A stretch of 64,000 nucleotides of DNA, taken from positions 1 through 64,000 of the forward strand of contig JAHEZL010000017.1 of NCBI GenBank assembly GCA_023251095.1, in the 5' to 3' direction. The translations under genes and the position numbers were made by a program. The stretch comes from Flavobacteriales bacterium (lineage in GTDB: Bacteria; Bacteroidota; Bacteroidia; Flavobacteriales_C; GCA-002722245). Within the stretch, counting starts at the first letter, position 1. Each line of letters starts with the position of its first letter. This document shows, piece after piece, positions 1-64,000 of the stretch. Under the pieces are notes generated by a model that was given only the letters and a program-made list of their open reading frames with translations, did no database searches and was not told the origin of the DNA.

Positions 1-2
1 TA

Positions 3-170
3 TCGGCAAAGTGCCAGGAAATTTTCGAGCGATTCTACTTTAAAAAAGAATCGATGGAAAATTTAGCCAAGGCACTCGGATTCTCTTCGGTGAATTCGGC
101 CAAAACACAAAAGTACAAATGCATGGAACAGGCCATCCGAATGGCTGCTGATCACAAACCAAAAAATTAA
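3..170 (+). CDS. ECF-type RNA polymerase sigma factor, C-terminal fragment (5' end outside window)
   Basis: Frame 3 translates SAKCQEIFERFYFKKESMENLAKALGFSSVNSAKTQKYKCMEQAIRMAADHKPKN*, a region-4-like helix-turn-helix; directly upstream of an anti-sigma-like gene. Confidence 0.75.
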   Translation, partial: SAKCQEIFERFYFKKESMENLAKALGFSSVNSAKTQKYKCMEQAIRMAADHKPKN

Positions 171-176
171 TTCACT

Positions 177-2303
177 ATGAGACCTTCATTAAATAATATA
201 GAACGCATCGATAATTACCTTAACGGTAATCTTTCGGAAAGTGAAAAAATTGCTTTTGAAAAAGAAGTAAAAGAGAATTCCGAATTACAGCAACAAATGC
301 AAATTCAACAGGATTTAATTAAAACCGCCAACAGAATCGGAATCAAAAAAGAAATTAAAAAAATAAGCAAAGGTGGTGGCTCTCACCTTGGAAAATGGCT
401 GTTTGGCGGAATTCTTATCGCAGCTATTACCACAGGATCATTTTTCTATTTCAATCGTTCGGCAGAAATAAAAAACACTCCTGTTCCTCAAAAAATAGAA
501 GAACTAAAAATTGAATCGGCACAAAACAACGACAGTACTTTTAATGGACTCCACACTTGGGTGAATCCCACTGTTCAGAGCTTTGCTGTAGATCCAAAAA
601 AAGGCGCAACGATAGAAGGAAAAGAAGGAACTTTAATCATCGTTCCGGCCAATGCCTTTGTGGATGAAAACAATAAAACCATCACTGAAGCGGTGCAATT
701 TGAACTGGTGGAAGCGCTTACTTTAGAAGATATGATTTTGTATAATTTAGCTACCACCTCCAACGGGAAACCTTTGGAAACCGGAGGAATGCTGCACATT
801 AAAACAAAATGCAACAACAAGGAAGTGAAAATAAATCCTGCCCGTCCGCTGTACATTGAAGTTCCCACCAACGAAGTGAAAAAAGACATGATGGCCTTTG
901 AAGGAGAAGTTCAAAAAAACGGGAAATTAAACTGGGTGAATCCTAAGCCATTGAAAAAATATCTGGTGAATGTTCCCTTTGAAACACTGGATTTTTTACC
1001 CGAAGGATTTGAAGAAAAAGTAAAAACTTTTATCCCTTACAAAAATTATAAAGTGTGTTCAAAAAATTTGGTGGATAGCTTGTATTATAGTTTGGGGATT
1101 CGTTCAAGTCAAACGAATAAGATGATTAGTGAATCATCAGACCTAACTATGCCAGCCGGACCAATGCCAACAACGGACTCCGCTGTAGCACAAGTAATTT
1201 CTTATGGTCCAATAGGCTCAACCAAAAGAATGTCGCAAAAATACACCGCTACTTCATCAAATATAGATGTGACAAACTATTCCGAATGCGGCATAAAGCC
1301 TCTTTCCATCAAAACCATTAAAACGCCAACTTTCTCTCAAACATTTTTAGCCACAAAAGAATTTGAAGACAGAGTAGCGCAATTGCACCAACTGGAAAAT
1401 GGCGATGCCATGCTAAAATTATACATCGATAATCTGGCGAAAGATTTATCACAGGTTGATTCTATCGTTTCAAAAAAAATAAGCGGGAAAAGTAAATCTG
1501 CTTTTGAAAAATTTGCAGCTCAAAAATTGACCAATATTAAAGATACGCAAATCTATCAGGCACAGCTCTCTGCTTATTATTCTCAAAAACGCCAGGAGTA
1601 CAATTACCAGATGGGTAAACTGAAAACTGAATTGGAAAAGGCAAACAATACTGAGTTAAATCAACTCTATCAAAAACTCAATGGAAAACAAATGATAAGC
1701 GATAAAAAATATGTGAATTTGTTGCCTGCAAATTCTGTTGCCACCTCCAACTCTTATGCTTTCACATGGGCGAAAAACGACTGGGTAAACATTGATTGCT
1801 ATCTCCATATTTTAGAAGGAAGAATTGTGTCGGTGAATTTAAGTGTTCCGAAAACAACAGGCACTTCCGAAGTTTATCAATGGCTCAACACCATAAAAAA
1901 CTTAACTCCTTTGCAAGTAGAAAACGGAGCAGCAAAAGCAGTATTTCCAGATCCAAGCAGCATATACGCCCAACAAATGAAAAACACTTTTTGCATCAGC
2001 GTAGCAAAAAACGGCGAGCTCTATCAATGGTTTGAAAAGCAATACAATCCTTATGCAACAAAAGAATTTGCAGTAGTATATGAAACAAAATCCATTTCAG
2101 AAATCCGTGAAAGAATTCGTTCTTTCGGCGTAACACAGGATGTAGAAAAACGCATTGCCGATATGGAAAAAGAAGTACTGAAAATTCAAAAGATGAAAGA
2201 GGATATTGCTAAAGTTCAGGCCCGCATAAAGAAAGAAAATGAAATGCGTAACGAATTGAAAAAAGTGGCTTTTAAGTGTTATGAAATGGCTACCGCACAT
2301 TAA
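177..2303 (+). CDS. Anti-sigma-factor-like single-pass membrane protein with large extracytoplasmic domain
   Basis: N-terminal YLNGNLSESEKIAFEKEVKENSELQQQM (Bacteroidetes anti-sigma-like), one TM (WLFGGILIAAITTGSFFYF), about 600 aa C-terminal part; follows the sigma factor. Confidence 0.65.
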   Translation: MRPSLNNIERIDNYLNGNLSESEKIAFEKEVKENSELQQQMQIQQDLIKTANRIGIKKEIKKISKGGGSHLGKWLFGGILIAAITTGSFFYFNRSAEIKNTPVPQKIEELKIESAQNNDSTFNGLHTWVNPTVQSFAVDPKKGATIEGKEGTLIIVPANAFVDENNKTITEAVQFELVEALTLEDMILYNLATTSNGKPLETGGMLHIKTKCNNKEVKINPARPLYIEVPTNEVKKDMMAFEGEVQKNGKLNWVNPKPLKKYLVNVPFETLDFLPEGFEEKVKTFIPYKNYKVCSKNLVDSLYYSLGIRSSQTNKMISESSDLTMPAGPMPTTDSAVAQVISYGPIGSTKRMSQKYTATSSNIDVTNYSECGIKPLSIKTIKTPTFSQTFLATKEFEDRVAQLHQLENGDAMLKLYIDNLAKDLSQVDSIVSKKISGKSKSAFEKFAAQKLTNIKDTQIYQAQLSAYYSQKRQEYNYQMGKLKTELEKANNTELNQLYQKLNGKQMISDKKYVNLLPANSVATSNSYAFTWAKNDWVNIDCYLHILEGRIVSVNLSVPKTTGTSEVYQWLNTIKNLTPLQVENGAAKAVFPDPSSIYAQQMKNTFCISVAKNGELYQWFEKQYNPYATKEFAVVYETKSISEIRERIRSFGVTQDVEKRIADMEKEVLKIQKMKEDIAKVQARIKKENEMRNELKKVAFKCYEMATAH

Positions 2304-2313
2304 AAATTAAAGC

Positions 2314-2757
2314 ATGAAAAACATAATTTTTTTCCTTCTCTTCTTCACTTCACTTGTTGCTTTCGGACAAGTAAGCGACAGCATAAAAGTAAAAATCACC
2401 GGAAAGTGGGCAATGACAAAACACGTCTTGCCCACAGCCGATGAGGCAATGAATAAAATAATTAAAGAGACGAAATCCACTTATGAATTTAAAAGTGACG
2501 GTTCGTACTCCCACACTTTCTCACAAATTTATGAGGGGAAATTATATACTGTTGTAAAAGAGGGACACTGGAAAATCTCTTCTGATAAGAAAGAAATAAC
2601 TCTGTTCAATAGTAAATTTTTACCGCCGCATGATAAAAACGGGATTGTAGGAGATCACCACTTAGTTATCATCAAACTCTCGAAAACAGAATTTGTAACC
2701 AACGAATATTATTATGATGAAGCGGTCCCAGGCACCAGCTATTATAAAAAACAATAA
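2314..2757 (+). CDS. Secreted lipocalin-like hypothetical protein
   Basis: Signal peptide; ITGKWAMTKH...YEFKSDGSYSHTF...GHWKISSDKKEITL pattern. Confidence 0.55.
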   Translation: MKNIIFFLLFFTSLVAFGQVSDSIKVKITGKWAMTKHVLPTADEAMNKIIKETKSTYEFKSDGSYSHTFSQIYEGKLYTVVKEGHWKISSDKKEITLFNSKFLPPHDKNGIVGDHHLVIIKLSKTEFVTNEYYYDEAVPGTSYYKKQ

Positions 2758-2777
2758 AGAAATCTTACTTTCGAACA

Positions 2778-3800
2778 ATGAAAACATCCAACAATTTCTT
2801 CCCTCCCGAATGGTTTCCGCAAAGTGCGGTGCAACTTACCTGGCCCCACCAAAACACGGATTGGGCCGACATTTGGGAAGAAGTTCAGGAGTGCTACAAA
2901 AAAATTGCTTTTGAAATTGCAAAGCGACAAAAGCTCATCATTGCAGCACAAAATGTAGAAGAAGTAAAAAGCTATGTACAACATTGTAATCTCGCAAACA
3001 TTGAAATTCACCAGTGTGATGTGAACGATACCTGGGCGAGAGATCACGGCGGAATTACCATTTTAGAAAATGGAAAACCCGTGATTTTAGATTTTCAATT
3101 CAACGGCTGGGGGAAAAAATTTGCCGCTGAAAAAGATTCTGCGATCACTCAAAAATTATATGATGCAAAAGCTTTTCCAACCCACTGGGGAATAAAAGAT
3201 TTGAATCATATTGTGATGGAAGGTGGCTCTTTGGAAGTAGACGGCAAAGGCGTTTTAATGACTACAAGCGAATGTTTGTTGGAAGAAAACCGCAATCCGA
3301 AAATGAGCATAGAAGAAATTGAATCTCTTCTTAAAAAGACAGTGCACATTGAAAAAGTAATCTGGATCAACCACGGTTATTTAGCCGGAGACGATACCGA
3401 CAGTCACATTGATACTTTAGCACGTTTCTGCGATGAAAACACGATTGCTTATGTAAAATGTGATGACAAAAATGATGAGCATTACGGTGAACTCAGCAAA
3501 ATGGAAGAAGAGTTGCAGCGCGCTACCAATCTGAAAGGTGAAAAATACAAGCTCGTTGCACTTCCCATGGCTGATGCCGCTTACGATGGTGAAGACCGCT
3601 TGCCGGCCACCTACGCCAATTTCTTAATTATGAATGATGCCATACTTTTTCCGATTTACAATTCAAGTAAAGATGATGAAGCAGTGAAAATTATTCAAAG
3701 TGTTTTTCCCCATAAGGAAATTATTCCCGTGAACAGTATTCCGTTAATTAAGCAGCATGGATCAATACATTGCATTACGATGCAGTATCCAAAAATTTAG
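2778..3800 (+). CDS. aguA: Agmatine deiminase / peptidyl-arginine deiminase family protein
   Basis: FPPEWFPQSAVQLTWPHQNTDW, NDTWARDHGGI, MEGGSLEVDGKGVLMTTSECLL, GDDTDSHIDTLARF motifs. Confidence 0.88.
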   Translation: MKTSNNFFPPEWFPQSAVQLTWPHQNTDWADIWEEVQECYKKIAFEIAKRQKLIIAAQNVEEVKSYVQHCNLANIEIHQCDVNDTWARDHGGITILENGKPVILDFQFNGWGKKFAAEKDSAITQKLYDAKAFPTHWGIKDLNHIVMEGGSLEVDGKGVLMTTSECLLEENRNPKMSIEEIESLLKKTVHIEKVIWINHGYLAGDDTDSHIDTLARFCDENTIAYVKCDDKNDEHYGELSKMEEELQRATNLKGEKYKLVALPMADAAYDGEDRLPATYANFLIMNDAILFPIYNSSKDDEAVKIIQSVFPHKEIIPVNSIPLIKQHGSIHCITMQYPKI

Positions 3801-3859
3801 AGTTCAAATATTTTCTTACAGATTTGCCTCTGCGTTGATCTGTGAAATTTGCGGGACAT

Positions 3860-5758
3860 TCATTTTTTCTCAAAACGGTCCATCCAAATGGAAATGCAAA
3901 TCACGGAGAAAATGCTGTACGCTGAATCGCTTTTACCGGAAGCATTGTCTTTAATCATTTTCCATACTGCATCGTGATTAAAAACACCATGCTTTTCCAT
4001 GATTTTTTTATTGAGATACTTTTCAAATAAGGGTTGAAAATCATTTTTGATCCATTGTCGCAAAGGCGCACCAAACCCGGTTTTTTTGCGGTAAATAATA
4101 TCTTTATCCAAATATTTCTCGGCCACTTTTTTCAAAATGTATTTGGCCTGTCCGTCTTTCAACTTCAATTCCACCGGCAAAGATGCTGCGAAATTGGCAA
4201 TGCGGTAATCCAAAAACGGCACTCTGGTTTCAATGGAATTGTACATGCTCATCTTATCGGAATAATTGAGATTGTGATCCACCAAAAAGAATTTTGTTTC
4301 GAGATACAACATTTTATTGAGCGGTTCTTTTTCATTTGGAATGTGCTCAAAGGCGAGTTCCAAGTTTTTTAAAGAAGAGTATTCTTTTAATTTTTCCTTG
4401 AAAGAAGGTGTTAACAATTGTTTTGACGACACTTCATCCATCCAGTAATAATACGACACCAATCGGTCGTTTAAAGTGGCGCCAAAGTGTTGTAAATATT
4501 TTCGTGCTTTGCGGATTTTTGGATGGACGATAGGAATATTTTTTCCGATGGCTTCCATCATTTTTCTGGAAAAGGCAGGCAACTTAAATAATTTCTGATC
4601 GAGCTGCATCGCCTGATGGCGGCGGTAACCCGAAAATATATCATCGCCTCCTGCTCCTGACAATAAAACAATAAATCCTTTTTCTCTCGCAATTTTTGTG
4701 ATGAGCAAAACATTCACCGCAGCAGGATCAGCCAGCGGTTCATCTAAAATATAAGTGAGCTCTTCAAGATGTTTTAAAATCTCGTTAGGCGTTACAATAA
4801 TTTCTTCCAGATCAATATTTAAATCCTTCGCCACTTTGCGTGCATACGGCAAATCGTTGGGATTGCCTTCCATATCGGCTCCCTGAATGTCGATGGTGAA
4901 AGCTTTGAGGGGTTGATCTTTTCTGAGTTTGCGCACATAAGCGGCAATCAAACTGGAATCCACTCCGCCCGATAAAAATATTCCAAGCGGAACATCACTC
5001 ACCAATTGCTCGGCAATGCTGGCTTCCATGAGTTTATCCAATTCTTCAACAGCTTCTGCTTCTGTCATCGAAGAATATTTTCCGGTATAAGGTACATCGT
5101 AAAAATTCCATTTTTTTACAATCGTAGCTCCTTCTAAAATCATTGCTGTTCCAGGCTCCAGCTTCATTACATCACTGGCCATTGTTTTTGGAAAAGGGCA
5201 CCATAAAAACGACAAGTGATCCAGCACCGCTTTAGGATTTACCAAAAATTCCACTGCTGGATGTTGTTGTAAAGCCTTCATTTCAGAGGCAAACGCAAAA
5301 TGATTGTTGTTACTGAAAAAATAAAATGGTTTTATTCCGAAATGATCGCGGGCAACAAACAATTGTTTTTTATTCCTGTCGTAAATCGCAAAAGCAAACA
5401 TACCGCGAATGCGCTGCAACATGTTGGTGCCTTCCTCTTCATACAAATGAACCAACACTTCCGAATCGGTTTGACTTTTAAAAATATGTCCTTTTGCTAA
5501 AAGCTCCGTTCGGAGTTCCTGAAAATTATAAATCTCGCCGTTGAACACCAGCACCACTGATCCGTCTTCATTGAACAAAGGCTGTTTAGCGGAAATGCTC
5601 AAATCGATAATTGACAAACGATTTTGTCCGAGATGAATTTTATCGACTGCGTCACTCCAAAAACCAAAAGCATCGGGCCCGCGATGGCGAAGGGTTTCGC
5701 TCATCTTTTTTAAAACGTCATCGTTTTCTAAACCAATATATCCGTAGATGCCACACAC
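3860..5758 (-). CDS. asnB: Asparagine synthase (glutamine-hydrolysing) family amidotransferase
   Basis: MCGIYGYIG N-terminal nucleophile Cys, LRHRGPDA, LSGGVDSS PP-loop. Confidence 0.9.
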   Translation of the reverse strand: MCGIYGYIGLENDDVLKKMSETLRHRGPDAFGFWSDAVDKIHLGQNRLSIIDLSISAKQPLFNEDGSVVLVFNGEIYNFQELRTELLAKGHIFKSQTDSEVLVHLYEEEGTNMLQRIRGMFAFAIYDRNKKQLFVARDHFGIKPFYFFSNNNHFAFASEMKALQQHPAVEFLVNPKAVLDHLSFLWCPFPKTMASDVMKLEPGTAMILEGATIVKKWNFYDVPYTGKYSSMTEAEAVEELDKLMEASIAEQLVSDVPLGIFLSGGVDSSLIAAYVRKLRKDQPLKAFTIDIQGADMEGNPNDLPYARKVAKDLNIDLEEIIVTPNEILKHLEELTYILDEPLADPAAVNVLLITKIAREKGFIVLLSGAGGDDIFSGYRRHQAMQLDQKLFKLPAFSRKMMEAIGKNIPIVHPKIRKARKYLQHFGATLNDRLVSYYYWMDEVSSKQLLTPSFKEKLKEYSSLKNLELAFEHIPNEKEPLNKMLYLETKFFLVDHNLNYSDKMSMYNSIETRVPFLDYRIANFAASLPVELKLKDGQAKYILKKVAEKYLDKDIIYRKKTGFGAPLRQWIKNDFQPLFEKYLNKKIMEKHGVFNHDAVWKMIKDNASGKSDSAYSIFSVICISIWMDRFEKK

Positions 5759-5767
5759 AAGCTTATC

Positions 5768-6619
5768 CTATTTTTTAGTTTGATTTTTTCTTTTCATCTC
5801 AAAATATTTCACATCCACCAAAAACCAAAACCACAGTCCTTGCAGGAAATGATAAATGAATCCGCGGCGTCCATCCAAAAAACCAAGACGGAAAAAATAG
5901 CGGTAAATAAAATAAATAAAGGGTCGGAGCAACTTAGGCATCAAAGGATTCCAGATATTTTTTACTATCCAGCGCTTCCTTTCATTTTGTTTGCCGAAAA
6001 GTTTTGCTGCTTCTCCTTCGTCTACACCCTCTTGCTCACGGCGATATAAATCCCGAGCTTCAAAAGTTGAATATTTATTGTGCTTATCGGTCCACTCGCT
6101 CATCCCTCTCAGATTTTCATCTACAAAATCCCCTTTTAAGGTTTGTATTTCTCCCGAAACCTTAATGTGTTCATTGATTTCGCGCTCACACTGCGCATGT
6201 TGTTTTTTAAAAAGGCGAAGGATGTATGTAGGGTAATATCCGCCATATTTGATCCACTTGCCCATGAAATAAAAACGGCGTTTTAAATAAAAACCGTTGC
6301 AGGTGGCAGTGGGTAAAACCGTGGCTATTTCATTTTTAAGATCGTCGAGAATATATTCATCGGCATCCAGAAACAACATCCATTCTGTTTCAATGGGCAA
6401 TTCTTTTATCGCGTAATTTCTTTGGGCGGAATAGGTGTCAAATTTTCTGTAAAACACTTTAGCGCCTAATTTTTCAGCTATTTCACAGGTTTTATCGGGA
6501 GAACCGCTATCCAGAATAAAGATGTGTTTTGCCCAATTCTTCACATTGGAAATGGCACGTTCAATATGCACTTCCTCATTGTAGGTGAGTATAACAACTG
6601 TTAAGGGAACTTCACTCAT
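5768..6619 (-). CDS. Family 2 glycosyltransferase (WaaE/KdtX-like)
   Basis: PLTVVILTYNEEVHIERAI, LDSGSPDKT, FLDADEY motifs. Confidence 0.85.
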   Translation of the reverse strand: MSEVPLTVVILTYNEEVHIERAISNVKNWAKHIFILDSGSPDKTCEIAEKLGAKVFYRKFDTYSAQRNYAIKELPIETEWMLFLDADEYILDDLKNEIATVLPTATCNGFYLKRRFYFMGKWIKYGGYYPTYILRLFKKQHAQCEREINEHIKVSGEIQTLKGDFVDENLRGMSEWTDKHNKYSTFEARDLYRREQEGVDEGEAAKLFGKQNERKRWIVKNIWNPLMPKLLRPFIYFIYRYFFRLGFLDGRRGFIYHFLQGLWFWFLVDVKYFEMKRKNQTKK

Positions 6620-6700
6620 GAACTGTTTTGTAAATTGGATTTTTCAGATTTTAAAAATACAATTTATTTACTTGAAAATAAAGCGAAGAGAAAGTATGCC

Positions 6701-8083
6701 TTACTTAGCCGGAAGGCCTTGCTCCACGTGCTGTTCTATCAAACAAAAAAGGGCCGCCGTAGGATTGATTCCGCCGGCACGTTGCAACAAGCCCGTATTG
6801 ATGAGAAACAGATTGCTTAATGGATGATATGCCTCTGAAAAATCTTTACCCGCACCAAATAACTTGTAGGGATGATAAGTATCTTCCAGTTTTAAGGAAG
6901 AGGCAGAAAAATTTTCTACTTCGCTAAAAGGAATATTTTCTTTTTTGAGGATCTCGGCGAGCTTGTCTTTAATTTGTTTGAGCTTTTGAATGCTGTCTTC
7001 GGAAATGGCATAATCAATGTCGATTCCTTTTTGTTGGTAAGCATCTGCTTCACCCGACAACTGAACGGTATTGGTACTTTTCGACAATTCCATATCAATG
7101 GCCAGTTCCCAGCTTTTATAGATGTACAATTTTTTTTTGATCAGATAACTGAATACAAAAGGGAATAAATAAATAAACTGACTGAAAGTGGATGCCAATA
7201 ATTTAGGAGAAAATTTACCCTTGAATATCAACTGCTTTAAAAATTGAAAAAATTTAAATCGCTCATTGAATATCGGATGAATGTAAAAAGACGCATGATC
7301 TGTTTCCCCTATCAATCGTGAGGTAATCATGGATCCGTTTTCAAAACGGAACTGAAAATCCTGATTGCCTATTTTAGCGCTGGACGAATTGATATGAAAA
7401 CAACGCATGGATACATGATCGGAAAATCCTGCCGAATTTTTGATGTCCGTAAGCCCTGAAACATGCATTAAACGAAGGGATTCAAAGGCACCTGATGTAA
7501 GATAAAACAAATCGGCCTCAAAAAGTTCTCCTTCATTTTTCCCGGAAGATTGAAACGAAATGGATTTTATTTTTCCGTTCTCTGTATTCAATTTGGTGAC
7601 GCGCGCATTTTCGTGAACAGTGATGCCTGCTTTACCGGCCAGCTTGAAATGTGTGAACATATTGCGCTGACTGAATTTGAGCCACACGCCTTTTCTGCTG
7701 AAGAGTCCGGAACCAAAATCTTTTTCATCCAGAGCAGGAATTTTTTTGAAAAATCTGGCCAATACTTTTGTGCGGTATTTTTCATTGCAATCAATAATTG
7801 CCTGCATTCCGCTTGGATCAGCAAAATCGTTTTTTGAAAAAAACAACAATTGTCCGCCCCATTTTGCGGAAGTTCCTCCCAGTCCAAAAAACCGTCCGGA
7901 AGAAGTAGCTTTATAGCGACCGCTTTTTTCTTTCGACAGAAACCCTATTTCTTTTTCCGATTGTGTAGTACTGTTGCCCACATCAAACAAATGCACATTG
8001 GCAGTGGGATATTTTTCAAGAATAGCATTGGCCAGATATGACCCGTAAGTACCGGCACCTATTATGCAAATTTTGTTGTTCAT
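6701..8083 (-). CDS. GMC-type FAD-dependent oxidoreductase
   Basis: N-terminal ICIIGAGTYGSYLANAI Rossmann; C-terminal NLFLINTGLLQRAGGINPTAALFCLIEQ GMC-C-like. Confidence 0.65.
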   Translation of the reverse strand: MNNKICIIGAGTYGSYLANAILEKYPTANVHLFDVGNSTTQSEKEIGFLSKEKSGRYKATSSGRFFGLGGTSAKWGGQLLFFSKNDFADPSGMQAIIDCNEKYRTKVLARFFKKIPALDEKDFGSGLFSRKGVWLKFSQRNMFTHFKLAGKAGITVHENARVTKLNTENGKIKSISFQSSGKNEGELFEADLFYLTSGAFESLRLMHVSGLTDIKNSAGFSDHVSMRCFHINSSSAKIGNQDFQFRFENGSMITSRLIGETDHASFYIHPIFNERFKFFQFLKQLIFKGKFSPKLLASTFSQFIYLFPFVFSYLIKKKLYIYKSWELAIDMELSKSTNTVQLSGEADAYQQKGIDIDYAISEDSIQKLKQIKDKLAEILKKENIPFSEVENFSASSLKLEDTYHPYKLFGAGKDFSEAYHPLSNLFLINTGLLQRAGGINPTAALFCLIEQHVEQGLPAK

Positions 8084-9018
8084 AGTCGGGAACCAATCAT
8101 TTGTTGAACTTTAGCCAAAGGTTGAAAAGCCTCGGGTGACAAGGATTTTACTCTGTTCCACGACTGAACAGTAGCTTTTATTTTTTCGTTTTTCGACGAA
8201 GTGAAAAGTGTTATTCCCGAAGGATCTGAATGCAACTGATGCATCAAAAACAAATCGGTTAATTTTGTGTTTACATCAAAGCCTATTTCTGCGGAAATAG
8301 ATTTAGCAAACGCAGGATCAGCATTCAGCAAGCGTTGTACTTTATTTAAATGCGAGAAGGGACTGAAATAAAATCTTTGTTTTATCTGATCTCCTTTCAA
8401 TAATCCCGGAGCTAATTTAAAAGGGAAAGAATTATCGGTTTGCAAAATGGTGTGTGCTTTATTCAGCGAAGAATAATCGGAAACAATGGCATTTGAAAAA
8501 CTGGCAATTCCATATTCTTTGATCACCCCTGCTGTTTTTTTCTTTTCCAGAAAACTCAACAATTCCGCTCTGTTGGCTTCTTCAATGGTAGCTTCATGCA
8601 ATAATAAAAAATCAATGTAATCGGTTTTTAATTCGCGCAAGGAAGTCTGAATAGATTGTTCGCCATTGGCTACACTAAAATTGGTAGCTGTTTTTGTAGT
8701 GGCCGCTAAGTTGGCTGTGGATTTTTTTAAACCCGATTCCTTCACCATTTTATAAGCTGAACGAATTACATTCTGCAAAAATAAATTCTTTAAAACCATG
8801 CTGTTAGGTGCAATGCCAAACTTAGTAGTAATGGTAATTTGGCCTCTTTTGTTTTTTGCAAAGTCGCCTAAAATACCTTCTGCCAATCCAAAACCATACA
8901 AAGGTGCCACATCAAAATGCGTAATGCCATTTTCAAAAGCCACTTCCAAGTTACGTAATGCTTGCCTTTTTGTATAGTTAGAAGTTAAACGAACACAGCC
9001 AAAACCCAAACCTTCCAT
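8080..9018 (-). CDS. Aldo/keto reductase family protein
   Basis: GLGFGCVRL, THFDVAPLYGFGLAEGILG, TKFGI, DYIDFLLLHE motifs; overlaps the GMC gene by 4 bp. Confidence 0.8.
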   Translation of the reverse strand: MEGLGFGCVRLTSNYTKRQALRNLEVAFENGITHFDVAPLYGFGLAEGILGDFAKNKRGQITITTKFGIAPNSMVLKNLFLQNVIRSAYKMVKESGLKKSTANLAATTKTATNFSVANGEQSIQTSLRELKTDYIDFLLLHEATIEEANRAELLSFLEKKKTAGVIKEYGIASFSNAIVSDYSSLNKAHTILQTDNSFPFKLAPGLLKGDQIKQRFYFSPFSHLNKVQRLLNADPAFAKSISAEIGFDVNTKLTDLFLMHQLHSDPSGITLFTSSKNEKIKATVQSWNRVKSLSPEAFQPLAKVQQMIGSRL

Positions 9019-9029
9019 AGTTGTTTTTT

Positions 9030-10205
9030 TTACTTGATTTTACAAAGGTCATCAATACACTCTTTCAAAACTCCTGCATGCTTTTCCCAGGTGAATTGCA
9101 GCGCACGCTCTTTTCCTTTTTGAATCATTGTATTTTTTAATTCAGTGTTCTTACTCAATTCATACATTTTTTTGGCGCAGTCTGCAGCATCAAAAGTACT
9201 GAAATACAAAGCAGCATCGCCGCACAACTCTCTGTTCACCTCGGTATCAGAAGCAATAATTGCCAATCCGCTGTGCATGGCTTCAATCAAAGGATGCCCG
9301 AAGGATTCGGTATACGACGGAAATAAAAATATATCACTCAGGCGATAACGCTCGGCCAATGCAGCATAATTCAGCCAATCGATATCCTGAGCCAATCCCT
9401 TTTTATTTAAATCGAAATACTGTTTTTGTTCTTTTTTGAAATTAGGAAAAAACGCGCTTTCCCCGAGCCAGTTCTGATTGAAACCCGCAGTGAGTTCAAA
9501 CTTAAACTTCAAATGATATTGTTCATCTAAAATCTCCAGTCCTTTCAAAATGGTAGTCAGGTTTTTTTGATCGCTGTATAAGCCAACGTGCAAAAAACGG
9601 AGCACATCATTTTCTTGTTTTTCAGGCGTTTTACCAAAAAACAAATCGGGACGGGAACCGTAGTGCGACACCTTCCATTTGCTTTTTGCCTTTACTTTTT
9701 TTGCAACGAGATTGTACATGGCCTGACTAGGGAAAAGCACATAATCAGAGGCTTTCATGCTCAACACCGTCAACAACTTTTGAAAAGCGTAAAAGAGTTT
9801 TATTTTTTTAGAATGAATTTTATTGAGGTACTGATCATCAAAAAAAACAGTGTTTCTTACCAATAAAATCTGCTTGCACGGACAACGCAAAACGCCAAAA
9901 TTTCCGGCAGAAAACAGAACATCTATTTTTTCCTTTTTGATGATTTTTGGTAAGGTGATCTGATCAAACCAAATTCTTTTTAAGGGATTGGAAACCGCTT
10001 GCGCATTTTGCACACTTACCTCATCGTTGTTGATATAGCTGACACCTGCTACTTCATATTTTGCGGCATCTTCCGTTTTTGTGCGGAGCACAATAATTTC
10101 AAATTGTGCCGGTAAGGATTTACGCAGTTCGGAAACAACATTCTGAATATAGGTTAATGCTCCGCCCTTTTTAGCAAAAACGGAATTAATCAATACCCTT
10201 GGCAT
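9030..10205 (-). CDS. GT4-type glycosyltransferase
   Basis: C-terminal DIFLFPSYTESFGHPLIEAMHSGLAIIASDTEVNRELCGDAALYF. Confidence 0.85.
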   Translation of the reverse strand: MPRVLINSVFAKKGGALTYIQNVVSELRKSLPAQFEIIVLRTKTEDAAKYEVAGVSYINNDEVSVQNAQAVSNPLKRIWFDQITLPKIIKKEKIDVLFSAGNFGVLRCPCKQILLVRNTVFFDDQYLNKIHSKKIKLFYAFQKLLTVLSMKASDYVLFPSQAMYNLVAKKVKAKSKWKVSHYGSRPDLFFGKTPEKQENDVLRFLHVGLYSDQKNLTTILKGLEILDEQYHLKFKFELTAGFNQNWLGESAFFPNFKKEQKQYFDLNKKGLAQDIDWLNYAALAERYRLSDIFLFPSYTESFGHPLIEAMHSGLAIIASDTEVNRELCGDAALYFSTFDAADCAKKMYELSKNTELKNTMIQKGKERALQFTWEKHAGVLKECIDDLCKIK

Positions 10206-10214
10206 AGCAAAAAA

Positions 10215-11048
10215 TTATTTGCTGGAAACTAAGTGCGATGGATCGGCCCAATGTTGATTAACAAAGCCTCTTTCTTTTAAATAGCTTTCAATTTTTTTAG
10301 CGCCCTGCGTTTCACCGATAGAATTTAAAATGGTGAAATGCACTTCCACTAAAACAGTAGTACAGGCTTGATCACGAAGGGTTTTATCTAAACCATGCAA
10401 TACTTTTATTTCTGCTCCTTCCACATCAATTTTCACAAAGCTGGGAACAGGTATGTTGTTTTTTTCACGGGCCTCATCTCCTTTAAAAACAGGAACTTTA
10501 TAAGAAGTACCTCCTTGAATGTGATTTGTTTTCGACATTAAACTATGGTTACCATCACCAAAGGATTCGGCAACAGTTAATTCAAATTCACCGTTTTCGT
10601 CGGACAAAGCAAAAGGATGCGCTTTAAAATTATTTAAGCCGTTTTTAGCGAAATTTTCATTGATGCGGGCAAAGGCTCTTTTCTCAGGTTCAAAAGCAAC
10701 CACATTGCCTTTTCCCTTTAAAACCTTAGCGGCATATAAAGAATACAAACCGATGTTGGATCCGATATCCCAGAAAGTACCGTCGGCAGGTAATTTGGTT
10801 TTGATGACATCCAGCAAATGCATATCGTCCTGAAATGACATTACTCTCACGTATTCTGCCACATCTCCGGTAATCATTTCAAATTTAAGGTCGCCGGCAT
10901 CTACTGAAACATTAGTAGGTTTTGTTTTATAATACTGAAATACTCTTTTTTTCACCTTAAGACGGGCCGGGTAAGAAACCAACTTTGTTATGCCAACAGC
11001 TCTCAAAACACTACGAAGACCCGACAAACCAGAATAATTAAATGCCAT
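10215..11048 (-). CDS. FkbM-family methyltransferase
   Basis: GTFWDIGSNIGLYSLYAAKVL, VVAFEPEKRAFARINEN, VKIDVEGAEIKVLHG. Confidence 0.85.
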   Translation of the reverse strand: MAFNYSGLSGLRSVLRAVGITKLVSYPARLKVKKRVFQYYKTKPTNVSVDAGDLKFEMITGDVAEYVRVMSFQDDMHLLDVIKTKLPADGTFWDIGSNIGLYSLYAAKVLKGKGNVVAFEPEKRAFARINENFAKNGLNNFKAHPFALSDENGEFELTVAESFGDGNHSLMSKTNHIQGGTSYKVPVFKGDEAREKNNIPVPSFVKIDVEGAEIKVLHGLDKTLRDQACTTVLVEVHFTILNSIGETQGAKKIESYLKERGFVNQHWADPSHLVSSK

Positions 11049-11109
11049 AAATTGAATTTGATGTGATTACTAAGAGGCAAATATAAGATTATAGCTTAAA
11101 TTGAGGAAT

Positions 11110-12924
11110 TTAAGCTTGCAATTTATGATTTAAAACTGCGATTTGCCAAATTCTCGACCAATGTACCTGGTCATTTTCAAAGCCTTTCCAAAGTTTTTCC
11201 ACCACATCTGATTTCAGATAATCGCTTTTCATAAAAACCAAATCCTGTACTTCCGACTTAATTTCTTTTTTCATCCAAACAGGAAAAGGAAATAAAAATC
11301 CCTGTTTCGGTCTGTTGTATACTTCCTGCGGCAATTCATCTGCCATGGCATCAATCAGCATTCTTTTTCCTTTGCGGTATTCGGGAGGAAGAGAAAATGC
11401 AAAATCAACTATCTTCTGGTCAATCAATGGTACTCTGACTTCCAGAGAATGTGCCATGCTCATGATATCGGTATCGCGCAGCAATTGATTGTGCATGTAT
11501 GCACGTGTTTCAAAAAAAGCAGTGACATCGGTGGCATCCTTATAGGCAAAGTCCGACAATAATTTTTGTAAGTATTCCGCACAATCAAAAGGAGCATTAA
11601 CTTTCATGAGATCGTTGGCATCCTTTGCTATTAGCAATCCTCTCAGGGCTAAATAAGCTGAAGAAAAATCGTCCGACGACGAAGTTAAATGCTGCACCAG
11701 TTTTTTGTACTTGTATTGTTTAAAGAGAGGAGCCGCCTGATTCAGCAAGGCATTTGGAACAAAACGCGTATTTTTCTTTGCAGCAAGCAGCTGTGGCATT
11801 CTATCAAAAGTGTCATAGCCGCCAAAAAGTTCATCGCCGCCTACTCCCGACATGGCCATAATGATTCCGGCTTCGCGCGTAAATTTAGAGACGAAATAAG
11901 TATTGATGCCATCCACTGTTGGAGAATCAATGATGGAAACTATATTGTGAAATTCCTTTTTTACATCGGAAGGCTGAACAATAAAAGTTTGATGATCGGT
12001 TTTGAATTTCTTTGCCACCAATTCGGCGAAATACGATTCGGAATATTTTTTGTCTTCAAAGGAAATGGAGAAAGTTTTAAGGTCTTCCACTCCCGATGAT
12101 TTCATTAATGCAACTACCACACTGGAATCAATACCGCCGCTTAAAAAAGCCCCGAAAGGCACATCGGACATGGTGCGTATAGAAACAGCCTCCTGTAATA
12201 GAGAACGTAGTTTTTTAACTTCATCGGCGTAAACTAATCCTTGTCTTTTGTTGGCTTCAATTTTAAAATAATACTCTTTTTTCAATTCATTATTTCCCTT
12301 CCATTCCAAATATGATCCCGGTTCCAGGTAATGAATCTCCTTGTTTAAAGTATGCGGATAAGGCAACGAACCCATTTGCAAAAATGCACTGATGGCGGCT
12401 AAATTTTTTTGGGTGTTGACCGCTTTAAATTCCTTTAAACTTTTAAGTTCCGATGCAAAAGCAAAAGTATTGGCATCGTGATAATAGTAAATTGGCTTTA
12501 TGCCCATTCTATCGCGGGCTACAATTACTTTATCTTGTTTTTTATCGTAAATCGCCAAACCGAACATACCTCGCAATCGTTTTAAAAAACCGATTCCGTA
12601 TTCGATGTATTGATTTAAAATAACCTCTGTATCCGTATGAGAGCGGAAGGTATAGCCTTTGGCAATAAGAATTTCTCTTTCTTCTTTGAAATTATATACT
12701 TCTCCGTTAAAAATGATGGTGTAGTTGCCATCATTGGAATGCATGGGTTGATGGCCCATTGGAGAAAGGTCGATGATGGCCAAACGACGATGGCCAAACA
12801 AAAAATTATCTTTCACGGCAAAAGTCCCTTCATCATCGGGACCACGGTGGGCAATGACTTTTAACGCCGAAGAGAACTCCCCTGCATTTACTGTTTTAGA
12901 ATAATATCCAACTATTCCACACAT
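11110..12924 (-). CDS. asnB: Asparagine synthase (glutamine-hydrolysing) family amidotransferase, second copy
   Basis: MCGIVGYYSK, IAHRGPDDEG, FLSGGIDSSVV, SGVGGDELFGGY. Confidence 0.9.
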   Translation of the reverse strand: MCGIVGYYSKTVNAGEFSSALKVIAHRGPDDEGTFAVKDNFLFGHRRLAIIDLSPMGHQPMHSNDGNYTIIFNGEVYNFKEEREILIAKGYTFRSHTDTEVILNQYIEYGIGFLKRLRGMFGLAIYDKKQDKVIVARDRMGIKPIYYYHDANTFAFASELKSLKEFKAVNTQKNLAAISAFLQMGSLPYPHTLNKEIHYLEPGSYLEWKGNNELKKEYYFKIEANKRQGLVYADEVKKLRSLLQEAVSIRTMSDVPFGAFLSGGIDSSVVVALMKSSGVEDLKTFSISFEDKKYSESYFAELVAKKFKTDHQTFIVQPSDVKKEFHNIVSIIDSPTVDGINTYFVSKFTREAGIIMAMSGVGGDELFGGYDTFDRMPQLLAAKKNTRFVPNALLNQAAPLFKQYKYKKLVQHLTSSSDDFSSAYLALRGLLIAKDANDLMKVNAPFDCAEYLQKLLSDFAYKDATDVTAFFETRAYMHNQLLRDTDIMSMAHSLEVRVPLIDQKIVDFAFSLPPEYRKGKRMLIDAMADELPQEVYNRPKQGFLFPFPVWMKKEIKSEVQDLVFMKSDYLKSDVVEKLWKGFENDQVHWSRIWQIAVLNHKLQA

Positions 12925-13949
12925 AAAAGTTCTTCGAGATTATCTTCAATTCGTGCTCCGTTAAATTCTCTTTCTCTCTTTAAATATCCTTCTTCTCCCA
13001 TTTTTTTACATCCTTCGGGATTGGTCATCAACAGCTTCATGTGTTTCCAGATATCATCAACGGTTGATTCTACCAAATAGCCCGTTTTGTTGTGTTCAAT
13101 TAAATCTTCGCTTCCGCAATTTTTACAGCCGATGGATGCTTTTTTGTAAGCCATCGCTTCCAGAAAAATTAAGCCAAAACCTTCTCCGCTTGAGGGTAAA
13201 ATAGAACAACTGGTGGTTCGGTACAATTCTTTGAGATCCGCATCGCTGACACCTGTTTTAATGCTGATTACATCGTTAAGTTTATATTCATTCACCAAAT
13301 CAATGTGGCGTTGCAAATCATCACCCGAGCCTACAATCACATATTTGTAGCCTAAAGCTTTCATTTCTGCCTCATTTTGATGGATGGCTTCTATGGTTTT
13401 ATCTACACCTTTATATCCTTCGCTTTTATCCAAACGGGAAATAGAAACAAAGAAAGGTTCGTAAGCCAAATTCGGCTGCTGAGGTTCCCAATTGGCGGGA
13501 GTAGTTAAAACTATCAATTTTATTTTATCCAAAGGAACTCCGTTCATTTCAGAAAATTTTTCTGTGGTATAATGGCTAATCGACCAGTAGCGGTTGAATT
13601 TAGGATAATAGGCTTTCAGTTCATCGCGTTTAGGCCATGCTTCAATACCATACAAAAGCATGTGCCAGTAAGAACCCGGCACTAAAAATTTGAAAAGAGA
13701 AAGCTGACTGATATTTAAATGGCCAACAATAATTTGCTTAGGACGAAAGGAAATCAGTATCCATAAAAATTTCAAAATGAATTTTATTTTGTTTCTTCCC
13801 GCACCGTTGTATTCCTTTTCACTGTCGTTGAGCGACAGTACTTTAACCTCCGTATTTTCCCGGCTCTTTAATAGCTTAATCAGATTGCGTTTAACACGCG
13901 GTATTCCTCCATGGCCATTAATTTGCGTTGCTATAAATAAAACTTTCAT
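12912..13949 (-). CDS. GT4-type glycosyltransferase (paralogue of 14957..15997)
   Basis: SILPSSGEGFGLIFLEAMAYKKASIGCKNCGSEDLIEH; closely matches the neighbouring GT. Confidence 0.85.
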   Translation of the reverse strand: MKVLFIATQINGHGGIPRVKRNLIKLLKSRENTEVKVLSLNDSEKEYNGAGRNKIKFILKFLWILISFRPKQIIVGHLNISQLSLFKFLVPGSYWHMLLYGIEAWPKRDELKAYYPKFNRYWSISHYTTEKFSEMNGVPLDKIKLIVLTTPANWEPQQPNLAYEPFFVSISRLDKSEGYKGVDKTIEAIHQNEAEMKALGYKYVIVGSGDDLQRHIDLVNEYKLNDVISIKTGVSDADLKELYRTTSCSILPSSGEGFGLIFLEAMAYKKASIGCKNCGSEDLIEHNKTGYLVESTVDDIWKHMKLLMTNPEGCKKMGEEGYLKREREFNGARIEDNLEELLCVE

Positions 13950-14010
13950 TTTTCTGGATGCCGATTTAAATGCTAAAAATAGATATTATTTTGTCTATTT
14001 TTGAATCAAC

Positions 14011-14970
14011 ATGAAAAGAGCTTTAATAACTGGTATATCAGGACAAGATGGAGGATACATCTCTAAATTGCTTTTGGAACAAGGCTATGAGGTGATAGGT
14101 TTAAGCAGAAGTTACAGGCATCTGGAACTCTCCAATTTACAATATCTTGAAATTGCCGACAAGATCATTATTGAAGAGTGTGACTTAACCGACTATTCTC
14201 AGGTAAGTAATATCATTAAACAATATCAGCCTACTGAAATATACAATTTAGCGGCACAAAGCTCTGTAGGTATTTCCTTTAAACAACCCATAGGAACCAT
14301 AACTTTCAACACTATTTCTTTTTTGAATATTCTGGAAGTGGTGCGGGAAATCAATCCTAAAATAAAAGTATATCAGGCATCCTCCAGTGAAATGTTTGGA
14401 AAAGTGGACCATCTGCCCATTACCGAAGAAACACCTTTGAATCCGCTGAGTCCTTATGCCATCTCCAAGGCGAGCGCACATTTCATTGCAAAAAACTACC
14501 GTCAGTCGTATGGTTTATTTGTATCGTGCGGAATTCTTTTCAATCACGAATCCTACTTGCGCTCAAAAAATTTCTTTGTAAAAAAAGTAATTATCGACTG
14601 TATAAAAATTTCAAGAGGCGAACTGCAAAAACTGGTAGTGGGGAATATTGATATTAAAAGAGACTTCGGTTACGCTCCCAAATATGCAGAAGCCATTGTG
14701 AAAATTTTAAAGTACGATAAAGCGGATGATTTTATTATTTGCTCAGGGAAATCTGTGTTTTTACGAGAAATCATTGAGTATATATTTAAAAAATTCTCTA
14801 TCCCTCTGAGCAAACTGGAAGTGAACAAAGAATTATTCCGACCGGATGATATTGCGAATAATTACGGCGATAACAGCAAAGCGAAAAAAGCTTTGAACTG
14901 GGAGTATGAACTAAATTTCTTTGAAGTTTTAGATTTATTAATTGAAGAAGAACTGGCTAATTTCCACTGA
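14011..14970 (+). CDS. GDP-mannose 4,6-dehydratase-like extended SDR
   Basis: RALITGISGQDGGYISKLLLEQGYEVIG, YNLAAQSSVGISF, YQASSSEMFG, SPYAISKASAH. Confidence 0.8.
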   Translation: MKRALITGISGQDGGYISKLLLEQGYEVIGLSRSYRHLELSNLQYLEIADKIIIEECDLTDYSQVSNIIKQYQPTEIYNLAAQSSVGISFKQPIGTITFNTISFLNILEVVREINPKIKVYQASSSEMFGKVDHLPITEETPLNPLSPYAISKASAHFIAKNYRQSYGLFVSCGILFNHESYLRSKNFFVKKVIIDCIKISRGELQKLVVGNIDIKRDFGYAPKYAEAIVKILKYDKADDFIICSGKSVFLREIIEYIFKKFSIPLSKLEVNKELFRPDDIANNYGDNSKAKKALNWEYELNFFEVLDLLIEEELANFH

Positions 14971-15997
14971 TATCCAGCAGCTTCTCCATATTTTCCCGGG
15001 TTTTTTCTCCTTTAAATTCTTTTTCCCTTTTCAGGTATCCGGCTTCACCCATTAGTTTAAAGAGCTCGGGTTGTTTCATTAAAAGTTGCATGTGCTTCCA
15101 GATTTCATCCTCTTCAGGAGAAATTAAATAACCGGTGATGCCATGTTCAATTACGTCTTCGCTTCCACAATTTTTACATCCGATTACAGCTTTCTTAAAA
15201 GCCATTGCCTCCAGAAAAACCAAGCCAAAACCTTCTCTTTGCGAAGGCAGTATAGAGCAACTCGTGGTTCGGTACAATTCCTTGAGTTCAACATCGCTGA
15301 TTTGAGATTTAAAAGAAATGATATCGCTCAGCTTATAATTGTTTACTAAATCAATATGGCGTTGCAAATCATCACCATCACCCACAATAATGTACTTGTA
15401 TCCGAAGGCTCTCATTTCGGCTTCATGCTGATGAATGGCTTCAATGGTTTTGTCCACTCCTTTGTAAATTTCTTTTTCTAAACGGGAAACCGATATAAAG
15501 AAAGGGGAATAGCTCAGGTTATTAATGTTTGTCTCCCATAAATCAGGAGTGGTCAACAACACAATTTTTATGCGCTCTTCAGCAACTCCGTTGGATTGAG
15601 CGAAAGTTCTTTTGGTATAAGAACTCACTGCCCAAAAACGATCAATTTTGGGATAATACCATTTCAACTCTTTTCTCAATGGCCAGGCTTCTCTGCCGTG
15701 AATCACCACTTGCCAGAAAGTAGAGGGAGATAAAAATTTAAAAAAAGACAAGCGGACCAAGTGCAAATGATTGCAAATAATCTGATCGGGACGCATCTTC
15801 ACCAGCAAGTAAATAAATTTAAAAACAAAAAGTATTTTATTGCGGCGCGCACCATGGTATTGCTGCTCACTATCATTCAATGAAACGATTTTGACAGTAG
15901 TGTCCTCTCTGCTTTCCAGTTGCTCAATGACATTTCTGGTAAACCGAGGAATTCCTCCGTGTCCGGAAATTTGTGTTGAGACGACTAAAATTTTCAT
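14957..15997 (-). CDS. GT4-type glycosyltransferase (paralogue of 12912..13949)
   Basis: SILPSQREGFGLVFLEAMAFKKAVIGCKNCGSEDVIEH. Confidence 0.85.
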   Translation of the reverse strand: MKILVVSTQISGHGGIPRFTRNVIEQLESREDTTVKIVSLNDSEQQYHGARRNKILFVFKFIYLLVKMRPDQIICNHLHLVRLSFFKFLSPSTFWQVVIHGREAWPLRKELKWYYPKIDRFWAVSSYTKRTFAQSNGVAEERIKIVLLTTPDLWETNINNLSYSPFFISVSRLEKEIYKGVDKTIEAIHQHEAEMRAFGYKYIIVGDGDDLQRHIDLVNNYKLSDIISFKSQISDVELKELYRTTSCSILPSQREGFGLVFLEAMAFKKAVIGCKNCGSEDVIEHGITGYLISPEEDEIWKHMQLLMKQPELFKLMGEAGYLKREKEFKGEKTRENMEKLLDISGN

Positions 15998-16573
15998 TAT
16001 GCAAAAGTATTGATTTTATTAAGAAACCTAAACAAAAAAAACGCTTAACCCAATCTGCTTAGAGAAGTAAAGCGGCTATTGAAAAAGAGATTCCTTAAAT
16101 TAAAATACAACAATACCGTATTGGTATTTCAAAGGAGGGAGCTAAGGATTTTGAATTCAAAGATTGCAATGAAAACATCTCCAGAGAATGATATAAAAGA
16201 AAAGTCAAGGAATACTTATGATAATTCTCTTCGTCAGGAAAGTATTGTTTCTGAGATATATTTCTTTACCGGGAATATATTTCGACAAGCATATTACCTT
16301 TTTAGCCTGATTGGTATTGCAGGAAACATTTTGTTGAAAAAGAGCGCAGAAAAACAAATTGAGAGAAATCAATGTTGCCGCTAAAGACAAACACATATAA
16401 GTCGCTATTTTTCCTGCTTTTTTCATTTTTTTTCCAAACCGGGAGCCCTAAAATATTAAAATTAAACAGGGAATCAATATAAAATTGCTTTTGTATTAAT
16501 TAAAATATAGCCAAATTTGAGACTTAATTAGACTGCTAAAGTTTAAACCATTAAATAATATAATTAATCCTCC

Positions 16574-17767
16574 ATGGACAATCAGGTTGAATTAACTTTT
16601 GTAATCTCCCATCCTATTCAATATTATTCTCCTCTTTTTGTAGAAATAGCAAAGAGCGATAAATTTTCAGATTTCGAAGTATTGTATTGCAGCAGTGAAA
16701 CAATTGAAGGCGCGCTGGATAAGCAATTTAATGTTCATGTAAAATGGGATATCCCTCTATTAGAAGGGTATAAATATCGTTTCTTAAAAAACAATTCACG
16801 TAAACCATCCATGTACAACGGCTTTTTCGGCCTGGTTAACTTTGAATTGATTTCTATTCTTAAAAAGAAAAAAAAGGGTGGAATATTAATCATCTCGGGA
16901 TGGAATTATTTTTCATATGTCTTCGCTTTATTCCTGGGAAAAATTTATGGTATTAAAGTATACATCCGCGGAGAATCGGCTTTGTGTCAGGAATTGAAAG
17001 GAAGCCGTTTCAAGCTGATGGTGAAGAAAATGATTTTTTGGCCTTTGTTTAAAATGTATGACAAATTTTTATTCATCGGCAAACAAAACAAACTGTTTTA
17101 TGAGCATTATGGCGTGAAAGAAAAAAAATTAATTTCCTCTCCTTATTCTGTTGAAAACAGCAGATTTCAAAGTCAGTATGAAAAAAATATTGAGCAAAAA
17201 TCCGTCTTCAAAGAAGCTTTAAATATTCCGAAGAATAAAAAAGTAATATTGTTCGCAGGTAAATTCACAGATAAAAAACGACCCTTCGATCTATTAAACG
17301 CTTCATTGAAGTGCAGTAAAAAAGAAGAAGTTTTTTTAATTTTTATGGGAGAAGGAGAATTAAGAGGGAAGATGCAGGAATTTATTGATCAGCATCAAAT
17401 GAAAAATGTGTTGTTAACAGGTTTCATCAATCAATCCGAATTGTATAAATATTACATCGTTTCAGATTTATTTGTTTTGTCTTCCGGAGTAGGAGAAACA
17501 TGGGGACTGGTAACGAACGAAGCCATGAACTTCGGATTGCCCTGCATTGTTTCAAACATACCCGGCTCGCAGGATTTGGTGGATCATGGTAAAAACGGAT
17601 ATGTTTATGAATGCGGCGATACGGATCAACTAGCGCATTATATCGATAAGGTAGTGAATAATGAACTCCCGCTGGAATCAGTTCGTCAAAGCAACTTGGA
17701 AATGTTAAACAAACATTCCTACAAAACAATCATTGAAAATTTAACGGGATCAATTAAACAAAACTGA
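16574..17767 (+). CDS. GT4-type glycosyltransferase
   Basis: ILFAGKFTDKKRPFDLL, DLFVLSSGVGETWGLVTNEAMNFGLPCIVSNIPGSQDLV. Confidence 0.85.
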   Translation: MDNQVELTFVISHPIQYYSPLFVEIAKSDKFSDFEVLYCSSETIEGALDKQFNVHVKWDIPLLEGYKYRFLKNNSRKPSMYNGFFGLVNFELISILKKKKKGGILIISGWNYFSYVFALFLGKIYGIKVYIRGESALCQELKGSRFKLMVKKMIFWPLFKMYDKFLFIGKQNKLFYEHYGVKEKKLISSPYSVENSRFQSQYEKNIEQKSVFKEALNIPKNKKVILFAGKFTDKKRPFDLLNASLKCSKKEEVFLIFMGEGELRGKMQEFIDQHQMKNVLLTGFINQSELYKYYIVSDLFVLSSGVGETWGLVTNEAMNFGLPCIVSNIPGSQDLVDHGKNGYVYECGDTDQLAHYIDKVVNNELPLESVRQSNLEMLNKHSYKTIIENLTGSIKQN

Positions 17768-19210
17768 TTACTCTTTTACATTCACCATAGATTCACCCGT
17801 TTTAGGAGGAACCGTCTTTAGAAGAAGCAAGTTGATAGGTATCCATACAACAAAAATATCCTTAATAATCCCGGCAATAAAGGTCCATGTTAAATCCGAA
17901 GGATAAGCAATGGTAAGAATCATTAATATGTAAATCGGGAAAAAAATACCTGACCGGAAAAGCAATTCGTATAAAAATTTCTGGATCACACCAAAAAGCA
18001 GGAAAATAATAATGATACCGCTATATCTCCACACCATATAAGCATAGGCCTGAGGGGTAATGCCAATGCTATTGATGTCAGTTGACCCATAAACAGTATA
18101 ACTGAACCATCTTCCAAAATCAGCCTGAGGTTTGGTTGGCCAGAGAAAACGGGGTATGACGGCATAGAATGGTGAAAGCAAAATGTCTTTAAATTCTTCG
18201 GGTTTGTAATAATTATTTATATCGGCATATTCTAAAGCCATAGACATTGGAGCAATATAAGATTGTCTTTCCAGCATCTGCATTGTCAATGAAGAATTGA
18301 TTTCCGATATTTCTTGGTCATCTGATGCTACATAGGCGTCAATCATAAAACCATACAACTCCCCCATATCGCTATAATCCACCGAATCACCTCTTATCTG
18401 ATTTAATTTCCTGAAAGGCTCAATGATCCCATAAGAAACTACTATCACCCCCAGAAATAACACAAAATAGGCGGGATTAATTCGTTTTCCTTTAACGTAG
18501 TAGCTCAACATGATGTAAACCAAAGGCATTCCGAAAGTAGTTTTGGAAGCACTTGCAATTCCAATGGCAAAATAAACCAATAACAAGGTGGTAAGTACTA
18601 ATTTATGCCTCCTGATATTGTGATCATAAAAAGCTAAAAAGATGATACACATATAGCCTATCTGCACACCATAGTTGATGTATGCCGAAAACCCGGCTGT
18701 AGCGTCATCCTTAAGGTAACCAAAAGAACCGGTTTTAATTCCAATTAAAAACGACAACACGGCAATCACCATTGCTCCCGCAAAATATTTCTTATCTATT
18801 TCAACCGATTTGTACTTATTTAAAATCGGGAATTTTAATTCAGGAACCAGGTAATAACCTATCCACAAACAATGAATGGCAATATTGGTGACCAATGCAC
18901 ACAGCACCACGTAATAAGGATCTCCCGGAAAATTCATCCAGTCTCCAATGCCATACTCCAGAAAAATAATACCGCCGATATGCACATTCACTATATTATA
19001 TATCGAGAAAATAATTGGAGGAAGCAGCATTATTCTTCCCTTGGCATTTACAATTTCAAAAATGGATGTGGCAACAAAAATAGCGGTGAACACCAGAAGA
19101 ATACCCATTGATGGCTCCATCACTCCGTTGTCAAATATCACGTAGCTGGCGAAATCCAAAACAAAATACAACAATATCCTAATCAGCATTACATTCATTG
19201 CATCAATCAA
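17768..19210 (-). CDS. wzy: Polytopic membrane protein, oligosaccharide repeat-unit polymerase-like (Wzy)
   Basis: Many TM segments; motif SPFYAVIPRFLWPTKPQADFGRWFS; adjacent to flippase. Confidence 0.65.
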   Translation of the reverse strand: MIDAMNVMLIRILLYFVLDFASYVIFDNGVMEPSMGILLVFTAIFVATSIFEIVNAKGRIMLLPPIIFSIYNIVNVHIGGIIFLEYGIGDWMNFPGDPYYVVLCALVTNIAIHCLWIGYYLVPELKFPILNKYKSVEIDKKYFAGAMVIAVLSFLIGIKTGSFGYLKDDATAGFSAYINYGVQIGYMCIIFLAFYDHNIRRHKLVLTTLLLVYFAIGIASASKTTFGMPLVYIMLSYYVKGKRINPAYFVLFLGVIVVSYGIIEPFRKLNQIRGDSVDYSDMGELYGFMIDAYVASDDQEISEINSSLTMQMLERQSYIAPMSMALEYADINNYYKPEEFKDILLSPFYAVIPRFLWPTKPQADFGRWFSYTVYGSTDINSIGITPQAYAYMVWRYSGIIIIFLLFGVIQKFLYELLFRSGIFFPIYILMILTIAYPSDLTWTFIAGIIKDIFVVWIPINLLLLKTVPPKTGESMVNVKE

Positions 19211-20657
19211 TTATTGTTTTCAAATCTTTTCTCTTCACATAATAAAACACTCCCCAAACAGCTACAGAAATCAAATTGATCACTGCCAGATAAACAAGAG
19301 ACCGGGTATCGGTAAAACTCACACTACGACTATACAACTGAATAATCACCACATTAAGAATAGAGAACAAGATCAGCACTACATTTCTGGTAAATATTTT
19401 TTTGTCGCCATTGGCAGTATGAGGTGCGATTTTGTAATACAGAAAAAAGAAAATTAACACAAAAACTACCGTATTAAAATATAGCGCATTTATTACCTCC
19501 ACTGAATTGAAATACATAAATCCAAAGGATATGGTTAACAAAGCAATCAGACCAAAACTAAATCGTATATATTTTACTTCCTGATTAATGGCAATATAAT
19601 ACTGTTTTAAAATGGGCAGCATTCCACGTATTGCAGCAGTAATAAAAAGCAAATAGAAAAATTCCCCTCCGCTCACAAACTCCTCAAAATATGAATTCAA
19701 TAAAATATTAACGATGCTTACAATGGCCGGAATCATTGCTGCACAAAGCAAATAATAAAAGAAAACACTGTTGTGCAATATTTTAAAAAGTTCCTGCTTG
19801 TTGGTTTTTGCTAAACTCATGATTTTCGGATGGAGCGCATTCACAAAAATACTGGCTAAAGTGAGCATAGGCGCTGTGAAAGCCAACCCAAAAGAAAAAA
19901 TACCAAAAATAACATTCCCGAAAGCATTTAAAATAAAGATGTGCTCAATGGAGGAAAGTAAAAGATCTCCGATAGAAATGGTAAACAATTTTAATATTCC
20001 CTTGTAATGACTTTTGAAAATTTTAGAACCAAAACGGACGGTGATTTTAAATTCCATTTTCACTCTTGAAAGAATATATACCAGCAATAATACTTCCACC
20101 ACAGCAAGCGACAAAACCCCTCCAATGGCGCCATAATAATACACACCAACGATCACTAAAATCAATCCGATGATTTGCTCAAACACCACCACCAGCGACG
20201 ACAGCTTATAATTTTGAGTACACAACGCATAGCTAGTGAGCATTTCCCTCACCTTTGCAAAAATGGTGACGGGTATCAGAATGATAAAAGCCTGAATGTA
20301 AAAAACATGATTTTCTCCTTCATAAAAGAAGGCCAGTGTTCCCAAATAAATAAATACCAGAACAAAGGTTAAGAGAATGAAAGAAAAAATTTCCGAAGAA
20401 AATTCCTTCTGCTCCTCCTTGCTTGAATTAAAATATAAATCGGGAAAAACTTTATTGAAATATTGTTGCGCACCAAAATCAGCAAACTGAAGCCAACGGG
20501 TAAAATATCCTACAGATGAAAACAAACCGTAGGCCGCTGCTCCTAATAATTTAGGTACTACAAAGCCTCGTAAACTTCTGATGAATATGGAAATAAAACT
20601 GCTGAATATGTTCCATTTAAAGCCGCTCTTAGTTCCTTTTAATGTATTGTTTGCCAA
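19203..20657 (-). CDS. wzx: Polysaccharide flippase (Wzx/MATE-like)
   Basis: About 12-14 TM segments; FIRSLRGFVVPKLLGAAAYGLFSSVGYFTRWLQFADFGAQQYFNK N-terminus. Confidence 0.75.
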   Translation of the reverse strand: MANNTLKGTKSGFKWNIFSSFISIFIRSLRGFVVPKLLGAAAYGLFSSVGYFTRWLQFADFGAQQYFNKVFPDLYFNSSKEEQKEFSSEIFSFILLTFVLVFIYLGTLAFFYEGENHVFYIQAFIILIPVTIFAKVREMLTSYALCTQNYKLSSLVVVFEQIIGLILVIVGVYYYGAIGGVLSLAVVEVLLLVYILSRVKMEFKITVRFGSKIFKSHYKGILKLFTISIGDLLLSSIEHIFILNAFGNVIFGIFSFGLAFTAPMLTLASIFVNALHPKIMSLAKTNKQELFKILHNSVFFYYLLCAAMIPAIVSIVNILLNSYFEEFVSGGEFFYLLFITAAIRGMLPILKQYYIAINQEVKYIRFSFGLIALLTISFGFMYFNSVEVINALYFNTVVFVLIFFFLYYKIAPHTANGDKKIFTRNVVLILFSILNVVIIQLYSRSVSFTDTRSLVYLAVINLISVAVWGVFYYVKRKDLKTIID

Positions 20658-20690
20658 CCTGTTTAATTTTATCCTGGTAAATCCCTTCTC

Positions 20691-22187
20691 TTAATCAATA
20701 ATTTTTCTTCTTCGCAATTCGGTCATGAAGGAATCCCTCACTATAAAATAATCGGGACTCCTGTCGGCAAAGGCATCATCTAAATCGGGATGAACGGGAA
20801 GTTGACCTTCCAATGATCCTGCATATTTTCCTGCAAGCAAAGCCAAAGCGTGTTTTTTTACCTCGGCAGGATCATACTTTTCCAAAAGTTTTTTCCTTAC
20901 CAGTTCCGGTAAATCCCAAAAATTCGGGGAAAACGAAATGGTATTGGTATTGTTGAAGGCATATTTGCCGAACATAATTGCAGGAATGCCCATAAACATA
21001 GCTTCCAGGGCTGCCGTTCCAACAATGGTAAATACTAATTTCGATTGCTTGATGACTTCGTAACTGCTTATTTTATCATTCAACAACAAAACATTTTTAT
21101 TGCTCAGTATATCTTCATAAAAACTAACGTCCCTCACCCCAACCATCGTTGGATGATCTTTTACCACCAGGTACATATCTGCAGGCAAAGCCGAGGCAAT
21201 GTTCTTCACTAAATAATTTTGTTCAATGAAAAACTTACCCAATGAATCAACAGTGTACTCCGGCTGAAAATGAAGGAAAAACGAACAGAATTTAACGTTG
21301 GGAATCTCATTCAATACCAATTCAGCGTATGCTGCATGATCCTTTTGCGCTTTTTTAACCCTGGTGAATTTTTTAAGCAATGAAGAATCTACCTGACTAT
21401 AACGCACATTATTTACCAGTTCTTCTTTTTGCTCGTTCAGCTTCCTGTATGCCTTCCATTTTTGAATGATGGTGCTGAAGGAATTAGAACTAAGCTTGTT
21501 GTATCCTATGCTTAAATTCTTTTTGTAATAATCGAAATTAATAGTGGTTTGTTTTTTTGTAATGATCCTTTCATAAACAGGAACTACAACATCCAGGATG
21601 TCCTGAGGAATATCCTCAGTCAAATACTTCCTGTAATTTTCCAACGCAAGATCCCAATTCCAATACCAATCGTCATCCACCGAATAACGGGAAAAATATC
21701 TTGTTCCTATCGCACATAAGTAAGGCAATTCATCTCTTTCGAAAATTCGTTTTGTCAATCGGTAAATGGCCATGGTTGATTCGCCAAAACCCAATACCGG
21801 CGCGTATTTTTTATAGTAGTCCATGAATTTATCCACAGCAAAATTTAAATACTGAACGATAAAACTCTTGTCTTTTTTTGCTCTTATAAAGCGATCCACT
21901 TTAACGTCTTCCCAGAAAAAATTGTCATTGAAATGCTCTTCTAATTCAACAATATTTTTACTGATTTTCAGGTCGGTTACTTTTATGTCGGGATTGTAAA
22001 CAAAGCCATCTATAATATCAACCACCTCATCAAATACATCATACTGTTTTCCTATTTCAACATCTTCTCTTCCATGTACAAATAAAATCACCTTGTTATC
22101 AGGCGACGCCATGCGAAACGACTCGGAAAATGCAGTATACCATTTTATCAAAGAGGCATGTGCCCATACAAACATATACTTACTCAT
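20691..22187 (-). CDS. Putative glycosyltransferase, capsule-polysaccharide-biosynthesis-like
   Basis: C-terminal KLVFTIVGTAALEAMFMGIPAIMFGKYAFNN resembles capsule GT nucleotide-binding half. Confidence 0.45.
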   Translation of the reverse strand: MSKYMFVWAHASLIKWYTAFSESFRMASPDNKVILFVHGREDVEIGKQYDVFDEVVDIIDGFVYNPDIKVTDLKISKNIVELEEHFNDNFFWEDVKVDRFIRAKKDKSFIVQYLNFAVDKFMDYYKKYAPVLGFGESTMAIYRLTKRIFERDELPYLCAIGTRYFSRYSVDDDWYWNWDLALENYRKYLTEDIPQDILDVVVPVYERIITKKQTTINFDYYKKNLSIGYNKLSSNSFSTIIQKWKAYRKLNEQKEELVNNVRYSQVDSSLLKKFTRVKKAQKDHAAYAELVLNEIPNVKFCSFFLHFQPEYTVDSLGKFFIEQNYLVKNIASALPADMYLVVKDHPTMVGVRDVSFYEDILSNKNVLLLNDKISSYEVIKQSKLVFTIVGTAALEAMFMGIPAIMFGKYAFNNTNTISFSPNFWDLPELVRKKLLEKYDPAEVKKHALALLAGKYAGSLEGQLPVHPDLDDAFADRSPDYFIVRDSFMTELRRRKIID

Positions 22188-22723
22188 ACGTACTCTTTTT
22201 TTAATATCGAATACATTTCCAGATCAAGGTATTCTCCGTTTTTAAATAAGAAATCGCGCAAAACGCCTTCCTTCTTCATCCCTGCTTTTTCACAAATTTT
22301 TATCATGGCCTTGTTCCTTGAAGTTTGTCCGGAAAAAACACGATTCAAATTCAAAGTTTTAAAAGCATATTCCAGCAAAAGTTTGTAGCACTCATAGCCT
22401 ACTCCTTTTCCCCAGGCCGATTTCTCGCCAATGAGGATAGCCAGCTCTCCTGATTTGTTGATCCAGTTGATGGATTGTAACGACACGTTGCCCACATGCT
22501 CATTGTTTTCTTTCAGTCGGATAGCGAAAACAAAATTATTCTGGCTCTTCTGAATTTCTTCCACATAGGCACGGGCACGGGCTTCATTGTTGGGAAAAGT
22601 AGCGTGGGCATTGTCGCGACATACCTCAGAGTCGTTCAACCACTGAATGTATTTATCGCTAATATCGTCCACCGTTAACGGCGAAAGATAAATTTTGTCC
22701 CCGGTTAAGAAAGGATTAATCAT
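22184..22723 (-). CDS. GNAT-family N-acetyltransferase (RimJ-like)
   Basis: IYLSPLTVDDISDKYIQWLND, LAILIGEKSAWGKGVGYECYKLLLEYAF, NKAMIKICEKAGMKKEG. Confidence 0.82.
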   Translation of the reverse strand: MINPFLTGDKIYLSPLTVDDISDKYIQWLNDSEVCRDNAHATFPNNEARARAYVEEIQKSQNNFVFAIRLKENNEHVGNVSLQSINWINKSGELAILIGEKSAWGKGVGYECYKLLLEYAFKTLNLNRVFSGQTSRNKAMIKICEKAGMKKEGVLRDFLFKNGEYLDLEMYSILKKEYV

Positions 22724-23714
22724 TTTTTAAAAAATTATACAATTCGTCTTTCAATTTGTGTCCCTCCGTCACCACCTTACACTTCATCTCGTCAAATTTA
22801 AACAATTCTTGTGTCCTATTCAGCTCCACCCTCAAAACATTCTTTTTCATCAAAAGAGCTTCCACCACCATGTTTGAAAACATCCCGATTACATAATCGG
22901 CATAGTAATTCATTATTTTGGGATCCATATCCCTCACCTCCCTGATCTTCAGTTTTTCTGAATCGTAGCGGGCGATGATACCGGCATACTTCCCTTCCAC
23001 ACAGCGCGGATGCAGCTTAATGAGCACGTCATAGTTTTCTGCACGCCCCTCTTTTTGCAAAGTGCTGATTTCTTGCAGCACAGCTTCCAAAGTGGAAAAC
23101 TCATCAAATCCTATATCCGGCAAGTTATCCTTTACAGGATCGGAAATAAAGAGGATGGTTTTATTTTTTTCTACGCCGAGGAGTTGATAAAACTGCTCTT
23201 TCGAGAGTTGCGGACGGTAATCTTCAATCAACCGGTAATAGGGATTGCGATGCACTTCAATGATCTCCGGCGGGATTCCTTCCTTCTCAGCATCAAGACG
23301 GGCAGTTTCATTGAGCACCCATACCCCGGAAGGAAAAAATGCTTTTCCGTCCTTTAAAAAGCGATGAATGAAATTCACCCAATGGTCGATAAACGAAATA
23401 CTTTTGATGCCTTTTTCATTGGCGGTACTCACCCATAAAGCTTCGCGATTGCCAACAGAAGTGCCTAAAAAAAGGAGTTCGGGGAAATGTTCAATAAATA
23501 TTTTTTCAATGGCTTCCCTGCTGAAATCAATGGGTTGTACAAAGGGACGGATCTGGTCGTTCACATAACCGTCGGTACTGGTGTAAAAAAGAAAATCTTC
23601 TTTGGTCCACCCCTGTTGCATCAGCAGACTGATGAGGGAATATATAGTGTTTTGAGCCGCAGGATCAACGCCTACAAAAATGGTTTTTCCTTTTGGGAAA
23701 TCATTATAATTCAT
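22716..23714 (-). CDS. Hypothetical protein, possible GT-B fold transferase
   Basis: Central KTILFISDPVKDN and C-terminal YYADYVIGMFSNMVVEALLMKKNVLRVELN resemble GT-B/polysialyltransferase-like proteins; position in nonulosonic acid operon. Confidence 0.4.
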   Translation of the reverse strand: MNYNDFPKGKTIFVGVDPAAQNTIYSLISLLMQQGWTKEDFLFYTSTDGYVNDQIRPFVQPIDFSREAIEKIFIEHFPELLFLGTSVGNREALWVSTANEKGIKSISFIDHWVNFIHRFLKDGKAFFPSGVWVLNETARLDAEKEGIPPEIIEVHRNPYYRLIEDYRPQLSKEQFYQLLGVEKNKTILFISDPVKDNLPDIGFDEFSTLEAVLQEISTLQKEGRAENYDVLIKLHPRCVEGKYAGIIARYDSEKLKIREVRDMDPKIMNYYADYVIGMFSNMVVEALLMKKNVLRVELNRTQELFKFDEMKCKVVTEGHKLKDELYNFLKND

Positions 23715-25005
23715 TTTGTCTTTGAATTATCTCATCCATGTGTTGGTCTACTTTATAGAAAGCTTCCACTACCTGCTCCATATCGGATTGTGACATTGAC
23801 GAACGCATGAATTCGTGCGTGATCAATTGTTTTTCATGCATTTTTTCCACCACCGGACAAGAACCTTTGGCGTAGTTGAAATCTTCGGGGTTTCTTCCGT
23901 GGAAATGAATTTTTCTTTTTTGATAAATGCCTTGTAAATACAACGGACGCACGTAACCGCCACCTATCAGCGGATCTTTTTCACGCATGTAGGATGAAGG
24001 CAATTCAGCAGAAATCGCTTTAAGGTATTTTTCCCTGCTCAGTCCGTGATTTTTCTCCTCAAAATATTTGATCGGCTGTACATAATAGCAATGCTTGTAA
24101 ATATCGGCAGGAATAAGAGGATCGAGGTAAGTAATGCCTGTCAGCTCTTTTTGCAGGAAGTTGGCGTTTTTAATGCGCGATTCCAGTAAAGCATCAATTT
24201 TTTTCAATTGCTCTATTCCCATCGCCGCTTCCACTTCAGGAAAACGGAAGTTAAAACCGAATAAATTCGTGTAATCTGTAACGCCCTTGGCATCAGCCAC
24301 CGCTTCGGCATGGTTACGGATGAGCTGGCAACGTTCTGCATAATAATCGTCGTTGGTAGTGATCACACCACCTTCACCTGTATGGATATGTTTGTGGTAG
24401 TTCAAGCTGAAAACTCCCATGTGGCCCAAAGTACCTACAAATCTTCCTTTGTATTTCCCGAAAGGCGCCTGGGCACAGTCTTCAATCACTACAATATTGT
24501 GTTTTTTCGCCAGTTCCATGATAGGATCCATATCCACAGGATGACCGAAAATATGCACTACCAGTATGGCTTTCGTGCGAGAAGTAATTTTTGGTTGTAT
24601 GGTTTCTACAGATAAACAGAAATTGTTTTCGTCAATATCGGCAAACACCGGAATACCTCCCCAAAAAACGCAGGAGATGGCAGAGGCCGACATGGTGTAA
24701 GGCGAAACAATCACCTCATCACCGGGCTGAACACCTGCAGCACCCAAAGCAGCAACGAGTCCGCTAGTGTTGGAGTTAACGCTGATGGCATATTTGGCTT
24801 CATTTTTCTCAGCCCACATTTTTTCAAATTCCTGCACTTTCGGACCGCCGAAAAAGTCTTCATGCCAGCATCCCAGGTACTTGCTCAACACGCCTGTACG
24901 CATGGTTTCCGTCACTGCTTGTATTTCTTCTTCGCCTATTGTGTTGTAGGCTTCGAATAATTTTTCCCTAACCGGTTTTCCGCCAAATACTGCTAATTTA
25001 CTCAT
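23704..25005 (-). CDS. DegT/DnrJ/EryC1/StrS aminotransferase
   Basis: SVNSNTSGLVAALGAAGVQPGDEVIVSPYTMSASA, VIEDCAQAPFGKYKG, FSLNYHKHIHTGEGGVITTN (PLP Lys). Confidence 0.9.
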   Translation of the reverse strand: MSKLAVFGGKPVREKLFEAYNTIGEEEIQAVTETMRTGVLSKYLGCWHEDFFGGPKVQEFEKMWAEKNEAKYAISVNSNTSGLVAALGAAGVQPGDEVIVSPYTMSASAISCVFWGGIPVFADIDENNFCLSVETIQPKITSRTKAILVVHIFGHPVDMDPIMELAKKHNIVVIEDCAQAPFGKYKGRFVGTLGHMGVFSLNYHKHIHTGEGGVITTNDDYYAERCQLIRNHAEAVADAKGVTDYTNLFGFNFRFPEVEAAMGIEQLKKIDALLESRIKNANFLQKELTGITYLDPLIPADIYKHCYYVQPIKYFEEKNHGLSREKYLKAISAELPSSYMREKDPLIGGGYVRPLYLQGIYQKRKIHFHGRNPEDFNYAKGSCPVVEKMHEKQLITHEFMRSSMSQSDMEQVVEAFYKVDQHMDEIIQRQNEL

Positions 25006-25967
25006 GATGCATTTTTTATTTTCTGTATGATATCAAAAATATGTTTTTCATTGCTAACCGAAGAATCATTGTCGCTCTTTCCTTCCAAAATTTGCGCAAT
25101 CTTATCGCAAAGATAATATCCATATCGATCCAAACCGGTACTCTCTTTTTCTTTTTCAGGTAAGAGATTTACATAACCCGGAAATAAGGGATCGCTTTTA
25201 AGTGAGAATACATCGGCCCTTCCACAGAAATCGTACAATTTCACTCTCTTTTTTTCAAAAAACAAATCCAGCTCAATCACGCTGTATTGCCTCTCATCCA
25301 ATGCAGAAAACACTACGGGAAATTGCTCCTGTTTGCTTTTAACGTCAAGGGTAAAAGAAAGGGAAAGATCTTCGGGTTTGTAATCGTTTTTTGAATTGAA
25401 AATAGGATTACAAGTAATGGTTTCTGGCTGGAAAAGATAAGAGATAAGGTCGAGTAAATGCGAACCATTATTGCGCAAACCCTTTGAATAATATACGTTT
25501 CCGCTAAGCGTCTTGCCGAAATCTCCTGCAGCAATTTGTTTCTTGAGTTCCTGAAAATACGGAAGGTATTTCCGCACGTAATTGACATAAATTTTGGATG
25601 AATGCTCGAGCCATTGCTGCGATACCGCTTCCGACCAGAAAGGTTTTTCCACCACAAATAATTTGATTTCGGGACGGTCTTTCAATTGCTCGAGGTAACG
25701 CAGATTCACTTCGGGACTCGCTGCCAGCACCACCACTTCGGGATAGCTTTTCACTTCCGATAAATCAGCAATAACAGGCACTCCGGGAAAACGCTTTATT
25801 GCTTCAGCACGCAACTCTTCTTTGATATCGAGTAAAAAAGAAAGTTCAAAACCTGGATGATGGTAAAAGGATTTGGAATGGCTCAAAAAGGTAGCCGTAT
25901 CCGTCACTTCCTTATCGTAGGTCATGCCGATATTCCCCAAACCAATTATGCCTACCGTGTGCTTCAT
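25002..25967 (-). CDS. Gfo/Idh/MocA-type NAD(P)-dependent oxidoreductase
   Basis: VGIIGLGNIGMTYD, FVVEKPFW; ATG/stop overlap with DegT gene. Confidence 0.75.
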   Translation of the reverse strand: MKHTVGIIGLGNIGMTYDKEVTDTATFLSHSKSFYHHPGFELSFLLDIKEELRAEAIKRFPGVPVIADLSEVKSYPEVVVLAASPEVNLRYLEQLKDRPEIKLFVVEKPFWSEAVSQQWLEHSSKIYVNYVRKYLPYFQELKKQIAAGDFGKTLSGNVYYSKGLRNNGSHLLDLISYLFQPETITCNPIFNSKNDYKPEDLSLSFTLDVKSKQEQFPVVFSALDERQYSVIELDLFFEKKRVKLYDFCGRADVFSLKSDPLFPGYVNLLPEKEKESTGLDRYGYYLCDKIAQILEGKSDNDSSVSNEKHIFDIIQKIKNAS

Positions 25968-26746
25968 CCCTTAGAAAAATGCTTTTGGAATTCTATGTCG
26001 TTGAATACGGAATCCTTTTGCAATTCCAGCAATTTCGGGTTCTTCTTCATGTACTGCACCACTTCTCTTACGTTGTATTCTTTGCCTTCCGCAGCAGCGG
26101 CTTCAATGATATTTTTGATGAGCAAATAATCTCCTTTATTGTCGAGAGTTACTCTCAATTCAGGCCAGCGGATTTCTTCTTCTGCCACTACAGCTTTCAA
26201 AGAATATTCACCGCTTTTGTAGATGTATAAACTTACGTGTTCGCGGTCTTCCTTGCTTTGTGTTTTTTGATTGACTTCTTTCAGCACATTAAAACCGAAA
26301 GCCTGTACATCGTAGCCATCGGGATAACTGCGTACATGCGCGTTGGATACGTAATCCGCATCGCTGTTCAAATATTCCTGCACCACGAGGTCGATCACTT
26401 CAGGATCAATCAGCGGACAATCTCCGGTAAGCTCCACAATCACATCGGAATTCACCGAAGCCTGTGCATCCAAAACCCTTTGCAAAACATCTTCTTCACT
26501 GCCCTGAAATACTTTAACGCCTAATTTTTTACATAAGTCTACAATGGGCGTATCCGTTGCGTTTACAGTAGTAGCCACCACTATTTCATCCACCAGTTTT
26601 GCTCTTCGTATTCTTTCCACCATGTGCTGCAACAATGGTTTGCCGTCGGCCAGCATCAATACTTTTCCGGGCAAACGGGAACTGGTCATACGTGCTTCAA
26701 TGGAAGCCACTACTTTTAAATTTTCTTTTTTTCTCATATTATCCAA
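25964..26746 (-). CDS. SpsF-type cytidylyltransferase (copy 1)
   Basis: VASIEARMTSSRLPGKVLMLADGKPLLQHMVERI, VIVELTGDCPLIDPEVID. Confidence 0.85.
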   Translation of the reverse strand: MDNMRKKENLKVVASIEARMTSSRLPGKVLMLADGKPLLQHMVERIRRAKLVDEIVVATTVNATDTPIVDLCKKLGVKVFQGSEEDVLQRVLDAQASVNSDVIVELTGDCPLIDPEVIDLVVQEYLNSDADYVSNAHVRSYPDGYDVQAFGFNVLKEVNQKTQSKEDREHVSLYIYKSGEYSLKAVVAEEEIRWPELRVTLDNKGDYLLIKNIIEAAAAEGKEYNVREVVQYMKKNPKLLELQKDSVFNDIEFQKHFSKG

Positions 26747-27782
26747 TTAAATCCCAGCTGAGGGGAGTTCCTTGTTTGATATCTGCGTTGGCTTTTTTGG
26801 TGAGCGCCACATCAAAATATTTTGGTTTTAATCCTGTGCCCGGACGCACCACACGCACATTTTTTGCAGTCAGCGCTTCTCCTTTTTTGATGTCGGCTGC
26901 AGCAAATAATGATCTCTTGAACAACAGCGATTTCTCTTCTACTTTGCTCACTCCGTAAGTCACTTTTCCGAGAGATAAAAAAGCTCTTTCCGATTCTTCC
27001 ACCAATGATTTCAATTCATACGGTTCTATGGAAAAAGCTGAATCTACGCCACCATCGGCTCTTCTTAAGGTAAAATGTTTTTCAATCACACGGGCGCCCA
27101 AAGCAACAGAAGCGATGGAAACGCCAACACCCATTGTATGATCCGACAAACCAACATGCACACCAAACAATTCTCTCATATGGGGGATGGTTAAAATATT
27201 AGTGTTTTCAGGCGTTGCCGGATATGTACTAGTGCATTTCAATAAAATAAGATCCTTGCAACCCGCTTCTCTCAGGGTTCTCACGCCTGTTTCTAAATCG
27301 GCTAAACTCGCTGCTCCTGTGGACATGATCACCGGTTTTCCGGTTTTGGCAACTTTACGCAACAGAGGAATATCGGTATTTTCAAAAGAAGCAACCTTGA
27401 TGACAGGCACATCCAGATCCATTAAAAAATCTACTGCCGTTTCATCAAAAGGGCTGCTGAATACTTCCATTCCTTTTTCCTTCGCTCTTTTAAAAATGGG
27501 TGCGTGCCAATCCCAGGGCGTATAAGCTTCCTGATACAATTCATACAATTCGCGGCCATGCCACAATGAATTCGGGTCGGTGATGGTGAGTGCGCCCTTC
27601 ATTGTCATGGTATCGGCCGTATAGGTTTGCAATTTTATGGCATGTGCGCCGGAAGCAGCCGCAGCGTCAACAATTTCCAAGGCTCTGTTAAGATCCCCGT
27701 TGTGGTTTCCCGACATTTCCGCAATAACAAAAGGCTTGTGATTGTCTCCTATCGTATGTTTTCCTATTTGAATGTCCTTCAT
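26739..27782 (-). CDS. pseI: Pseudaminic acid synthase-like NeuB family protein with SAF domain
   Basis: PFVIAEMSGNHNGDLNRALEIVDAAAASGAHAIKLQTYT, KPVIMSTGAAS, LLKCTSTYPA, C-terminal SAF. Confidence 0.92.
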   Translation of the reverse strand: MKDIQIGKHTIGDNHKPFVIAEMSGNHNGDLNRALEIVDAAAASGAHAIKLQTYTADTMTMKGALTITDPNSLWHGRELYELYQEAYTPWDWHAPIFKRAKEKGMEVFSSPFDETAVDFLMDLDVPVIKVASFENTDIPLLRKVAKTGKPVIMSTGAASLADLETGVRTLREAGCKDLILLKCTSTYPATPENTNILTIPHMRELFGVHVGLSDHTMGVGVSIASVALGARVIEKHFTLRRADGGVDSAFSIEPYELKSLVEESERAFLSLGKVTYGVSKVEEKSLLFKRSLFAAADIKKGEALTAKNVRVVRPGTGLKPKYFDVALTKKANADIKQGTPLSWDLIG

Positions 27783-27787
27783 CGCAA

Positions 27788-28258
27788 TTAATTTAATGGT
27801 GTAAAGATATATTTTAAATACAGCGGGTGAGCGCTGTCTTCCTGTAATTTGAATCCTGCTTTTTCAAAAGTTTTTATGGATGAGATATTCTCTCTTTTGA
27901 TCAATGAAAAAATACGAATGTTTTTTCCGAAGCGCTGAACATATTCGGTCAGTGCCATTTGCAACATTTGCAAAGCATAGCCCTTTCCCCTGTGTTGCTG
28001 GTCCACGCTAATGTCCACTTGTAAATAGTCTCCTTTATCAATTCGTACTTGTCCTACTGCTTCTTTCTCTTCATTCACAAAAACCAGTAATAGCGCTTCC
28101 TCCTCCTTTAATTTTTTGCTGAACCAGAGATGGTGATTCTGAGGTGAAATCTGCGCTTCATTGAAGGAGTTTTTTCGCACATCCGCATCGTTGGCCCATT
28201 GCAGATACAATGCTTCATCAGCAGCAGTGGCGGTTCTATGCGACAGTTGACTCATCAA
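27788..28258 (-). CDS. pseH: GNAT-family acetyltransferase, PseH-like
   Basis: YLQWANDADVRKNSFNEAQISPQNHHLWFSKKL, VDISVDQQHRGKGYALQML. Confidence 0.75.
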   Translation of the reverse strand: MMSQLSHRTATAADEALYLQWANDADVRKNSFNEAQISPQNHHLWFSKKLKEEEALLLVFVNEEKEAVGQVRIDKGDYLQVDISVDQQHRGKGYALQMLQMALTEYVQRFGKNIRIFSLIKRENISSIKTFEKAGFKLQEDSAHPLYLKYIFTPLN

Positions 28259-28261
28259 AAT

Positions 28262-28972
28262 TTAATTTATGCTTCTGATAATCATGAAAGCTTCCGCATA
28301 ATTTTCTCCCACTTCAATGCCTCTTTTCTGAGCTAAAATAGTGAGTGCTTCCGGAGAGCGCGGGTGAGGATAAGCGCGCTTTTCAAACTCGTAGGACTCC
28401 ATCGCCTTAATTTTGGCATCTACGTTTTTCTTTTTCAAGCCTACGTACATGTTGGGACGGAAATACAAAGGATGATTGAAGGCCTGCCATTCTGTTGAAG
28501 ACGGCGTTTCAAAGGTGATAATGGTTTTCACCATTTCGTGCGACATAGGGCGACAGCCTGTGATCACCGCCTGGAAAGTCAACTGATGATCCACATTGGT
28601 ATCTCCGCCGTGGTGCGTAAAAATCACAGAAGGTTTAAATTCTTCTTTTTCCTTCTCAATCACTTTCACCAGATCCAGCACATTTACATCGTCAAAACGA
28701 TTGTCGGGAAAATCATAGATCCCCACAGATTCAAAGCCAACAGCTTTAATCGACGACTGTATATTTTTACGGTGTTGTTTCAGTTCCTTGTTCCATTTTG
28801 CGGCATCGCGCTGATCGGAACGGGAAGTAATTCCTTCGCCTAAAATAATGGCGCGAATCACGCAATTGTATTCATTCACCAGTTTATGGATGGTTCCGCC
28901 GAGGCCTAAAACCTCATCATCAGGATGCGCCACTACGGCCAATATCCTTTTATTTCTTAACGATTCTAACAT
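28262..28972 (-). CDS. PIG-L family (LmbE-like) deacetylase
   Basis: ILAVVAHPDDEVLGLGGTI, PSVIFTHHGGDTNVDHQ. Confidence 0.9.
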   Translation of the reverse strand: MLESLRNKRILAVVAHPDDEVLGLGGTIHKLVNEYNCVIRAIILGEGITSRSDQRDAAKWNKELKQHRKNIQSSIKAVGFESVGIYDFPDNRFDDVNVLDLVKVIEKEKEEFKPSVIFTHHGGDTNVDHQLTFQAVITGCRPMSHEMVKTIITFETPSSTEWQAFNHPLYFRPNMYVGLKKKNVDAKIKAMESYEFEKRAYPHPRSPEALTILAQKRGIEVGENYAEAFMIIRSIN

Positions 28973-29624
28973 GGGTGTTTAAAATATCTTTGGTTTCTAA
29001 ATTAGCATTTGTAAATTCTATCCGGAAATGTTCTGTTTCTAAATAAGAATGAGGATAGCCTTTGGCATCCAGCATCCTGATATGATCATACAGTTGCTCC
29101 AGGGATTCCAGCGCAGCAATGTTGCTGTCTTCCGGTTTTCTTCTTTTGAACAAAACCACTTCACCTTCCTGCTGACGGGGCGAAGGATTGGTGGCCACTA
29201 TTTCAACAATCATTTCTTTCATCAATTCGCCTGCTCTTACAAAAATCTCGGTGGCGGTGCCGCTTAATTCAAGATCTTTTTTCAGGTAAATGTCACCGGT
29301 ATCAATTCCCTCGGCTACTTTAAGCGCAGAAAGTCGGGTGCTCTTATGTCCGCGCACAATCAGGTTTTGCAAAGGACTCCCTCCTCTTCCGTAAGGCAGG
29401 TCCGTCATGTGAAAAACCACGCAGTTAAAGGAGGAATAAATGGATTTGGGAATAATATCCGACCAATGCGGAAAAAATATATAAGCAGGATTCAGGTCTT
29501 TTAAAGCTTCGGGATTTAACTCTGCTTTTGATTTTATGAAACCAACGTCGTCACCAAATTTTTTCCGGAGAAAATCTTCCAGTTCAGCGTATGCAGGATT
29601 GACATTGGCAATCAATATTTTCAT
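28950..29624 (-). CDS. Formyltransferase-family protein (methionyl-tRNA/sugar formyltransferase-like)
   Basis: FNCVVFHMTDLPYGRGGSPLQNLIVRGHKSTRLSALKVAEGIDTGDIY. Confidence 0.85.
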   Translation of the reverse strand: MKILIANVNPAYAELEDFLRKKFGDDVGFIKSKAELNPEALKDLNPAYIFFPHWSDIIPKSIYSSFNCVVFHMTDLPYGRGGSPLQNLIVRGHKSTRLSALKVAEGIDTGDIYLKKDLELSGTATEIFVRAGELMKEMIVEIVATNPSPRQQEGEVVLFKRRKPEDSNIAALESLEQLYDHIRMLDAKGYPHSYLETEHFRIEFTNANLETKDILNTHVRIVKK

Positions 29625-29653
29625 TCAGCAAATCTAAAATATTATAGGATCAA

Positions 29654-30673
29654 TCACAATGAAGAAAACACTTTTAAGAAATTCTGGTCCGAATGGCCAT
29701 CCACCACTTTTCTTTGTGCGGCCAGCAGCTGGTTTATTTTGGCTACATCGCCTGCCAGATGCTGAAAATATTCCAGCAATTCGGCAGAGGAAACTTTGGT
29801 AAAATCACCCACACTCACCAGGCAGTTTCTTTTTAAAAAACCATTATGGATTCCTATCTGGTTATCGATGTAATACCCGCCGAGATAACCCATTCCAACA
29901 GCACATATTTCATACGATAATCCGCTGGTGGGAGCAATGGCAATTTCACATTGGCCCATCAATGCAGCCATTTCCTCCGCATTTAAATTGTAATACACTT
30001 TTACTTTCAGTGCAGTACTTTTTAAAAATTGCTGTATTTCGGTTGTAAAAGGAAAAGTAGAAGCCAGTACCAAATGCAGCATCAATGGATGATTAATGCC
30101 CTCCAGAGCTTGCAGTGTTTTTAAGGTAACATTGAAATAATCGGCTCCGCCAAAACAAATGAACACATTTTCAACCTTTGAAATTTGTCGCTGCTGCTTA
30201 GCCATTTTTAAAAAAGGCGGACGCAGCATCGCGTATTTTTCACCCAGGCAATATTGTGTGTTTTCACGCTTTTCAAAAGCGTTTACAGGCAAATCTACTG
30301 CGTGGTTAATGATCACATTGGCCTGCGGAAAATCTTTGGCAAAATCATCAATCAAAGCCAAAGCTGCACCGCTGGCTTTAATTACTTTAAAATATTCTTC
30401 GGTGAACTGGTAGCCGTCAATTACAATAACATCGCCGGCATGGAGCATTTTTGCTACTTCCCGCGCTTCTTCCATCAAGGCAATATCGTTCAATTTTATG
30501 CAGCTGAATTTATTTTCCTGGACCAGATTGAAAGCAATTTCTGCGGAATCTTTTAAGATAAAACTACAATCAAATTTTTCTCTCAGCATGGAAGCCAGCG
30601 CCAAACAACGGGTCAAGTGACCCAATCCCACTTTGGTGCTTGCATCGGCCCTGAAAAAAATTCTTTTGTTCAT
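29654..30673 (-). CDS. pseG: UDP-2,4-diacetamido-2,4,6-trideoxy-altropyranose hydrolase-like (PseG)
   Basis: IFFRADASTKVGLGHLTRCLALASML, VFICFGGADYFNVTLKTLQAL. Confidence 0.85.
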   Translation of the reverse strand: MNKRIFFRADASTKVGLGHLTRCLALASMLREKFDCSFILKDSAEIAFNLVQENKFSCIKLNDIALMEEAREVAKMLHAGDVIVIDGYQFTEEYFKVIKASGAALALIDDFAKDFPQANVIINHAVDLPVNAFEKRENTQYCLGEKYAMLRPPFLKMAKQQRQISKVENVFICFGGADYFNVTLKTLQALEGINHPLMLHLVLASTFPFTTEIQQFLKSTALKVKVYYNLNAEEMAALMGQCEIAIAPTSGLSYEICAVGMGYLGGYYIDNQIGIHNGFLKRNCLVSVGDFTKVSSAELLEYFQHLAGDVAKINQLLAAQRKVVDGHSDQNFLKVFSSL

Positions 30674-31996
30674 TTATAAATGTTTCCTGAATACAGGTTT
30701 GGTTTCCGGACCGATAAGGTACTTGTCTACCCCGTTTTGCAATGCCTGCTGATACACTTCACAACTTTCGGCAAAAGCATTGATAAAGTATTTTATATCC
30801 TCTTCGCTGTGACTGAAACAAGGCACGAAAGCACCCTGATACAACACCCCGCGGCGAATCATTTCTTGTTGCACTAAAGTCCGGAATACCAGAGAAACAC
30901 TGCCTTTCTCATCTTTAAACAGCGCATAGCTGAACCAGTTGGTGCCGCCAATATGTATGTTTTTTTCCAGACCTTTTTCGGCAATCGCTTTTTTGAGTCC
31001 GGACATTAATAAATCACCCAGTTTATGGTTGTGTGCAATCACATTGTGTTTTTTAAACTCTGCTATAGTAGCCAATCCGGCAGCCAAAGCATGTGTTTCG
31101 CCACCGTGTGTTGTGCTCGCCAAAAACACTTTTTCTTCACCTGTTTTTCTGATGCCGCCCAACTCCATTACCGCTTTTTTTCCGGTGAGCGCACAAAAAG
31201 AAAATCCATTGGCAATGCCTTTTCCCCAGGTGCACATATCCGGCTCCACCTTGTATTTTGTGGTTGAACCGGGCAAGGCCGATTTAAAACCTGAAATCAT
31301 TTCATCGATGATGAATAAGGCTCCGTTTTTATGGGCCAGCTCAATGGCTTCTTTCAAATATTTCCCCTGCGGCTGATCGTCTTCTTTCTCAGGTTCGGTA
31401 ATGATACAGGCAATTTGGTTGGGATACTTTTCAAACAAAGCCTTTAACGATTCTATATCGTAGGACTTGAAAGTCAATGACAATTCCTTGGTTTTTTCAG
31501 GTACTCCTCTGTCGCAAGCCGTTTTTCCAATGAACCAATCGTCTACCGAATAAAAAGGATGATCTCCCGGAAAAGCAACTAGATCTCTGCCTGTATAAGC
31601 CCGCGCTAACTTAACGGCAGCAGTAGTTACAGAAGATCCGTTTTTGGCAAATTTGATCATGTCGTGACAGGGAATCAAAGCTAAAAAAGCTTCTGCCATT
31701 TCTTTTTCTATATAGCTCGGACGTTGAAAATTAACGCCTTTGTACAATTCTTCTTTTACTTTTTCCAGCACCGGTTCGTAAGCGTGACCTAAACTCACGG
31801 AAGTTAATCCCATGGAGCAATCCAAAAACTTATTGCCATCAATGTCCCACACATAAGCTCCTTTACCATGACTGATGGCAGCCGGTGCCAATTGAGGAAA
31901 CTGATCATCACCTTTGGAATAGGTATGCGCTCCGCCGGGAATCAAATCATGAATCACCGCTCTGTAAGCATCAGAATTTTTGTACTTATTTTCCAT
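30674..31996 (-). CDS. Class III PLP aminotransferase (glutamate-1-semialdehyde aminomutase-like)
   Basis: LIPGGAHTYSKGDDQFPQLAPAAISHGKGAYVWDIDGNKFLDCSMG, FIIDEMISGFK, TWGKGIANGFS; start placed at internal ATG (MENKYKNSD) rather than ORF start 32035. Confidence 0.88.
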   Translation of the reverse strand: MENKYKNSDAYRAVIHDLIPGGAHTYSKGDDQFPQLAPAAISHGKGAYVWDIDGNKFLDCSMGLTSVSLGHAYEPVLEKVKEELYKGVNFQRPSYIEKEMAEAFLALIPCHDMIKFAKNGSSVTTAAVKLARAYTGRDLVAFPGDHPFYSVDDWFIGKTACDRGVPEKTKELSLTFKSYDIESLKALFEKYPNQIACIITEPEKEDDQPQGKYLKEAIELAHKNGALFIIDEMISGFKSALPGSTTKYKVEPDMCTWGKGIANGFSFCALTGKKAVMELGGIRKTGEEKVFLASTTHGGETHALAAGLATIAEFKKHNVIAHNHKLGDLLMSGLKKAIAEKGLEKNIHIGGTNWFSYALFKDEKGSVSLVFRTLVQQEMIRRGVLYQGAFVPCFSHSEEDIKYFINAFAESCEVYQQALQNGVDKYLIGPETKPVFRKHL

Positions 31997-32744
31997 CTTT
32001 ATTGATTGATTTTTGGTAGCCTTCGTTTCGGGCAAACTGGTTGTTTAATGCGGAAAGATTTTCGCTTTCAATCGCTTGTACATATTCTAGCCAAGTTTTA
32101 TCGCTACCGTATTTTTTTACCAGGTGTTCAATTAATTTAAAATCATTTTCTTCGTCGACAGTCATTCTTAAATGACCATAATTTTTATCGTTCACAAAAG
32201 AAAAAGCCTTGAAAATATTTTCTCCTTTTACATCAGAATTCCCCCAGATATAAGGTGTAACGTGTTCTCTTTCGGAAGTTAATTTTGCTTCTTTCCAGGC
32301 TTTTTCCAAAGCGGAAAATTTAAATACTTCCACATCCTGCCCGTCGGGAAAGTGCGGATCGAGCGTATTGGAGCAATAATCAACATTTTTTGCAAGGGCG
32401 GTTTCAATCACTTTATCTACTAAAGCCGCATCCAACAAAGGACAATCGGAAGTAACCCTTACTATCCAGTCGGGCCGGAAAGGCAAAGCCGACTGGTAAT
32501 ACCTGTCGAGAACGTCATTTTCACTACCTCTGTAAGTTTTGAAATTTAAGGAATGTGCCAGGGCTTCAATTTTTTCATCGGCATCAGCCACGGTAGTAGC
32601 AACAATTATCTCGTCTACTTTTTTGCATTGACGCAATCTGTTCAAATGAATTTCGAGCAATGTTTGTCCGTTAACTTCTTTCAATACTTTTCCCGGTAAG
32701 CGTGAAGAACCCATTCTTGCCTGAGTGATAAGTATTGCTTTCAT
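31986..32744 (-). CDS. SpsF-type cytidylyltransferase (copy 2)
   Basis: ILITQARMGSSRLPGKVLKEVNGQTLLEIHLNRL, VTSDCPLLDAALVDKV. Confidence 0.87.
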   Translation of the reverse strand: MKAILITQARMGSSRLPGKVLKEVNGQTLLEIHLNRLRQCKKVDEIIVATTVADADEKIEALAHSLNFKTYRGSENDVLDRYYQSALPFRPDWIVRVTSDCPLLDAALVDKVIETALAKNVDYCSNTLDPHFPDGQDVEVFKFSALEKAWKEAKLTSEREHVTPYIWGNSDVKGENIFKAFSFVNDKNYGHLRMTVDEENDFKLIEHLVKKYGSDKTWLEYVQAIESENLSALNNQFARNEGYQKSINKDGK

Positions 32745-33607
32745 TTCCAGTTGACAGGATTTAACAAAGTGATTTCTTGCACTTTTATAGTTTTATTCAC
32801 TACGTCCCTTACCTCAAATTTAGGCAAATCCTGAATTAAGTCCACGTTTGTTTGCAATTGATTGAGATTATCCACACCAAAAAGCACTTTATCAATATAG
32901 CTTTGCTGTAAAACATACATGAGCGCCAGTTGTTCAACGGTTAAATTCAAATCCTGCGCAATTTTATGAATGCCCAGTAAATACGGCTTTAAGGGAAGTA
33001 ATTTAGAAGGCACTTCCTCTGTATTTTTAAAAAACAGGCCTTGCAAAAACACGGAACGCACATGAATTTCTTTTCCTTTTTCTTTGGCTTTCAGCAACAG
33101 TTCCCCGCGACAATTATTATTGTCGAGAACATTAAACGGCAACTGAATCAAATCAATTCTTTCATCATTAATCGCTTCTTCCAGCTCATTGTTGGTGTAA
33201 ACCGAAATGCCGATTTTACGAAGTTTCCCTTCAGCCTTAAGCTTTTCCAGCTTGCCAATTTCCTGCAGGTGGTTTTTGTAATCGGCAAAACTATGGAACA
33301 ACAAAGCCTCCATCACAGCGATGTTGAGTATTTTTAAATCGTGTGAAAATTCATTTTCATTGAATACACCGTCGTGTACATGAAATTTTGAAATAACGTG
33401 AAAGGGCTGCGACTGCTGATGAAATTCACCTATCACCTGCATAGCGGTTCCGTATGCTTTTGCGGTATCTACAAATTTTATGTTTGATTTTTGGGCAAAA
33501 TCCAAAATGGAAAGCGCTTCTTTCACAGAAGGTTTTCCGGTAGAATTATTAATTCCGTAATCTAAACCTAACTGAACTGTTCCTAAAACAATTTTATCGA
33601 AATACAT
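32741..33607 (-). CDS. Aldo/keto reductase family protein
   Basis: IVLGTVQLGLDYGINN, FVDTAKAYGTAMQVIG, RIDLIQLPFNVLDN. Confidence 0.82.
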   Translation of the reverse strand: MYFDKIVLGTVQLGLDYGINNSTGKPSVKEALSILDFAQKSNIKFVDTAKAYGTAMQVIGEFHQQSQPFHVISKFHVHDGVFNENEFSHDLKILNIAVMEALLFHSFADYKNHLQEIGKLEKLKAEGKLRKIGISVYTNNELEEAINDERIDLIQLPFNVLDNNNCRGELLLKAKEKGKEIHVRSVFLQGLFFKNTEEVPSKLLPLKPYLLGIHKIAQDLNLTVEQLALMYVLQQSYIDKVLFGVDNLNQLQTNVDLIQDLPKFEVRDVVNKTIKVQEITLLNPVNWK

Positions 33608-34758
33608 TATTTAAAAAATAACCTTACGGATTGAATGACATGCTCCAGTTCTTCGTCTTTGAGAGACGCGTACATAGGCAGACTGATGCATTTTTCATAA
33701 TAAACTTCCGCCACAGGGAAATCGCCTTTTTTGAAACCCAGAGATTTATAATAAGGCTGCATATGAACAGGAATATAATGGATCTGAGGAAAAATGCCTT
33801 TTGAAAAAAGATGGTCGTACAATTCTTTTCTTCTGTCGGTTTCAATCACAAAAAGATGATAGGCGTTGAACACCCCTTCTTCTGTTTGCTGATATTTTAC
33901 AGGTAAATCGGAAAAAGCCTTGCGATATTTATCTGCAATTTCATGGCGACGCGCAATACCCTGATCGGCTCTGTTCAGTTGCGATAAAGCCAGTGCAGCA
34001 TTGATATCTGAAATTCTGTAATTGTAGCCCAAATCCTGCATCTCATAGTACCAGCCGCCATGGTTTTCTTTGAGCAAAGCAGCGTCCTTCGTGATGCCGT
34101 GGGTACGTAGCGATTTTAATTTTTCGTACAACTCTTTACTGTTTGTTGTAATCATTCCGCCTTCTCCTGCAGCAATGTGTTTTACCGGATGAAAAGAAAA
34201 ACAGGAAAGATCAGAATACACTGTGCTTCCGCACTTTATTTTTTTCCCTTTTGAATCGTTAAAATATCCTCCTGGCGCATGGCAGGCATCTTCTACTACC
34301 CAAAATCCATGCGCTTTTGCGAGTGCAGATATTTTTTCCAATTTCACCGGACAACCGGCAAAAGCAACAGGAATAATTCCGGCGAAAGTATTTTTAGGAT
34401 GACTTTTAAGCAAAGCTTCCAGTTTCACTACATCAATGTTGTAATCGTTGGCGTCAATATCTGCAAAAACAACTTCTGCACCGGCATATAAAACGCAGTT
34501 GGCAGAAGCAACAAAGGTAATGGGAGTGGTAATTATTTTTTGTCTGGGCTGTAATCCCAAAGCGAGTACCGCCATGTGCAAGGCCGCGGTGCCATTGCAA
34601 ACCGCTACTGCATATTTTGCGTCAACGTACTCGGCAAACCGCGTTTCAAATTCTAAAATTTTTGGACCCTGGGTAAGAAAATCAGATTGTAAGGTTTTAA
34701 TTACTTCCGAAATGTCCTCGTTAGTAATTTCCTGTTTACCGTAGGGAATTTTATACAT
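33607..34758 (-). CDS. pseC: UDP-4-amino-4,6-dideoxy-AltNAc aminotransferase (PseC)
   Basis: MYKIPYGKQEITNEDISEVIKTLQSDFLTQGPKI; DegT fold, SCFSFHPVKHIAAGEGGMITTN. Confidence 0.92.
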   Translation of the reverse strand: MYKIPYGKQEITNEDISEVIKTLQSDFLTQGPKILEFETRFAEYVDAKYAVAVCNGTAALHMAVLALGLQPRQKIITTPITFVASANCVLYAGAEVVFADIDANDYNIDVVKLEALLKSHPKNTFAGIIPVAFAGCPVKLEKISALAKAHGFWVVEDACHAPGGYFNDSKGKKIKCGSTVYSDLSCFSFHPVKHIAAGEGGMITTNSKELYEKLKSLRTHGITKDAALLKENHGGWYYEMQDLGYNYRISDINAALALSQLNRADQGIARRHEIADKYRKAFSDLPVKYQQTEEGVFNAYHLFVIETDRRKELYDHLFSKGIFPQIHYIPVHMQPYYKSLGFKKGDFPVAEVYYEKCISLPMYASLKDEELEHVIQSVRLFFK

Positions 34759-34763
34759 AGGAT

Positions 34764-35780
34764 TTACACAGTAAAAGTTGAATCAACGTGCTCTATAATC
34801 AAGGATCTTAATTCCTCAGGTGTCAACCACTGATCATTGGTTCCCGAACAATATTTAAAGCCCATCGCCACTCTTTTTCCGTTTTTCGCTTTCATCAGAT
34901 CTTCCGGATTCCAAGTTGGAGTGGTTGGTAAAATCACATAATATTTAGGGAATTCAATGGTACTCAATGAATCGGTTTCAGTGATCATGTCTTCATGTAA
35001 TTTTTCCCCCGGACGTATACCTACATCTACCAGTGTACATTTTGGCGCAATGGCCTCGGCAACCGCAGTAATTTTATAAGAAGGAATTTTAGGCACAAAA
35101 ATCTCGCCGCCCCAGGAATGCTCCAAAGCATACAAAACCATATCTACTCCTTCGTTCAAAGTGATATTAAATCTTGTCATCTCTGTATGCGTGATAGGTA
35201 AAGTTCCGCTTTTTCTTTTTTCAAGAAAGAAAGGAATCACTGATCCACGTGATCCCATTACGTTTCCGTAACGCACCACTGAGAATTTTTTATTGGTTTC
35301 ACCACGAATATTATTGGCAGCTACAAACAATTTATCGGAACACAATTTTGTAGCACCATATAAATTGATTGGGGCAGCAGCTTTGTCGGTAGACAATGCA
35401 ACAACATCAGTCACGCCTGTTTCTAAAGCAGCGTTGATGATGTTTTCAGCACCCATTACATTGGTTTTGATAAACTCCATCGGATTGTATTCGGCAGCAG
35501 GAACCTGTTTCAAAGCAGCTGCGTGAATAACGATGTCAATATTTTCAAAAGCTCTTTTCAACCTTTGAGGATCTCTTACATCTCCTAAAAAATACCGCAT
35601 AGCCGGATATTTACTTTCCGGAAATTCAATAGACATTTCATATTGTTTCAATTCGTCTCTTGAAAAAACCACCAGCTTTTTAATGCCCGGATATTGTTTT
35701 AAAATCGTACGAATAAATTGTTTTCCGAATGAACCTGTACCTCCCGTAACAAGTATTCTTTTTCCTGTTAAATCAAGCAT
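34764..35780 (-). CDS. pseB: UDP-GlcNAc 4,6-dehydratase (inverting), PseB
   Basis: KRILVTGGTGSFGKQFIRTIL, HAAALKQVPAAEYNPMEFIKTNVMGAENII. Confidence 0.93.
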   Translation of the reverse strand: MLDLTGKRILVTGGTGSFGKQFIRTILKQYPGIKKLVVFSRDELKQYEMSIEFPESKYPAMRYFLGDVRDPQRLKRAFENIDIVIHAAALKQVPAAEYNPMEFIKTNVMGAENIINAALETGVTDVVALSTDKAAAPINLYGATKLCSDKLFVAANNIRGETNKKFSVVRYGNVMGSRGSVIPFFLEKRKSGTLPITHTEMTRFNITLNEGVDMVLYALEHSWGGEIFVPKIPSYKITAVAEAIAPKCTLVDVGIRPGEKLHEDMITETDSLSTIEFPKYYVILPTTPTWNPEDLMKAKNGKRVAMGFKYCSGTNDQWLTPEELRSLIIEHVDSTFTV

Positions 35781-36804
35781 TTTTTATAATTGAATTATAT
35801 TGTTTTTTTATAATAATAGCAGCGATGCCAAGCAAGGCACCCAAAAAGGCACCAATGATTATTGCTTTCACCTTACCGAGTTTCTGCCATGGTAAAGGTC
35901 TTCTAGGCTCATCTATTTTTTGAATAATTACTTCTTTTTCCAAAAGAGAAAAACGGGCAACTTCAAGATTTTTCACGCCTTCTCCGTAGAGACCGTTGAG
36001 CATTTTTATTTTTCTCACCAGTCTTACCTCATCCAGCATCCCTCTGGCTCTGGCCATACCTGCATTCTGGTCCTTCACGCCTGCCAGCTGATTCTCAGCT
36101 ATCTGAAGCTCCGTCTGAAGAGAATCAACTTTATACGTCATGTGGTCAACGGTTCTTTGTTCTTTCTCTACGGATTTGGTAGTATAAAAGGCAATAAGGT
36201 AATTCAATGTATTTTTGACAACTGTAACAGCTATCTCTTCATTTTTTGAAGTAAAGGTAAGCGTGCTGATGCCTTCTTTTTTGGATACGAGTGCAGTATA
36301 TTCATTGAGCATTATATCTCCGTAAACCTGCAATAAAATGGAATCCTGCTCAAAAGAAAAATTCTTATCGTCACCCTTTTTAAAGTGTACAGTAATTTTT
36401 TTCTCTCTTTCCTTATTCATTATTTTTTCAATGTAATGATTCACCAGAAGATCTTTTTTACCATCTACCACAGCGTCCAGCATCAAGCCTCCGTAAATAT
36501 TTTTTTTGGAGCGTACTATCACCGCCAATTTATCGGAGTTAAGGCCATCAGCACCACCTCCGCCTCCCATTCCAAATTGTCGGGCTAATCCGGCATAAGC
36601 AGAAGCCATGCCTCCTTTACCGCCACTATCCATCATGAAAGTCGCAGTAGCTTTATATACCCTTTGAGATCTGCTGGCCAACAGATAACCAATACCCACA
36701 CAAACAGCTACATAAATGAGAACCACCCAAAATCGTTTCTTAATCAGCGCTTTAAACTCCCTGATTTTTGCAACGATGCCATTTATACCTTGTTTGTGCT
36801 CCAT
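35773..36804 (-). CDS. wzz: Wzz-like chain-length determinant protein
   Basis: Two TM segments; start at MEHKQGINGIVAKIREF (36804) avoids overlap with the upstream gene. Confidence 0.78.
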   Translation of the reverse strand: MEHKQGINGIVAKIREFKALIKKRFWVVLIYVAVCVGIGYLLASRSQRVYKATATFMMDSGGKGGMASAYAGLARQFGMGGGGGADGLNSDKLAVIVRSKKNIYGGLMLDAVVDGKKDLLVNHYIEKIMNKEREKKITVHFKKGDDKNFSFEQDSILLQVYGDIMLNEYTALVSKKEGISTLTFTSKNEEIAVTVVKNTLNYLIAFYTTKSVEKEQRTVDHMTYKVDSLQTELQIAENQLAGVKDQNAGMARARGMLDEVRLVRKIKMLNGLYGEGVKNLEVARFSLLEKEVIIQKIDEPRRPLPWQKLGKVKAIIIGAFLGALLGIAAIIIKKQYNSIIKNA

Positions 36805-36818
36805 AATTTTTTTAAGCT

Positions 36819-39224
36819 CTATTGTATTGCACCAGTGAGTTTCAAGGCTGTAAAAGATGCCATCACCACAGAAGACAATCCTGCAAGCTGCGAAAGAGAT
36901 CTTGATACTATTCCATTCCAATCTACGGGTTTCTTCGGTTGAGTATCTTTTTTCTCTTTGTACACTACCACTACCTTATCTCCCACTTTTACTCTTGGAT
37001 ATACTTTAAACAATCCGAAATTTTTTGTGCGTTTTACATATCCTCCGGCACTTTCAACATAAGTGCTTTTTCTTTTCGCTTCATCGGAAAAACCTCCTCC
37101 ATATTCTTTTACATAAAATCTTGCGCTTCTTCTCGAAACAAAAGGAGCAAAAACAGCATGTACAGAATCTACTTTAGGATATTTTACCGCTCCGATGATG
37201 GTCACCAGATTACGAGTGGCAGGAATATTTAATTTATCTCCCTCCTGTAAAATATAATCAAATTCCTTTTTTCGGTTTTTGTACATGGCCTTCAGATCCA
37301 TGATGACTATCGTAGAATCTCCATTTTTATCAAATCTCCACAAAGTAGCTCCTTCCATAAAAGCCCATTGATTCAGTCCGCCTGCTCTTTCAATCAAACT
37401 GCTTAATTTTTCTGTTTTATTAATCAGAGAATAAGTTCCCGGATAATTTACTTCTCCTGTTAGCACTATATTTTTCTGCATTTCAAAATCAGGGGTGCTT
37501 CTCACAAAAACAATATCTCCCGGTTGTAATACAATAGGTGTTTCCTTGCCTAATTCCAAGTCATTGGTAACCGTAACTGTTTCAATAACAATCTTGGTAG
37601 GTTCATCAGAAGCAGTGTTGGTAAAGTTGGATACTCTGCTGATTTCTATTCGGCCGTTAGCTGCCTCGAGTTTTAAACCGCCCGCCATAAAAACAAGATC
37701 CTGAACCGACAATTCTTCGCTGAATGCTACTCTCGTCGGCTTCCTTACAGCTCCCTTTATTTCAACAAAAAGAGTATCCGAAAATCCTTTCTGATCATAT
37801 ACAACCAACTCATCAAATTCCTGAAGGGTATAATTGAGTGAAGATTTTGGATCTTTTATGATTTCCCTGATATTCAAAGTAATGTATTCCTTGGTAAAAT
37901 CGGGATGTGTTCTTACAATGTAAGCTCTTCCCATATAAGTATCGTAACGCACACCATGAGCTTTGTTAAGGAGATCTAAAACTTTTTCTCCTTCTTTATA
38001 CTGATACTCTCCCGGTACATTTACAGCACCTTTTATTGTTACTATGTTGCGCACAACAGAAGGAATAGACATGAACTGAACGTTATCTCCATCCTTTAAT
38101 TCCATATTGGATTTCCCTTTTAAGATGGTTTCCAGATCAATGTCCTTAAATACTATCCTGTCGCCTTCGTAAGTTTGTAATTTAGCTTCCGTTCTCACTG
38201 CAAGTTTAGAAAGTCCGCCGGCATACATAATCAATTCTTTTATCCCTTCCTGATCCTTCAACTCATAATATCCGGGACGCTTTACCTGTCCGCTTACCTT
38301 CACCACATTTTTAATAGGATTCACAACAATGTAATCATTGTCCTGAAGGAAAAAATCGTTTTCCGGACTAGGATTCAGGAGAAATTTATAAACGTCGAGA
38401 ACTTTAATAGTACTGTTGTTTCTTTTAATAGAAATGTCTCTTATACTGGCGATTTTAGTTAAGCCACCGGAAATGGCCAGAACGTTGAAAGCCGAATTGA
38501 TGGAAGATACCGAATAAGTTCCCGGACCATTTACTTCACCCACAATATTTACTCTGATTACTTTGGAATAATTGAGGTCAATACTGATCTCGGAATTTTG
38601 AAGATCGTAAACTCTCCCAAAGCGGGAAGTGATTATTTTTTTTGCCTGACCGAAAGTCATCCCGCTCAGATAAATCCTTCCGACGGTTTTAGGTTCAATG
38701 GATCCGCTTGCGCCAATGGTGTAAACCGACTGGTGTTCGGAATATCCCCAAATGGAAACGTTAACCTCATCACCTACCCCTAAAATATAATTATCGGGAG
38801 CCTTAGTATGACCTGCTGTTTTATATACTTTCAAATTTCCGTTTTCAAAGAAAGAATGACCGTAAACATTCACTTCTTCTTCTTCTTTATCCGCTGCCAT
38901 CTCGTCTTCAATCTTCTCTACCTCTTCCTTTTTCTTTTTTTTCTCTTCTCTGGTTAAACTGTCTTTAGGTTGAACGATCTCTTCTACCAATTCTCCTTTA
39001 GGAACAAAATCCTTTTTTACACCTGCAGTCTTTTTAACTGCTGTTTTGCCTTCTTTTTGCTTGTTTTGAATTTCGTCTGCAATACGTTCTGCGTCATCTG
39101 CGCTTATTCCTTCTGTACTGCCATCGGGAGGGGTAATGGCCGACTTCATTTCATCCAAGGATGTTTGTGCCATTGAAAACAAAGAAAACAAGGAAAAAAT
39201 ACCGGTCAATAATATCTTTCTCAT
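36819..39224 (-). CDS. wza: Polysaccharide export protein with SLBB domains (Wza-like)
   Basis: YILGVGDEVNVSIWGYSE, repeated SLBB-like VNVPGEYQYKEGEKVLDLLNKAHGV segments, signal peptide. Confidence 0.88.
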   Translation of the reverse strand: MRKILLTGIFSLFSLFSMAQTSLDEMKSAITPPDGSTEGISADDAERIADEIQNKQKEGKTAVKKTAGVKKDFVPKGELVEEIVQPKDSLTREEKKKKKEEVEKIEDEMAADKEEEEVNVYGHSFFENGNLKVYKTAGHTKAPDNYILGVGDEVNVSIWGYSEHQSVYTIGASGSIEPKTVGRIYLSGMTFGQAKKIITSRFGRVYDLQNSEISIDLNYSKVIRVNIVGEVNGPGTYSVSSINSAFNVLAISGGLTKIASIRDISIKRNNSTIKVLDVYKFLLNPSPENDFFLQDNDYIVVNPIKNVVKVSGQVKRPGYYELKDQEGIKELIMYAGGLSKLAVRTEAKLQTYEGDRIVFKDIDLETILKGKSNMELKDGDNVQFMSIPSVVRNIVTIKGAVNVPGEYQYKEGEKVLDLLNKAHGVRYDTYMGRAYIVRTHPDFTKEYITLNIREIIKDPKSSLNYTLQEFDELVVYDQKGFSDTLFVEIKGAVRKPTRVAFSEELSVQDLVFMAGGLKLEAANGRIEISRVSNFTNTASDEPTKIVIETVTVTNDLELGKETPIVLQPGDIVFVRSTPDFEMQKNIVLTGEVNYPGTYSLINKTEKLSSLIERAGGLNQWAFMEGATLWRFDKNGDSTIVIMDLKAMYKNRKKEFDYILQEGDKLNIPATRNLVTIIGAVKYPKVDSVHAVFAPFVSRRSARFYVKEYGGGFSDEAKRKSTYVESAGGYVKRTKNFGLFKVYPRVKVGDKVVVVYKEKKDTQPKKPVDWNGIVSRSLSQLAGLSSVVMASFTALKLTGAIQ

Positions 39225-39337
39225 AAAGGCAAAAAGTACTTGATTTAACCGCGAAGGTAAAAAATTAAATTTAACTGCCCCTCAGAAGGAAACCAATTTA
39301 AAAAACAGCCAATCAAAAATAATTTTATCTTAGTCTA

Positions 39338-40360
39338 ATGATCATCAGAAGCAGAGCTCCTCTACGTATAGGATTAGCAGGCGGTGGAACCGATGTAAGT
39401 CCTTATTCCGACCTGTACGGGGGCGCCATCCTCAACGCCACAATCAATTCATTTGCATCGGCCAGTATCATCCCCCGAGACGACAACAAAATAATTCTTT
39501 ATGCCCGCGACGGCAATAAAATGGTGGAACTCACCAGTGCGCCTGAGCTGGAGATCAACGGAGAACTGGATTTATTAAAGGGAGTATACAACCGGATCGT
39601 TAAAGATTTTATAAAAAAGCCACTCAGTTTCGAATTGCATACCCATGTGGATGCCCCTCCGGGCTCGGGTTTGGGCTCCTCCTCTACTTTAGTAGTAGCT
39701 ATTGTTGGGGCTTTTGCCGAATGGCTTCAGCTGCCCCTAGGGGAATACGACATTGCCCATCTGGCTTTTGAAATTGAACGCATCGATTTAAATATGGCAG
39801 GCGGTAAGCAGGATCAATACGCTGCAACTTTCGGAGGATTTAATTTCATGGAGTTTTACGGCGGCGATAAAGTGATTGTAAATCCGCTGCGCATTAAAGA
39901 GCGCTTCGTTTATGAACTGGAAACCAACCTTGTGCTTTTCCATACTGCAACCAGCAGAAACTCTTCTACCATCATTGCCGAGCAAACCAAAAATATTACT
40001 TCCAAACAGGAGAAATCTCTGGAGGCTACGCATCAATTGAAACAACAGGCAGTGTTGATGAAAGAAGCTTTATTGAGGGGTGAAATTCATAGAATCGGAG
40101 ATATTCTGGATCAAAGCTGGAAATTCAAAAAACAAATGGCCGACGGCATCACCAATCCGATGATCGACGCCATATATGAAGAAATGATAGGAGCAGGTGC
40201 CACAGGCGGAAAAATATCAGGGGCAGGTGGCGGCGGATTCATGATGTTTTACTGTCCGAACAACGCCCATTTTAACGTCAAAAAAATACTGGCCAAACAC
40301 GAAGGGTCGATCAAAGAATTTTTATTTACAGAAAGAGGCTTACAAACATGGAAAATTTAA
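39338..40360 (+). CDS. hddA: D-glycero-D-manno-heptose 7-phosphate kinase-like GHMP kinase
   Basis: SRAPLRIGLAGGGTDVSPYSDLYGGAILNATI, PPGSGLGSSSTLVVAIVGAF. Confidence 0.88.
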   Translation: MIIRSRAPLRIGLAGGGTDVSPYSDLYGGAILNATINSFASASIIPRDDNKIILYARDGNKMVELTSAPELEINGELDLLKGVYNRIVKDFIKKPLSFELHTHVDAPPGSGLGSSSTLVVAIVGAFAEWLQLPLGEYDIAHLAFEIERIDLNMAGGKQDQYAATFGGFNFMEFYGGDKVIVNPLRIKERFVYELETNLVLFHTATSRNSSTIIAEQTKNITSKQEKSLEATHQLKQQAVLMKEALLRGEIHRIGDILDQSWKFKKQMADGITNPMIDAIYEEMIGAGATGGKISGAGGGGFMMFYCPNNAHFNVKKILAKHEGSIKEFLFTERGLQTWKI

Positions 40361-40923
40361 AGAGAATCATCAGCGATTCGATCAGCTTAAAAAACAAAGT
40401 CCTTAATTCTCCTGAGCTGTTACAGCTTACGCTCAAAATCACCGATGAAATAGTAAAATGCTTTCAAAACGACGGCAAGGTTTTGTTTTGCGGAAATGGT
40501 GGAAGTGCTGCCGATGCGCAGCATCTGGCGGCGGAATTCAGCGGAAGGTTTTATTACGACAGACCACCTCTGTTCTCTGAGGCGCTACATGTAAATACCT
40601 CTTATATTACTGCGGTTGCCAACGATTATTCTTACGACGAAATATATGCCCGACTCATTCAGGCCAAAGGCAAAAAAGGCGATGTTCTCATCGGTTTGTC
40701 TACTTCAGGAAATTCAAACAACGTTGTAAAAGCCTTTGAACAGGCCCGCAAACAAGGAATGATTGTAATAGCCATGACGGGTGAAACAGGCGGTAAAATG
40801 AAAGACTGTTGTGATTACCTTGTGAATGTTCCATCCAAAGATACTCCGCGTATACAGGAAGTACACATGTTGCTCGGACACGCCATTTGCGAAATTGTAG
40901 AAAGCAGAATTTTTCCTAAATAA
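40348..40923 (+). CDS. gmhA: Sedoheptulose-7-phosphate isomerase
   Basis: VLFCGNGGSAADAQHLAAEFSGRF, LIGLSTSGNSNNV. Confidence 0.9.
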   Translation: MENLKRIISDSISLKNKVLNSPELLQLTLKITDEIVKCFQNDGKVLFCGNGGSAADAQHLAAEFSGRFYYDRPPLFSEALHVNTSYITAVANDYSYDEIYARLIQAKGKKGDVLIGLSTSGNSNNVVKAFEQARKQGMIVIAMTGETGGKMKDCCDYLVNVPSKDTPRIQEVHMLLGHAICEIVESRIFPK

Positions 40924-41621
40924 TGCCCAAAGAAGCTGTTATACTGGCTGGCGGATTCGGAACGCGCTTACAAAGCGTGGTGGCCGATGTTCCTAAACCA
41001 ATGGCTCCCGTTAATGGTAAACCCTTTCTGGAATATTTATTGAATTACGCTCTTCACCAAGGCATTCAGCATGTAGTTATTTCTACGGGTTACAAGCACG
41101 AAGTGATAGAAAACTATTTTGGTGCTACTTATAAAACCCTTGCTATTTCTTACGCACAGGAACTTACGCCTTTAGGTACAGGCGGCGGAATTCAGCTGGC
41201 ATTGAAAAAATGCAAAGAAAAAAATGTGGTGGTATTGAACGGCGATTCCTTTTTTAAAGTGGATTTAAAAGCTTTGGAAGCAAAGCACAACGCAGCCAAA
41301 AGTGAATTTTCCATTGCCGCAAAAAAGATGTTCAACTTCAACCGCTACGGAATCATTCAAACGCAGGGAAGTAAAATTTCTGCTTTCGAAGAAAAACGAG
41401 AAGTAGCTGAAGGCATTATCAATGCAGGAGTTTATATTATTGATCGAGAAAAATTTTTAGCGCTGAATCTCCATGAAAAATTCTCGATGGAAAAAGATTA
41501 CATGGAGAAATTCTTTCCAACGCATAATTTCAATGCCTTTGAATTTGACGGATATTTTATTGATATAGGGATTCCGGAGGATTATGAAAAAGCGCAAAGG
41601 GATTTTGTTGGTCGATTGTGA
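40923..41621 (+). CDS. hddC: D-glycero-D-manno-heptose 1-phosphate guanylyltransferase-like nucleotidyltransferase
   Basis: AVILAGGFGTRLQSVVADVPKPMAPVNGKPFLEYLL, IDIGIPEDYEKAQRDF; operon with hddA and gmhA. Confidence 0.87.
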   Translation: MPKEAVILAGGFGTRLQSVVADVPKPMAPVNGKPFLEYLLNYALHQGIQHVVISTGYKHEVIENYFGATYKTLAISYAQELTPLGTGGGIQLALKKCKEKNVVVLNGDSFFKVDLKALEAKHNAAKSEFSIAAKKMFNFNRYGIIQTQGSKISAFEEKREVAEGIINAGVYIIDREKFLALNLHEKFSMEKDYMEKFFPTHNFNAFEFDGYFIDIGIPEDYEKAQRDFVGRL

Positions 41622-41626
41622 TCACA

Positions 41627-41762
41627 CGCTCCGCGCTCAGGGCTTCGCCGGCGCGGAATTTATTTGTGCAGAGGCTTTGCCTCGTATTTTTCAAATGATA
41701 ACAACGAGCTGAAAGCTCTAAACAAAAAAATTCCGCGCCGGCGAAGCCGTGAGCGCGGAGCG
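41627..41762. repeat. Long inverted repeat with two inner hairpins between convergent genes
   Basis: Arms 41627-41661 and 41728-41762 pair at 34/35 positions; inner gaggc-ttt-gcctc (41671-41683) and gagct-gaa-agctc (41705-41717). Confidence 0.9.
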
Positions 41763-41786
41763 ATCGTGACGTAGATATTTTATTAA

Positions 41787-42497
41787 TTAGTTTTGCTGCT
41801 GTGGTTGTTCTGCAACATTCTCCACCGGAGCTTCCGGTGCAACTTCTTCCTTCTCCTCGTTCGCCAAAAACTGCTCTTTAAAATATCTTCTTTGAAAAAG
41901 AAGAATCATTAAAACACCTATAGTTATTGCTGAATCGGCGATATTAAAAATAGGAGGGAAAACATAATCTCCACCTTTCCAGGGAACCCACTCGGGCCAG
42001 TGCGCCGAATAAAAAACCATATCTACCACACTACCTTGCAACCATCCGGTATATCCGCCTTCAGCAGGCATAAACGTGGCCAGTTTATCGGAGTAAGGAA
42101 TACTTTCACTGAAAATTTTTCCGTAAAAAACAGAGTCGAGAATATTACCAATCGCCCCTGCAAAAATCAGCGACAAGCTGTAAACCATTGATCCTACCTT
42201 CCCTCCTTTAATTTTTTGCCAGAGGTAATAGCCAATAAAACTAACGGCAACGATACGGAAAACGGTGAGTAAAATTTTGGCGCTGTCTTTACCAAGGAAA
42301 GGAATCTCCCAGCCAAATGCCATTCCAGGATTTTCTACAAATTGAAATTTGAACCATTCCAAACCAAAAACATCTACCGACTCATTATAATAGAAATGAG
42401 TTTTGATGTAAAATTTCACCGCCTGATCAATAAAAAGCACAGCTAAAATAGTAATGAAAGCTTTTTTTAAATCAGAACTGCTCGTTGAATGGTCCAT
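41787..42497 (-). CDS. lspA: Lipoprotein signal peptidase with C-terminal extension
   Basis: VENPGMAFGWEIPF, GAIGNILDSVFYG, PPIFNIADSAITIGV. Confidence 0.92.
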   Translation of the reverse strand: MDHSTSSSDLKKAFITILAVLFIDQAVKFYIKTHFYYNESVDVFGLEWFKFQFVENPGMAFGWEIPFLGKDSAKILLTVFRIVAVSFIGYYLWQKIKGGKVGSMVYSLSLIFAGAIGNILDSVFYGKIFSESIPYSDKLATFMPAEGGYTGWLQGSVVDMVFYSAHWPEWVPWKGGDYVFPPIFNIADSAITIGVLMILLFQRRYFKEQFLANEEKEEVAPEAPVENVAEQPQQQN

Positions 42498-42501
42498 TAA
42501 T

Positions 42502-42891
42502 TTATCCTTGTGCGTTTTTGGCCTCGATGCTTAATGTAGTGTGAGGCACAATGCGAAGTCTTTCTTTAGAAATCAAAACACCTGTTTCACGACAAATTCC
42601 GTAAGTCTTGTTTTCAATTCTTACGAGTGCAGCTTGCAGTTGCATGATGAATTTACGTTGACGGTGCGCCAATGAAGCAATTTTTTCACGGTTCATGGAT
42701 TCAGATCCATCTTCCATCATATTGAAAGTACTGGCACTTTCGCTGTCGGAATTTTCTCCAGAGTGATCCAGCTGACCTTGAAAATGTTTCAGGTCGATTT
42801 CAGATTCCTCAATTTTAGCCTGAATGATTTTTTTGAATTCGGCCAACTCTTTATCAGAGTATCTTACCTTTTCTTCCTTCTTTGCTGCCAT
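42502..42891 (-). CDS. DksA/TraR-family protein
   Basis: LVRIENKTYGICRETGVLISKERLRIVPHTTLSIEAK. Confidence 0.85.
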   Translation of the reverse strand: MAAKKEEKVRYSDKELAEFKKIIQAKIEESEIDLKHFQGQLDHSGENSDSESASTFNMMEDGSESMNREKIASLAHRQRKFIMQLQAALVRIENKTYGICRETGVLISKERLRIVPHTTLSIEAKNAQG

Positions 42892-42896
42892 AACTG

Positions 42897-45800
42897 TTAG
42901 TTTAATTTTGTAATACTAATTGTTGTTTTTAAATCGTCGTCTACTTCCACCTCTTGTCCGTCTGCCCCTATAGCTGCTACCCACTCAATGTCGTTTGCGA
43001 GTACTTCGCTGCAAATATATGTTTTGTTGTTGTGAATCGCTTCAACTATGCCTTCAACTTTTTGAATTTTTAGTTGGATGCGGTCGGTGAGATCAAAATT
43101 TTTGTCTTTTCTCAAGTTCTGAACCCTGTTTACCAACTCCCTTGCGATACCTTCTTCTTTTAAAGAACTGCTGATGGTTGTGTCAAGCGCCACTGACAAT
43201 CCTCCTTCTGTAGCTACAGCCCATCCTGGAATATCATCAGTCGAAATCTCAACGTCTTCTAAAGTAAGAATAATTTTCTCCCCTTCAATATCCAATGAAT
43301 ACGCTTTGTCCTGCTCAAGAGTTGCAATGTCTTGTTGATTAAATTTGGAAATCGCGGCAGCAATTTGTTTCATGCTTTTTTGATATTTCGGGCCGAGACT
43401 TTTAAAATTTGCTTTTATTTTTTTTATAAAAATGGAAGCGCTTTCATCTTCAAAATACAATTCCTTAACGTTCACCTCTGATAAAATCAAATCCTTAATT
43501 GCATATACCTGAGCAGGATCAATGCCCAATAATGGAATCATAATTTTTTGCAAAGGCTGACGAACTTTGATTTTATATTTTTTTCTCAGACTCAACACCA
43601 TGGATGAGAAGGATTGCGCCAACTCCATTCTTTGTTCCAAATCCAAATCAATTTCTTTTTCGTTAAATGTTGGAAAGTCACTCAAATGCACCGATTCCAC
43701 TTTATGTCGTCCACTCACTTCGTTTAAATCTTTGAAGAGTTGGTCCATAAAAAATGGTGCCAGCGGAGCCGACAATTGTGATACTACTTCCAAACACTTG
43801 TACAAGGTTTGATAAGCTGCAATTTTATCTGTGGAGTATTCCCCTTTCCAGAATCTACGACGGCAAAGGCGAACGTACCAGTTGCTCAAATGCTCACCTA
43901 CAAAATCCTGAATAGCGCGGGCTGCTTTGGTAGGCTCATAATCGGCCCAATGTGCATCCACTGCTTTTACCAAACTGTTGAGTTTTGAAATTATCCAGCG
44001 GTCAATTTCCGGACGATCGTTCAAAGGAACTTCTACTTCTTTGTAAGAGAAACCATCGAGGTTGGCATACAAAGCGAAGAACTGATAAGTGTTATATAAA
44101 GTACCAAAGAATTTTCTTTGTACTTCAGTGATTCCATCCAAATCAAATTTCAAATTATCCCATGGCTGCGCATTGGAAATCATATACCAGCGCGTTGCAT
44201 CCGGACCATATTTATCCAAAGTTTGAAAAGGATCGATGGCATTACCTAAACGCTTCGACATTTTCGAACCGTTTTTATCCAGCACCAATCCGTTCGATAC
44301 TACATTTTTAAACGCTACCGAGTCAAAACACATCGTAGCAATGGCATGTAAAGTATAAAACCAGCCACGTGTTTGGTCTACACCTTCCGCAATAAAATCG
44401 GCAGGATAAGCTTTGTTGTTGTCAATCAATTCCTTGTTTTCAAAAGGATAATGCCATTGTGCATAAGGCATCGCACCTGAATCAAACCACACGTCAATTA
44501 AGTCAGCTTCACGCTTCAAAGGCTTACCTGAAGCGCCAACCAAAGTGATTTGATCAACGAAGTTTTTATGTAAATCGAGGATGTTATAATTTTCTTTAGT
44601 GAAATTTCCGGGGATGAAAGTTTCTAATGGATTGCTTTTCATTACACCTGCTTTCACTGCTTTGGCGCATTCGTCTTTTAATTGCTCCACGGAACCGATA
44701 CAGATTTGCTCGCTGCCGTCTTCTGAAGTCCAAACGGGAATTGGAATTCCCCAGTAGCGTGAACGCGACAAGTTCCAGTCGTTTACATTTTCCAACCAGT
44801 TTCCAAAGCGACCAGTACCGGTGCTTTTCGGTTTCCAGTTGATGGTGTTGTTGAGCTCCACCATTCTGTCTTTCATCTGCGTAGCGCGGATGAACCAGGA
44901 ATCCAGCGGATAGTACAACACCGGTTTATCAGTTCTCCAGCAATGCGGATAACTGTGTTCGTATTTCTCAACTTTAAATGCTTTATTTTCTGTTTTCAGT
45001 TTGATGGAAATCTCTACATCCACTGATTTTTCAGGCTCCTGGCCGGCAGGATAATATTCATTCTTCACAAATTTTCCTGCAAGCTCACCGGCTTGCGCAA
45101 CAAATTTTCCTTGTAAATCAACAAGAGGAACAGGATTGCCTTCAGGATTCAAAACCATCATTCCCGGAACTCCCGCTTCTTTTGCCACCTTCGCGTCATC
45201 CGCACCAAACGTAGGTGCGATATGAACGATACCCGTACCATCTTCAGTAGTAACGAAATCACCCGGGATTACACGGAATGCTTTATCAGCATTTTCAAAA
45301 GGCAAGGCGTAAGGCAACAATTGTTCGTATTGGATGCCCACCAAGTCAGCACCCACAAAGCTTTTCAAAACCTGGTAAGGAATTTTTTTATCGCCTTCTT
45401 TGTATTCTAAAGATTCGCTGAGCTCATATTTCCCGGCGAATTGTTTCTCCAATAAAGGCTTTGCCAAAATCACCTGGATTGGCAAATGTGTGTATTGATT
45501 GAAGGTTTTTACCAAAACATATTCAATCTTCGGTCCAACTGCCAAAGCGGTGTTGGATGGAAGCGTCCATGGAGTGGTCGTCCACGCCATAAAACAAACA
45601 TCACCTTCCACATCCTTTATCGCACCTGATTTTTTTGCTTTAAACTGCGCAACAACAGTAGTGTCTTTTACATCCCGGTAGCATCCCGGTTGATTCAATT
45701 CGTGAGAACTCAATCCCGTTCCCGCTGCCGGAGAATAAGGCTGAATAGTATAGCCTTTGTACATCAGATCCTTGTTGTACAACTGTTTCAGGAGATACCA

Positions 45801-46283
45801 AACCGACTCGATGTATTTGTTTTCGTAAGTGATGTATGGATCTTCCATGTCCACCCAGTAACCCATTTGTTGGGTGAGCTTGTTCCAGATATCGGTGTAT
45901 TTCATCACCGCTTCGCGGCAGGCTTTGTTGTAATCTTCAATGGATATTTTTTTACCGATGTCTTCTTTTGTAATTCCCAACTCCTTCTCTACTCCCAACT
46001 CAACAGGCAATCCGTGCGTATCCCAACCGGCTTTACGGTTTACTTTATATCCTTTCAAAGTTTTGTATCTGCAAAAAATATCCTTGATGGTTCTTCCCAT
46101 CACGTGGTGAATACCGGGCAAACCGTTGGCGGAAGGCGGACCTTCATAAAACACAAAAGTTTTGTCGTCGCTGCGCGAAGAAATACTTTTCTCAAAAATA
46201 TTGTTCGCTTCCCAAAAGGCTTGCACTTCGCTGGCTACAGCGGGTAAATTCAAACCTGAATATTCTTTATACTTTTTTGCCAT
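42897..46283 (-). CDS. ileS: Isoleucyl-tRNA synthetase
   Basis: GPPSANGLPGIHHVMGRTIKDI (HIGH-like), KNGSKMSKRLGN (KMSKS), 1128 aa. Confidence 0.96.
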   Translation of the reverse strand: MAKKYKEYSGLNLPAVASEVQAFWEANNIFEKSISSRSDDKTFVFYEGPPSANGLPGIHHVMGRTIKDIFCRYKTLKGYKVNRKAGWDTHGLPVELGVEKELGITKEDIGKKISIEDYNKACREAVMKYTDIWNKLTQQMGYWVDMEDPYITYENKYIESVWYLLKQLYNKDLMYKGYTIQPYSPAAGTGLSSHELNQPGCYRDVKDTTVVAQFKAKKSGAIKDVEGDVCFMAWTTTPWTLPSNTALAVGPKIEYVLVKTFNQYTHLPIQVILAKPLLEKQFAGKYELSESLEYKEGDKKIPYQVLKSFVGADLVGIQYEQLLPYALPFENADKAFRVIPGDFVTTEDGTGIVHIAPTFGADDAKVAKEAGVPGMMVLNPEGNPVPLVDLQGKFVAQAGELAGKFVKNEYYPAGQEPEKSVDVEISIKLKTENKAFKVEKYEHSYPHCWRTDKPVLYYPLDSWFIRATQMKDRMVELNNTINWKPKSTGTGRFGNWLENVNDWNLSRSRYWGIPIPVWTSEDGSEQICIGSVEQLKDECAKAVKAGVMKSNPLETFIPGNFTKENYNILDLHKNFVDQITLVGASGKPLKREADLIDVWFDSGAMPYAQWHYPFENKELIDNNKAYPADFIAEGVDQTRGWFYTLHAIATMCFDSVAFKNVVSNGLVLDKNGSKMSKRLGNAIDPFQTLDKYGPDATRWYMISNAQPWDNLKFDLDGITEVQRKFFGTLYNTYQFFALYANLDGFSYKEVEVPLNDRPEIDRWIISKLNSLVKAVDAHWADYEPTKAARAIQDFVGEHLSNWYVRLCRRRFWKGEYSTDKIAAYQTLYKCLEVVSQLSAPLAPFFMDQLFKDLNEVSGRHKVESVHLSDFPTFNEKEIDLDLEQRMELAQSFSSMVLSLRKKYKIKVRQPLQKIMIPLLGIDPAQVYAIKDLILSEVNVKELYFEDESASIFIKKIKANFKSLGPKYQKSMKQIAAAISKFNQQDIATLEQDKAYSLDIEGEKIILTLEDVEISTDDIPGWAVATEGGLSVALDTTISSSLKEEGIARELVNRVQNLRKDKNFDLTDRIQLKIQKVEGIVEAIHNNKTYICSEVLANDIEWVAAIGADGQEVEVDDDLKTTISITKLN

Positions 46284-46429
46284 GAAATACTTCTAAATGA
46301 AGGAGGGCAAAAATAGGGAAAATAAAGGAAGATTTAAACCCCACTAAAGAGAGCAAATTATCATGGCTCAACAAGATATTTTAAACCTTAAATGATTCGC
46401 TCCGTACATCTTAACCATAAAATATTTTT

Positions 46430-47842
46430 ATGCTTAAAAAACTCCTCTGCTTTTCGTTTCTCCTGACAGCACTTTCTTCTGTTTACAGTCAGGCAGGCAC
46501 CTTAGACAATTCCTTTAATCAGGGCAACACAGGATTCAGCAACGGCAACGGATTAAATTATAATGTATATTCCATTGCGGTTCAACCCGACCAGAAAATT
46601 CTGGCAGGCGGATTTTTTGAAATTTACAATGGAAGCACAACAAAGCATCTTGTTCGCTTAAATGCTGACGGAACAATCGATAATAATTTTAACTCAGACT
46701 CTTCAGTAATCGCCGTGAGTGAAATTTTAATTCAACCCAATGGAAAAATTTTAGTGGGCGGGAATTTTACTCTTTACGGCGGAAGTGCCGCCGACTATAT
46801 CACACGTTTAAATAGCAATGGGAGTGTGGATAATACTTTTAATGCAGCGGCGAGCGATGCAGTGGAAGGTATTGCCTTGCAAGCGGATGGAAAAATACTG
46901 GTTTCAGGTTGGTTCATGCAGATGAACGCTGTTGCATCAAGATATCTGGCGCGCTTAAATACCGATGGAAGTACAGATACTTCTTTCCATGTTGCTAATA
47001 CCATCAATGGTACGGTAGCATCCGTTGTTGTTCAACCCGATGGAAAAATTTTAATTGGAGGAACTTTTATTTCAATTAATGGAATCTCAAGAAAACGTGT
47101 GGCCCGATTAAACAGTGACGGAACTTTGGATACTTCCTTTGATCCCGGAACAGCTGCAAGCACCTGGGTAAAATGCATCGCCCTTCAACCCGATGGGAAA
47201 ATTTTAGTGGGAGGATATTTTATTTCTTTCAATGGAAATACATACTATAGCATAGTTCGCTTAAATGCAGATGGAAGCACCGACAATTACTTCACTCCGC
47301 AAACTGCCGTTGGAGGCTCTATCTGGAGCATCGTTGTTCAACCCGACGGAAAAATTTTAGCAGGAGGAAATATCGCTTCTTCCAATAACCCTAACGAAGT
47401 TGATCTTCTAAGATTCAACAGCGACGGCACTCAGGATCTTTCATTTAACACAGGAGGAGCAGGATCAGACACCATCATCAGTTGTATAGCTTTGCAGGCA
47501 GATGGAAATATTTTAGTGGGTGGCGATTTTAAAACTTACAATGGAACAGGCATAGAATTAATGGCGAGAATTATTGGAGATTCGCCGAATGTAACACATG
47601 AAAATTTATCTCAGAAGGAGATGAGTATTTATCCGAACCCAAGCACTGGAATATTCACTTTACAAAGCGATGAAATTCCACAAAACATTTTGGTGTTTGA
47701 TAAAACGGGGCGAATAATTTTATCTCAAACTCCAAACAACAATTCCACTTCCATTGATTTGAGTAAGTACGCTGCCGATGTGTATTTCATTCAAGTGAAA
47801 TACAATGATCTCATTGAAATTTCAAAGGCGGTTATGAAATAA
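46430..47842 (+). CDS. Delta-60 repeat protein with T9SS sorting domain
   Basis: About seven repeats of QPDGKILVGGxFxxxNG...ARLNxDGSxDxSF; C-terminal MSIYPNPSTGIFTLQS. Confidence 0.88.
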   Translation: MLKKLLCFSFLLTALSSVYSQAGTLDNSFNQGNTGFSNGNGLNYNVYSIAVQPDQKILAGGFFEIYNGSTTKHLVRLNADGTIDNNFNSDSSVIAVSEILIQPNGKILVGGNFTLYGGSAADYITRLNSNGSVDNTFNAAASDAVEGIALQADGKILVSGWFMQMNAVASRYLARLNTDGSTDTSFHVANTINGTVASVVVQPDGKILIGGTFISINGISRKRVARLNSDGTLDTSFDPGTAASTWVKCIALQPDGKILVGGYFISFNGNTYYSIVRLNADGSTDNYFTPQTAVGGSIWSIVVQPDGKILAGGNIASSNNPNEVDLLRFNSDGTQDLSFNTGGAGSDTIISCIALQADGNILVGGDFKTYNGTGIELMARIIGDSPNVTHENLSQKEMSIYPNPSTGIFTLQSDEIPQNILVFDKTGRIILSQTPNNNSTSIDLSKYAADVYFIQVKYNDLIEISKAVMK

Positions 47843-47924
47843 ATTATGGGATTGCTTCAATTTTTGAGTACAAAAATTCTCGCAATGACGAACTCATGGA
47901 TTCACAATGAACTTCAGAGAATAG

Positions 47925-48072
47925 GTCGCTAACTTCGTGCGAGGGCCCGAGCCAAGAGGTTTGATATTAAGAGGAGAAACGAAGTTTCGGTCTTGTGTGA
48001 AAGGTTTTTCGTGTGGTAGCAGCTTCTCTTGGCTCTTGATTTTTTGTTACTTTTTCATCAAGGAAAAAGTAA
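47925..48072 (+). repeat. Structured direct repeat, copy A
   Basis: gtc(g/a)ctaacttcgtgcga(g/a)ggcccgagccaagaggtttgatattaagaggagaaacg...; shared with 51664-51816; stem gagccaagag/ctcttggctc; terminal hairpin 48047-48072. Confidence 0.88.
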
Positions 48073-48085
48073 GAAGAAAAGAAGA

Positions 48086-50683
48086 TTATTCAATATTAAT
48101 TCCCCTACTTTCAACACTAATAACACCAATCTCTCTACCCGGCAAAGAAACTTTCAAAACCCTCACTTCCCCCGGTTTCAACGAAATATAATTATCGCTC
48201 CAAATCACCGGACGAACAGGTTCTTTGGTTTTATTATCCATTGCCATCAACTCAATGAAAAAGGCAATTTTATCGGAAGTATTCGTCACCGTTACTTCTC
48301 CTTTTCCATTATACTCCACTTTTATTTTTGCTTTTGGCAAAGTGCGCAAGGCAGTATAATCCGCAAATTCAATCGCAGGTGTATATATCCATGAGGCGCT
48401 GTCTTTCGCAGGTTCCATCATATCTTTCCTTTTATTCATCCAGCTTAACCAATAAAAATTAGAAGCGATTTTTTCTCCTTTGTTATTCTGAACTATGATA
48501 TTCACAAAACAAATATCTGCAGGAAAAGCACGAAACGACAGCAATCTTTCCGCTGAATTGCCTGCTACTTTACCTGTCAGCTCTTTGCTATAAAACAATT
48601 TTGAATCACTCTTATACACTTCAACAAAAACTTTAGCTTCAGCAGAATCTTTGGTATCATTTGCCAGATAAATCGCGTGATCCCCGTAATTATAAATTCC
48701 CTGCACCGGAGCGCATGCCGCTTTAGTGCCGTAATAAGCACCCGTCGGCATTAAATACGCATCATACAATTGCCAGTAAGTATCCAGCCAGGCGGAGTTT
48801 AACATCCATTGAACAACTCCCGTTGCATTGGGACGATTCACACGAAAAGCTTCAAACATCGGACGAATCGCTTCGTAGCTCGCAGCTTGTGTGAAGAGAG
48901 AAAAATCTTCCAGTGAAGGAGAAACTCCATAGCGATTATTGAAAGATTTCATGTAGCGATTTAAATTGCCAAAAGCATGTCGACCGGCATGATAATCCCA
49001 AGTGGAATCAATAGGCCAATGCGCTTTGCCATCAAACATTTTATTAATGGTCCATAAAACAGGAACCTGCGGACCCGGACCGGTTTCGGTATTAAAACCA
49101 AAAGCACCTCCGCGCACTGTATCGGTGTACCAATACATTGGCGGAACATAATCATAAGGACCGTTCATCTTCACACCACTTGGTCCGGAAACCTTGCTGG
49201 TATAAGTTTTAGCAGAACCCAAGTATGGTCGCGTTGGATCAATTTCTTTAAGAATGGCTAAATATTTTTTCTCCAATTCAGGATGCGGAAGAAAATCACT
49301 TCCACCCACCCAGGCAAATAAAGAAGGGTGATTTCTCAACCATGTAATCTGATGTTTCCAGTACCCCGCCAACAAGGAAATTGCTTTTTCTTCTGTTGCA
49401 CAACCAAACTGATCACCGCAGGGAGTACCAATATAATCTTGCCATTCCCAATGACAGCTGAAACCAGCCATGAGTAAAATTCCGTTGCGGTCGCACAAAT
49501 CATACAAGTGCTGATCCTTCCCCCAAAATGCTTCAAAGCGAATGCAATTGAGGTTCATGTCTTTCACATATTTTATTTGCGCTTCATCGTATTCACGAGT
49601 ATTATCGAGCAACAAATCATCTACCCACCCTGCACCTTTAATTAAAATTTCTTTGCCGTTTATTTTATAGCCGCGATGTCCGTTTGCATTCAAATAATCA
49701 CTCACTTCACGAATACCAAAAGATATTTTTTCGCTAGAAGACGGCACCAGATTCACCACAGCCGAAAGCTCCAGTTCCTGCATCGCAGGCTCACCATAGC
49801 CATTGGGCCACCATAATTTTGGATTTTTAATGTGCAGTTGCGGAAATTCTTTAGCGCTGAAAATCACCGTTCTTTTTTCATTGGCTTTTAAAGTGATTTT
49901 TTTTGAAAAAGAAATATTTTCTGTTCTTCCTTCCAGATCAATTTCACACTCGCTATCGTTGTGATTGATTACTTCGGTAGTGATAGTTAAATCGGCCTCT
50001 GCCAGAGTTTTCAGATTCAACTTTGATTGCACAAAAGTATTTTTGATTTCCACTTGTCGCGTAATTTTCAAAGTCACATTGCGAAAAACGCCCATATTGT
50101 TATCGGGCGGAGTAGGCGCCCAATCCACAAAACCGATGGAGTAATCTCCTTTAGAAGGAGGAAAAACTTCTATCGCCAAATGATTGCTTCCCACTTGCGC
50201 CACCGAATCAATCTTCAAAGAAAAACGATTGAAAGCCCCGGAAACAGTAGAAGTACCGGCCAGCAAATGACCATTGATCCAGATATTGGCTTTGTAATTT
50301 ATGCCGTCGAAATTCAAAAAATAATGATTCACATCAACAATATCATTCAGATGAAAAGAGCTGATGTACCACCATGAATTTTTAAATTGATCCGTAGGAA
50401 TTTTTGCTAAATTATTTCCTTCATATACATTTTTGTAAACGCCTGCTTTCACCAAAGCATTTAAAACAGTGCCCGGCACAGGGGCCTTTTTCCAGGAAAG
50501 AGAATCATCTGTTTCGCCCAGCGACAATTGTTCGCCTTTTAAAGAAGTAAGTTTTGAAGATTTTATTTTCCAGTTTTCGCTGAGTACTTTTTCCTGAACC
50601 ACATCTATCAATCCCGTTCCCGAACTACAGGAAAACAAGGCTATAACAGCCCAAAGCGCAAATAATTTTTTTCTTATTCCCAT
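48086..50683 (-). CDS. Glycoside hydrolase family 2-type lipoprotein (exo-beta-glucosaminidase/mannosidase-like)
   Basis: Lipobox IALFSCSS; W-K-APVPGTV, SWWYISSFHL, FDGINYKANIWINGH, KGAGWVDDLLLDN, NLNCIRFEAFWGKD. Confidence 0.83.
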   Translation of the reverse strand: MGIRKKLFALWAVIALFSCSSGTGLIDVVQEKVLSENWKIKSSKLTSLKGEQLSLGETDDSLSWKKAPVPGTVLNALVKAGVYKNVYEGNNLAKIPTDQFKNSWWYISSFHLNDIVDVNHYFLNFDGINYKANIWINGHLLAGTSTVSGAFNRFSLKIDSVAQVGSNHLAIEVFPPSKGDYSIGFVDWAPTPPDNNMGVFRNVTLKITRQVEIKNTFVQSKLNLKTLAEADLTITTEVINHNDSECEIDLEGRTENISFSKKITLKANEKRTVIFSAKEFPQLHIKNPKLWWPNGYGEPAMQELELSAVVNLVPSSSEKISFGIREVSDYLNANGHRGYKINGKEILIKGAGWVDDLLLDNTREYDEAQIKYVKDMNLNCIRFEAFWGKDQHLYDLCDRNGILLMAGFSCHWEWQDYIGTPCGDQFGCATEEKAISLLAGYWKHQITWLRNHPSLFAWVGGSDFLPHPELEKKYLAILKEIDPTRPYLGSAKTYTSKVSGPSGVKMNGPYDYVPPMYWYTDTVRGGAFGFNTETGPGPQVPVLWTINKMFDGKAHWPIDSTWDYHAGRHAFGNLNRYMKSFNNRYGVSPSLEDFSLFTQAASYEAIRPMFEAFRVNRPNATGVVQWMLNSAWLDTYWQLYDAYLMPTGAYYGTKAACAPVQGIYNYGDHAIYLANDTKDSAEAKVFVEVYKSDSKLFYSKELTGKVAGNSAERLLSFRAFPADICFVNIIVQNNKGEKIASNFYWLSWMNKRKDMMEPAKDSASWIYTPAIEFADYTALRTLPKAKIKVEYNGKGEVTVTNTSDKIAFFIELMAMDNKTKEPVRPVIWSDNYISLKPGEVRVLKVSLPGREIGVISVESRGINIE

Positions 50684-50802
50684 TTAGCAAAAGTAATAAT
50701 AGTGTACTGCAATACTATTTTTTAAACCGGACATTTGCAAGACAAAAGCAAAGTCCCCGCTTCTATTTATGAGAAAGCAATAAATTAGCAAAAAATAAAA
50801 AC

Positions 50803-51654
50803 ATGGTATTAGGAATTGATGTAGGCGGAACAACAATAAAATTCGGAGTGGTAGATGCCCTCGGAAATATTTCGGCAGCCGAAAAATTCGCTACTGAAGA
50901 GTATACAAAGTCACCGCAAGAATTTATTTCCTTAATTCAATCCCTAGCCTCCAAACATAAAGTGAAAGGTATTGGTATTGGTTTTCCGGGACAACTTTCT
51001 CTCGACAGAAAAACAGTGATAGAACTCACCAACATCCCCTCTCTAAATAGATGCAAAGTGCATGATCTATTGCAAAATATATTTCCCGATTTAAAAATTG
51101 CTTTAGAAAATGATGCGCGTTGTGCTGCCATGGCCGAGTATCGTTTTGGCAAATACCAACAAAATAATTTTTTACTCATCACACTCGGAACCGGCGTTGG
51201 CGGCGGATTAATCCTCAACGGCGAATTGTTTAAAGGAGGAAATGGAAATGCCGCGGAAGTAGGAATGATTCCTGTTGGAGAAGGAAAATATCTGGAAGAT
51301 TATATCGGTCAGAAACAAATAGTGACCTATGCTGAATCTCTATTGAAAGAAAAAGATTTAAGTGTACTCACTCTTTACAACAGAGCAAAAACAGGCGATT
51401 CCCGTGCCCTGGAAGTTTTTAAATATGTCGGAAATCTTTTAGGAGAAGCCATCATCAGCATGATTCACTTGTATGACATCCACACTATTATTATAGGTGG
51501 CGGAGTGGGAAATTCTTTTGATGTATTACAACCTTTTATCATGGAAATTTTAAACCACCGTTTGTCTCCTTATTATTTAAACGACCTGAAAATATTGCCC
51601 GCAAGTCATCAAAACGACACGGGAATTATTGGCGCAGCGAGTTTAGTGGTTTGA
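50803..51654 (+). CDS. ROK-family sugar kinase
   Basis: LGIDVGGTTIKFGVVD, ENDARCAAMAEYRFG, ITLGTGVGGGLILNGELFKGGNGNAAEVG. Confidence 0.9.
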   Translation: MVLGIDVGGTTIKFGVVDALGNISAAEKFATEEYTKSPQEFISLIQSLASKHKVKGIGIGFPGQLSLDRKTVIELTNIPSLNRCKVHDLLQNIFPDLKIALENDARCAAMAEYRFGKYQQNNFLLITLGTGVGGGLILNGELFKGGNGNAAEVGMIPVGEGKYLEDYIGQKQIVTYAESLLKEKDLSVLTLYNRAKTGDSRALEVFKYVGNLLGEAIISMIHLYDIHTIIIGGGVGNSFDVLQPFIMEILNHRLSPYYLNDLKILPASHQNDTGIIGAASLVV

Positions 51655-51663
51655 TGGAAATGG

Positions 51664-51816
51664 GTCACTAACTTCGTGCGAAGGCCCGAGCCAAGAGGTT
51701 TGATATTAAGAGGAGAAACGCAGTTTCGGTCTTGCGCGAAAGAATTTTCGTGCGGTGGCAGCATCTCTTGGCTCTTGAATTTTTTGGATACTTTTTGTTT
51801 CAAGACAAAAAGTATC
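51664..51816 (+). repeat. Structured direct repeat, copy B
   Basis: Same element as 47925-48072; terminal hairpin gatactttttg...caaaaagtatc (51787-51816). Confidence 0.88.
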
Positions 51817-51840
51817 GATTTGCTTCTTTTTAAAAGAAGA

Positions 51841-53175
51841 CTAATCTACTTTCATAAACTTCTGCGTCGTTCCTCCACTTTGAATAAAATAAACTCCCGC
51901 AGGAAAATCAGCAACGTCAATGGTGATTTTTTGCTCATTGCCGGTTTGTTTCTGCAACATCACCTGACCCAAAGAATTGTACACTGAAACCGTACCTTTC
52001 AAAGTATTGCTTCCCATATCCAAAGTAATTTGTTTTTGAGCCGGGTTTGGATACAAAGTAATTTCAGATGCAACTTCATTCTTCGCCACCGAAACCCCTA
52101 CTCCATTAAAAATAGTTGCATAGCTGGAAGCAAAGCCATTGGAAGGATTACAGGCCAGATCGCCATTGATGGACCAGGTCATCATCCCTCCTAAATCAGG
52201 ATATCCGCCTGCTTTTTTTAAAGTATAAGAACCCGGTTTTGATCCCACTCCTCTCAAATAATCAATCGCTTGTTTTTGTACTGCCGCACTCACGTATCCA
52301 CTCCCGGCAGAATTGCTGCAGGCAGGTAAAGCCACCGCAACTTTTCTTTCAGGTAAAGCAGCAAAGGCGCCGGCACCTCCCGACATTTCACTTGCAGTAA
52401 AGCCCTTGAGTACCATCTCTGTCATGGCAACAATAAAATCAGCTCCGCTAGATTCGCTGTAATCATTATTATCCAAAGCTGTTATTCCCTGTCCAACATT
52501 GTACAACTGAACCATCAATAAATCAATATCGTTTTTAAACGCATTGATAATCGGTAAATACGCCCCCGACTTATAATACGGCGTGGAATAACCTCCTTGT
52601 ACATACATCACCTCAGGCGCCATAGTGAGTAAGCAGCGCTTGCCTTTAGCCGTTTGATAATTGGCCAAAATATCTTTCACCGCCTGAATCATATTGACCA
52701 AACCTGAATCGGTATTGTTGCTCATTTTAATATTGGTAAAATCCATGGAAGAGCTTTCCAAATCCAAATCAATACCATCAAAACCATAAGTGGTCAACAA
52801 GGTTCCTACAGAACTTACAAAAGTAGCCCGTTCACTTTTGTTGTTAAGATAAATAGGAGCTGTTGCCCCGCCTAAACTCAAAAGCACTTTTCTGCCCTGC
52901 CCCTGTAAGGTAACAATGCCTGCTTTAAAGGTGGTGGTGTTGTGCGGCCCTTTATCTAGTTGCGTAAAGTTATAATCGGTGCCCCCGCTTGGTAGTGGAA
53001 AAGCCACCTCTATAACATTGTAGCGTGAATCAATGGAAGTTAAAGGCAAAGTATTCCAGTTTTCCCAATAACCTACCAAAGCAGGATAAGGCAAAGATTG
53101 GGCTGTAAGCGTTTGAAAGGAAAATAAAAGGGTAAGAGAAAGTAAGCTCAATAATGAGTAATAGTTATTTTTCAT
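51841..53175 (-). CDS. Glycoside hydrolase family 18 chitinase with T9SS sorting domain
   Basis: LVGYWENWN, FDGIDLDLESSSMD (DxxDxDxE-like), MMTWSINGD, C-terminal ITLYPNPAQKQITLDM. Confidence 0.9.
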   Translation of the reverse strand: MKNNYYSLLSLLSLTLLFSFQTLTAQSLPYPALVGYWENWNTLPLTSIDSRYNVIEVAFPLPSGGTDYNFTQLDKGPHNTTTFKAGIVTLQGQGRKVLLSLGGATAPIYLNNKSERATFVSSVGTLLTTYGFDGIDLDLESSSMDFTNIKMSNNTDSGLVNMIQAVKDILANYQTAKGKRCLLTMAPEVMYVQGGYSTPYYKSGAYLPIINAFKNDIDLLMVQLYNVGQGITALDNNDYSESSGADFIVAMTEMVLKGFTASEMSGGAGAFAALPERKVAVALPACSNSAGSGYVSAAVQKQAIDYLRGVGSKPGSYTLKKAGGYPDLGGMMTWSINGDLACNPSNGFASSYATIFNGVGVSVAKNEVASEITLYPNPAQKQITLDMGSNTLKGTVSVYNSLGQVMLQKQTGNEQKITIDVADFPAGVYFIQSGGTTQKFMKVD

Positions 53176-53293
53176 AAGTAGTAGTTTGGGATGTATAAGA
53201 TAGGGAAAAATCAGCTAGCAAAAAAATTAAAATGGGCTTAATTGTTGCATATTCACCATTCACCGCCGAGTACCGTCGGCTCACCTAATTAGT

Positions 53294-53325
53294 GTTGCGA
53301 AGCCTCCCCTTGTGTGCTATTTTTG
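53294..53325 (+). promoter_or_regulatory. Candidate Bacteroidetes-type promoter
   Basis: gttg, 20-nt spacer, tatttttg (TAnnTTTG) just upstream of ATG 53348. Confidence 0.4.
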
Positions 53326-53347
53326 TTTCATATCAATTATTAAACAC

Positions 53348-54178
53348 ATGACAACAGAAGAAATAAAGCAGGAAGACGACATGATGAAGGAGTGGGAAAA
53401 AACCCACAGAAGAGGAAGGATAATAGGCAGTTTACTGATAATTACTGCCGGCTCCCTGTTCATGGCAAAGGAAGCAGGAGCTTTGATTCCGGAATGGGTT
53501 TTCACCTGGAAAATGTTGCTGATCGCAATAGGCGTTCACGTTGCACTTAAACATAGTTTCCGTAAATTTTTCTGGTTGCCGCTGGTATTGGTGGGAGGTG
53601 TATTTTTAATCACTCAGGACATTGCTCCCGAACTGGCAATGAGTAAATATCTGTGGCCTGCTGCCATTATTTTAGTAGGATTGCTGATGTTGTTTAAACC
53701 ACGTAAAAAATGTGGGCCGTACCATAATTACCACCGCTGGAAAAGACACCAGTGGAAACACCGCAACTGGGAGGAACACAAAGAAAAACACTGGGAACAA
53801 AAACGTTTTCAATATTCGGAAGAAGGCGGATCTCCAGAAGATTATATTCAGGCCGACATTGTTTTTAGCGGAGTAAAAAAAAACATAATCTCTAAAGATT
53901 TTAAAGGCGGCAAGATCAATGTTGTTTTTGGCGGCGCTGAAATCAACCTGAGTCAATCCGATATACAAGGCAGAGTAGAAATTGAAATTTCACAGGTGTT
54001 TGCAGGCATTAAATTAATTGTGCCTGCCCACTGGAAAATAAAATCCGAAATGGAGACTATCATGGCCGGCATGGAAGACAAAAGAAATGTGCGCAACGAT
54101 GTGGTGGGTGATTCTGATAAAATACTGGTATTGAAAGGAAGTATTGTTTTCGGAGGAATTGAAATAAAGAGTTATTAA
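53348..54178 (+). CDS. LiaF-like/DUF5668-type membrane protein
   Basis: Four TM-like segments, then His/Trp-rich linker and C-terminal KINVVFGGAEINLSQSDI...GSIVFGGIEIKSY; start at MTTEEIKQEDD. Confidence 0.72.
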   Translation: MTTEEIKQEDDMMKEWEKTHRRGRIIGSLLIITAGSLFMAKEAGALIPEWVFTWKMLLIAIGVHVALKHSFRKFFWLPLVLVGGVFLITQDIAPELAMSKYLWPAAIILVGLLMLFKPRKKCGPYHNYHRWKRHQWKHRNWEEHKEKHWEQKRFQYSEEGGSPEDYIQADIVFSGVKKNIISKDFKGGKINVVFGGAEINLSQSDIQGRVEIEISQVFAGIKLIVPAHWKIKSEMETIMAGMEDKRNVRNDVVGDSDKILVLKGSIVFGGIEIKSY

Positions 54179-54199
54179 ATTTAGCCAAATCTGCTTTCC

Positions 54200-55237
54200 T
54201 TGAGTACAAGTTTCTCATATCCTAAAATGATTTTAACCTACGGCGCCTGGTGGATCATCTGGATAGTGATACAAACCTGGGTTTTGCATTCACTGGGATT
54301 GGAATGGAGTGAGGCTTGTGTGGACGCTACCATTTCAAATGTACTCCTGACTTTAAGCGGATATACCACCGAAATCACTTCGCGTTATTACAATCCCGAT
54401 AAACAAAATCGCTGGTTTCGTTTTGTATGGGCGCTGGCACTGGCCATCATTTGTGCATTGGCGATCAACTGGATTTTAGCGCAAATTTATTTCGACAATC
54501 AGCACTATATCGCCTTCCTTGAAAAATCTTTGCCTTTGCGTTTTGTATACGCCTTCCTTATGATTTCTTTTATGGGAGTAATCTCCTGGTTGATGCGCCA
54601 AATGAAGGAAGAACAGGAAAGTAAAGCGCGTAAAAACGACGCCGAAAATTTATTGCGTGAAGCTGAATTGTCCAATTTGCGCCAACAGATTCAACCGCAT
54701 TTTTTATTCAACAGCTTAAATTCTATTAGCGCTCTCGTTGGAACCCGACCGGAAGAAGCACGAAAAATGATTTATCAATTGTCGGATTTTTTGCGCGGCA
54801 CGCTCAAAAAAGATGAACAACAAGTTGTACCGCTTTCCGAAGAATTGCAACATCTTCAACTCTATCTTGAAATTGAAAAAGTACGGTTCGGACATCGCCT
54901 CCTCACCGATATTAATTGCGATGACGAAAGTTTAAAAATGAAATTGCCGGCTTTGCTTTTACAGCCTATTGTAGAAAATGCGATTAAGTTCGGACTCTAC
55001 GACACCATCGGAGAAGTTACCATAAAAATCTCCGCAAAAGCAGAAGATAACATGCTTTCCGTGCAAATTGAAAATCCTTACGATTCTGAAACTTCAAAGC
55101 CAAAACACGGAACAGGTTTCGGACTCAATTCCGTGCAGCGCCGCTTGTATTTATTGTATGCGCGCAACGATTTACTCGCTACAAAAACACAACAAAATAT
55201 TTTTATCACCTCAGTTAAAATACCGCAAAGTTTATGA
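54200..55237 (+). CDS. LytS-like sensor histidine kinase
   Basis: LSNLRQQIQPHFLFNSLNSISALV, LPALLLQPIVENAIKFGL. Confidence 0.88.
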   Translation: MSTSFSYPKMILTYGAWWIIWIVIQTWVLHSLGLEWSEACVDATISNVLLTLSGYTTEITSRYYNPDKQNRWFRFVWALALAIICALAINWILAQIYFDNQHYIAFLEKSLPLRFVYAFLMISFMGVISWLMRQMKEEQESKARKNDAENLLREAELSNLRQQIQPHFLFNSLNSISALVGTRPEEARKMIYQLSDFLRGTLKKDEQQVVPLSEELQHLQLYLEIEKVRFGHRLLTDINCDDESLKMKLPALLLQPIVENAIKFGLYDTIGEVTIKISAKAEDNMLSVQIENPYDSETSKPKHGTGFGLNSVQRRLYLLYARNDLLATKTQQNIFITSVKIPQSL

Positions 55238-55977
55238 TAAAAGCAGTAGTTATCGACGACGAGCCTTTGGCAAGAAGCATCATTAAAGAATATCTTCAAT
55301 CACATCCGGAGATAGAATTGATGCAGGAATGTAACGATGGCTTTGAAGGCGTGAAAGCCATTCAACAGCACCAACCCGATTTAATTTTTCTGGATATTCA
55401 AATGCCAAAAATCAATGGCTTCGAAATGCTGGAACTCGTGGATCCTGCGCCATCTGTGATTTTCACTACCGCCTTTGATGAATATGCCATCAAAGCTTTT
55501 GAAGCTCATGCCATTGATTATCTCCTGAAACCCTTTGGTAAAGAGCGTTTCGATAAGGCCATTCACAAATGGATGCAACAAAAAACACAAAATAAAACAG
55601 ATAATAAAACCGCCAACTTGCTTGAAAAACTACCACAACAACCCGATGAACAACATCGTGTGGTGGTGAAGAATGGCGCCAATATCCGCATCATTCCCGT
55701 ACAGGATATTTTTTACATTGAAGCTTACGACGACTACGTGAAAATTTTCACCAAGGACAACTACCAGCTGAAAAAGAAAACGATGTCGCACTTTGAACAA
55801 GTGCTTGATCCAAAAGAATTTTTGCGCGTGCACCGCTCCTTCATAGTTCAACTTCAACAAATCACAAAAGTGGAGCAATCAGAAAAATCAACGCATGTTG
55901 CGCTATTGAAAAACGGCGCTAAAGTGCCGTTGAGCAGAACGGGGTATGCGAAGTTGAAAGAGGTGTTGGGGGTATAA
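55234..55977 (+). CDS. LytTR-family response regulator
   Basis: KAVVIDDEPLARSII, PDLIFLDIQMPKINGFEML, LytTR VVVKNGANIRIIPVQDIFYIEAYDDYVKIF. Confidence 0.93.
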   Translation: MIKAVVIDDEPLARSIIKEYLQSHPEIELMQECNDGFEGVKAIQQHQPDLIFLDIQMPKINGFEMLELVDPAPSVIFTTAFDEYAIKAFEAHAIDYLLKPFGKERFDKAIHKWMQQKTQNKTDNKTANLLEKLPQQPDEQHRVVVKNGANIRIIPVQDIFYIEAYDDYVKIFTKDNYQLKKKTMSHFEQVLDPKEFLRVHRSFIVQLQQITKVEQSEKSTHVALLKNGAKVPLSRTGYAKLKEVLGV

Positions 55978-56133
55978 ATCCCTCTGCCTCCGCACAGAAT
56001 TCCTCCGCACCTCCCTTTTTCAAAGGGAGAGGCCCATTCCCTGAAAAGCTTTTCCTGAAAATGCATGAGTACTGCACTTCTCCCTTTGAAAAAGGGAGGT
56101 GCGGAGGAATTCTGTGCGCAGGCAGAGGGATTT
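55976..56133. repeat. Near-perfect long inverted repeat between convergent genes
   Basis: Arms 55976-56030 and 56079-56133 pair at 54/55 positions, 48-nt spacer. Confidence 0.93.
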
Positions 56134-56135
56134 AA

Positions 56136-56507
56136 TTATTTATCAAAAAACATCATCTTCACCGCCACCACCATCATCACTCCCGCAAATATTTTTTTCA
56201 CCATCCCCTCTTCAATATTCAAAATAAATTTTGATCCGAAAAAAGCGCCGACCACAAAAGGAAGCGCCAATAAAAGCGCATATTTAATATCTATTGCTTC
56301 TCCCTTGTAATAATTCATCACCCCTAAAATTCCAACCGGCAAAAGCATCATTGCCAAGCTGGTTCCCTGTGCCGAATGCTGGTTCATTCCTAAAAAATAA
56401 ACCAGGCAAGGGACTATCACTATTCCTCCGCCTACACCTATCATGCCGCTAAAAAGTCCGGCTATCAAGCCAATGATCAATAATATTAAAATTGTGGTTG
56501 TGCTCAT
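56136..56507 (-). CDS. TauE/SafE-family permease, short
   Basis: GLIAGLFSGMIGVGGGIVIVPCLVYFLGMNQHSAQGTSLAMMLLPVG. Confidence 0.82.
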   Translation of the reverse strand: MSTTTILILLIIGLIAGLFSGMIGVGGGIVIVPCLVYFLGMNQHSAQGTSLAMMLLPVGILGVMNYYKGEAIDIKYALLLALPFVVGAFFGSKFILNIEEGMVKKIFAGVMMVVAVKMMFFDK

Positions 56508-57112
56508 TATTTCAAAAATTTATAAAGTTTTGGAGTACTCTTTCGATTGATACAATCAGGCAAATTGAATTTATAAACAAGCTTTTTATCCTTCATAAAA
56601 ATTGAGGAAAGCATGTCTGACGAATTATCAATGATTAAAACTGAATTCCAATCCTGAAAAGTTAAATCTAAAACCTTTAATCCTTCTTCAAAATTCTCTT
56701 TTATTGATGACTTACTAATATTATGTCCTCCTTGTAAAACCCTTTCAGCAACTCTGTTTTCAGATTGTTTAATGTCATTTAAAGATAAATAAATAAGGTT
56801 TATTGAATATCCTGCCTTTTCAAAATATGGTATTGGTTTCAACTGATCTTCACGTAAATTACATTCGTAGGAAAAATCTACCTCAGAAGCAATTTTCTTC
56901 ATGTACAGCTCACGAAATAATTCATCCAATTTCTTATCCTCTTCTCTTTGGAATCTTAAGATATCATCTGGTAATTGCGAAGGATCAATCAATTTCTTCA
57001 AATCATCCAAATTAACTGGCGCAGAAGGCAAAATGTTTTGTTTTAAAAAATACTCTGTGCAGGTAGATTTACCAGCGCCATTAGGGCCGGCGAGAATGGT
57101 TAGATTTTTCAT
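56507..57112 (-). CDS. Zeta-toxin-like P-loop kinase/ATPase
   Basis: LTILAGPNGAGKSTCTEYFL; ASEVDFSYECNL; YLSLNDIKQSENRVAERVLQGGHNI. Confidence 0.78.
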   Translation of the reverse strand: MKNLTILAGPNGAGKSTCTEYFLKQNILPSAPVNLDDLKKLIDPSQLPDDILRFQREEDKKLDELFRELYMKKIASEVDFSYECNLREDQLKPIPYFEKAGYSINLIYLSLNDIKQSENRVAERVLQGGHNISKSSIKENFEEGLKVLDLTFQDWNSVLIIDNSSDMLSSIFMKDKKLVYKFNLPDCINRKSTPKLYKFLK

Positions 57113-57305
57113 TCTCTAAAATTTCTATAATGTTTTTTTGAATATACCCCTCTTCAATCCCTAACTTCACAATATCGGGCATTTTTGTTTTAAGTTGAGC
57201 AAGCAAACGATCCATATAAGTAGGGAAATCCTTCTCATACTTGGTGCGCCATTTCTCAAAACCGAGAATTGGACCTCCTTGTGATATGGCTTCTTTTGTA
57301 CTCAT
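57081..57305 (-). CDS. Small hypothetical protein, candidate antitoxin partner
   Basis: 74 aa, overlaps start of zeta-like gene by 32 bp, same strand. Confidence 0.55.
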   Translation of the reverse strand: MSTKEAISQGGPILGFEKWRTKYEKDFPTYMDRLLAQLKTKMPDIVKLGIEEGYIQKNIIEILENEKSNHSRRP

Positions 57306-57397
57306 ATAATGAGGTAAATATAGTAAAATTGTTTGCTGTAAGCCAGTACTAAGAATACATAGTTTTATCCTATCCTATAAAATCTTAAATTCGCCAA

Positions 57398-59542
57398 ATG
57401 AAACAACTTATTCAATCCTATAAAACAGGAGAACTCGGAATTTTTGAGGTCCCTGCCCCTGTATGTGGCGACAATGGTGTAGTGATCCGCACAAAATCAT
57501 CTTTGGTTTCGGCAGGAACCGAAAAAATGATTGTCGACCTGGCCAAAAAATCCCTCCTCGGAAAAGCGCAAGCGCGTCCGGATTTGGTGAAACAAGTCAT
57601 CACCAAAATGAAACAGGAAGGCATAAAAAATACGCTTGAAAAAGTTTTTACAAAATTAGATACTCCCATTCCACTGGGATACAGCTGCGTTGGTGAAGTA
57701 CTGGAAGTAGGAAGAAATGTAACAGGAATTTCTGTTGGCGACCGTGTTGCCTGCGGTGGTGCGGGTTATGCCAACCACAGTGAAATCAATTACGTGCCAA
57801 GAAATTTATTGGTAAAAGTTCCCGAAAAAATTTCTGATGAAGAAGCTGCTTTCGTGACGGTTGGGGCTATTGCGCTGCAAGGCGTTCGACAAACGGCGCC
57901 GATGATAGGCGAACGTATTGCTGTAATTGGTTTAGGTTTATTGGGACAACTCACAGTTCAATTACTCAAAGCAAATGGCTGTAAAGTGATTGGAACCGAT
58001 TTCGATCCTAAAAAATTAGAATTAGCTAAAGAACTCGGCGCTGATGCGGTTTGCGGACCCGAAGACTTAATTCAGGCCTGCAAAAATTTCAGCGATGGCC
58101 GCGGTGTGGATGCTGTAGTGATCACTGCTTCTACCTCCAGCGACCAGCCTGTTGCCGATGCCGGTGAAATTTGCCGCATGAAAGGCCGCGTGGTGATTGT
58201 TGGATTGGTGGGTATGAATATTCCGCGCGAATACTACTACAAAAAAGAACTGGAGCTGAAATTGTCGATGGCTTACGGTCCGGGAAGATACGATGCTCAA
58301 TACGAAGAACAAGGAATTGATTATCCTTTTGCGCACGTTCGCTGGACAGAGCAACGTAACTTTGAAGCATTTTTAGGATTGGTGGAAGAAGGAAAAGTGA
58401 GTCCGCAAAAATTGCTCACGCACCGCATTGGCTTCGACAAAGCTTTGGATGCTTACGATCTTCTCGAAGGAAAAGTAAAAGAATATTACCTCGGCATTGT
58501 ATTGAAATACAACGAAGCCGCTACCGACAGTCGCAAACCAATTGCAATGAACACCAACTCGGTTTCTGCTACAGGAATCAATGTTGGATTGATTGGTGCA
58601 GGAAATTTTACCAAAGGTGTTATTCTTCCAAACCTCGGAAAAGTAGGCGGATTCAACCTTACAGGAGTTTGTACCGCTACCGGTGTATCGGCACATTCCA
58701 CAGGAAAAAAATACAATTTCAAATTCATCACTACCGATGCAAATGAGTTGATTCAGCACAACGACATCAATACTATTTTCATCACTACGCGCCACAACGA
58801 TCACGGCGAAAAAGTAATCCGTGCTATTGAAAAAGCGAAAAATGTTTTTGTGGAAAAACCACTCACCATTGATGAAGGTGAACTGGAATTAATCAAAGAA
58901 AAATACAACGCACTCAATAAAAAACCAATTTTACAAGTTGGCTACAACCGCCGATTTTCTCCGCTCGTTAAGCGCATGAAAACCGCTATTGGCACCTTGC
59001 CTGTCTCTGTCTCTTACAGAATCAATGCTGGAGTAATTCCACTCAATTCATGGATACAAGATCCAACTGTGGGCGGCGGAAGAATTTTAGGAGAGCTCTG
59101 TCACTTTGTGGATACTTGTTTGTTCCTGGCAGGAAGCACACCAGTTTCTGTATATGCAAGTTCAGTTAAAAAACCCGATCAATCTATTCCCGATGAAGAC
59201 AACGTGAGTGTTGTGCTTTCTTTTGAAAATGGATCAACCGCTACCATCAATTATTTCGCGTTCGGTAACGGACAATTACCAAAAGAGTTCATCGAAGTAT
59301 TTGCGCCTAACATTGCTATGCAAATGGACAACTATCGTGAACTCACCATCTTCGCAGGATCTTCTAAAAACCGCACGAAATCATCCAACCAGGACAAAGG
59401 CTTTAAAGGAGAATTCGAAGCTTTCGCTGAAGCGATAAAATCTGGAAAACCTGCAATTAGTTTTGAGGAGTTGTATGCTGTATCGAAAGTGACTTTTAAG
59501 GTTTTGGAGAGTTTGAAGACGGGGTTGGTGGTGAGATTATGA
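57398..59542 (+). CDS. Fused zinc-type alcohol dehydrogenase and Gfo/Idh/MocA oxidoreductase
   Basis: IPLGYSCVGEVLEVGRNV, IAVIGLGLLGQLTVQLLKANG then NVGLIGAGNFTKGVILPNL, FVEKPLTIDEGEL. Confidence 0.87.
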   Translation: MKQLIQSYKTGELGIFEVPAPVCGDNGVVIRTKSSLVSAGTEKMIVDLAKKSLLGKAQARPDLVKQVITKMKQEGIKNTLEKVFTKLDTPIPLGYSCVGEVLEVGRNVTGISVGDRVACGGAGYANHSEINYVPRNLLVKVPEKISDEEAAFVTVGAIALQGVRQTAPMIGERIAVIGLGLLGQLTVQLLKANGCKVIGTDFDPKKLELAKELGADAVCGPEDLIQACKNFSDGRGVDAVVITASTSSDQPVADAGEICRMKGRVVIVGLVGMNIPREYYYKKELELKLSMAYGPGRYDAQYEEQGIDYPFAHVRWTEQRNFEAFLGLVEEGKVSPQKLLTHRIGFDKALDAYDLLEGKVKEYYLGIVLKYNEAATDSRKPIAMNTNSVSATGINVGLIGAGNFTKGVILPNLGKVGGFNLTGVCTATGVSAHSTGKKYNFKFITTDANELIQHNDINTIFITTRHNDHGEKVIRAIEKAKNVFVEKPLTIDEGELELIKEKYNALNKKPILQVGYNRRFSPLVKRMKTAIGTLPVSVSYRINAGVIPLNSWIQDPTVGGGRILGELCHFVDTCLFLAGSTPVSVYASSVKKPDQSIPDEDNVSVVLSFENGSTATINYFAFGNGQLPKEFIEVFAPNIAMQMDNYRELTIFAGSSKNRTKSSNQDKGFKGEFEAFAEAIKSGKPAISFEELYAVSKVTFKVLESLKTGLVVRL

Positions 59543-59913
59543 GAGTGATTTTTATCAACATATTATGTCTTTTATTTTTATTCTCATGTGGTGAAAATAA
59601 CAGTAACGAAACGGTTATTGCTTCATTTGAAAACTCAAGTATAAAAGAGATCCCTTTCAATCATTTTCTTTTCAAGAAAATTCCAATACCTGAAAATCCT
59701 TTTGACACTATTAATATTAAAACCCTAGATTTCTTTCCTGAAATACAAGGATTGCAGACTATTGCTAGTGTATCAGTTGTAAAAAGTATTCATGGGAATA
59801 GTTACACACTAATTAGTGAGTGCAACAATGAGGTAGAGAGAAGTTACTATGTCTTTAATAAAGATAGTGTTTGGATTTGCTATGGTATTGAAGAGGATAA
59901 ATGCAATGAATAA
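59539..59913 (+). CDS. Small putative lipoprotein
   Basis: Signal peptide with lipobox LLFLFSCGENN; 4-bp overlap with upstream gene. Confidence 0.55.
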   Translation: MRVIFINILCLLFLFSCGENNSNETVIASFENSSIKEIPFNHFLFKKIPIPENPFDTINIKTLDFFPEIQGLQTIASVSVVKSIHGNSYTLISECNNEVERSYYVFNKDSVWICYGIEEDKCNE

Positions 59914-59931
59914 TACCGTCTCACGCCCGCC

Positions 59932-59962
59932 TCACCAAGTTTAGCGCAGCGTAACTTGGTGA
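59932..59962. repeat. Palindrome family, copy 1
   Basis: tcaccaagtt-tagcgcagcgt-aacttggtga. Confidence 0.8.
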
Positions 59963-60093
59963 TTCAACAAACCCCTACCACCCTGAGGCTGCATTTCCAT
60001 TTTCACATCCAATAAATCCTTGCGCTATATTTATTATTAATTTACTTTTGGCAACTGGATCTGGAAGTTATTTATTCTCAGTAAAACTTATTT

Positions 60094-61275
60094 ATGAAAA
60101 CAAAATTTCTGTTATTGTTCTTGCTTGGGCTTTTAGAATTGAATGCACAAACCTATAGTTATATGCGTCAATGGAAAATTAGTGATACCACATATAACGC
60201 ACTATTTGGAAATGGTCTCGCATTAGACAGTTCCAATAATGTATATGCGATAAATTTTGCGGATGACCGAATTAGAAAATTTGACGCAGCAGGAAATTTT
60301 ATTATGCAGTGGGGAAAATATGGTACCGGCAACGGACAGTTTTATTTTCCTTCGGGATTAAACATTACATCTTCAGGAAATATTTATGTAGTTGATGAAT
60401 CTAATGCCCGCATACAAGAATTCGATTTAAATGCAACTTATATTACACAATGGGGATCATGGGGCATAGGAAATTCTAAATTTAAAAGTCCAACAGGTAT
60501 AGCTATCAACAACACGTCAGGAGACGTATATGTGGCGGAGTTAGTGAACAATCGTGTTCAAAAATTTTCTTCATCAGGTACATATATCAGCCAATGGGGA
60601 ACAGCAGGATCGGGGAACGGACAGTTCAATATGCCAAATGGAATGGCCATTGACAAAGTAGGTAATGTTTACGTTGTTGATGCGGGCAACTCGAGAATTC
60701 AAAAATTTAATGCCAACGGAACATTCGTATCTAAATGGGGAAGCAATGGTACTGGCAATGGCCAGTTTAAAAGTCCGGCAGGAATCGCTATTGACACAGC
60801 AGGAAACATATATGTAACCGAGGGCGGAAATTATCGCATTCAGAAATTCAGCTCAAGCGGCACTTTTGTCACAAAATGGGGAAGCAAAGGTACGGGTGAC
60901 GGACAATTTAATTACGGCCCTTCAGGAATAGCAGTTGATAAGGCAGGAAATGTTTATGTTGGTTCATGGGGCGACAATCGAATACAAGTTTTTAGTCCTG
61001 ATATTCAAACAGCCACAGAGCCTCTATCAAAACCTACATCAGAAGTATTGGTTTATCCCAACCCTTTCACCGGAGAAACTTCCCTCTTATTTCACGAATC
61101 CTTAAACAACACTACAGTGAATATCATTGATATCACAGGTCGACAAATGAGATCAATAGTATTTTCAGGAAAACAAACCGTGATTGAACAAGGAGATTTG
61201 CAGAGTGGAATTTATTTTTTGAATGTGATGTTAAACAATCAAATCATCAATACACAGAAAATAGTAATACAATAA
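60094..61275 (+). CDS. NHL-repeat protein with T9SS sorting domain
   Basis: Repeats of GNVYVVDAGNSRIQKFNANGTFVSKWGSNGTGNGQF; C-terminal VLVYPNPFTGETSLLF. Confidence 0.88.
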   Translation: MKTKFLLLFLLGLLELNAQTYSYMRQWKISDTTYNALFGNGLALDSSNNVYAINFADDRIRKFDAAGNFIMQWGKYGTGNGQFYFPSGLNITSSGNIYVVDESNARIQEFDLNATYITQWGSWGIGNSKFKSPTGIAINNTSGDVYVAELVNNRVQKFSSSGTYISQWGTAGSGNGQFNMPNGMAIDKVGNVYVVDAGNSRIQKFNANGTFVSKWGSNGTGNGQFKSPAGIAIDTAGNIYVTEGGNYRIQKFSSSGTFVTKWGSKGTGDGQFNYGPSGIAVDKAGNVYVGSWGDNRIQVFSPDIQTATEPLSKPTSEVLVYPNPFTGETSLLFHESLNNTTVNIIDITGRQMRSIVFSGKQTVIEQGDLQSGIYFLNVMLNNQIINTQKIVIQ

Positions 61276-61297
61276 ATTTAGTCTAGTGCGCGGTTCC

Positions 61298-61338
61298 CCG
61301 CCTCACCAAGTTACGCTGCACTAAACTTTACGAGGCGG
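61298..61338. repeat. Palindrome family, copy 2
   Basis: ccgcctcaccaagtt...aactttacgaggcgg. Confidence 0.75.
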
Positions 61339-61399
61339 AAGTTAAATTGCAAGATTTATGAAAAAGCTTCTTTATAAAGAAGGTAGAGTTTACCCCGCC

Positions 61400-61429
61400 T
61401 CACCAAGTTTAGCGCAGCGAACTTGGTGA
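61400..61429. repeat. Palindrome family, copy 3
   Basis: tcaccaagtt-tagcgcagcg-aacttggtga. Confidence 0.8.
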
Positions 61430-61543
61430 TTTCACGAATGAGCTTAGAAGCTTTCAGCTTTTTTCCTTCGCAGAAGGAACATAATAAAATTGTTTTTCTT
61501 GCAGAAAAAGGAAGTTGAAAACTTCCACGTAAATACGTAGTTT

Positions 61544-61573
61544 CGCAAAGTTACACTGCGCTTAAACTTTGCG
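61544..61573. repeat. Palindrome family, copy 4 (variant)
   Basis: cgcaaagtt-acactgcgctta-aactttgcg followed by aggcgg. Confidence 0.7.
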
Positions 61574-61662
61574 AGGCGGAGCAGCGAATCTGACTATTTT
61601 TTTAGGCATTTGCAATACCTTTATAAAGATTAAAATTGCGATTACAAATCGCTTTAAGCTTA

Positions 61663-61686
61663 GTGTCAGATTTTAAAATCTGACAC
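61663..61686. repeat. gtgtcag palindrome, copy 1
   Basis: gtgtcagattttaaaatctgacac, perfect palindrome. Confidence 0.85.
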
Positions 61687-61793
61687 TACTGTAGGTTTTC
61701 AATTAGTACAATTATGGTACTTACTTACCATATTTGTACTAATTAATTTTTATGCTGAAGATTTGCATTACAGCTACCTAAGTGAGCTTTGCA

Positions 61794-63344
61794 TTACTCC
61801 ACCACCACCACTTTAGTCACATAATTTTGGGTACTCGCTTGTAAAGAAATAAAATAAATTCCTGCATCAAAATGTTGAGCAATACTCAACGGCCCAGCAT
61901 TGCTGTGCACAATGTTTTGCGACAACAATACTTTTCCGTTCACATCTACCACCGTTAAAGCATAAGTGTCATTAGGTGCGTTAATCTGCAAATACTCATT
62001 GCTTCGGATTGGATTAGGGAACGCGTTTAAACTGTTCACATCAATAAATCGCACTCCACTTGTTGCGTCTTGATCAGCAACCATTTTTTCAATATCTATA
62101 TTTTCATCGTTGGCAGTGTACAACATGTATTGAAAAAATATTAAAAACATTTCATCGCTGGTATTTTCGCCAGCACAAACTTGCTTTATAGGAGAATTAG
62201 GATTGTTGGTGTTTGCGGAGGTATTTTCATAAATGGCCGATCCATAAATTCGCGATCCCAGCGGTAAAATTTGCAGCTTGCGATAGGTGTAAAATCCTTG
62301 CCACTCGAAATCATACTTATTAATATTGCCCAAATCAATGGTATCATTGGTAGGGGTGATCGCCCAGGTTTTCATTTCTTTACCCAACAAATGCATGTGA
62401 GGAAACACGCCCAAAACAGATATTTTAGCAGGTAACGATTTTCCGGCTGCAGGATACTCGGCATATACAGTGTCTTTGGTGTTGGCAGCGATACAAAAAC
62501 TCCAGTTGGAAAGTACCGATGCTGCGTAAACTTCTCTAAGTCCTGAACTGCCATCAGGATAAAAATGCAAGTTCACTTTGGTGCTATCTAATTTTCCGTA
62601 TGAGCCCAATGGATAGTGCATGGCTAAAACCAACTTTGCACCGGCTTTTAGTTTAACACCAAACTTGTTGAAGTTGTCGTTAGGAAAGAAATGTGGAATG
62701 GATCCAGGCGTAAATTCACCAAGTAAAATAGATGAAGTTGGTCCGCCACAATCACCACCGATCGTGTCAGTAGGATAGGTTCCTGCTTCATCAATATACA
62801 CCAAGCAATGGTGTACCATGGAAGAATTTCCAGGAATTACTTCAATGCCTTTTACCCATTTATCGACATTTAAATTGGTGGGGATTGAATAGCAAACATA
62901 CTCGTCTTTAACCGAAGCTTTGCTTTTGTATAGAGGCGCTTTAACTTGTAAATCGGGATTCCCTAAAGCATAGTTGGTGTTGTATACGGGTGGTTTAGGC
63001 GCTAAAGCAGGATTTCCTTCGGGAGTGCCGCCATTCACCCAATCAACAATTTTTTGAACATCACTTTGCGTTAAAGCTCTCTCGTGCACGTAGCGCACAC
63101 TGTTGGTATCGGCCGACCATGGTGGCATAATGCCCGAACTCACTGCATTGGATATTCCGCTCGCATGATTTTTAACTTGAGTATATGACGTTAACGAAAA
63201 AGGCGCTATACCACCAGAACGATGGCAAGAAGAACAATTTTTATAAACTATTGGCGCAATGTGTTCGCTGTAATCAGGTGTTTGCGCATAAGAAAGCGAA
63301 GCATGTATGAAAAGTAAAAAACACAAAATAGATCCCTGATTCAT
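61794..63344 (-). CDS. Secreted Cu type II monooxygenase-like protein with heme-type CxxCH and T9SS sorting domain
   Basis: NCSSCHRSGGIAPF; MVHHCLVYIDEAG, LAMHYPLG, FPHMHLLGKEM; C-terminal NAFPNPIRSNEYLQI; start placed at MNQGSILC. Confidence 0.75.
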   Translation of the reverse strand: MNQGSILCFLLFIHASLSYAQTPDYSEHIAPIVYKNCSSCHRSGGIAPFSLTSYTQVKNHASGISNAVSSGIMPPWSADTNSVRYVHERALTQSDVQKIVDWVNGGTPEGNPALAPKPPVYNTNYALGNPDLQVKAPLYKSKASVKDEYVCYSIPTNLNVDKWVKGIEVIPGNSSMVHHCLVYIDEAGTYPTDTIGGDCGGPTSSILLGEFTPGSIPHFFPNDNFNKFGVKLKAGAKLVLAMHYPLGSYGKLDSTKVNLHFYPDGSSGLREVYAASVLSNWSFCIAANTKDTVYAEYPAAGKSLPAKISVLGVFPHMHLLGKEMKTWAITPTNDTIDLGNINKYDFEWQGFYTYRKLQILPLGSRIYGSAIYENTSANTNNPNSPIKQVCAGENTSDEMFLIFFQYMLYTANDENIDIEKMVADQDATSGVRFIDVNSLNAFPNPIRSNEYLQINAPNDTYALTVVDVNGKVLLSQNIVHSNAGPLSIAQHFDAGIYFISLQASTQNYVTKVVVVE

Positions 63345-63697
63345 AAAAAACATTTAATAGTATTAGACTAAAGACTGCGGCGAAAACAATTGGTTGCTTT
63401 TAAAAAGAAATTTACCCTTCAAAAGAAATTTTAACGTGAGAGCCGTCGCAATAAGGTTTGTTTGTCGATCCCCACATCTACAAAAAGCAGTTACTTTTGA
63501 ACGCTTCTCTTCCACTACTTCTTTGTTTTTTAAGGATATGTCACCATAAACTAATAACGGACCGTTTTTCATCACCACCACCACATTTTCAATTGAGTTG
63601 TTACTTGCTGAATTTCCCGCTTCATCGTTGCGATAATATCAAATTCTAAACATTGTAAGGCGGATTCAAATTGCCTTTGAAAATCGCTCTAAGTTTT

Positions 63698-63720
63698 GTG
63701 TCAGATTTGAAATCTGACAC
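63698..63720. repeat. gtgtcag palindrome, copy 2
   Basis: gtgtcagatttgaaatctgacac with similar left flank (aaatcgctctaag). Confidence 0.85.
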
Positions 63721-63835
63721 TACGAAGGAGGCTCCGGTTTTTACTACAACACCCTAAAATTGAACTTGCGCCCTATAACTATTTTACATTATTTTCGCAG
63801 CAACTTGTAAAGAACATCTATTTAATCCCGGAATT

Positions 63836-64000
63836 ATGAAAAAATTATTACTCTCCGCTTTGCTTTCTTGTTTGGCTTTTGCCTTGAATGCGCAATGTGT
63901 TACCAACATAGGCACACCAAACGACATTGTTATTTGTCAACAAACCTCCGATACCATGGGCATCACAGGCGATGGTGTTACGGGTTATCAATGGCAGGCA
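63836..64000 (+). CDS. Secreted protein, N-terminal fragment (runs off window)
   Basis: ATG then MKKLLLSALLSCLAFALNAQCVTNIGTPNDIVICQQTSDTMGITGDGVTGYQWQA, signal peptide, open to window end. Confidence 0.7.
   Translation, partial: MKKLLLSALLSCLAFALNAQCVTNIGTPNDIVICQQTSDTMGITGDGVTGYQWQA

Follow-up and report, generated by a model that had tools for sequence, protein, structure and literature searches.

Background

In prophages of Acinetobacter baumannii, EpaA and the short-chain dehydrogenase/reductase (SDR) EpaB convert the pseudaminic acid (Pse) Pse5Ac7Ac to 8-epi-Pse, as established by NMR (PMC12053666). A Vibrio pse cluster encodes a bifunctional SpsF-AKR protein after PseC, proposed to be a NeuA replacement (PMC7371886). 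On the chemical side, the O-polysaccharide of Flexibacter (Tenacibaculum) maritimus contains a chemically proven 8-amino-3,5,7,8,9-pentadeoxy nonulosonic acid (Vinogradov 2003, as summarised in PMC3210612), and the literature searched assigned no genes to triamino nonulosonic acids.

Here we analyze a locus from a Flavobacteriales bacterium, lying in a window of 64,000 nucleotides (the whole stretch of DNA analyzed; contig JAHEZL010000017.1), in which two different sets of cytidylyltransferase, oxidoreductase and aminotransferase genes accompany Pse genes. We favor, with moderate confidence, the reading that a Pse-type acid is tailored and activated by two parallel modules, cassette A leading to an 8-amino product and cassette B to an aminated and acetylated one, substrates and products being predicted from the genes.

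Gene content of the operon

The genes form a tightly coupled operon on the minus strand, where the gaps from pseB down to position 20691 range from -23 to +29 bp and are mostly overlaps. A preliminary description had the coordinates and strand of all open reading frames right, both triplets included; it overlooked the formyltransferase, the PIG-L deacetylase, GNAT2, X and the absence of PseF. The features are as follows.

35773..39224, minus: chain-length and polysaccharide-export proteins, upstream, surface polysaccharide context (36819-39224: TIGR03027 128 bits, EpsE 120 bits)
34764..35780, minus: PseB, UDP-GlcNAc 4,6-dehydratase (inverting); TIGR03589 510 bits, over curated cut-off
33607..34758, minus: PseC aminotransferase; TIGR03588 479 bits, over curated cut-off
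32741..33607, minus: cassette A aldo-keto reductase (AKR), proposed C8 oxidase; PF00248 86 bits, D-Y-K-H tetrad
31986..32744, minus: cassette A SpsF-type cytidylyltransferase (SpsF_A); PF02348 103 bits
30674..31996, minus: cassette A class III PLP aminotransferase (AT3), proposed C8 transaminase; NF004856/PRK06209 556 bits
29654..30673, minus: PseG UDP-sugar hydrolase; TIGR03590 195 bits, over curated cut-off
28950..29624, minus: formyltransferase, proposed to N-formylate an amino group; Formyl_trans_C_2 77 bits, Formyl_trans_N
28262..28972, minus: PIG-L type de-N-acetylase; PF02585 79 bits
27788..28258, minus: GNAT acyltransferase, probable PseH equivalent; TIGR03585 28.8 bits, below cut-off
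26739..27782, minus: PseI, pseudaminic acid synthase; TIGR03586 485 bits, over curated cut-off
25964..26746, minus: cassette B SpsF-type cytidylyltransferase (SpsF_B); PF02348 104 bits
25002..25967, minus: cassette B Gfo/Idh/MocA oxidoreductase; PF01408 via its family, EKP and NNGSH..D motifs
23704..25005, minus: cassette B DegT aminotransferase (DegT_B); PF01041 268 bits, Lys205 invariant
22716..23714, minus: cassette B companion X, GT-B-like, possible nonulosonic acid (NulO) transferase; linkage, weak KpsC match
22184..22723, minus: cassette B companion GNAT2, proposed to N-acetylate the newly formed amine; adjoins the cassette elsewhere
20691..22187, minus: Capsule_synth-like glycosyltransferase, judged from the sequence to be translationally coupled to the operon; PF05159 26 bits, 4-bp overlap
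17768..20657, minus: two membrane proteins, probable Wzx and Wzy by sequence and position; no Pfam match

The operon core appears to make a nine-carbon acid of the pseudaminic type for a surface polysaccharide. As in the canonical CMP-Pse pathway (PseB to PseF), PseB, PseC, PseG and PseI are present, each over its NCBIfam curated cut-off; the pseH homologue also claimed in the preliminary description is a weak call, the two acyltransferases at 27788-28258 and 22184-22723 scoring 28.8 and 46.5 bits on the PseH profile (TIGR03585) against a cut-off of 93.1. Homologues of the former are fused to PseG in loci L027 and L146, and homologues of the formyltransferase are found in the pse loci L146 and L175. 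The operon differs from the canonical pathway by its additional formyltransferase, PIG-L protein and two oxidoreductase/aminotransferase pairs, and by having no PseF but two SpsF-type synthetases: the operon yielded no PseF (TIGR03584), SpsF_B giving 27.5 bits against a cut-off of 205.7, and the only CTP_transf_3 genes in the whole genome are a KdsB-like gene (C16), SpsF_A, SpsF_B and, on a different contig, a gene of the NeuA type.

The two triplets had been described as built from unrelated parts. This holds for the oxidoreductases and the aminotransferases but not for the SpsF pair, both of which are CTP_transf_3 proteins (about 104 bits each) with 37% mutual identity. In the tree, SpsF_A falls in a 25-row AKR-type clade (support 100/100) and SpsF_B in a separate one (99/93).

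Conservation of cassette A

The preliminary reading had been made to depend on the triplets being conserved as units, and each turned out to be conserved, fused or horizontally mobile. For cassette A, 78 AT3 loci were compared. SpsF adjoins or is fused to AT3 in 66 of them, including 13 SpsF-aminotransferase fusions, and a single AKR-SpsF-aminotransferase polypeptide occurs once (L084:2120-4982). The cassette is also present in an alphaproteobacterial locus (L203) and in phage loci L205, L207, L208 and L211. A minimal form of the cluster is carried by the culturable Flavobacterium saliperosum (L060) and F. humi (L052). AT3 itself scores 556 bits on PRK06209 'GSA aminomutase' (NF004856), whose curated cut-off is 486, but its neighborhood beside SpsF disfavors a tetrapyrrole role. 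Its PLP lysine, Lys259, is invariant in the alignment; AKR, Gfo/Idh and the two aminotransferases all have their catalytic residues. Tenacibaculum maritimum is not among the 80 loci listed in the cassette A scan, and published species primers did not locate it in the Flavobacteriaceae samples (301, then 238 genomes, with two candidate genera); these absences carry no information about the species.

The AKR clade pairs with SpsF in Pse clusters, and its neighborhoods are of two types, SpsF/AKR/SDR and SpsF/AKR/AT3. Maritalea has an SDR with an SpsF-AKR fusion, and Priestia the order SpsF-AKR-SDR-PseG-PseH-PseI. Within five genes of AT3, AKR and the SDR family SDR274 never occur together in the 78 loci, a distribution whose chance probability would be 6e-9 were the loci independent, which they are not. 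Since L049 and L114 carry both genes on a looser count, we regard this as complementarity rather than strict exclusion. The gene directly before SpsF in SDR-type loci encodes a GNAT in 15 of 19 cases and a formyltransferase in two of the 19, the pattern one would expect were a newly made amine to be acylated next. Because cassette A keeps SpsF and AKR, with an aminotransferase replacing the SDR, oxidation at C8, transamination and CMP activation are predicted.

Members of the class III aminotransferase family are present at loci lacking NulO genes as well, which counts against our main reading: relatives with 45-49% identity lie in rhizobial CDP-sugar-type loci, and neither SpsF nor NeuB was found in the inspected Shinella and Ochrobactrum regions carrying related aminotransferases.

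Conservation of cassette B

Cassette B, too, is a real conserved unit, but larger than the triplet originally described: it comprises Gfo/Idh and DegT, usually with an acetyltransferase and X, beside SpsF or PseF. The Gfo/Idh gene alone gives no significant Pfam match (19.8 bits against a cut-off of 24), while all five aligned members of its family match GFO_IDH_MocA (PF01408). The nearest PDB sequence to DegT_B is KdnA (5k8b, 174 bits), with a perosamine synthase barely behind at 173 bits. At least eight other loci show X linked to Gfo or DegT, and it resembles KpsC weakly (6mgb, E=0.023); GNAT2 is a neighbor of the cassette in L027, L029, L030, L146, L152, L153 and phage contigs.

The cassette recurs in Bacteroidia, Chlorobia, Azospirillum, a flagellin island and phages, and so we rejected an assembly artifact. 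Its core accompanies Pse genes in L027, L029/L120, L030, L146, L152-L154 and L175. The Chlorobium-type genome of L027 carries both cassettes, with the shared genes in the same order, and in L175 cassette B lies beside a Maf transferase and flagellin. A genus mate has a cassette A operon lacking cassette B, which makes cassette B an add-on.

In L152, L153, L154 and phage L180/L187 the place of SpsF_B is taken by PseF, so SpsF_B may simply occupy the ordinary CMP-synthetase slot. Two observations count against our main reading here: L120 carries PseF together with SpsF_B, and four Chitinophagaceae/Bacteroidia loci combine a PseF-type gene with cassette A. As some loci have PseF too, we dropped the idea that SpsF_A or SpsF_B does no more than stand in for PseF; phosphonate CMP transfer was dropped as well, no phosphonate genes being seen among the examined reading frames.

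By homology, both cassettes are conserved across bacteria and also found in phages. At the limits used, the deposited phage collection gave no match to the cassette B DegT or the cassette A AKR.

Proposed pathway and alternatives

The Pse ring has only two free hydroxyls, C4-OH and C8-OH, which exist only after hydrolysis of the UDP-sugar or condensation; both cassettes should therefore act after PseG/PseI. We propose that PseB, PseC, a GNAT, PseG and PseI would supply a Pse-type acid to two parallel tailoring-plus-activation modules. In cassette A, AKR would oxidize the C8 hydroxyl to a ketone, the class III aminotransferase would turn it into an amine, and SpsF_A with CTP would yield CMP-8-amino-8-deoxy-Pse, the CMP form of a 5,7,8-triamino-3,5,7,8,9-pentadeoxynonulosonic acid; the C8 position is assigned by analogy with EpaA/EpaB. 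In cassette B, Gfo/Idh would oxidize a hydroxyl of the acid, DegT_B aminate the oxidized carbon, GNAT2 acetylate the new amine and SpsF_B, at the place of PseF, make the CMP form, which X may transfer. The amine added by cassette B, with its acetyl group, is probably placed at C4 or C8 of that same acid; C4 is our guess, from the ring-type enzymes. The oxidation, amination and activation already suggested in the preliminary description agree with the catalytic residues, the adjoining N-acyltransferases and the EpaA/EpaB precedent; the carbon is not given by the genes.

It is unlikely but credible that cassette B instead supplies this polysaccharide with a second activated amino sugar that has no relation to Pse and has X as its glycosyltransferase. 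The WbpB/WbpE/WbpD route proceeds by Gfo/Idh oxidation, DegT transamination and acetylation, the same enzyme classes as in cassette B, and inosose and perosamine aminotransferases are good matches to the DegT_B profile too; moreover, Gfo and DegT occur in L028 with no NulO genes nearby, which again counts against our main reading. However, the cassette B core accompanies PseB/PseI or NeuB and adjoins a CMP-acid synthetase (SpsF_B or PseF) in almost every other bacterial locus, and likewise in phages, and in the flagellin island with its Maf transferase one would expect the sugar to be a nonulosonic acid. No UDP-sugar 6-dehydrogenase (WbpA) was noted in the reading-frame list of 15000-45000. 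It is improbable that both cassettes work on the UDP-hexose, with aminotransferases that are alternatives to PseC and oxidoreductases that alter a ring carbon ahead of the PseG step. In phage loci carrying one or the other cassette, PseB occurs with AT3 or DegT_B but PseC is absent from the stretch examined, and the cassette aminotransferase might there do the job of PseC; phages may, however, borrow PseC and PseG from the host, a PseC over cut-off is retained beside both cassettes in bacterial operons, this one among them, and EpaA/EpaB work on Pse from an intact pathway (PMC12053666).

For cassette A, the nearest characterized class III relatives are glutamate-1-semialdehyde (GSA) aminomutases, and AKR+SpsF+SDR loci for epimerization do exist, so one could imagine a shift of the 7-amino group by a class III enzyme behaving like such a mutase, or an EpaA-like C8 epimerization by AKR alone, in place of net amination. 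We give this little credence, given that no EpaB-type SDR is in the operon and that in SDR-type loci SpsF-AT3 has a GNAT or formyltransferase beside it, which points to a newly formed free amine. The lack of PseF and the 37% identity of the SpsF proteins would also fit redundant modules, with SpsF_A and SpsF_B as interchangeable CMP-Pse synthetases and the other genes decaying or acting on unrelated substrates; with every frame intact, catalytic residues in place, both cassettes kept together in L027, and fusions and mobile phage copies, this is very improbable.

The preferred reading, two modules tailoring one Pse-type acid, can be extended further, in a form we regard as speculative: one Pse precursor could give two CMP-nonulosonic acids, one C8-aminated by cassette A and one C4-aminated by cassette B, the second being a 4,5,7-triamino acid that is not known to have been described. 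The modules would circulate between bacteria and tailed phages, and phages would combine them with a Maf-like transferase so as to modify proteins, possibly of their own virions.

Triamino nonulosonic acids have, going by the summary cited above, been known chemically since 2003, and cassette A offers a first testable gene candidate. If it acts as predicted, SpsF+AKR would be a general module for C8 oxidation and activation whose partner decides the product, an SDR giving the 8-epimer and an aminotransferase the 8-amine. Surface sugars would then be predictable from genomes, a widely misnamed aminotransferase family ('GSA aminomutase', PRK06209) would be accounted for, and enzymes for new CMP-sugars would be at hand. 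That phages carry the same modules suggests that they alter the surface sugars of their hosts or glycosylate their own proteins.

Comparison with known systems

In Shewanella, the Kdo8N pathway (KdnB oxidase, KdnA transaminase, KdsB) oxidizes, transaminates and CMP-activates a ulosonic acid, as is predicted for the cassettes. Here the acid would have nine carbons, the synthetases are SpsF-type rather than KdsB, and Gfo/Idh and AKR oxidoreductases stand in place of the iron-type alcohol dehydrogenase KdnB, which neither cassette contains. The Vibrio SpsF-AKR cluster is without an aminotransferase cassette, unlike this operon. With EpaA/EpaB the operon shares the SpsF-type and AKR pair, a similar layout, the Pse pathway and mobility in phages, the kinship of its AKR and SpsF to EpaA resting on domain layout and neighborhood. 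It differs in that the genes are unfused and in the partner, since reading frames and profile search revealed no EpaB-type SDR in the operon and a class III aminotransferase is there instead; the expected product is accordingly 8-amino rather than 8-epi. This predicted product is of the type described for the F. maritimus nonulosonic acid in the summary that reports it.

Organization of the operon

The operon has the layout first claimed for it, running on the minus strand from 35780 to about 20691 with successive genes spaced -23 to +29 bp. Of the Pse set that the preliminary description reported, PseB, PseC, PseG and PseI score above the NCBIfam cut-offs, but PseH does not stand on this test, both GNATs falling below the cut-off; NCBIfam profiles found no PseF in the operon. 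The genes discussed below, which add to the original list a formyltransferase, a PIG-L deacetylase, a second GNAT and the GT-B-like X, are:

32741-33607, minus, aldo-keto reductase (AKR), cassette A
31986-32744, minus, SpsF_A, cassette A
30674-31996, minus, class III aminotransferase (AT3), cassette A
28950-29624, minus, formyltransferase (FMT)
28262-28972, minus, PIG-L deacetylase
27788-28258, minus, GNAT1, probable PseH equivalent
25964-26746, minus, SpsF_B, cassette B
25002-25967, minus, Gfo/Idh, cassette B
23704-25005, minus, DegT_B, cassette B
22716-23714, minus, X
22184-22723, minus, GNAT2
20691-22187, minus, second candidate transferase

The genome has four CTP_transf_3 genes: KdsB-like (contig C16), SpsF_A, SpsF_B and NeuA-type (contig C42). 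The last sits in a separate legionaminic/neuraminic-type locus with, from names read from sequence, NeuD, NeuA, Gfo/Idh, SDR, CBS-DegT and NeuB. An export protein upstream of the operon and probable Wzx and Wzy downstream indicate a surface polysaccharide setting.

A neighbouring divergent operon (39338-41621), with an HddA-type heptose 7-phosphate kinase, a GmhA-like isomerase and a nucleotidyltransferase, probably serves D-glycero-D-manno-heptose activation. The C42 locus (L138, C42:64000-72000) adjoins a thiL-like gene whose homologue adjoins the cassette A operon of a genus mate (L173), which suggests that surface-sugar loci were swapped at one thiL-like-flanked site.

Cassette A as a conserved unit

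Scanning 84,980 species genomes for AT3 relatives gave at least 80 loci; the AT3 position was assigned in 78, to which the cassette A counts refer, and some apparent gene misses are artefacts of simple ORF calling. Cassette A is conserved as a unit, as the preliminary description required of it: among the matches listed, SpsF adjoins or is fused to AT3 in 66 of 78 loci (fused in 13), and L084:2120-4982 encodes AKR, SpsF and class III aminotransferase as one polypeptide (954 aa, ended by the contig edge). AKR lies at most five genes from AT3 in 37 of the 78 loci listed, and pseB or pseC is present in 33 of those 37. A further class carries an SDR in AKR's stead, mostly without pseB/pseC; here, among the matches listed, the gene immediately before SpsF is a GNAT in 15 of 19 loci and a formyltransferase in 2. 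An oxidoreductase, aminotransferase, N-acyltransferase and CMP transferase beside a NeuB-type synthase would fit a new amine made and acylated on a nonulosonic acid. The AKR, SpsF and aminotransferase families are each found singly as well. A second, divergent NeuB-family synthase is flanked by AKR and an SpsF of a third clade in L036:11696-12697 (PF03102, 143 bits) and 14 of the 78 AT3 loci listed.

The main precedent comes from Acinetobacter baumannii prophages, whose EpaA protein joins a CTP_transf_3 domain (5-192) to an aldo-keto reductase domain (239-525). Together with the SDR EpaB it converts Pse5Ac7Ac to 8-epi-Pse5Ac7Ac, as proven by capsule NMR (PMC12053666); a SpsF-AKR protein was reported earlier in a Vibrio pse cluster (PMC7371886). 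The window's AKR clade keeps EpaA-like company. In Maritalea an SDR adjoins a SpsF-AKR fusion (SpsF 14-248, AKR 244-539) and Priestia has SpsF-AKR-SDR-PseG-PseH-PseI; Pseudosulfitobacter has pseB-pseC-AKR-GNAT-x-[SpsF-AT3]-[PseG-GNAT]-PseI. From this precedent and these neighbourhoods, SpsF+AKR looks like a C8 module partnered by either an SDR or an aminotransferase. On chemical grounds, re-reduction of an 8-ketone by an SDR gives the epimer and an aminotransferase gives the 8-amine; such side-chain ketones are common substrates for amination by class III enzymes. By analogy with EpaA, cassette A would aminate C8, and its predicted product type is an 8-amino-3,5,7,8,9-pentadeoxy nonulosonic acid. 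Such an acid has been proven to occur in the O-polysaccharide of Flexibacter maritimus (PMC3210612).

The class III family is broader than nonulosonic acids, judging by relatives (45-49% identity) on Rhizobium, Sinorhizobium, Shinella and Ochrobactrum plasmids, whose loci carry a glucose-1-phosphate cytidylyltransferase-type gene and, in the regions inspected, neither SpsF nor NeuB. NCBIfam NF004856 names the family of 30674-31996 glutamate-1-semialdehyde 2,1-aminomutase, probably wrongly, since its members lie in surface-sugar neighbourhoods. DUF4910 (aminopeptidase-like) genes recur near AT3 (L098:13183-14466, L185:15840-17165, L186:14513-15844), in nonulosonic and CDP-sugar-type loci alike.

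Cassette B as part of a larger unit

With DegT_B as marker, cassette B was found within Bacteroidota in 4 of 86 Chlorobium-type family genomes and 6 of 395 genomes of the window's class. The triplet originally described does recur, but the unit exceeds it, X and GNAT2 recurring with Gfo and DegT_B.

Cassette B arrangements (square brackets, fusions)
L027: pseB pseC 357aa AKR [SpsF-AT3] [PseG-GNAT1] PseI SpsF_B Gfo DegT_B X GNAT2
L029/L120: PseF present; separately, SpsF_B X Gfo DegT_B GNAT2
L030, L146: cassette B without SpsF_B
L152, L153, L154: PseF Gfo DegT_B X (GNAT2)
L155: two SpsF genes
L147 (3-kb contig): Gfo DegT_B X
L028: Gfo DegT_B alone
L175:1-13245: PseF PseG FMT FMT PseI PIGL Gfo DegT_B GNAT2 X, by Maf transferase and flagellin

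L027 keeps the shared genes in the window's order, though it belongs to another class, and on plasmid p6 of Azospirillum argentinense the same set of parts occurs with NeuB and a NeuA-type gene. SpsF_B stands where other loci have PseF, an argument for SpsF_B being a CMP-acid synthetase and for cassette B acting on the acid. L175, an IMG/VR contig labelled viral yet bacterial in gene content, is a flagellin glycosylation island, a setting that ties cassette B to a Pse-type product. X, present there beside Maf, is GT-B-like with weak KpsC similarity (E = 0.023) and may be a CMP-acid transferase.

Cassette B repeatedly neighbours a WbpG-like sugar amidotransferase, in many cases along with HisH/HisF (L146, L152, L153, L178-L190; families read from sequence), suggesting acetamidino groups on its product.

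Phage copies and separate histories

Both cassettes occur on contigs whose phage origin is borne out by PHROGs matches (terminase, portal, head-tail connector, tail, sigma factor, ParB).

Cassettes on phage contigs
L207, L211 (A): terminase small and large, GNAT, NeuB-like, pseB, AKR, SpsF, AT3, MptE/Maf-like, portal
L176, L177, L190-L193 (B): SpsF Gfo DegT_B with GNAT, NeuB-like, pseB
L180/L187 (B): PseF Gfo DegT_B GNAT2 among morphogenesis genes

L205 and L208 are related cassette A contigs; L206, L209 and L210 are cut copies of L207 (at least 99.9% identical). The triplets occur as alternatives in similar phage loci, which supports the initial reading of them as parallel modules; the presence of PseB and absence of PseC in the phage-locus stretches examined calls for caution. 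The cassettes are embedded within head/packaging genes, several contigs carry Maf/MptE-like glycosyltransferases, and PF01973 and PF20157, domains of flagellin nonulosonic-acid transferases, occur in L177 and L191-L193 (PF01973 only in L207 and L194). This arrangement suggests that the phages direct the glycosylation of virion or host proteins.

The genus mate L173 (the L040 contig) has pseB, pseC, AKR, SpsF_A, AT3 (77% identical to the window's), PseG, PIG-L and PseI; its operon has no cassette B genes, and DegT_B is absent from all genus mates examined. In a maximum-likelihood tree SpsF_B groups with other Gfo-linked SpsF proteins (99/93) and SpsF_A falls inside a 25-member AKR-type clade (100/100). 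By these gene contents and clades, the cassettes have separate histories and were later combined.

Position of the amine and number of acids

Pse carries nitrogen at C5 and C7, has C6 within the ring and a methyl group at C9, leaving only the C4 and C8 hydroxyls changeable. PseI creates the former by condensation, and the C8 oxygen stays locked in the hexose ring until PseG acts, so that on chemical reasoning any additional amine on Pse can only be installed once PseG or PseI has acted. Cassette B would aminate C4 or C8. Ring carbons are the usual sites of Gfo/Idh and DegT enzymes, a slight point for C4; among solved structures DegT_B is closest in sequence to KdnA (8-amino-Kdo transaminase), with perosamine synthetase scoring almost equally. 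The presence of two putative CMP-synthetases, along with X and 20691-22187 as candidate transferases, speaks for two different acids rather than one doubly modified acid per strain. The two-cassette operon is real, conserved and mechanistically interpretable: new in combination, it lies within known nonulosonic-acid tailoring and is no new kind of system.
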